DNA from: a virus
Strand: one strand, 5' to 3'
Virus record (IMG/VR): IMGVR_UViG_3300046003_005598
Span: 1 to 25,101 of that record
Length of the DNA stretch: 25,101 nucleotides
Shown here: piece after piece, positions 1 to 25,101 of the stretch
How the letters are laid out: every line of letters starts with the position of its first letter
Numbering within the stretch: the stretch's first letter is position 1
Translations under genes and position numbers: made by a program
Notes under the pieces: model-generated
Database searches by the model: none
Told to the model about the DNA's origin: nothing
What the model saw: the letters and a program-made list of their open reading frames with translations, nothing else

Positions 1-548
1 AGAGCAGTTTCAGATTGAGGTTCTAAATTTTCTACCATTTCTAACATCTGAACATCTAAGTTTAACTTCACCTCATCACTTAATAATACTCCTCCTGTGT
101 CAAGAGTCGCGTTCCAAGTAAGATCATAATCTGAACGATTAATTACTCCGCTAATTTCAAATCCGTGTTTTGTGTTACCCCAAGGATCCGTATTTTTACC
201 ATTGTATTCGATGTCCAACTCAATTTCTTTTGTTGTATCTTTGATTGTCATTTCACCTTTCATCTTTCCATTGTCAAGATTAACGTAAGTTGATTCAAAA
301 TACATTTTAGGGAACCTCTCCGTGTTGAAGAAATCTTCATTGTTAAGGTGTTTATCTCTATCTGTGTTACCAGTAGAAATTGATTTAACTTCAGCCTCAA
401 ATCTAACCTCAGCATCTGACATATCATCCATAGTGTATTTCATTCCACCTGAATAATCAGTTAATGTTCCTTTAACATTTGATACCATCAAGTGTTTAAT
501 TTTAAATCCCAAGTCAGAGTGAGATGGGTCAATTACTAATTGTTTCAT
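1..548 (-). CDS. YceI-like lipid-binding family protein (partial, C-terminus beyond window)
   Basis: I translated this gene directly from the minus strand. It starts at the ATG at 548 and stays open through position 1, giving at least 182 residues. The start reads MKQLVIDPSHSDLGFKIKH, which matches the YceI N-terminus (D..HS..GF..KH), followed by V.GT..DYSGG. A 'STGNTDRDKHLNNEDFF' block and 'FPKMYFEST' match the family's T..RD.HL...DFF...FP...F.S core. Near the end comes 'GFEISGVINRSDYDLTWN'. YceI proteins are lipocalin-like barrels that bind isoprenoid lipids and are usually periplasmic. Here the protein begins at the first strand with no signal peptide, so a cytoplasmic location is likely. 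The leader upstream is A-rich with no Shine-Dalgarno sequence. The family call is fairly secure; its role in a phage is unknown. Confidence 0.85.
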   Translation of the reverse strand, partial: MKQLVIDPSHSDLGFKIKHLMVSNVKGTLTDYSGGMKYTMDDMSDAEVRFEAEVKSISTGNTDRDKHLNNEDFFNTERFPKMYFESTYVNLDNGKMKGEMTIKDTTKEIELDIEYNGKNTDPWGNTKHGFEISGVINRSDYDLTWNATLDTGGVLLSDEVKLNLDVQMLEMVENLEPQSETA

Positions 549-559
549 TTTTATATTTA

Positions 560-583
560 TTTTGGTTTATTTTCTTACCAAAA
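560..583 (-). promoter_or_regulatory. Possible hairpin in the leader of the YceI-like gene
   Basis: TTTTGGT at 560-566 and ACCAAAA at 577-583 form a perfect 7-bp inverted repeat around a 10-nt loop. It begins 12 bases upstream of the YceI-like ATG, in the only sizeable gap between that gene and its upstream neighbour. No clean U-tract follows in the leftward direction, so it is not a convincing terminator. It could be a leader structure or chance in AT-rich DNA. Confidence 0.25.
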
Positions 584-631
584 CATAATCCTTTTATCGG
601 GACTTGTAAATTAAAAATGTCTTGATTTATG

Positions 632-1270
632 TTAAGATTTTAAGTTAAACCTAGTTGCGTAATATGTAGCGGTATCACTATAGTAGTCCTGTAAAAGTGG
701 ATATTCATTAATCACATCGTCTATGTTAGAGTACAAACGCTCTGACTCCCAATACGTTTCTTTCTCTTCTAAAAAATCGTAATATTTTTCCACAGCTTCA
801 CCAACATTTTCCTCTTTACCGTTAACGGATGCTCTTAATGGTTTAAATATATTTTTTATTGAGTAATTATCAAATTCCCAATCAGTGTTAAATCCTTCAG
901 AAACCCCATAAATCTTAACCTCACTATATTTGTCGGGATAATGAAAAGTTATAACGGAAATATTATTTAATACATTTTGTATTTTTTCGGTTACCTCTTC
1001 ACTCAAATATAACCCATTATCAATGTCTTCGTTATGAATCATAGGTTTTAATTTTTGATTTATATAATCCCCAAATTCATCCAACACACCTTCAAGTTTA
1101 TAAAATAATATTGGTCTAAAATATGGCACATCGTTTGGATTTTGAGCCCTAAAATAAACATATTCATTTTTTTCGGACACTTTTACTGGTGTGAGTATCA
1201 TCCCATCAACATCAATGGTGCCACCTTCAAACTTTTTTAATAAACTTAATATTTTTTTATCGTTCATCAT
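632..1270 (-). CDS. Hypothetical protein, 212 aa
   Basis: I do not recognise this family. The protein is acidic, rich in aromatic residues (Y, F, W), and has no signal peptide, membrane segment or metal-binding motif. The N-terminal third (KKFEGGTIDVDGMILTPVKV) looks like mixed helix and strand, and the C-terminal part is helical. It starts with ATGATG, whose first ATG overlaps the TGA stop of the upstream lysozyme gene (ATGA junction), so the two are probably translationally coupled and share an mRNA. Whether it assists the lysozyme cannot be told. The gap of about 80 bases to the YceI-like gene suggests that gene may be expressed partly on its own. Confidence 0.75.
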   Translation of the reverse strand: MMNDKKILSLLKKFEGGTIDVDGMILTPVKVSEKNEYVYFRAQNPNDVPYFRPILFYKLEGVLDEFGDYINQKLKPMIHNEDIDNGLYLSEEVTEKIQNVLNNISVITFHYPDKYSEVKIYGVSEGFNTDWEFDNYSIKNIFKPLRASVNGKEENVGEAVEKYYDFLEEKETYWESERLYSNIDDVINEYPLLQDYYSDTATYYATRFNLKS

Positions 1271-2178
1271 ACAAACATATTATATTCATTATTCCTTCTC
1301 ACCTCAAGGCCAGGGAATTTATCAAACATATGTGAACTTGTCTGAAGGATCAATTCTTTGGCTCCTTCTAAATCACCTCTTTTAACCGCTTGTATGAAAT
1401 CACTTTTCCTAATTCCACTACCCATATTGTATGCCATTGACACCATCGCATCATACATACCTTGCGTTATTTTTGTTTTAATACCTTTTTTCTCCCAATC
1501 ATCTAAAATTTTATTTATGATACCTTCAGCTTCAATGATATCATTTTTAAGTAATGTTTCAGCATTTTTTTTGGTTATTGCAGTTTGACCTGGTACGATA
1601 TCATTGTAGTTAGGTAAGAATTCATAACCCTCATCTTCACCTGGAAATATTGCGTGACCATATCCTATTGTATATGCTCCGTCACCAATGTCGTATGCTG
1701 TTAAAATCGGTTCGCCTTTATGTCTAACAGACCCTTCCTCTCTTTTTAAATGGTTAAAGATCCCTTCAGAAGATTTTCGAATCCTTGGGATCTCCATAGA
1801 TTTAAAAATCTTCTTCTCTGTTTTAACAACATTCTGTAATGGTGTTTCTAAGTAATTGTTGATTTGGTTTAACGATAATAACCCTAAGAAAGAATATAGA
1901 ACATATTTTAATATTCTTTTTTTTAAATCACTTGGTAGGTTTTTAATCTTTTCTTTTAAGTTGGATAGATATTCTTTTGCGTCTTCTTTGGTCTTAACCC
2001 ATAGTTTTGAAAGGTCTAACTCATTTTTAACTTCAGTGAAATCCCACTCCATATCGGGTTGTCTTTCTTCATCTTCAGTAAGGATGGAAAGTTTAAATAC
2101 CATCTCCTCAAGTACTTGATTATAATTTAATCGAGATTGTATGATCTTATATTGTTGCTCAGTTATTGATAATTTCAT
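1267..2178 (-). CDS. GH24 (T4-type) lysozyme with long N-terminal extension
   Basis: Muramidase of the T4 lysozyme type, which cuts the MurNAc-GlcNAc bond of peptidoglycan. The catalytic domain fills roughly residues 145-303. It shows the expected E-D-T arrangement: the Glu in LKREEG, the Asp in YDIGDG and the Thr in YTIGYGH. The closing 'GLEVRRNNE' resembles the GL.RRR..E end of the family. T4 lysozyme has 164 residues; this protein has 303. The extra N-terminal half begins MKLSITEQQ, the same short leader seen on four proteins at 7120-8675, and has a hydrophobic stretch (about residues 95-118, KYVLYSFLGLLSL) that may be a membrane segment. An in-frame TTG at 2196 would add six residues; I chose the ATG at 2178 because it gives the shared leader. 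It may be a virion-borne or membrane-tethered lysozyme rather than the main endolysin. Confidence 0.88.
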   Translation of the reverse strand: MKLSITEQQYKIIQSRLNYNQVLEEMVFKLSILTEDEERQPDMEWDFTEVKNELDLSKLWVKTKEDAKEYLSNLKEKIKNLPSDLKKRILKYVLYSFLGLLSLNQINNYLETPLQNVVKTEKKIFKSMEIPRIRKSSEGIFNHLKREEGSVRHKGEPILTAYDIGDGAYTIGYGHAIFPGEDEGYEFLPNYNDIVPGQTAITKKNAETLLKNDIIEAEGIINKILDDWEKKGIKTKITQGMYDAMVSMAYNMGSGIRKSDFIQAVKRGDLEGAKELILQTSSHMFDKFPGLEVRRNNEYNMFV

Positions 2179-2196
2179 ATTAATAAATATAATCAA

Positions 2197-2556
2197 TTAC
2201 TGTTCAAAAGTAATTTTTGAAATTTGTATATCCTTAATGTTAAAATAAACTAGTTCATTTAAAAGATCCGTTATATTTTGGTAGTTTCTAATTCGTTTAT
2301 TTGCGTGGATGTTATTTCTTCTATTAAAGTAAGTGTAGTAGTATTCATTAAGTTTAACAGTAACGTCCACCTCGTAAACACATTTATCAGAGTAATATAA
2401 GTTTTGATATTTTCGAATATTAACTACCTTGATGGTACAATCATTAGGTCTTTGGAATCTTCCTTGGAATTCAATTCCTTTTTTCTTAATTAATTTTTTA
2501 ACAAACTTAATATCCGTACATTTAATTGCTCTCCCTATTTTTAAGCTGTGTTCCAT
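2197..2556 (-). CDS. Hypothetical protein, 119 aa
   Basis: I do not recognise this small, strongly basic protein. It is rich in Lys, Arg, Asn and Tyr (for example LIKKKGIEFQGRFQRP and YYYTYFNRRNN), with alternating short strands and no signal peptide or membrane segment. The charge would suit nucleic-acid binding, but no motif proves this. It lies directly upstream of the lysozyme gene with almost no gap. Just before its ATG the minus strand reads TATATTTG, which fits the Bacteroidota -7 box TAnnTTTG. The transcript would then be nearly leaderless, so this promoter is only a weak suggestion. Confidence 0.7.
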   Translation of the reverse strand: MEHSLKIGRAIKCTDIKFVKKLIKKKGIEFQGRFQRPNDCTIKVVNIRKYQNLYYSDKCVYEVDVTVKLNEYYYTYFNRRNNIHANKRIRNYQNITDLLNELVYFNIKDIQISKITFEQ

Positions 2557-2587
2557 AGAACAAATATAGTTAATTTTTTAAAATCAA

Positions 2588-3547
2588 CTATCTTCTTCCA
2601 TAATTTTTTTTGAGGTTTTCTAATTTGGCCTTTTTCAGGGCATTATTTAAAGTATTCGTTGTTTGGGTATTACTATTCTGATTCACCCTATTATAATCAA
2701 TCACCTTAACTTCTTTTGGTTTAACTTCTTTTGGTAGGTTTTGGAAGATTGTTTCTAATAATCGGTGCTTCTTATCTTTTAGATCTTTTATCAGATCAAC
2801 TTCATTTTGTTCTATCACAGAAATTGATTCTGACCACTCAATCGTAGTATTATCCAACATTTGGTAGTCAGCCTTCTCTAATATCGTCAATGGACCGAAA
2901 TTAGTTTTATTTTTTGACATTCTAAAATATTTACCTCGTATTTGGGAGGCATACCCCGTTTCATTACTTAATGTTAAACTTTTTGGGTGTAGTCGTCTAT
3001 GAAATAATATATTACTTGTTAAATTAATTTTTCTTTTCATCCTATATAATCTACCCATAAAATCCGAATCAGCAGCACATCTCCAACCCTCAAATCCATT
3101 CATTGCAAGAAATAAGTTCTTTCTTATTGCGAATACTCCTTCCCCGTAAAGCCCCTTTTCGTCTTTATAATCCCTACCAAAATTATTATCTCTAAAGTTT
3201 ATAAATTTGGGTTTGACACATTCATATTTTAAGGTCAAACTATTTAATTCAGATAAACAACTTTCCGTCATAACATCATCGGAATCAAAGAAAAATAAAT
3301 TATCATATTTTGATATTTCAGACAAAGTATTTTTTATCTTATATGGTCCAACATTTTCCAAAAAGAAAAAAAAGAAGAAATTAGGTGGGAAGGTTTTATC
3401 TTTAATATATTCTTTTGTTTTTTCGCAATTATCAATACCTACTAAAACCTCAAAGGGGAAGTTAGCTTGATTTTTTTTAATTGAGTCGAATAGTTCATCC
3501 AAAAAATCCACATTATCATATGTAGGTATAATTACACTTAAACTCAT
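2588..3547 (-). CDS. Glycosyltransferase family 2-like protein, 319 aa
   Basis: GT-A fold glycosyltransferase of the GT2 type, which transfers a sugar from a nucleotide donor. The start MSLSVIIPTYDNVDFLDEL is the classic first strand and helix of GT2 enzymes. FFFDSDDV near residue 90 is the metal-binding DxD region. A later GFEGWRCAADSDFMGRLY block matches the acceptor/catalytic segment. After about residue 250 the protein becomes a charged, low-complexity tail (QNSNTQTTNTL) ending KKNYGRR. A run of six Phe (residues about 59-64) is coded by a pyrimidine-rich tract at about 3364-3380; the frame continues correctly on both sides. The ATG overlaps the stop of the next upstream glycosyltransferase gene. 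Donor and acceptor are unknown. Confidence 0.85.
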   Translation of the reverse strand: MSLSVIIPTYDNVDFLDELFDSIKKNQANFPFEVLVGIDNCEKTKEYIKDKTFPPNFFFFFFLENVGPYKIKNTLSEISKYDNLFFFDSDDVMTESCLSELNSLTLKYECVKPKFINFRDNNFGRDYKDEKGLYGEGVFAIRKNLFLAMNGFEGWRCAADSDFMGRLYRMKRKINLTSNILFHRRLHPKSLTLSNETGYASQIRGKYFRMSKNKTNFGPLTILEKADYQMLDNTTIEWSESISVIEQNEVDLIKDLKDKKHRLLETIFQNLPKEVKPKEVKVIDYNRVNQNSNTQTTNTLNNALKKAKLENLKKNYGRR

Positions 3548-4446
3548 CTACCTCTTTTTTTACCCATTATTTTACTTAACATATGGACATTACCTGAAGG
3601 TCTTGTTTGTTGGGTTTGGACGGGTTTAATCGATTTGGGCGTGGAGTGGTGTTGGTTCCCAAATATTTTGTTTACCATTTCATAATTTAAAGTTTTTTGG
3701 CTCTTTTCTATAGTTTTTTCTATTTTAGTATGAATAGGTGGTGTTTCTATTACCACGTTTACCTCCTTACTTGGGTTAAACAAATCATTTACTATTTTTG
3801 TTTGTATTGTATCTGAGTTAGAATGAGTATCAAATATCGTTGTTGTTTGTGGTTGGTATGTCAAGAAATCTTTCTCGTGAGCAATTGATAATACTTCAAT
3901 ATTATTTTCAATACAATACTTACCAACCCATACGTCTGCCATATTTGGATGTTCAAAATATGTGATTGGTATTTTCATTAAACTTGTATGAAAACACATA
4001 ACACCAGTGCCTCCAAAATGTATAAACGCGTCTCTTTTTTGATGTCTAAGACAATGATAAAATTCAATGTAAGAACTATAAAATGATTTTATTGGTTCTT
4101 TAGAAAACTTTCTTCCGTGTAGGGTTATAACCCTCTTATTTGAAAACTCTTTACACCTTGTGATCATATGGTCAACGTAGTTTGGTGGGTAAATTAAGTC
4201 GTCATCTATTGTAAGGTAATAACCGTCCGAATCAATTAATTTTGCAAACTTTAGTGCGTCCCCATACCTATTATCGGAAAAATATAAGTTTATTTTTTCA
4301 TCTAAAAATTGAGGGGGAATTTCCCCTTCGTGATCATTTAAAAATATATTAATCTCATCACACTGATCATAAATTGAATCGATTGTTTTAACCAAACTAT
4401 CTATTCTTTTGTAAGACGCAACACTAACTATTCTTTTTTCACTCAT
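3544..4446 (-). CDS. GT-A type glycosyltransferase, 300 aa
   Basis: The start MSEKRIVSVASYKRIDSLVKTI, followed by YLTIDDDLIYPPNYV (DDD metal site near residues 90-92), shows a GT-A nucleotide-sugar transferase. HFGGTGVMCFHTSL and HPNMADVWVGKYC resemble the acceptor-side segments of GT2-like enzymes. From about residue 215 the chain turns into a Ser/Thr/Pro/Gln-rich, probably disordered tail that ends in a basic patch (IMGKKRGR). The preceding enzyme in this block ends in a similar way (NYGRR), which suggests a shared tethering or interaction tail rather than a catalytic function. It is coupled by ATGA-type overlaps on both sides. Specific substrate unknown. Confidence 0.8.
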   Translation of the reverse strand: MSEKRIVSVASYKRIDSLVKTIDSIYDQCDEINIFLNDHEGEIPPQFLDEKINLYFSDNRYGDALKFAKLIDSDGYYLTIDDDLIYPPNYVDHMITRCKEFSNKRVITLHGRKFSKEPIKSFYSSYIEFYHCLRHQKRDAFIHFGGTGVMCFHTSLMKIPITYFEHPNMADVWVGKYCIENNIEVLSIAHEKDFLTYQPQTTTIFDTHSNSDTIQTKIVNDLFNPSKEVNVVIETPPIHTKIEKTIEKSQKTLNYEMVNKIFGNQHHSTPKSIKPVQTQQTRPSGNVHMLSKIMGKKRGR

Positions 4447-5141
4447 ATTGTGATTAAATTATTCTTTTTTCTTTCGTTTTTATTCATTTTGGATTCGTGA
4501 ACTCCGTGATACACTAATGATTTTTTTACGTGATACAAAAATTTACCACTACTATTAAGTCTTTGGGTGATTTGATGACCAACACCAGAACTTATTAGCG
4601 GATCATTAATCCATCTTTTTTCGCTAATCGCATTAACCCTATAATCAAGTAATTCAAAGAAATTCTTCTCACATATGAAACATAGGTCATTCCATTGTGT
4701 CCGCAAAACCTCACCTAAATCTTTTGGGTTTTTATAACCCCAATGTGATTTATTAACCCTATCGTCAGTTAATATACTTAAACATATTTTTTTAGTCGAG
4801 TCTATCGATTCGTATAATCTTTTGGTTTCATCAAAAAAGTTATCTACTAAAGAAATATCGTCAGGTAAATAAATAAAATACTTTGAATTTACGTTTTTAA
4901 CAAAACTAAAGGTTGCGTTGTATGTAACGTAATATTTCTTCTTACCCATATTTGGAAACATACCTATTTTAATAACATCTCTTCCTGACAAATCTATTTT
5001 TTCAGTCGACCCATCATCAAAGACCGCAACTAATATTTTATAATCTTTTTTATTACGATCAATATCGTCCAATAACTTATAAAGCATCTCCGATCTATTG
5101 TAGGTTGTAATTAAAACACAAAAATCATATTCCATAATCAT
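4443..5141 (-). CDS. Glycosyltransferase family 2-like protein, 232 aa
   Basis: A compact GT2-like enzyme. The N-terminus has the family signature CVLITTYNRSEMLYKLL, then VAVFDDGSTE (nucleotide-binding DDGS) and FIYLPDDISLV (metal site in the DxD position, PDD, near residue 97). The C-terminal SSGVGHQITQRL and YHGVHESKMN provide His residues near the usual acceptor site. There is no transmembrane segment. Two ATG codons lie close together (5141 and 5135); the first overlaps the stop of the upstream gene in an ATGA junction and is preferred. It forms one operon with the neighbouring glycosyltransferases. Confidence 0.82.
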   Translation of the reverse strand: MIMEYDFCVLITTYNRSEMLYKLLDDIDRNKKDYKILVAVFDDGSTEKIDLSGRDVIKIGMFPNMGKKKYYVTYNATFSFVKNVNSKYFIYLPDDISLVDNFFDETKRLYESIDSTKKICLSILTDDRVNKSHWGYKNPKDLGEVLRTQWNDLCFICEKNFFELLDYRVNAISEKRWINDPLISSGVGHQITQRLNSSGKFLYHVKKSLVYHGVHESKMNKNERKKNNLITI

Positions 5142-5758
5142 ACCCCTAATATTGAATTACATTTATTAATAAAGAATACATCTTTTTTACCGAACCTAGA
5201 TTCAAATGCGTGGTACGTATTGTTACCATATGTTGTTCCATACCCAAAACTATGATTCTCATCAAGTTTAACATTTGGTATTTCAGCGTGATTAGGAAAT
5301 AATAAATTAATTGACATCTCATTTTCCGTCGCAATGTGAGAAAGTTCTCCAGCACAATCCGATCTGTTAGTCGTATTGAAGGATGGTCTCCCTAACTCAT
5401 TATATGTTCTTATACTAAAAACTAAGAATGATGGTGCCGCAAAAATAAATTTGTTATGTGGTGGTTTTAATTTAGAAGCCACTTGAGCATTACCAAATAA
5501 TCCAACGTTATTTTTAGCCCATTCAACTGCAAGTGGTATTATTTTTTTATTTAATGGTATTGCATCAATGTCAAATAAAACAATTATCTCTTCAGGGTCA
5601 TATATGTCTTTCAAATAATTGTCAACCGCATCTCCGTGTGTTGTCCAATTCTCAACCATAATTTGGTTAATTGTGAAACCATATTTATTAAAAACTTTTT
5701 GTTGTAAATCAACAACTAATGGTTTTATCTTTTTATCGTAAAATGTTATAATGTGCAT
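5138..5758 (-). CDS. Putative GT-A-like glycosyltransferase, 206 aa
   Basis: Not a clear match to a named family. The feature that points to a glycosyltransferase is the hydrophobic strand ending in a DxD motif, IIVLFDIDAIPL (near residues 59-70), where GT-A enzymes bind metal and nucleotide sugar. VGLFGNAQVAS and a later ENHSFGYGTTYGNNTYHAFESRFG could hold acceptor-side residues. The protein is small for the fold but complete in its reading frame. It overlaps its upstream partner, the GT9-like gene, through TAATG and its downstream partner through ATGA, so it is translated within the glycosyltransferase block. The context strengthens the call. Confidence 0.6.
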   Translation of the reverse strand: MHIITFYDKKIKPLVVDLQQKVFNKYGFTINQIMVENWTTHGDAVDNYLKDIYDPEEIIVLFDIDAIPLNKKIIPLAVEWAKNNVGLFGNAQVASKLKPPHNKFIFAAPSFLVFSIRTYNELGRPSFNTTNRSDCAGELSHIATENEMSINLLFPNHAEIPNVKLDENHSFGYGTTYGNNTYHAFESRFGKKDVFFINKCNSILGV

Positions 5759-6504
5759 TAACTTAAGTATTCATTAATATCTTTTATCCAACTTTCTTTT
5801 TGGGAGTATCTTGTATTTTTACCGGGGTTTTGATTTTTTATAAATGGAGTATCTTTCCAAAGTATTAAGAGATCTTTATTCATTGCACCAGCACAATGTG
5901 CTAATCCAGTATCGTTAGAAATAATCTTTTTAGCATCTCTCACTAATGATAATGATTTTCGGATATCACCAATTTCAATTCTATCACATATCTTTTCCAT
6001 CCAAGGATTTTGTTTCATATCTGATTCCGATCCCGTGAAATAAATTGGTAAGTTACTATTTTCTTTTATTAGGTCGTATATCTCTTCAGGTACTTCCTTC
6101 TTTCCGTACCATTTTGGTTTCGGATCATTATCGTTAAGTGATAACCCACCCAAACCATTTAATAACAATAAATAATCTCCGTTATTCTTTGGTATTTCAA
6201 TTGCGGGATCAACATATGTGTGGTATTTGTCAGTCCATTTTTCACCAACCATTAATTCAAATGTGTATTCGTAATCTGGAACATTTAGATTAATCATTTT
6301 TGAGGAGAACGTTGGTTCTCTTCGTAATTTACCTACGTGATTCATAAAATCACAATCAATAAAACAATCTTTAACGTAAGGTATTGTGAAAAAAACATCT
6401 ATTTTATGACCTACCTTTTCCGATAACCTTTTTATCCCTGGTGTTAACATTATAAAATTACCTAAAGCATAACCAGCGTTTTGTTCAATTAAAGGCATTC
6501 CCAT
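5758..6504 (-). CDS. GT9 (heptosyltransferase-like) glycosyltransferase, 248 aa
   Basis: A GT-B enzyme related to the ADP-heptose:LPS heptosyltransferases (GT9). The N-terminal GNFIMLTPGIKRLSEKVG matches the 'G(D/N)...TP.l..L...' entry motif. The C-terminal SLVRDAKKIISNDTGLAHCA carries the family hallmark (SNDTG.AH.A) that holds the donor nucleotide. The protein is somewhat shorter than typical bacterial members (about 320-350 aa), mainly in the N-terminal Rossmann half. An in-frame second ATG lies at 6498. The 50 bases upstream are AT-rich and gene-free and may hold a weak promoter. It could add heptose or a related sugar to host LPS or to a phage glycan; the true substrate is unknown. Confidence 0.82.
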   Translation of the reverse strand: MGMPLIEQNAGYALGNFIMLTPGIKRLSEKVGHKIDVFFTIPYVKDCFIDCDFMNHVGKLRREPTFSSKMINLNVPDYEYTFELMVGEKWTDKYHTYVDPAIEIPKNNGDYLLLLNGLGGLSLNDNDPKPKWYGKKEVPEEIYDLIKENSNLPIYFTGSESDMKQNPWMEKICDRIEIGDIRKSLSLVRDAKKIISNDTGLAHCAGAMNKDLLILWKDTPFIKNQNPGKNTRYSQKESWIKDINEYLS

Positions 6505-6554
6505 ATCTTTTTTTATTATAACTATAGGAAAAAATTAATTTTAATAAATTGTTT

Positions 6555-7112
6555 TTAGTGTCTAATGTTATAATAGATCTCAGGTGCAATTATAAAATTG
6601 TTCGTGGTATTTTGTAATTTATCGACAAACTCAAAATCTTCACCATCGTCATTAGTGTCGAATAACATATTAGGTATTGTAGTCTTAAACGATATTGATA
6701 TACCAACTCGGTTTCTAATAAGATTGTTTCTTGAAAGTTCGGGAAATATCTTACCGTCGGTTGTTTTCATTCTCCAAACAACAAAATCATATTGTAAGTA
6801 TTTTTCTACAAGTGTTTTAACATAATCTTCGTGTATTGTATCATCATCATCTAAGAATCCAATCCATTCTGTTTCACACATTTTAATCCCTTCATTTCTA
6901 ACTAACCCAGCATTTCCGTGTCTTTCCCCCTTTACTCCTAACTTTTCTATGTTGAATGTTCGTATTCTTGGGTCATTAAATTCTTTCCCGACAACTCCGT
7001 CGTAAAGAACAAAACAACTCCAATTTGGGTTAGTTTGATTAAGTAAGGATTGGATTGTATTGTCTATTGTGGGTCTATTAATCGATGGTATTATAAATGT
7101 AATTAAATTCAT
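6555..7112 (-). CDS. Short glycosyltransferase family 2 protein, 185 aa
   Basis: A clear GT2 catalytic domain: MNLITFIIPSINRPTIDNTI, then VLYDGV in place of the usual DDGS, a NAGLVRNEGIKM segment that matches 'G...ARN.GI', and EWIGFLDDDDTIHEDYV with the DxD metal site near residues 93-96. The usual acceptor-binding C-terminal part is very reduced; the protein stops shortly after a VVWRMKTTDG strand and a short tail. It may therefore be a minimal or partner-dependent enzyme. It sits at the upstream end of the glycosyltransferase block, seven bases from the zinc-binding gene before it. Confidence 0.85.
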   Translation of the reverse strand: MNLITFIIPSINRPTIDNTIQSLLNQTNPNWSCFVLYDGVVGKEFNDPRIRTFNIEKLGVKGERHGNAGLVRNEGIKMCETEWIGFLDDDDTIHEDYVKTLVEKYLQYDFVVWRMKTTDGKIFPELSRNNLIRNRVGISISFKTTIPNMLFDTNDDGEDFEFVDKLQNTTNNFIIAPEIYYNIRH

Positions 7113-7119
7113 AAATGAC

Positions 7120-7422
7120 TTATTTTTTTCTCCCTTGACAATGAGCCTTCTGACTAAAACCTTTTGGGTTTTTACAATTTATTGATTTTTTATATTTTTC
7201 AGACCATTTTTCCTCAATAGGATCTTTAGATAATTTCTTCTTCCAAAACTTATAAAGATTTTCTTTGTCATATTTTTGTTCCTTCAGGTCCCAACCACAA
7301 TCGTGGCAAAGGTATGGATGTCTATCACCCTCCTCTTTATTCCAAGAGTGTTCACATTTCTCACAAACAATCTCGTCTTTGAATATTCTATCCGCCTGCT
7401 TTTCTGTTAGTATTATTTTCAT
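7120..7422 (-). CDS. Small tagged zinc-binding protein, 100 aa
   Basis: The chosen start, at 7422, gives MKIILTEKQADRIF, the shared leader peptide of this region, and follows the upstream stop directly (TAATATG). A longer frame back to 7440 would overlap the neighbour. Residues about 20-45 hold two CxxC pairs (CEKCEHSW and CHDCGW) that form a zinc ribbon. The C-terminus reads INCKNPKGFSQKAHCQGRKK, which contains two more Cys and a basic end; I recall similar 'NPKGFSQKAHC' tails on small phage proteins, but cannot verify this here. No catalytic function is visible; nucleic-acid or protein binding is plausible. Confidence 0.75.
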   Translation of the reverse strand: MKIILTEKQADRIFKDEIVCEKCEHSWNKEEGDRHPYLCHDCGWDLKEQKYDKENLYKFWKKKLSKDPIEEKWSEKYKKSINCKNPKGFSQKAHCQGRKK

Positions 7423-7423
7423 A

Positions 7424-7759
7424 TTAATCACAATTTCCATCTTCTTCCCATAAATTAACTAAATAATTATAGTACTTATTATTTAGGTATGTTTCAACTT
7501 CTTCTCTAACCTCAATCATTTCATCAGAAGGTTCTCTGTAATCCTCATCATCTTCATCACAATAATTTTCATCACAATAATAAAAACTAATTCCTTGGTT
7601 TATACAAAAATCCGCATATTCTTCACCATCATCAAAATTACAAGGATCTTGTATTTCAGTTTGATACTCAATTATATCACTTATTTTATCAAGTTCCACA
7701 CCTCTTCGTCTGAACCTTAAACTCATCATTTGATTTTCACTTATTATTATTTTCATCAC
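7424..7759 (-). CDS. Small tagged acidic hypothetical protein, 111 aa
   Basis: It begins MMKIIISENQMMSL, a member of the shared leader family (MK-I-I-I-S-E-x-Q). The rest is unrelated to its neighbours: a short basic stretch (RFRRRGVELDK), then a very acidic body with Cys residues (DPCNFDDGEEYADFC and YYCDENYCDEDDED). The four Cys could bind a metal, but spacing does not match a known finger. Its ATGATG start overlaps the stop of the upstream tagged gene. Function unknown. Confidence 0.7.
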   Translation of the reverse strand: MMKIIISENQMMSLRFRRRGVELDKISDIIEYQTEIQDPCNFDDGEEYADFCINQGISFYYCDENYCDEDDEDYREPSDEMIEVREEVETYLNNKYYNYLVNLWEEDGNCD

Positions 7760-8127
7760 CAGTTAAAGTCCTCTCTTGTATTTATTGAATTAAGTAGTTT
7801 TAACTTAAAGTTCCCTTTCCCTAAATATTCTCTCAAATGATATTCTAACTCATAGAGGAATCCACCAACATCTAACGATTGAAAAATAGTTTCGTAATAA
7901 ACAATAATCGATATTTCAATCATATTGTTTGTTTTATACACATTTACAACTTCAACTTTTGAAATTGACTCTATTTGATCACAAACATCAAAACTAATAA
8001 TCTCAGGGGCATCGGCGCCAAGTTCGTTCATCTTATTACATTTTTTTTTGATATCGTCAAATGACATATCAACCGTATTTTGAAATGTTATAGTTTTTAA
8101 TTGTGATTCTGTAATTATTATTTTCAT
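7756..8127 (-). CDS. Small tagged hypothetical protein, 123 aa
   Basis: The longest frame starts at 8190, but the ATG at 8127 is better: it forms an ATGA overlap with the stop of the upstream gene and gives MKIIITESQLKTI, the clearest example of the shared leader. After the leader comes a mixed alpha/beta protein of about 100 residues (ISKVEVVNVYKTNNMIEISI, then a C-terminal helix LYELEYHLREYLG). No known domain is recognised. It is expressed as part of the row of tagged genes at 7120-8675. Confidence 0.72.
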   Translation of the reverse strand: MKIIITESQLKTITFQNTVDMSFDDIKKKCNKMNELGADAPEIISFDVCDQIESISKVEVVNVYKTNNMIEISIIVYYETIFQSLDVGGFLYELEYHLREYLGKGNFKLKLLNSINTREDFNW

Positions 8128-8675
8128 ATCTCCACGTAATACACTAAAACCTTTATTCCCGTTCTCGGATATATTAATGAGTTTAAACAATCTTGTATAA
8201 CTCCACTTACTTCACCCTGTATCTCAAATCCAACCTCATCATCATTCAAAGCATCTTCTAAAGATAAGTGTCTACCATCCATAGTGGTAACAGATCCCCC
8301 TTCTGATACTTGACACTCTATTTTATAAACATCATCTTTTACGTAAACATTAGTGATTCTCCAATCAAAGTCATACCCACCAACAAACATTTCAGGAAAA
8401 TCTTTTGTTGAGAAGTTATTAATTGATAAGTTATCAATTATTTCCATAGTTTTTTCTTCTCCGCCAATGTAATCATTGAAGAACTCACCATAGTCCCTAA
8501 TATCCGTCCATCTATCTATACCGAAATAACCTAAGATATCTTCATCAAAAGTCGGGTAACCTTTCTCTTTAGTTTGTTTATCCCACATTTTTTTAAGAAT
8601 TTCGGATTTACGAGTGGGTTTGTTTGAACTCTCAATCACCATTCTCATTTGAGATTCCGTGATAACTATTTTCAT
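8124..8675 (-). CDS. Tagged hypothetical protein, 183 aa
   Basis: It starts MKIVITESQMRMVIESS, again the shared leader, followed by a short basic linker (NKPTRKSEILKKMW). The body (residues about 30-183) has two helical stretches and several strands (WRITNVYVKDDVYKIECQVS, then EVGFEIQGEVSG) ending LIYPRTGIKVLVYYVEI. No motif tells its function. The pattern of leader, polar linker and unrelated body resembles the other tagged proteins. Starts and stops overlap its neighbours by four bases on both sides. Confidence 0.75.
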   Translation of the reverse strand: MKIVITESQMRMVIESSNKPTRKSEILKKMWDKQTKEKGYPTFDEDILGYFGIDRWTDIRDYGEFFNDYIGGEEKTMEIIDNLSINNFSTKDFPEMFVGGYDFDWRITNVYVKDDVYKIECQVSEGGSVTTMDGRHLSLEDALNDDEVGFEIQGEVSGVIQDCLNSLIYPRTGIKVLVYYVEI

Positions 8676-9403
8676 TTTCTTAATGAATTGATTATCTCTT
8701 CTTGAAAGAAGTTGGTTATTTCAGGTTCGAGTCCATTTTCTTTTAAAATATCCTGTAATCTAACTTCTTCATCGAACACACTATAAAAGTCATAATCGGT
8801 TAGATAACCTCTTTTGTCTGTTGAGATAACCCCAAGGAATTCATCGCCCATATATTTTATCTCACCGAAGTAATTTATTTCCCCATCTGATTCATATTCT
8901 TCGGAAAACTCATAAGTTAAAGGAGTTCCGTGTCTTTCCCATCTAAATCTTTCACCCTCTCTTTCATCTGGCATCATCTCTTGATCAAGATCGTAAACAA
9001 ACTCTTCTGCGTTACCACCTTTATCAACAAAATTTTTAAACGACCTCATCATAGATTGTTCGGATGGTTTTAACTTTTCGCCTTCCTTAACTTTTTTGTA
9101 TAAATCAAGAATCTGATCAAAGTTTTCATTTAGGGTTTCTTCAGAATTACCGTAATAATCTTTCAACTGATCATTAAAAATATCTTCCATTGAATCCATT
9201 ATACTACTATATATGTCCCAAAAATTATCTAACTCGTGGTCAGTATGTGACATATAGATATCTAAAGCCGAATCATATACTTCAGTAGCATAGTCTTTGA
9301 AGTCTTTATGATCCTCAACATTTATGAGAGATGTTGCCTCTTCAACATCACTTATAAGATCCTTATATCTTCTTTTAACCCACATTTGCCCTGGTGTCAT
9401 CAT
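8672..9403 (-). CDS. Hypothetical acidic protein, 243 aa
   Basis: Unrecognised. An N-terminal helical half (RRYKDLISDVEEATSLI and later DLYKKVKEGEKLKPSEQSM) is followed by a C-terminal beta-rich half (GTPLTYEFSEEYESDGEI, FGEIKYMGDEFLGVISTD). The protein is acidic and has no signal peptide or membrane segment. Its start does not carry the MK-x-x-I-T-E-x-Q leader of the downstream neighbours, although an internal 'EETLNENF' resembles the leader end of the upstream nuclease-like protein (LNES). ATGA overlaps on both sides place it in the same operon. Confidence 0.72.
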   Translation of the reverse strand: MMTPGQMWVKRRYKDLISDVEEATSLINVEDHKDFKDYATEVYDSALDIYMSHTDHELDNFWDIYSSIMDSMEDIFNDQLKDYYGNSEETLNENFDQILDLYKKVKEGEKLKPSEQSMMRSFKNFVDKGGNAEEFVYDLDQEMMPDEREGERFRWERHGTPLTYEFSEEYESDGEINYFGEIKYMGDEFLGVISTDKRGYLTDYDFYSVFDEEVRLQDILKENGLEPEITNFFQEEIINSLRK

Positions 9404-10263
9404 ATCTGAATAGGTTTTTTAGTTTTATTATCGTAGATAGTAAAAGGATTTGCAATAATAACCCAATCAACATAAGAGTAAGCATCTTTTCTATCCCAAG
9501 CTCTTTCTGAATTTTTAACCTGAATTGTTTTTGTTCCGTGAGTTGGGTGTGTCATTATTAGATCGGTACCAAAAGTCATATCAATTAGATCACCATTACC
9601 TCCACTATATTCGGATTCAAACCCCATATCCTCTAAGGTTTCTTTAATTCTATTCTCAGCACTCTCACCGATCGCACTTGCTCTTTGAATGTTTTTAGTA
9701 TAATCCAATAGTACGTTAGGATCTTCAAAATACTTATCAACCAATCTTCCAATGTATGGTTTGATTTTTTTTAATCCTTCGGTTGGGTTATTAATGATAG
9801 ATTGTATTGTGGGTTTAGCATTTTCACCACCTTTATAAATTAAATCCGTAATCAACTCAGAAAGATCCGAATAGTTGGTATTCAACTTATTAATTGGTTG
9901 CCATTCGCCATTTATGTAAACTAACTTACTTGAATTAACTTTGTTATTTATAAAGTATTCTTTTTGTTTCTCACTTATCTTACCTAATGATTGGAGTAGT
10001 TCCGCCCCCTTAATGAATTGTTGTTTCAAGGAATCAGGAACGTCTGTTTTAAGTTCTTCGGTTTTATTGTTAATAATCCTTTTAAGTCCAAGTCCATCGT
10101 CTTTATGTAACCAGCTTTTTAATGATGCGATTTTTTTGCAAAGCAACATTTTTTGTTTGTTGTCCGAAAATCTCCCACACTCCATATACTCTGATTCGTT
10201 TAGAGTTTGGATCCTCATCACTTCTGAGATTCTTAATATCTCTTCTTTTATTAACTTTTCCAT
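9400..10263 (-). CDS. Putative PD-(D/E)XK nuclease with phage-type N-terminal leader, 287 aa
   Basis: The last third looks like a restriction-endonuclease-fold domain. A helix (SAENRIKETLEDMG, about residues 196-209) is followed by GTDLIM (Asp 234) and TIQVKNS (Q248, K250), which fits the D...(E/Q)xK active site of Holliday-junction-resolvase-like and Mrr-like nucleases. A following DAYSYVDWVII strand also fits. The N-terminus is a helical leader (MEKLIKEEILRISEVMRI) ending LNESE, different from the MK-x-x-I-T-E-x-Q type but of similar length. The middle is helical and polar. It is cytoplasmic by sequence. Whether it cuts host DNA, resolves phage DNA or is delivered with the virion is unknown. 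The nuclease call is from motif reading only. Confidence 0.65.
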   Translation of the reverse strand: MEKLIKEEILRISEVMRIQTLNESEYMECGRFSDNKQKMLLCKKIASLKSWLHKDDGLGLKRIINNKTEELKTDVPDSLKQQFIKGAELLQSLGKISEKQKEYFINNKVNSSKLVYINGEWQPINKLNTNYSDLSELITDLIYKGGENAKPTIQSIINNPTEGLKKIKPYIGRLVDKYFEDPNVLLDYTKNIQRASAIGESAENRIKETLEDMGFESEYSGGNGDLIDMTFGTDLIMTHPTHGTKTIQVKNSERAWDRKDAYSYVDWVIIANPFTIYDNKTKKPIQI

Positions 10264-10280
10264 TAATGATAAATATTCAG

Positions 10281-11018
10281 TTAGAAGTTTAATGTAAAAT
10301 TATGTTTTAGGACTTCCTCAACATAATTGTTATTGTGTGTAATTGTAATATCTTCATCATCTAAATTAATTAGTATCGACCCATTAGACCCTTCATTATT
10401 TTCCCAACCACCGTGAAACAAATCAATGACGTTGTAAGATATATCTTCCAATAGTGAATCCATTCTAACTTCCCCTTTGTCAGTTTCCATAAAATCATTT
10501 ATCCATCCTTCATCACCACTACCTTCATATGTTAACAAAATTTCATTACCATATTTAGTTTTTAATTCATTAATGAATTCCTTATCTAAAAACCTTTCAC
10601 GTTTATTTGGGTTATTTTGACTATACCAAGGGTTAGGTATATTAGCTAAATCAACAAAAGTTTTGGTTACACTTGTTTCCTCAGAATTTAGTTCTGGATA
10701 CTCATATGTCACAACAACTTGTCTATCTTGAGCATTAATCTCAAAATACAAAGTTCCAGTTTCGTTATCATACATTTCATCATAAAAATTACTAGTGTCA
10801 AATCCTTCCACAATGTTGTCGAATAATTCTTCTATTGATTTAGGTATGAAACTTGGTTCATCAGTATACTTACCATTATAAAATGGTCCTCCTAAGTCAT
10901 CCTCCCATTCACCGTCGTAATAATTTCTACTCCAACTTATCCCATCTTCTTCATTTAATGAGTTAAGTAATAATGAATATTTTTGTAGGTCTTTTTTTTG
11001 TATTTCAGTTAATTCCAT
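10281..11018 (-). CDS. Hypothetical acidic protein, 245 aa
   Basis: Unrecognised. Very acidic and rich in Asn, Tyr and Trp (YYDGEWEDDLGGPFYNG, YEGSGDEGWINDFME). It alternates strands and turns and has no Cys pairs, signal peptide or membrane segment. The N-terminal helix (MELTEIQKKDLQKYSLLL) ends NSLNEED, similar to the 'LNES' end of the leader on the downstream nuclease-like protein, so it may carry a variant of the same type of leader. The 24 bases between this gene and its upstream neighbour hold an exact TATAAATA on the coding strand. Confidence 0.72.
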   Translation of the reverse strand: MELTEIQKKDLQKYSLLLNSLNEEDGISWSRNYYDGEWEDDLGGPFYNGKYTDEPSFIPKSIEELFDNIVEGFDTSNFYDEMYDNETGTLYFEINAQDRQVVVTYEYPELNSEETSVTKTFVDLANIPNPWYSQNNPNKRERFLDKEFINELKTKYGNEILLTYEGSGDEGWINDFMETDKGEVRMDSLLEDISYNVIDLFHGGWENNEGSNGSILINLDDEDITITHNNNYVEEVLKHNFTLNF

Positions 11019-11028
11019 TCTGCTTATT

Positions 11029-11036
11029 TATTTATA
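11029..11036 (-). promoter_or_regulatory. TATAAATA box, possible late-type promoter element
   Basis: The minus strand reads TATAAATA, ending 10 bases before the ATG at 11018. This octamer is the -10 sequence of T4 late promoters. The DNA is AT-rich, so chance is a real alternative, and the untranslated leader would be only a few bases long. A second exact copy sits upstream of the gene at 11396-11677. Confidence 0.25.
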
Positions 11037-11042
11037 AATACA

Positions 11043-11396
11043 TTAATCTTCAAACTCCAACTTTTTAGTTCTTGTTACCCAAGTAGGTCTCTCACCTGAT
11101 ATTAATATTTTCATCCACTCTGATGCCGAAGGAATGTGTCCGTCACAATCTTCTTTTACGTGTTGTTCCCCAACATATCTTGTGTAAACAATCTTCCCAT
11201 CACTATTTATAAACTCAGACCCAAACTTTTGTTCCATTTCAAATATCCCCTCTGAATGGTGTCTGAAGGCTCTATGTAAGGAATGTCCGTACCAACCCTT
11301 ACTCTCATCTAACCAATTGTGTAGATGTATATAATCTTCCCATTTTCCGCCAAACTTTTTGGCTGAACTTTTTGAATGTAGGTTTGGATGTGCCAT
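11043..11396 (-). CDS. DUF6915-like conserved protein, 117 aa
   Basis: The pattern MAHPNLHSKSSAKKFGGKWEDY, HNWLDESK, HRAFRHHSEGIFEMEQKFG, NSDGKIVYTRYVGEQHVKED and IPSASEWM matches a small His-rich family that I know as DUF6915, found in bacteria and phages. Function is not established. The conserved His residues (H35-like HLHNW, HRAFRHH, GEQHV) could bind metal. Length is typical. It starts at the base where the upstream stop ends (TAATG overlap), and is followed by a TATAAATA-bearing gap. Confidence 0.8.
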   Translation of the reverse strand: MAHPNLHSKSSAKKFGGKWEDYIHLHNWLDESKGWYGHSLHRAFRHHSEGIFEMEQKFGSEFINSDGKIVYTRYVGEQHVKEDCDGHIPSASEWMKILISGERPTWVTRTKKLEFED

Positions 11397-11677
11397 TATT
11401 TTCTTATTTTTGATGCACTTTCTAAAAAGTGTTTTATTGTTTTATTTGTTGATCCGATGTTATCGTCATTAATTAATTCAGGGTTACTAAATTCCACCTC
11501 TTCAAGTAGTTTATGTTTAAGATATTTCTTATTACCTTCAATCTTAAACGTCCTACCATCCTCTATAAATAAACTTGGTAATTCAGAATTATAAATCCCA
11601 TCAGGTGGGAACACTATACTATGGTGTCTCGCCAAATGATAAAACAAATCTTTATTTATTTGTGGATTTTTTTCCAT
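11396..11677 (-). CDS. Hypothetical protein, 93 aa
   Basis: Small unrecognised protein. The ATG at 11677 (MEKNPQINKDLFYHLARHH) is preferred over an in-frame TTG at 11692, which lies inside the AT-rich divergent region. It has a helix-strand pattern (HHSIVFPPDGIYNSELPSLF, then FKIEGNKKYLKHKLLEEV) and a basic C-terminus (SASKIRK). It is the first gene of a leftward transcription unit, because the region upstream is divergent with the zinc-finger gene at 11714. Confidence 0.68.
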   Translation of the reverse strand: MEKNPQINKDLFYHLARHHSIVFPPDGIYNSELPSLFIEDGRTFKIEGNKKYLKHKLLEEVEFSNPELINDDNIGSTNKTIKHFLESASKIRK

Positions 11678-11713
11678 ATTATAATTATACAATATTTATA
11701 ACTAAAAGGGAAG
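11678..11713. promoter_or_regulatory. Divergent AT-rich promoter region
   Basis: These 36 bases separate two divergent genes, so transcription should start here or just inside either gene. The region contains a perfect 10-bp palindrome TATAATTATA (11680-11689) and, on the minus strand, an exact TATAAATA (11693-11700), 15 bases before the leftward ATG at 11677. On the plus strand, AAGGGAAG just before the ATG at 11714 resembles a Shine-Dalgarno sequence, unusual in this window, where most leaders are A-rich and lack one. Confidence 0.4.
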
Positions 11714-12463
11714 ATGGCTTTAGATCAAAAAAAATACAAGATTTTTACAAAACAAATATACAATCATATAATTGACGATCAAGGTGAAAACTATCTTTTT
11801 AATCCTTCAAAAATTTACAAAGAAATCACTGATGATGAATTTCTACAGATTTTAACCCAAAGAGTTACAAACACAGATAAAATTAGATTATCATTTATGG
11901 TTTATCTATATGATTTGGAGGGTGATGTTGATCAATCGGTTAACGATGTTTTAAATCAATTTACTATTATTGAAAGTATGATCTTTAGTGAATTGGGTAG
12001 TGGATATTTTACGTGTCCCGAATGTCAGGGTAATGGAGCGTTTGATTGCAATGAATGTGACACTAATGGTGAATCCACTTGTGATCTTTGTGATGGATCG
12101 GGTGAAGATGAAACTGGTGATCCTTGTTATGGATGTAATGGTGATGGGGGAGTTACTTGCGGTAATTGTTCTGGAAGTGGGTTAGAAAATTGTGATGAAT
12201 GTGGAGGTTCAGGTGAGGTTGAGAGTGAAGATTTGTTTTGGGAAAAGAAACTTCTAATAACGTACACTTTAAATGATGAATTAAGAAATTTAAAGTTAGG
12301 GACTTCATTAAGTAGTGAAGAAAGTGACGAAATAGAGAGTCCACCATCAATTAATCAAATTAAAATATTAGATTCTTACGTTCCTTACAACGATCCTTTT
12401 CAAGAATATGATATAGATGAAAAAAACCCAGATTCTATCTGGGTTGTTATTTCAGTTCGTTAA
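11714..12463 (+). CDS. DnaJ-type zinc-finger protein without J domain, 249 aa
   Basis: Residues 101-167 hold six CxxC motifs in a row (101, 112, 123, 138, 149, 160), most followed by the x-G-x-G pattern of the DnaJ cysteine-rich domain (CPECQGNG, CDLCDGSG, CNGDGG, CSGSG, CGGSG). DnaJ itself has four CxxCxGxG motifs binding two Zn; six would allow three sites. There is no J domain (no HPD motif). Residues 1-95 are a helical domain of unknown type, and the C-terminal 80 residues are acidic and beta-rich. It may act as a holdase-type or assembly chaperone. It is one of only two rightward genes here, with its own Shine-Dalgarno-like leader. Its last codons overlap an intrinsic terminator that serves the opposite strand. 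Confidence 0.85.
   Translation: MALDQKKYKIFTKQIYNHIIDDQGENYLFNPSKIYKEITDDEFLQILTQRVTNTDKIRLSFMVYLYDLEGDVDQSVNDVLNQFTIIESMIFSELGSGYFTCPECQGNGAFDCNECDTNGESTCDLCDGSGEDETGDPCYGCNGDGGVTCGNCSGSGLENCDECGGSGEVESEDLFWEKKLLITYTLNDELRNLKLGTSLSSEESDEIESPPSINQIKILDSYVPYNDPFQEYDIDEKNPDSIWVVISVR
12420..12445 (-). terminator. Intrinsic terminator for the leftward operon
   Basis: AACCCAGA (12425-12432) and TCTGGGTT (12438-12445) form a perfect 8-bp stem with a 5-nt loop. Read leftward, the stem is followed by seven U residues (A-tract 12420-12426). It lies 15 bases beyond the stop of the gene at 12460-12942 and inside the last codons of the convergent zinc-finger gene. In the rightward direction there is no U-tract. 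Confidence 0.8.
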
Positions 12464-12942
12464 GATAAAAACTTTAATTTATACATTGTTGAATAAATCA
12501 GTTCTTGTACCGTATCAATTTGATTTTGGATATAACTATCTTCAACGTCGTTTCTATTTTTATCAATAACACTTAATAATTGTGTAAAGTAACTTAATAC
12601 TTGTTTACCGCTTTTATAACCACTCATCTTATATGATTTATAGTTAGTCATCAAACCATACTTTCCTTGGTAAGATTCAACCAAACCGTCAGTTAATGCG
12701 TCAATACCTTCATAGTATTTTTGAAGTGCCTTGTGTTCAGAATATGATTTTGTTCCTAAATGAAAAACGTGTACTTGAGTTTGTGATTGCAATAAATGAC
12801 ATATCATTTCACAAAAACCTTCATTAGTGTTAGATTCTTTTGAATCCTCTTCTTTGTCCTCTGTTTTATCTTCTTCTTGTTCTAAAAGATTTCTTCTTAA
12901 CAATTCAACCTTTAACTGCTCACTTAAATCAAATTCACTCAT
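12460..12942 (-). CDS. DUF5856-like (ferritin/Dps-like fold) protein, 160 aa
   Basis: After a short acidic N-terminal part (LKVELLRRNLLEQEEDKTED), residues about 43-160 read MICHLLQSQTQVHVFHLGT, SYSEHKALQKYYEGIDALTDGLVESYQGKYG and TQLLSVIDKNRN. This matches my memory of a T4-like phage family (DUF5856) with a Dps/ferritin-like helical bundle, with conserved H..FHL.T.S...H.AL..YY. Metal-binding residues are suggested but iron storage is not shown. The N-terminal LLRRNLLEQEE resembles the helical leader of the nuclease-like protein at 9400-10263. The stop overlaps the stop of the convergent zinc-finger gene, and a terminator follows. Confidence 0.65.
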   Translation of the reverse strand: MSEFDLSEQLKVELLRRNLLEQEEDKTEDKEEDSKESNTNEGFCEMICHLLQSQTQVHVFHLGTKSYSEHKALQKYYEGIDALTDGLVESYQGKYGLMTNYKSYKMSGYKSGKQVLSYFTQLLSVIDKNRNDVEDSYIQNQIDTVQELIYSTMYKLKFLS

Positions 12943-12972
12943 AATATTTTTATTATAAATATCATCGACTTT

Positions 12973-13470
12973 CTATTTGTTAATTAAATCTTTATCGGCA
13001 ATCAAAACAAGGTCATCATTAAAGGATGGGTAAATTTCTTTTATTTTACCATATATCTCAGGATAGTCAGACCAAACTTTCACCCCCTCGTTCTCAGGAC
13101 TATAATCATTATCAACTAAGTACTGAACAATAGTATTGTCTTCTATAGTGATAAATCCGTGGGCGAAGTATCTTGGTACATATATCTCATCACCTTCGTT
13201 CATCTCAAAGAAAAATACTTTATTATAATCTTCAGATACCCATCTAAGATCCACCACAAAGTCCAATATCTTACCACCAATGACTTTTATTAGTTTGGCT
13301 TGAGCGTACTCGTCCTTTTGAAAGTGCAACCCCCTTAACGTAAATTTCTGGGGGTTGACACTTACATTACTTTGAACCCAATTCTTATCTAACTTAGTAA
13401 GATCTAACGGACTAAAGGTTCCTCTTTTATCCATAAAAATTCTATTCTCAACTAAATGTGCCTTTTCCAT
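12973..13470 (-). CDS. rmlC: dTDP-4-dehydrorhamnose 3,5-epimerase-like protein (RmlC family)
   Basis: Cupin-fold sugar epimerase, which in L-rhamnose synthesis epimerises dTDP-4-keto-6-deoxyglucose at C3 and C5. The sequence shows NVSVNPQKFTLRGLHFQ with the catalytic His, then QAKLIKVIGGKILDFVVDLR, VPRYFAHGF and IVQYLVDNDYSPENEGVKVW, all in the usual order. At 165 residues it is slightly shorter than typical members (about 180). No RmlA, RmlB or RmlD is seen nearby, so it must use a host dTDP-sugar, act in a modified pathway, or depend on phage genes outside the window. It overlaps the upstream metallophosphoesterase gene through TAATG. Confidence 0.9.
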   Translation of the reverse strand: MEKAHLVENRIFMDKRGTFSPLDLTKLDKNWVQSNVSVNPQKFTLRGLHFQKDEYAQAKLIKVIGGKILDFVVDLRWVSEDYNKVFFFEMNEGDEIYVPRYFAHGFITIEDNTIVQYLVDNDYSPENEGVKVWSDYPEIYGKIKEIYPSFNDDLVLIADKDLINK

Positions 13471-14162
13471 TATAAAAATTTAATTTCATTTGTTATTGGA
13501 TTCCAATCAATATTCCACGGCAAGTGAGAATAAAGGTATCGTTCGTCCAACACAGACGCATTGAAGTAGTGTGTGTGTCCGTCGTAATAATGTCCGTGAC
13601 CACTATGGATGTGACCACAGATGTGAATCTTCGGTTTGATTTGTTTGATTCGTTCTGCAAGTAATTCGCAACCTAAGTGTTGTCCTCGACGACCTTCAAC
13701 GTCATCCAAGAATCCCCAAGCTGGTCCGTGAGTAATTAAGATGTCTATCCCTTCAGGAATCATATCCCAAACCGCTTTCAACTCTTCACCATTTTTAGGT
13801 AAGTTAAACGCCCAATTATAGAACTCAGGTTGCCAAGGAGATCCCCAAATTTTAACTTCAGGTCCATCACCATCTTGTATTGTAATTAACTCGTCTTGTA
13901 CGTAATCAATGTGTTTGTATTCAGTGAGAATACCTTTGATTTTCTCTACGTTGTTTTGGAAACCCCAATCGTGGTTACCAGCAATGAATACTTTGTGTCC
14001 GTAGTCGTCAAGTTTATTATACCAAGACGCAAACTCACGGATCTCGTGTTCGTAACCCATAGAACTTAAATCACCAGCGTGTAACAACAAATCACCACCA
14101 GGTAAATCACCTGTAATGTGTTTGTGTTTTCCGTGAGTATCCGATATAATTGTTAATTTCAT
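13470..14162 (-). CDS. Calcineurin-like metallophosphoesterase (MPPED-like), 230 aa
   Basis: All phosphoesterase motifs are present in order: SDTHGKH (metal-binding D and H), LLHAGDLS (GD), VFIAGNHDW (GNH), DILITHGPAWG (H) and HICGHIHSGHG (GHxH). The order and the GSPWQPEFYNWAFN segment are those of the MPPED1/MPPED2 (UPF0046) group, cyclic-nucleotide or phosphodiester hydrolases of broad specificity. Length is normal for the group. In a phage it could remove phosphate from nucleotide second messengers or nucleic-acid ends, but there is no evidence for a substrate. It is coupled at both ends to its neighbours. Confidence 0.9.
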   Translation of the reverse strand: MKLTIISDTHGKHKHITGDLPGGDLLLHAGDLSSMGYEHEIREFASWYNKLDDYGHKVFIAGNHDWGFQNNVEKIKGILTEYKHIDYVQDELITIQDGDGPEVKIWGSPWQPEFYNWAFNLPKNGEELKAVWDMIPEGIDILITHGPAWGFLDDVEGRRGQHLGCELLAERIKQIKPKIHICGHIHSGHGHYYDGHTHYFNASVLDERYLYSHLPWNIDWNPITNEIKFL

Positions 14163-14530
14163 ATTTTAATCCATTTATTGTCGTGATTATACTTAAAAGA
14201 TCCAATGTGTTCTTTATCCCAAAAATTTGGTTCTATCAAAGATAGGAAATTTTTTTGGTTGTTACCAACATAAAGGTGGTAAATTTTCCCAATTACTGGT
14301 TCAAAAGTAAATTTTGATTGATAAACCAAATCATTCCATTGGTATTCATCAACAAGTTTCTGATACTCTTTTTTTAATTCCTCAAATCTATCAATAAATT
14401 GTTTATTAAGATCCATTATTCTGGGTTCTTTCCAACTTTGGATGTCGGTCAGTTTAATAGATGGCGCCCCAACATTACTACCATATGGTAATAGTCCAGG
14501 ATTATCTGCTACGTTGTCGGGTTTTTCCAT
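14159..14530 (-). CDS. DUF2452 family protein, 123 aa
   Basis: The blocks KPDNVADNPGLLPYGSNVGAP, IKLTDIQSWKEPRI, LNKQFIDRFEELKKEY, YQWNDLVYQSKFTFEPVIG and YHLYVGNNQKNFLSLIEP match a small family that I know as DUF2452, common in flavobacteria and some proteobacteria. Function is unknown. The protein is soluble and complete. Its presence supports a Bacteroidota host, since it may have been taken from one. A 48-base gap separates it from the exported-protein genes upstream, so the cassette may end here. Confidence 0.8.
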   Translation of the reverse strand: MEKPDNVADNPGLLPYGSNVGAPSIKLTDIQSWKEPRIMDLNKQFIDRFEELKKEYQKLVDEYQWNDLVYQSKFTFEPVIGKIYHLYVGNNQKNFLSLIEPNFWDKEHIGSFKYNHDNKWIKI

Positions 14531-14578
14531 CTTCTATAGTTTGTTATTAATGATACCACATTAACACCACCAAATCAA

Positions 14579-15031
14579 CTATGGTTTTGTATAAAATTGT
14601 ATTTTGTTTTTGGCGTTTTCAATCAACCATTTATCAACGTAAGGTATTTTTTTTAAAAACTCCAATTCGTGTTGGTACGCAATGACTTCCTCCACATTTG
14701 GGTTCAAATTAAGGTTAGTTTTTAGGAGGTATAAATGTAATGATTCGTGAACGAGGATTGCCGAAATGTTATAGATATTACCATTATTCATTTCTTTGGA
14801 TGGTATTGTGATAACACTATCTGATTCTGTGGTTGAGAATCCCCCATTCCAAAAAGCAACTACCTTACACGTTTCCATAATAAGGTAGTACTTTTCTTTA
14901 TCGTATTTTTGTATTGTATCTAACGCTTGTTCGACTTTCCCTTTCCATCCATCACCAACATCCGTTATTTTTATTTGCCCAAATATTGGTGTGAAAGTGA
15001 ACATAACCAGTAAGAGTGTCCATATTCTCAC
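14579..15031 (-). CDS. Secreted HExxH putative metallopeptidase, 150 aa
   Basis: A Sec signal peptide (MRIWTLLLVMFTFTPIFGQ) should send this protein to the periplasm or beyond. The mature part contains ILVHESLHLYL with the zinc motif HESLH at residues 95-99, and a Glu about 16 residues later (NVEEVIAYQHELEFL) that could be the third ligand, as in gluzincins. It is short, so it is a minimal peptidase or an inactive relative. The family is not otherwise recognised. A secreted zinc peptidase encoded next to a secreted nuclease and adhesin-like proteins suggests action on the host envelope or outside the cell. ATGA overlap with the upstream gene. Confidence 0.7.
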   Translation of the reverse strand: MRIWTLLLVMFTFTPIFGQIKITDVGDGWKGKVEQALDTIQKYDKEKYYLIMETCKVVAFWNGGFSTTESDSVITIPSKEMNNGNIYNISAILVHESLHLYLLKTNLNLNPNVEEVIAYQHELEFLKKIPYVDKWLIENAKNKIQFYTKP

Positions 15032-15483
15032 GGTAATTTAATTGCTGCGTCGTGTATTGCTTTCTTCAATGCTGAAGACAATGTCATCTTCTCAAAAGGT
15101 ATCGATCCCTCTTGAACTTCAATAATAATTGCTCTAATCTCTGTGTCTGACTCACCCATCCCTTGGTAACAATTACCTTTATAATGAAGTTTAATTCCAA
15201 CTTGAGTTATTGTATTTGTTTTTTCAACACCAACAACTCTTATGGTTGTCTTAGGTAAACCAAAATAGTAAATTTCAACATCTATTTTATCCCCTTGTTC
15301 TGATAAACAATATTTTTCAGATAACTCATCCTCAACAATTTGTTTAACCCCAAAACGAATATCTCTATTACCAAGTTCTCTTAATTTCGCAGTCGAGTAT
15401 ACAGAATCAACAAATACACATTGTTGAGCTTTAGCGATGTTACCAAGTAGTAACATACCAAGTAGTAAGATTATATTTTTCAT
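15028..15483 (-). CDS. Exported small protein, possibly CsgG-like, 151 aa
   Basis: The signal peptide is MKNIILLLGMLLLGNIAKAQ. The mature part can be aligned by eye with the CsgG-like lipoprotein at 18665-19408. 'GVKQIVEDELSE' resembles 'GVTNIVIEYLEY'; a later 'TQVGIKLHYKGNCYQGMGES' resembles 'TRLGLQIKFVDAETSQV...GLGEAS'; and the ending 'SALKKAIHDAAIKL' resembles 'KKALETASSRVVSRL'. If real, this is a compact paralogue lacking the lipobox and the long insertions. Two Cys in the mature part may form a disulphide. The paralogy is inferred from pattern only; an unrelated periplasmic protein is possible. Confidence 0.6.
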   Translation of the reverse strand: MKNIILLLGMLLLGNIAKAQQCVFVDSVYSTAKLRELGNRDIRFGVKQIVEDELSEKYCLSEQGDKIDVEIYYFGLPKTTIRVVGVEKTNTITQVGIKLHYKGNCYQGMGESDTEIRAIIIEVQEGSIPFEKMTLSSALKKAIHDAAIKLP

Positions 15484-16073
15484 AATTTAATTTGGTATTT
15501 AGTAAAGTCGGTTGTTGATGGTTTCTCGTTTTTGAAATAGTATTTCTCGATTTTGTTTCCGTATTTAATTGTCTTATAATATCCGTCAGGTACCGTAGCT
15601 CCTGTTGGTAACACAATTGATTTGGTTGAATAAACACAACGAATTTCAACGATCACACTTTTATTTGTCTTCGCCAATTCTCTTTCTCTAACCTCTAACA
15701 ATCTCCAAGTAGTTCTATTTAAGTTCTCTTGTTGTAGTGAACAATTTAAGTATGTGAATGTTTTGAATAGTAATTCTTTAGTACAATTGAAATCTGCCGC
15801 GGGCGCTAAGTGCCCTTTATCATATGGGTTGTTCGCATAATCCTTATCGTCAGATGTCAGTATCGAATCACAAGTATAGAAATCCATACCTTTTCTTGGT
15901 GCGGATCCATTGGGACATTGTACCGTATAACGAATGAACTTTGGTTGTTGTAATTTTTCAGAATAAACAATCTCAAACATATCTGTTTTAATGTAGACGG
16001 AATCTCTTAACGCTTTCTGACTGAAAACAAATAATGGTAATGTTAATAATAATGTTAGTAATAAATTTTTCAT
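15480..16073 (-). CDS. Secreted DNA/RNA non-specific endonuclease (NUC1 type), 197 aa
   Basis: A signal peptide (MKNLLLTLLLTLPLFVFSQ) precedes a beta-beta-alpha-metal nuclease domain. PYDKGHLAPAADF at residues 83-95 matches the DRGH catalytic motif with R replaced by K; His 88 is the expected general base. TYLNCSLQQENLNRTTWRLLE matches the N..Q...N...W..LE metal-binding helix of the Serratia nuclease family. Such enzymes cut single- and double-stranded DNA and RNA and are active outside the cytoplasm. Cys 53 and Cys 68 may pair. Export would keep it from the phage's own DNA. Possible roles are digestion of extracellular DNA, nutrient recovery, or attack on competing phage DNA in the periplasm. 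Confidence 0.88.
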   Translation of the reverse strand: MKNLLLTLLLTLPLFVFSQKALRDSVYIKTDMFEIVYSEKLQQPKFIRYTVQCPNGSAPRKGMDFYTCDSILTSDDKDYANNPYDKGHLAPAADFNCTKELLFKTFTYLNCSLQQENLNRTTWRLLEVRERELAKTNKSVIVEIRCVYSTKSIVLPTGATVPDGYYKTIKYGNKIEKYYFKNEKPSTTDFTKYQIKL

Positions 16074-16074
16074 T

Positions 16075-17043
16075 TTAATATGATACGGTTGTTTTATACC
16101 CAGGAGCGATCAGATAATAGTTTTGTGATCCCCCACTTACAGGTGAGTTTATTGTTATTGATGACACACCAGGTATTGTTGATCTTAGATCTGATGTATT
16201 TGTCGTTAATGTTGTGTATTGTGCGGTTGTATATAATCTGGATGGACTCATATTAATCCAACCCCCTAATAAACCATATCGTCTAAGATTAATATAATTT
16301 TGATCGGCAACGTTTATTCTCCCATCATAGTTCACATCATATCTGTGGTAATGAATACTTTTAATTGGTGTAACACCTAATATTAATTTAGAAACTTCTA
16401 CCATATCCGTAGTTTGTAGTGTAGTTACCGGTGTTGGAGCATCATATTGTATGTACCACTCAACCGCAGGACTTGTCGGTTGTGAAAAGTTATAGTACCC
16501 CGATGAGTTAGTGTAAACCGTTTGATGTAACACCCAAGGGGTAAAAGTCACAATATATTCAAACTCCAAAACATATGGTAATGATGTGTTAGGTAAATCA
16601 TTCCATCTACCTCCTCCGACGAATTGAATGTAGTCCTCGTTACCGGCATTGTTTGGTTCTCCACTATTCCAATACGACCAAGAATAAGGTTCACCCGTAA
16701 CCCATCTCCACACACCTTCATTGACCTCATCGGTTAATCCGATCCACCCATTTGGCCAAAGGCTGAATAGGAAATTGTTTTCGGCTAATGATGTTGAGGT
16801 AACTAAATGTCCCCCCATATTAATACAGGCTTGTCTTGCGTCCGTCCAAGTCATTGACCCTGTTGATCTATAATATGAGTGCCCATTAAAGTTTTGTTGA
16901 TTGGTAAATCCATTCATTACCGGTGTTGTTCTTTTATACAACTTAACAGGTACATTAACCGCGCCTGTTCCATCCGCATTATAAATGTATCCCGAATATG
17001 TAAAGGTTTGAGTAAACCCCATAAACGGAATCACAAATAACAT
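16075..17043 (-). CDS. Exported C-type lectin protein with dockerin-like repeats, about 322 aa
   Basis: From the ATG at 17043: a short hydrophobic signal (MLFVIPFMGFTQ), an Ig/carboxypeptidase-regulatory-like half domain (13-39), a C-type lectin domain (53-162), the rest of the Ig-like domain (163-203), a dockerin-like segment (213-258, with DVNYDGRINVAD at 236-247) and a beta-rich end. The lectin domain has WIGL (100-103), EPN (129-131, typical of mannose-type Ca2+ sites) and WND (147-149). Only one of the usual Cys is kept. The signal lacks a charged start; GTG at 17082 or TTG at 17121 would add one, at the cost of overlapping the upstream gene. The non-lectin parts align by eye with the 636-aa protein at 20077-21987. 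It is probably a surface adhesin. No T9SS sorting domain is seen at its end. Confidence 0.82.
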   Translation of the reverse strand: MLFVIPFMGFTQTFTYSGYIYNADGTGAVNVPVKLYKRTTPVMNGFTNQQNFNGHSYYRSTGSMTWTDARQACINMGGHLVTSTSLAENNFLFSLWPNGWIGLTDEVNEGVWRWVTGEPYSWSYWNSGEPNNAGNEDYIQFVGGGRWNDLPNTSLPYVLEFEYIVTFTPWVLHQTVYTNSSGYYNFSQPTSPAVEWYIQYDAPTPVTTLQTTDMVEVSKLILGVTPIKSIHYHRYDVNYDGRINVADQNYINLRRYGLLGGWINMSPSRLYTTAQYTTLTTNTSDLRSTIPGVSSITINSPVSGGSQNYYLIAPGYKTTVSY

Positions 17044-17051
17044 TATTGTTA

Positions 17052-18668
17052 TTATTGTCCTACTAACATTCTTGCTCCACACGTTACCGTATAATTTAAA
17101 GCACTTGTTTTTAAATCCCAAGCACCACCTGCGTTTATGTTGAATTTGAACTTCTTTGTAATTTTAATATTTGTACCAATACTTGGTAACATCACATAAG
17201 GAGATTTCAATACAACATCATTATAGTAACTAACATACGGAGCGTAAACAAATAAATTCATTAATTTAACATCTATTCGTTTACCTATCCTCATATCGTA
17301 AGTCCCCCCAACAATTAATGCAGTCCCCAAAAATGATTCTCTATAAACATTTCCATAAGATACCGTCCCCATATAAAGAAGTTTAAGAGATTTAGGTTTC
17401 TTAAACGTAAACATTTGTCCTATTGCTACCGTACCGTATAATGACTTATTACCTTCAAACCCAATGGTTAGTGTTCCAGAACCAATCACAATTGATTTAG
17501 GTCTAATAAAAGCATAGAACGCAGTTATATTAGGACCTCTAAGGGCTGAAGTATAGTCACCTAAAACCCCCGAACTTCTTTTACCATCCCATCTCATTGC
17601 AGTATACCCACCTGTTACTTTTAACCCTGTATTCACTTCAGAATCTCTAAAGTTAAACCCAACAAAGTCACCACTAGCGACTATTGTGGGTTTACCACCT
17701 TCTTTACTAGTTGGGGTTGCCTTTACCGTTGTGGTTGCACCACCTGTTATATTTGTTTGTCCACCTTCTTCTTTTCCTGTTTCAGGAGTTTTATTTTCCT
17801 CAGGTTTATTACTTCCCGAACCAGTCCCGTTATTCCCTGCCCCACCATTAGACCCATTCCCAGGCTCACTACTACTATTTCCATTTCCACTTGTTGTTTG
17901 ATTGTTTATTGGTGTTTCAGTTGTTTGACCACCACCATTTGGTTCTGTTGTTTGAGTTCCCCCATTTATAGTCGGGTTAGTCGATTGATTTCCAGTTTCA
18001 TTTGATCCACCTTGAGTTGTAGTTCCTCCTGCTTGTGTTGGATTTTGAGTTCCAACATTTTGACTAGTGGTTCCATTTCCTCCGTTTGTACCTCCTTCAT
18101 TTGTTCCAGAAGTGGTTGTACCTCCTTGAGTAGAGTTACCTGTTCCATTCGTTTGATTTTGAGTATTATTGGTTGTGGTATTATTATTTGTAGTATTATT
18201 TCCACTTCCATTTTGGGATTTATTCCCCTTCTTATCGTTACCCTTTGAATTTCCATTCCCTGTATTATTAATAGTAGTTACAGACCCACCTATTAAATTT
18301 GTGGATCCCCCCGCTAAATCTGAGATTGTGGATAATGAATTAAGAATTCCGATTACGTTTAATGCTGTTCCTTGGGTTATGTTAATTGCCGTACCCAAAC
18401 CTATTATTTCAGAGCAAGGACTATTTGTTCCATATTGTGAAAATATGTTATTAGTCCAAGATTCAAATGTCCCGTTTGTAAAATCGTTTTGACTAAACGA
18501 TCCCGTTTCACCGTAGTATGAAACTATTACGTTTCCATTTATCGGTATGACTATAGTTTTAAGATTTCCCGTACAGGGATCAGAGTAACTATAATTGTAA
18601 GATTGCGCATTCAGGTTAAAGAACCCAAACACGCAATAAAACAATAATATGAATACATTTAGTTTCAA
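17052..18668 (-). CDS. Exported protein with long Gly/Asn/Thr-rich linker and C-terminal beta-barrel-like domain, 538 aa
   Basis: A signal peptide (MKLNVFILLFYCVFGFFNLNAQ) leads to a small N-terminal domain (residues 23-130) with two Cys, then a low-complexity segment (133-310) of G, N, T, S and Q, then about 210 residues (330-538) with alternating amphipathic strands and aromatic girdle residues, as expected for an outer-membrane barrel of about eight to ten strands (for example FVGFNFRDSEVNTGLKVTGG and TLTIGFEGNKSLYGTVAIGQ). I do not recognise a named family. The barrel could anchor the protein in the host outer membrane with the N-terminal part exposed. It overlaps the CsgG-like lipoprotein gene upstream by four bases, which suggests a joint role. 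Confidence 0.72.
   Translation of the reverse strand: MKLNVFILLFYCVFGFFNLNAQSYNYSYSDPCTGNLKTIVIPINGNVIVSYYGETGSFSQNDFTNGTFESWTNNIFSQYGTNSPCSEIIGLGTAINITQGTALNVIGILNSLSTISDLAGGSTNLIGGSVTTINNTGNGNSKGNDKKGNKSQNGSGNNTTNNNTTTNNTQNQTNGTGNSTQGGTTTSGTNEGGTNGGNGTTSQNVGTQNPTQAGGTTTQGGSNETGNQSTNPTINGGTQTTEPNGGGQTTETPINNQTTSGNGNSSSEPGNGSNGGAGNNGTGSGSNKPEENKTPETGKEEGGQTNITGGATTTVKATPTSKEGGKPTIVASGDFVGFNFRDSEVNTGLKVTGGYTAMRWDGKRSSGVLGDYTSALRGPNITAFYAFIRPKSIVIGSGTLTIGFEGNKSLYGTVAIGQMFTFKKPKSLKLLYMGTVSYGNVYRESFLGTALIVGGTYDMRIGKRIDVKLMNLFVYAPYVSYYNDVVLKSPYVMLPSIGTNIKITKKFKFNINAGGAWDLKTSALNYTVTCGARMLVGQ
17738..18272 (-). repeat. Low-complexity coding tract (Gly/Asn/Thr-rich linker)
   Basis: This stretch codes the linker of the 538-aa exported protein with short imperfect units such as GGTTTQGG, GGTQTTEPNGGG and NNTTTNNTQNQ. 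There is no exact long tandem repeat, but the biased composition keeps several other frames open and so creates spurious ORFs on the opposite strand. Confidence 0.7.
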
Positions 18669-19408
18669 TTTTTAAATACTCCTTTTGTGATAAGTCGACT
18701 CACCACTCTTGAAGATGCTGTCTCTAACGCCTTCTTTGTTGTTATACCAATAGTTGATTGGTTAAATTTAACATCATCTGAGATGTCCCCCAATATTGTT
18801 GAGGTCTTTACCGTACTTGCCTCACCCAATCCTGATCCAACGATCACTTGACTTGTCTCAGCATCTACGAATTTAATTTGTAATCCTAATCGTGTTGTTT
18901 GTGTTGTTGTCTGTTGTCCGTTAACTTTAACAACCTCATCCTCCGATACACTGAAGTCATATACCTCAATGTATACAAAGTATTTTGCTAAGATTACATT
19001 TCCTTTTACATCAATCTTATTAACTGAAATTCCTTTATCAGAAGCTTTGTCCTGAGCAATCATTCGTTGTTTGATGTCTTCTTTTTCTTCGGTAAAAACA
19101 AATCTACCCGTATACTCTAAATACTCAATCACAATGTTTGTTACACCTAAACCAACTCGTTTGTCTTTAAGTTCAGGATATAACTCATACAACTCCTCAT
19201 TAATACCAATCTTTAATAATTGGATGGGAACTTGTATTGTATCAGTATAATCTGACACATCATTGATAGATTGCTTCTTCTCAAATTCAGCTTGATATTG
19301 TTCAGTTTTCACAGAACCAATACCCCCACTGGTTTGTGGGGGCTGAGCTTGTGTTGTTTTACAACTGAATAAACTAAATATTGATAGTATGAATACTACT
19401 TTTTTCAT
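18665..19408 (-). CDS. CsgG-like outer-membrane lipoprotein, 247 aa
   Basis: A lipoprotein signal (MKKVVFILSIFSLFSC, lipidated Cys 16) precedes a CsgG/HfaB-type domain. Signs are VGLGVTNIVIEYLEYTGRF, VFTEEKEDIKQRM, a strand ILAKYFVYIEVYDFSV, then RLGLQIKFVDAETSQVI and a closing helix TKKALETASSRVVSRLI. CsgG forms the nonameric outer-membrane pore that exports curli subunits in enterobacteria, with relatives in many Bacteroidota. Here there is no curli subunit (CsgA/B) in view. The length, 247, is close to that of CsgG (about 260 mature). It overlaps the barrel-protein gene (ATGA) and the holin-like gene (TAATG). The export cargo, if any, may be one of the neighbouring exported proteins. Confidence 0.78.
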   Translation of the reverse strand: MKKVVFILSIFSLFSCKTTQAQPPQTSGGIGSVKTEQYQAEFEKKQSINDVSDYTDTIQVPIQLLKIGINEELYELYPELKDKRVGLGVTNIVIEYLEYTGRFVFTEEKEDIKQRMIAQDKASDKGISVNKIDVKGNVILAKYFVYIEVYDFSVSEDEVVKVNGQQTTTQTTRLGLQIKFVDAETSQVIVGSGLGEASTVKTSTILGDISDDVKFNQSTIGITTKKALETASSRVVSRLITKGVFKN

Positions 19409-19692
19409 TATCCGATTTCTTCCTCTTCTTCTTTAGTTGCAGTTTTACCCGATAAGTACTTATCAACAGATGCAATACCAAAAGAACCTAAAGTAATCCA
19501 CAAAAATCCGTCATAGATGAATTGGTTAATTGGCATTTCTTGTCCGTGAAAACCAGTCCAAATATCCACACCAAGACACACCACCATCATTAAAAATGAT
19601 CCAAATCCTACTATTGATTTTTCGTTTATATCATTTTGATCCATAAACATTCTTACTAAGAATGATTTCTTTTTTGTTTTCTTTTCTGCCAT
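19408..19692 (-). CDS. Small two-helix membrane protein, holin-like, 94 aa
   Basis: The N-terminus is basic (MAEKKTKKKSFLVRMFM), followed by two hydrophobic segments (about residues 27-45, SIVGFGSFLMMVVCLGVDIW, and 58-77, FIYDGFLWITLGSFGIASV) and an acidic tail (KEEEEEIG). Size, two helices and charged ends fit a phage holin that would let the endolysin at 22144 reach the cell wall. It sits between a lipoprotein gene and another small membrane protein, so a scaffold for the exported cassette is also possible. Its leader, with no Shine-Dalgarno, is A-rich: AATAAACAAATAAATAAAACAAAAATG. Confidence 0.6.
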   Translation of the reverse strand: MAEKKTKKKSFLVRMFMDQNDINEKSIVGFGSFLMMVVCLGVDIWTGFHGQEMPINQFIYDGFLWITLGSFGIASVDKYLSGKTATKEEEEEIG

Positions 19693-19719
19693 TTTTGTTT
19701 TATTTATTTGTTTATTAAT

Positions 19720-20052
19720 TTACCAAGATTCTTCTTCAACCTTTTTTGGTTTTTCAGGTTGTGCTTGTGTTGTTGACGGTTTTTCAACTACTCGTTCAAT
19801 TACGTGAGTTCCTCCACCATTTTCAACTTTTTGTTTATTCTCTTGATTTTGTTGAACGTTTACAATAACAGGTTGACTTGCCGGTGCTACTTGTTCAGTT
19901 TTAGTTTCCTCAGCGGATTCATCTCCACCTCCGAATAATAATGTACTCACCCATACTCCACCACCAGCAATTACGGTAGTTAAAGTCCCGATGATTGTTT
20001 TTTTCAACCCTGACCAAGTTCCGTCATTGGTCTCTTGCGCTTCTTCTGACAT
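19720..20052 (-). CDS. Single-pass membrane protein with disordered tail, 110 aa
   Basis: Residues about 18-42 (KKTIIGTLTTVIAGGGVWVST and the next few) form one transmembrane helix with a Gly-rich end. After it comes a long polar, Gln/Glu/Pro-rich tail (about 43-110, for example QPVIVNVQQNQENKQKVENG and VEKPSTTQAQPEKPKKVEEE), probably disordered. There is no enzyme motif. It could be a holin or antiholin partner or an inner-membrane spanin-like protein of the lysis set, or a membrane anchor for the exported proteins. Its leader closely resembles that of the next gene (ACAAATAAAAACAAAAATG), and both lie just after a stop codon. Confidence 0.55.
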   Translation of the reverse strand: MSEEAQETNDGTWSGLKKTIIGTLTTVIAGGGVWVSTLLFGGGDESAEETKTEQVAPASQPVIVNVQQNQENKQKVENGGGTHVIERVVEKPSTTQAQPEKPKKVEEESW

Positions 20053-20076
20053 TTTTGTTTTTATTTGTTTGTTTAT

Positions 20077-21987
20077 TTATTGTTTAATTATTCTTTCGAA
20101 TGATGGAACTCCGTTCTCAACACTAAGTTTAACTATGTAAACCCCTGGTTCTAACTCACCTAAGTTTTTAGTGTAGTTATAAATCCCATCAGGTATTTGT
20201 GTGTCTAATATTGTAACTAACTTTCTACCAACTAAATCATATACCGATAGTGTTGCGTTTGTTGTCTCCTCAACTTTGAATGTGATTGTAACTTCGTCTT
20301 GATATGGATTAGGATATACTTCCATATTGTTATCGTTCAAGATGTTTCCACCTTCCATTTTTAATACCTGAAGGATTCCGTTAGTTGGTGTTAAAGACAA
20401 ATCACTTGAGTATGTAGTTCCAGCAAATTTTCTATTAGTGTACAAAGGACTTGCATCCCATAAGTTCTGTGGTTGTAACGCCAAGAATTGTATTATAACA
20501 ACTTGATTACCATCTTTTAATGTGTTGTCATTATTTGTAGGATCAAACCCTCCCCATTCAATCTCGTTGTCGTTAGGGTTAACGTATGAAATCCATTTCA
20601 TTGCCTCGGCTGATGATGTAATACCTTTAAATTGTAATAAGGTGTCATTGTATTTCAAACCAAATTGTAATGAACTTAATTCAATTCCATTTGTTATAAC
20701 ACTCACAGGAAGTTCAACTAAGTTACCAGCCTGAACTGAGATATTAGGAACATTTATTTCAATAGATTGTGTTGGGAAATCGTATTCCACTTTAGTGTCA
20801 ATAACATTGTATATTTGATTTTCTAAACCAGGTATTGGACCAACCACTACCTCAATAGGGGTTATACGAGCCATATTATATCCTGTCCCATTTGCATCAC
20901 CCGGTACCATCACATAATAAACAACTGAATCAGGTTGACCCGGTAGGATATCAAATGTAAAGTTAGTTACACCAGCAATTGATGAGGTGTAGTTAGTTGA
21001 CGAACCATTAATTGTCGTATATTCCGTTGACGTAAAGAATTTAACATCTTTTGTATTGTTAGGCCAAGATGTAAATCTTCCTGAAACTCTACCAAACACA
21101 CCCCAAACGTCTGAGATTGTTGTGTTGTTAGATCCGTTAACATCTGCAGTATAGTAATCAAACCCTGTCATTGTTCCGTTACCCAAAACCCATTGGTTTA
21201 TTAATTGAGCATCTGTTGTTGATACAACATTACCAACACCCATAGTATCTCCTTTAACAGCTAAACGAACGTCCCAATATGTCGTATCCAATGGAACCGA
21301 AATATTAAAGTCTCCGTTATTATCCGTAACATAAACAGAATGTTGTGTCCAAGTTGATCCACCTGATGGTTTTTTCTCTAACGCTAAAGTTAATGTTTTA
21401 GCTCCTGTACCAGTTACGTTTGTAAATGTTCCGTGGTAATCAAAGTTTACAGGTGTAAACACACCACCATAGTTATGAACACTCAAAGTTGTATCCATAC
21501 CATCTTGTTTTGCGGCGTATGGTGTAAACGTTTGAACTCCTGTCCAAGTTAAGTTACTTATTGTTGATAAGTTATTAAATGTTGATGCTGGAGCGTGAGT
21601 AAATGTGATTAAGAATTTTTCACCGTTTGGTATAGTGTACGTAGAACTTGGACCAGTGTAACTTAATGTCATTGTAATGTAACCATTCGCAGTGTTAGTC
21701 ACATATTGAAGATCTAAGTTTGTTGTTGATCCTATCAAAGATACCGTTGCATTTGTAAATGCTACCTTATCATAAAATACTCTAAGCTGAACCCCAGCGA
21801 ATTTTGTTAGGGTTGTATTTTGTAGTGTAATTTTGGCGGTTGTTGACCCTTGTGCTGAAGTCCCAATCTGATATTGAGACGCAATGATACCCCACAAACC
21901 ATTAGATGGTGCTGAAGGTACTTGTGATAACCCTATAAAAGGTAGTGATAATAACATTGTAAGGATTAACCCCTTAATTAATTTCAT
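20077..21987 (-). CDS. T9SS-targeted cohesin/dockerin-like surface protein, 636 aa
   Basis: Order of parts: signal peptide (1-22), a first cohesin-like beta domain (about 30-175), an Ig-like domain (182-250), a dockerin-like segment (253-303, with VSTTDAQLINQWVLG and ADVNGSNNTTISDVWGVFG), a beta module (305-375), a second cohesin-like domain (about 405-545, INVPNISVQAGNLVELPVSV and LSSLQFGLKYNDTLLQFKGI) and a T9SS type A sorting domain (557-636: VYPNPYQDEVTITF, then SVYDLVGRKLV, and the end GVYIVKLSVENG). T9SS cargo crosses the outer membrane of Bacteroidota through the SprA pore and is anchored or released, so the phage would use the host T9SS. The gene is the first of the leftward cassette. 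Cohesin and dockerin modules bind each other with Ca2+; here degenerate loops make binding uncertain. Confidence 0.85.
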   Translation of the reverse strand: MKLIKGLILTMLLSLPFIGLSQVPSAPSNGLWGIIASQYQIGTSAQGSTTAKITLQNTTLTKFAGVQLRVFYDKVAFTNATVSLIGSTTNLDLQYVTNTANGYITMTLSYTGPSSTYTIPNGEKFLITFTHAPASTFNNLSTISNLTWTGVQTFTPYAAKQDGMDTTLSVHNYGGVFTPVNFDYHGTFTNVTGTGAKTLTLALEKKPSGGSTWTQHSVYVTDNNGDFNISVPLDTTYWDVRLAVKGDTMGVGNVVSTTDAQLINQWVLGNGTMTGFDYYTADVNGSNNTTISDVWGVFGRVSGRFTSWPNNTKDVKFFTSTEYTTINGSSTNYTSSIAGVTNFTFDILPGQPDSVVYYVMVPGDANGTGYNMARITPIEVVVGPIPGLENQIYNVIDTKVEYDFPTQSIEINVPNISVQAGNLVELPVSVITNGIELSSLQFGLKYNDTLLQFKGITSSAEAMKWISYVNPNDNEIEWGGFDPTNNDNTLKDGNQVVIIQFLALQPQNLWDASPLYTNRKFAGTTYSSDLSLTPTNGILQVLKMEGGNILNDNNMEVYPNPYQDEVTITFKVEETTNATLSVYDLVGRKLVTILDTQIPDGIYNYTKNLGELEPGVYIVKLSVENGVPSFERIIKQ

Positions 21988-22143
21988 TTTCGTAGTTTTT
22001 TAGTTTTAGTGTTTAAAATTTTATCTATTTGTGTTAAGACCATTTTACTAATAAGTATCTCAATACCATTAAACCGACAACTTTTTTACTATTAAATCTT
22101 TACTTTATAAATCGATTCACTATTTATAGAAAAATCAAATATT
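21988..22143. promoter_or_regulatory. Divergent intergenic region (156 bp)
   Basis: This is the largest non-coding gap in the window and lies between the divergent starts of the exported 636-aa protein and the endolysin, so it should hold promoters for both. It is AT-rich, with TATAAATC and ACTATTTATAG on the plus strand close to the endolysin ATG, and a homopolymeric A-rich leader on the minus strand (ACTAAAACTAAAAAACTACGAAAATG). No clear -33 TTTG/-7 TAnnTTTG pair is seen. Confidence 0.4.
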
Positions 22144-22971
22144 ATGATACTAAAAAATGGATCCAAAGGAGAGGATGTAAAAAAACTCCAAGTAAAATTA
22201 GGTGTGGAAGCGATAGGAACGTTCGGTCCTAAAACTGAAGCCGCGGTTAAAGCTTGGCAAACAGCTAACGGATTAAAAGCTGACGGAATTGTTGGTGACG
22301 CTACTTGGTCTAAAATGTTTGGATCAAAACCTGAAGTAATTAAGGAAGATGTTGTTATCCCAAGTGGTGGCTCATTGAATCTTGAGAAATTGAAGGGTCA
22401 TATTCCTGAGTCAGTTATTGCACAGATCCCTGACACTGCAAAGAAATTTAACATCACAAACAACTTAAGATTGGCTCACTTCTTGGCACAATGTGGTCAC
22501 GAATCAGCTGGTTTCAAAGCGGTTAGTGAGAACTTGAATTACTCTGCGGATGGATTAAAAAAGATTTTTGGTAAGTACTTCCCTGGTAACTTAAACGAAT
22601 CTTACGCTCGTCAACCTGAAAAGATTGCTGCTCGTGTTTACGCATCGAGAATGGGTAATGGTGATGAATCAACTAAAGAAGGTTTTAAATTCAGAGGTCG
22701 TGGTTACATTCAATTAACAGGTAAATCAAACTACACAAACTTTACTAAGTTCATTGGTGAGGATTGTGTTGCAAATCCTGATTTAGTTGCAACAAAATAC
22801 CCTTTAGCTTCAGCCGCTTTCTTCTTTGACTCAAATAAACTTTGGTCAATCTGTGATAAAGGTGCTGATGATGCTACGGTAACGGCAGTAACTAAAAGAG
22901 TGAATGGTGGGACAATCGGATTACCTGATCGTATCAAACACTTTAAAGAATATTACAACTTACTTAAGTAA
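22144..22971 (+). CDS. Endolysin: peptidoglycan-binding domain plus GH19 lysozyme, 275 aa
   Basis: Residues 1-60 are a PG_binding_1 domain (GSKGEDVKKLQVKLG, then KTEAAVKAWQTANGLKADGI and VGDATWSKM). Residues about 75-275 are a GH19 (chitinase class I-like) muralytic domain: LAHFLAQCGHESAGF holds the catalytic Glu, FRGRGYIQLTGKSNYTNF is the family signature, and WSICDKGADD with TKRVNGGTIGLPDRIKHF ends it. Such phage enzymes cut peptidoglycan glycan strands. There is no signal peptide, so a holin should be needed; candidates lie at 19408-20052. The gene is transcribed alone, rightward, and ends in a strong terminator. Base composition is slightly less AT-rich than its neighbours. Confidence 0.93.
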   Translation: MILKNGSKGEDVKKLQVKLGVEAIGTFGPKTEAAVKAWQTANGLKADGIVGDATWSKMFGSKPEVIKEDVVIPSGGSLNLEKLKGHIPESVIAQIPDTAKKFNITNNLRLAHFLAQCGHESAGFKAVSENLNYSADGLKKIFGKYFPGNLNESYARQPEKIAARVYASRMGNGDESTKEGFKFRGRGYIQLTGKSNYTNFTKFIGEDCVANPDLVATKYPLASAAFFFDSNKLWSICDKGADDATVTAVTKRVNGGTIGLPDRIKHFKEYYNLLK

Positions 22972-22978
22972 AACACAA

Positions 22979-23005
22979 AACCCCTCTTAACGGAGGGGTT
23001 TTTTT
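22979..23005 (+). terminator. Intrinsic terminator after the endolysin
   Basis: AACCCCTC (22979-22986) and GAGGGGTT (22993-23000) form an 8-bp GC-rich stem with a 6-nt loop, followed by seven T (22999-23005). It lies just after the endolysin stop. Read leftward, the same stem is followed by a short U-rich stretch, so it may also stop the convergent gene whose TAA is at 23004-23006. Confidence 0.92.
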
Positions 23006-23252
23006 ATGATATAATTTTTATCTCACTTGTTGTTTCAATAACGACTCTCGCCCCACAACTCAATATTGGTTTGGTATCACAACCAGAACCTCCATATATG
23101 ACCTTACTTGGTCCGAGTATTTCCACCTCATTACAATAGGTATTAGTTTTACCTTCTTTAATGGTTATGACAGGTAGATCAGTTCCTTTAGTTTTGTTGG
23201 ACCTGACGTGGTGCTGATTAACGTGTATTCGTATTACTTTTGGTCGTGCCAT
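23004..23252 (-). CDS. Small conserved hypothetical protein, 82 aa
   Basis: The ATG at 23252 gives MARPKVIRIHVNQHHVRSN; an earlier TTG at 23258 would add two residues and is less likely. The rest includes PVITIKEGKTNTYCNEVEIL, SKVIYGGSGCDTKPILSCGA and a final strand RVVIETTSEIKII. I recall short phage and bacterial proteins with this 'MAR.KVIRIHVNQH...SCGARV.IET' pattern but cannot name a function. A compact beta barrel is likely, with three Cys. It overlaps the end of its upstream neighbour by 19 bases and ends against the endolysin terminator. Confidence 0.75.
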   Translation of the reverse strand: MARPKVIRIHVNQHHVRSNKTKGTDLPVITIKEGKTNTYCNEVEILGPSKVIYGGSGCDTKPILSCGARVVIETTSEIKIIS

Positions 23253-23533
23253 TCCCAACCTAACAATAATTTAGAAAAAAATCTGTGAATAGGATTTGGT
23301 TTCTTTTCAAAGTATATTTGGAAAGATCTTCCGATCTTATACGATCCAACTTCTTTTCTTCTTTTAAATGAGTTTGGTAAATGGATTTCACCAGATCTCA
23401 TAACCATATCATCAACAACTGATCCTTCTGTATTTTTATTTTCAGTTTTTTTCTTCCTTGGTTTGTAAGTTCTTTTTTTTGTGGGTGACGGCTTTTCTTT
23501 ACTCACGGTTTCTTTTAATATTTCTTTTTCCAT
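23234..23533 (-). CDS. Hypothetical basic protein, 99 aa
   Basis: Not recognised. The first 35 residues are very basic and Pro/Thr/Lys-rich (KPSPTKKRTYKPRKKKTENK), a type often found in nucleic-acid-binding tails. The rest has GEIHLPNSFKRRKEVGSYKI, a strand RSFQIYFEKKP and an aromatic/hydrophobic stretch (IHRFFSKLLLGWEWHD) near the end, which could be an amphipathic helix. No catalytic motif. It lies downstream of clpP, with about 37 AT-rich bases between. Confidence 0.65.
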   Translation of the reverse strand: MEKEILKETVSKEKPSPTKKRTYKPRKKKTENKNTEGSVVDDMVMRSGEIHLPNSFKRRKEVGSYKIGRSFQIYFEKKPNPIHRFFSKLLLGWEWHDQK

Positions 23534-23570
23534 ATTATAAATTTAATTAAGAAGTAATGTGTGTAAATAT

Positions 23571-24296
23571 TTACTTTACACCCATTACTTCTTTTTTATA
23601 GTATTCTTCAAACCCATCTAAGTAGTTCGTAATACTTTTGCTGTTATCTACACCAATAACCTCATCAATTAACCCAAAAGATAAAGCCTCATCTGAAGTA
23701 TACCATCTATCTCTTGATGAGAAATCTAAAACTTCTTGGAATGTTTTCCCACAATTCTCAGCTAATATCTTAAATAAGATGTAGTTGTATTTCTCACCTT
23801 CCATTTGGTCAATACGAGTGTCTTGGATATTTCCTCGTGTTCCGTGACTAACTTGGTGGGTCATTACTTTTGAGTGGATAAGTGACGATCTTTTACCTTT
23901 TGTCCCTGATGATAATAGAACAGATCCCATTGACGCACACATACCCAAGTTTGTTGTAACGATATCTGAACTAACGTAGTTCATTAAGTCCACAATACCA
24001 AGTCCACACATAACAGATCCACCAGGACTATTAATGTAAAGGGTGATGTCTTTCTTTTCAACCGAATCTAAAAACAATAATTGTGCTTGGACGATGTCTG
24101 ACATATGTTGGTCTACCGGACCTGACAACCAAAGTATTCTATCTCTCATTAATCTTGAGAAGATGTCCATTTGAGTTACTCTCATTTCTCTCTCTTCCAA
24201 AATATATGGTGTTAATCCATTCTCAAACTGATCCAACGCCAGTGAACTAATTCCTTCGCTCTTTGCGAAACTTCTAAACTCTTTTCCGTAATCCAT
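23571..24296 (-). CDS. clpP: ClpP-type serine protease, 241 aa
   Basis: S14 family peptidase. INSPGGSVMCGLGIVDLM and LGMCASMGSVLLSSG contain the catalytic Ser 122, SKVMTHQVSHG the His 147 and SSRDRWYTSDEALSFGLID the Asp 196, all in normal order. The length (241) exceeds E. coli ClpP (207) mainly through an N-terminal extension of about 40 residues (EFRSFAKSEGISSLALDQFE), which might be a propeptide or a partner-binding part. Phage ClpP-like proteins are known as host-ClpX partners and as head-maturation proteases; here no capsid gene is near. It lies between a small unknown gene and a basic protein. It is intact, so an active protease is likely. Confidence 0.93.
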   Translation of the reverse strand: MDYGKEFRSFAKSEGISSLALDQFENGLTPYILEEREMRVTQMDIFSRLMRDRILWLSGPVDQHMSDIVQAQLLFLDSVEKKDITLYINSPGGSVMCGLGIVDLMNYVSSDIVTTNLGMCASMGSVLLSSGTKGKRSSLIHSKVMTHQVSHGTRGNIQDTRIDQMEGEKYNYILFKILAENCGKTFQEVLDFSSRDRWYTSDEALSFGLIDEVIGVDNSKSITNYLDGFEEYYKKEVMGVK

Positions 24297-24299
24297 TTA

Positions 24300-24536
24300 T
24301 TATTGATTGTTTTTTATATATTCTAATGTTTCTTCATTTACAAGTTGTTTGAACTTTCTTTGGTTCTCCCAATCAAACATTCTGTAAAATACCATCGCGT
24401 TGTCTTGGATATTATTTAACCCATTAACGTAGTTTAACTTCTCATCCACATACCCATACTCATTATCGTATGTTTCCCATACTTGAGTTGCAGCTTGTTT
24501 CATATCATTGAAAATCTCTATACTTGGTGTTTCCAT
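24300..24536 (-). CDS. Hypothetical protein, 78 aa
   Basis: The ATG at 24536 follows the TAA of the upstream kinase gene by one base (TAAAATG) and is preferred over an ATG at 24545, which overlaps it. The protein is all-helical and acidic (METPSIEIFNDMKQAATQVW, NYVNGLNNIQDNAMVFYRMF, then FKQLVNEETLEYIKNNQ). No known domain. It lies immediately upstream of clpP with a gap of three bases, so it is probably expressed with it. Confidence 0.7.
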   Translation of the reverse strand: METPSIEIFNDMKQAATQVWETYDNEYGYVDEKLNYVNGLNNIQDNAMVFYRMFDWENQRKFKQLVNEETLEYIKNNQ

Positions 24537-24537
24537 T

Positions 24538-24975
24538 TTAATCAATTACATCAGCCAAATACTGACCCTTTTCTAATTTAACTTTGTATAATGTTTGACC
24601 TTTTGGTGCTTCCATCTGATCCATCTCGTCCATCCAATTATCCCAATTTTTTTCCAATAAGTCAACAAACGCATCGTTATTTCCTCTGTCTTTATATCGT
24701 TGGATGTATTCATCTTTGATGTCTCTGTTTGGATAAACCAATACAAATGGGATTCCTTTCTTAAGAAGTGCGTCTCTCACATCTTTATGTGATGAAACTA
24801 AAATCTTATCCACCTTTGGATCCTGAATGTTTCTTTCAATGTGTTCAATATAGTTATCAGGAAAATGTTTCTTATCGAACTTTGAACTATCGCTGTCCAA
24901 CACATTTCTATCTGTAGTGTTGAAGTAGGTCGTCTTCCCTACACCGGGGAATGCTGAATATACTTTTGTCTTCAT
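24538..24975 (-). CDS. P-loop kinase-like NTPase of phage type, 145 aa
   Basis: Starts MKTKVYSAFPGVGKTTYFN, a Walker A motif (G11-V-G-K14-T-T). Then VLDSDSSKFDKKHFPDNYIEHI, IQDPKVDKILVSSHKDVRDALL and VLVYPNRDIKDEYIQRYKDRGN follow, in which D-S-D-S and RDIKDEYIQRYKDRG resemble the small phage nucleotide-kinase-like family seen in many tailed phages. There is a helical end (LLEKNWDNWMDEMDQME). The substrate is not known; a nucleotide or nucleic-acid end is possible. It lies between two small unknown genes. Confidence 0.8.
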   Translation of the reverse strand: MKTKVYSAFPGVGKTTYFNTTDRNVLDSDSSKFDKKHFPDNYIEHIERNIQDPKVDKILVSSHKDVRDALLKKGIPFVLVYPNRDIKDEYIQRYKDRGNNDAFVDLLEKNWDNWMDEMDQMEAPKGQTLYKVKLEKGQYLADVID

Positions 24976-24978
24976 ATT

Positions 24979-25101
24979 TTAATAAATTTTTATTGTTGGG
25001 TGTTCTATAATTTCAACGTGTTTCTTACATACTTGGTAATGTTTATCTAAAACTTCTTTGAGTAACTCTTCTTTTGTTTTACCATTATAATATGCGTATC
25101 T
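24979..25101 (-). CDS. Hypothetical protein, partial (C-terminal 40 aa; N-terminus beyond window)
   Basis: The minus strand is open from the window end and stops at TAA (24979-24981), three bases before the P-loop kinase ATG. The visible C-terminus reads RYAYYNGKTKEELLKEVLDK and then HYQVCKKHVEIIEHPTIKIY. It is basic, with one clear helix. There is too little to name a family. The close spacing puts it in the same operon as the kinase-like gene. Confidence 0.65.
   Translation of the reverse strand, partial: RYAYYNGKTKEELLKEVLDKHYQVCKKHVEIIEHPTIKIY

Follow-up and report, generated by a model that had tools for sequence, protein, structure and literature searches.

Gene A, the 636-residue protein on which the earlier note had focused, is part of a conserved module of six genes, which the note had missed and which is present across hundreds of phage sequences of T4-type and crAss-like lineages. 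The window (the whole stretch of DNA analyzed here) is an entire IMG/VR viral record of 25,101 bases and carries the module on its minus strand. Our best reading, which we regard as probable, is that the module encodes a cellulosome-like lectin scaffold that would be placed on the infected cell by way of the host T9SS. The conserved six-gene module appears to be new; phage T9SS cargo and phage CsgG genes were already known.

Domain architecture of gene A

The open reading frame proposed for this protein is real, with the same coordinates on the minus strand, while the region read on the plus strand contains 61 stops. The following features were assigned to it:

20077..21987, minus strand: gene A, T9SS cargo with cohesin and dockerin domains (636 aa)
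21925..21987, minus strand: signal peptide, residues 1-21, followed by Q as in the Bacteroidetes Q-rule (from sequence; rule, PMC5837995)
21454..21918, minus strand: cohesin-like domain 1, residues 24-178, weakly assigned (PF00963 sub-threshold, 5/6 relatives)
20872..21447, minus strand: dockerin module, residues 181-372, common to gene E (hhalign)
21061..21255, minus strand: dockerin-like core, residues 245-309, with the DVNGSNNTTISD loop (ScaB dockerin profile match)
20398..20778, minus strand: cohesin domain 2, residues 404-530 (PF00963; type I cohesin fold)
20080..20331, minus strand: T9SS type A sorting domain, residues 553-636 (TIGR04183; PorU CTD fold)

The signal peptide described in the earlier note was recovered from the sequence, with cleavage predicted between MKLIKGLILTMLLSLPFIGLS and the Q that follows it. 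Two cohesin-like domains had also been claimed, and the second of these is secure: cohesin 2 matched PF00963 at E 6.3e-7 (30.1 bits vs a gathering score of 24.1), and a PF00963 cohesin was present in 28/29 representative A relatives. Although the AlphaFold model of gene A has a low mean confidence (mean pLDDT 54.8), its cohesin and CTD regions are better, and residues 407-529 showed a type I cohesin fold (Z 13.4). Domain 1, when isolated, had Cohesin as top match in 5 of 6 domains (E 0.0009-0.015, 15.9-19.8 bits) but fell short of the PF00963 gathering score (24.1 bits) in the tested domains, and is therefore termed cohesin-like only. No similarity between cohesin 1 and cohesin 2 of gene A was found by profile comparison.

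The dockerin-like segment is supported at the level of the family, while the proteins of the window itself remain under the Pfam gathering score. The A-family profile matched the ScaB dockerin 4uyp_B (E 8.3e-4) over residues 245-309, covering both repeats, of which the first has a degenerate loop, and Dockerin_1 was found in 17/29 representative relatives (best E 7e-4). Four residues of this core (D282, V283, N284 and D293) are invariant among relatives. Weaker matches of the same profile were to the cohesin 6kg8 (E 0.05) and the T9SS CTD 8glj_D (E 0.06). Residues 181-372 as a whole form an Ig-like plus dockerin module, and this middle part of A aligned with the C-terminal module of gene E at an hhalign probability of 99.7% (E 1.1e-25, 149 columns).

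Profile searches bore out the C-terminal type A sorting domain; the lack of such a match, one of the two outcomes by which the earlier note would have been refuted, was thus not observed. TIGR04183 matched residues 557-636, last residue included, at E 1.7e-13 and 50.3 bits vs a curated cut-off of 23, and PF18962 matched at E 9.4e-11 and was present in 29/29 representative A relatives. The T9SS CTD fold is a seven-stranded Ig-like sandwich, and the CTD model of gene A (residues 554-636, moderate confidence) superimposed on the CTD of the T9SS protein PorU (6za2) with Z 8.9 and rmsd 2.3 over 81 residues. P559-N-P561, F570, D584, G587, G601, Y605, G615, Y617 and L621 are invariant in A relatives, and a dN/dS of ~0.07 for the CTD indicates purifying selection. 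TIGR04183 matches numbered exactly one per record in 26/26 phage records tested, a recurrence of the sorting domain in the A family that is far beyond chance. The sorting domain alone is common in bacteria, whereas the whole A protein is not.

With the profile match and the viral context both holding, a host-type export tag on a phage protein is well supported. The curated family match and its conservation indicate that A is very probably exported by the host T9SS through this domain, as the earlier note had supposed, and the tag is also found in a cultured phage. In addition, Q followed the predicted cleavage site (by a crude pattern) in 52/60 distinct relatives of A, in 36/36 of gene F and in 11/11 of the NUC1-type nuclease described below, and agreement with the Q-rule in most exported module proteins fits a Bacteroidota host. 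T9SS sorting domains are sometimes species-specific (PMC11285876), which counts against the export reading.

Phage origin, linkage and conservation of the module

No capsid or terminase genes were found in the 25,101-base window, so that its phage origin is not decidable from the window alone. Rfam and tRNA scans of the window gave no matches, and a near-identity search against GenBank phages returned only a 330-base match in an endolysin region. The A protein family comprises 75 loci in IMG/VR, with identity down to 46%. The T4-type major capsid protein Gp23 was present in 11/27 A-bearing records and Terminase_6N in 11/27; long records reach 309 kb, some with a tail sheath, and on long contigs the module is set apart from the capsid and terminase genes. 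A bacterial chromosome, which the earlier note had named as the other outcome that would undo its proposal, is therefore not what the viral record and the capsid- and terminase-bearing contigs of its relatives represent. A second group of A-bearing records (97-126 kb) contained neither Gp23 capsid nor terminase, and is linked to crAss-like phages by a giant protein with relatives in 76 phage records, mostly crAss-like; this protein adjoins the module in three loci (L159, L171 and L178) at 88-94% identity. The module was also found in the cultured lytic Flavobacterium phage vB_FspM_immuto (Immutovirus, NC_055915; here immuto) as gp012-gp019.

A pattern-based scan of 84,980 species genomes recovered one full-length A relative, on a 16.5-kb contig (L078, RFPL01000028.1) of a Sphingomonadaceae MAG that carries the module together with the giant crAss-like-related protein. 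Given this giant phage protein, the contig is probably a misbinned phage, and no full-length relative turned up on a bacterial chromosome. The family was absent at E 1e-20 from 395 sampled Bacteroidota genomes (a sample of the phylum), in searches where the A1 query detects the gene in a whole assembly containing it and A2 was run without such a control. The A family is a phage family rather than a recent host acquisition. Capture of a host gene was also considered for the family and rejected, with that single full-length relative in the 84,980 species genomes and none in the 395 Bacteroidota genomes.

Genes A to F occur in the order A-B-C-D-E-F and in one direction in 48/48 A loci with at least 6 kb of sequence downstream of A. 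Searches anchored on gene C, in three sets that partly overlap and include close relatives, so that the counts do not equal independent events, recovered 462 relatives in IMG/VR for gene C of the window (among the best 80 of the 462, tagged A in 64/64 loci whose upstream sequence was long enough, and all of D, E and F in 65/65), 123 relatives for C of the crAss-like group (full module in 44/44 loci with enough flank) and 113 for C of immuto (full module in 53/53 loci with enough flank). The lineages that carry the module are distant, with A identity falling to about 30% for immuto. The heptamer TATTTAT was observed within 150 bases upstream of gene A in 16/37 distinct loci vs 2.0 expected; it is a near reverse complement of the T4 late promoter and a possible phage promoter element.

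In immuto, gene A is divided into two proteins. The first, gp014, comprises a signal peptide, a cohesin-like region and the dockerin module, and gp015 has its own signal peptide, a cohesin (E 5.9e-9) and the sorting domain (E 2.4e-8). This split was found in 17 immuto-type loci, with E shifted upstream of A. As gp014 and gp015 are fused elsewhere as A, they should, by fused-gene logic, act together. One further locus (L052, positions 11070-11090) has an in-frame TGA in gene A immediately ahead of MARLTP, at the point where the immuto-type split falls, and past the TGA lacks a second signal peptide. The stable split in 17 loci indicates that gene A can genuinely be interrupted there.

Genes B to F and other genes of the window

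Downstream of gene A, the module and its optional neighbors were assigned as follows:

19720..20052, minus strand: gene B, small protein, a single hydrophobic segment at the N-terminal end, without signal peptide (48/48 loci)
19408..19692, minus strand: small transmembrane protein, holin-like by eye, in part of the family (24 loci; hydrophobic segment 24-48)
18665..19408, minus strand: gene C, predicted exported CsgG-fold protein, the most conserved gene (Foldseek; 462 IMG/VR relatives)
17052..18668, minus strand: gene D, predicted exported protein with a Gly/Asn/Ser-rich middle (48/48 loci; from sequence)
16075..17121, minus strand: gene E, signal peptide, C-type lectin and C-terminal dockerin module (Lectin_C; Dockerin_1)
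15480..16073, minus strand: NUC1-type DNA/RNA endonuclease, predicted exported, in part of the family (PF01223, E 3.1e-21)
15028..15483, minus strand: gene F, predicted exported short paralogue of C (hhalign; 48/48 loci)
14579..15031, minus strand: small HExxH protein, predicted exported, ILVHESLH (43 loci, sometimes inverted)

In a Foldseek search with the gene C model (pLDDT 67) the top matches were all CsgG (E 1.5e-8 to 4uv3, prob 1.00), and comparison of the model with CsgG gave Z 12.1 over 159-173 residues, above related folds of lipoproteins such as PelC and LptE. Gene C had neither a PF03783 match nor a PDB profile match to CsgG, and since the assignment is by fold it is named CsgG-fold rather than CsgG. 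A lipobox (FSC) is present in gene C of the window and absent in immuto gp017 and in one other locus (L060). Gene F aligned with gene C at an hhalign probability of 95.6% (E 1.2e-8). The C-terminal part of gene D appears, by eye, to resemble an outer-membrane barrel; a PDB profile search with gene D returned chance-like matches only. For gene B no family match was found. The NUC1-type nuclease occurs in 12 loci and as immuto gp012.

Gene E combines a Lectin_C domain (E 2.8e-14, residues 89-179, with EPN and WND motifs) with a Dockerin_1 match (E 0.0028). Among 19 relatives the N-terminal head is a C-type lectin in 16/19 (3 with a laminin-G insert), PA14 in 1 and other domains in the rest, so that the head is swapped while the C-terminal dockerin module stays constant. 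The variation of the heads gives the impression of diversifying pressure on the ligand.

Several other genes of the window were recorded. Five minus-strand open reading frames (7120-8675 and 1267-2196), one of them a phage lysozyme, share a leader at or near their start (MKIIITESQ, MKIILTEKQ, MKIIISENQ, MKIVITESQ and MKLSITEQQ); the leader pattern had 5 matches in the window, 1 in the record L005 and 0 in reversed sequences. These may be capsid-targeted internal proteins, as (I/L)-x-E resembles the rule for cleavage by the T4 prohead protease. Several consecutive glycosyltransferase-like genes and a dTDP-4-dehydrorhamnose 3,5-epimerase gene (2588-7112 and 12973-13470, minus strand) suggest that the phage may alter surface sugars too. 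A protein with DnaJ-like CxxCxGxG zinc-finger repeats is encoded at 11714-12463 on the plus strand, differing in strand from its neighbors, and a complete ClpP-type protease at 23571-24296 (minus strand) matches phage head-maturation protease families.

Proposed function, alternatives and relation to known systems

To account for this combination of domains, we propose that synthesis of A in the infected cell would be followed by Sec export (as the signal peptides suggest), by passage through the host T9SS with the help of the A CTD, and then either by attachment to the cell surface or by release from it. There A would act as a small scaffoldin, with E held on its cohesin through the dockerin module; in immuto the obvious bond would be the docking of the gp014 dockerin module onto the gp015 cohesin. 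For C, F and D we propose a place in or beneath the outer membrane, where they would assist the passage of E or D or keep the complex in position. That A and E are physically joined has, in our estimate, slightly better than an even chance. Cohesins and dockerins are also found in bacteria outside cellulosomes, which makes the pairing uncertain, and two properties of gene E count against a scaffold: its dockerin has one canonical loop only, and it has no T9SS sorting domain that would carry it across the outer membrane.

The consequence would be an altered surface of the infected cell, in which T9SS-exported receptors are masked or competed with and other phages are blocked from adsorbing. Receptor masking as the purpose is, in our judgment, plausible but somewhat short of even. 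Flavobacterium columnare acquires phage resistance through mutated T9SS and gliding genes (PMC9233685), which implies that T9SS-dependent surface proteins matter for phage entry, and it is for this reason, the gain of resistance by loss of such genes, that masking or competition is favored among the possible purposes. A more speculative extension, which we offer as tentative and rather improbable, is a phage-specific surface organelle of hundreds of T4-type and crAss-like Bacteroidota phages, in which the T9SS cohesin scaffold and the CsgG-fold pore display exchangeable lectins in a cellulosome-like array, so that type VIII and type IX secretion are combined in one hybrid system. To our knowledge such a hybrid is not known from bacteria.

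A different purpose for the same proteins would be lectin-mediated adhesion of infected or neighboring cells to each other or to surfaces, such that cells are aggregated or captured and progeny meet new hosts ('sibling capture'). The C-type lectin of gene E with its EPN and WND motifs would suit this, as would a CsgG-fold protein of the kind carried by phages for which capture has been proposed (PMC7029224); however, clumping was not seen with the CsgG-bearing phage Melnitz (PMC9004378), and variable E heads would equally fit varied ligands on the host's own envelope. We consider adhesion unlikely. An aid to lysis or egress, in which C and F form pores that act with the small membrane proteins and nearby endolysins while A and E loosen the surface layer, is more doubtful still. 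A GH19 endolysin is the divergent neighbor of A in the window and is encoded close to the module in many other loci, the crAss-like locus has an L,D-peptidase-like lysis gene upstream, and CsgG pores have been proposed as lysis regulators in Melnitz (PMC9004378). The place and strand of the endolysin nevertheless differ between loci, and lysis would leave the T9SS tag, the cohesin, the dockerin and the swapped sugar-binding heads unaccounted for.

Ig-like and lectin domains are frequent in phage adhesins, and T9SS CTD matches in general are often Ig-like sandwiches, so A might be conceived as a virion or tail-fibre part with borrowed cohesin and Ig-like domains and a sorting match that reflects only the Ig-like fold; the presence of signal peptides in A and in C to F, the margin of the TIGR04183 match over its cut-off and the distance of the module from capsid and terminase genes in long contigs make this very improbable. 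Finally, every domain is of bacterial type, but an origin of the contig as a piece of bacterial chromosome, or as a recent capture of one host gene, is hardly credible given its viral record, the capsid and terminase genes of related contigs, the single full-length relative among species genomes on a phage-like contig and the 0/395 Bacteroidota genomes, and for the family as a whole such an origin is already refuted.

The surface scaffold that we favor resembles several known systems in part. T9SS type A cargo genes were described for the 'Cryophage' of Bellas et al. (2020, PMC7468147), and T9SS cargo for the crAss-like BACON contigs of de Jonge et al. (2019, PMC6949934), so the route that the earlier note called unusual has precedents, and superinfection exclusion had previously been suggested for such cargo (PMC7468147, PMC6949934). 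What those contigs have in common with the present family is that phage genes encode T9SS type A sorting domains, together with the general idea that the host T9SS is put to use. They carry a variable set of several cargo genes (endoglucanase, GH39, PA14) or BACON proteins and were called a unique occurrence, whereas here one conserved cargo per record is found in the same six-gene module of two unrelated phage lineages. The likeness to cellulosome scaffoldins (CipA, ScaA to ScaC) lies in a cohesin protein beside a ligand-binding dockerin protein, in the type I fold of cohesin 2, in the ScaB match of the dockerin profile and in the surface anchoring proposed here. Unlike scaffoldins, A has cohesin and dockerin on one chain, and in place of an S-layer or sortase anchor and an enzyme partner there is a T9SS domain and a presumed lectin partner, in a viral setting.

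Partial curli (type VIII) operons are encoded by pelagimyophages (PMC7029224) and by the OM43 phage Melnitz (PMC9004378), and there too a CsgG-fold outer-membrane protein belongs to a conserved gene cluster that encodes exported proteins but lacks curlin subunits. Their hosts are Proteobacteria and they have CsgF, which was not identified here; in contrast, the present module has the short second CsgG-like protein F, and its genes for T9SS cargo and a dockerin-lectin always occur together. Immuto has a homologous module, and its deposited annotation names 'cohesin' and 'lectin C-type'; it differs from the window in that A is two predicted exported proteins, E lies upstream, and the T9SS tag and CsgG fold are unannotated. 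In the open-access literature we found no paper on phage cohesin-dockerin modules or on the combination seen in this module.

As immuto, which carries the module, and its host Flavobacterium sp. LMO8 are both cultured, the proposal is directly testable. If true, a phage would for the first time combine a CsgG-fold pore with cohesin-dockerin assembly and export by the T9SS, and large phages of the Bacteroidota, a leading phylum of bacteria in water and gut, would remodel the surface of the living host with a purpose-built, exported lectin scaffold. Testable explanations would follow for the presence of curli-pore genes in phages and for the way in which other phages may be excluded by infected Bacteroidota.
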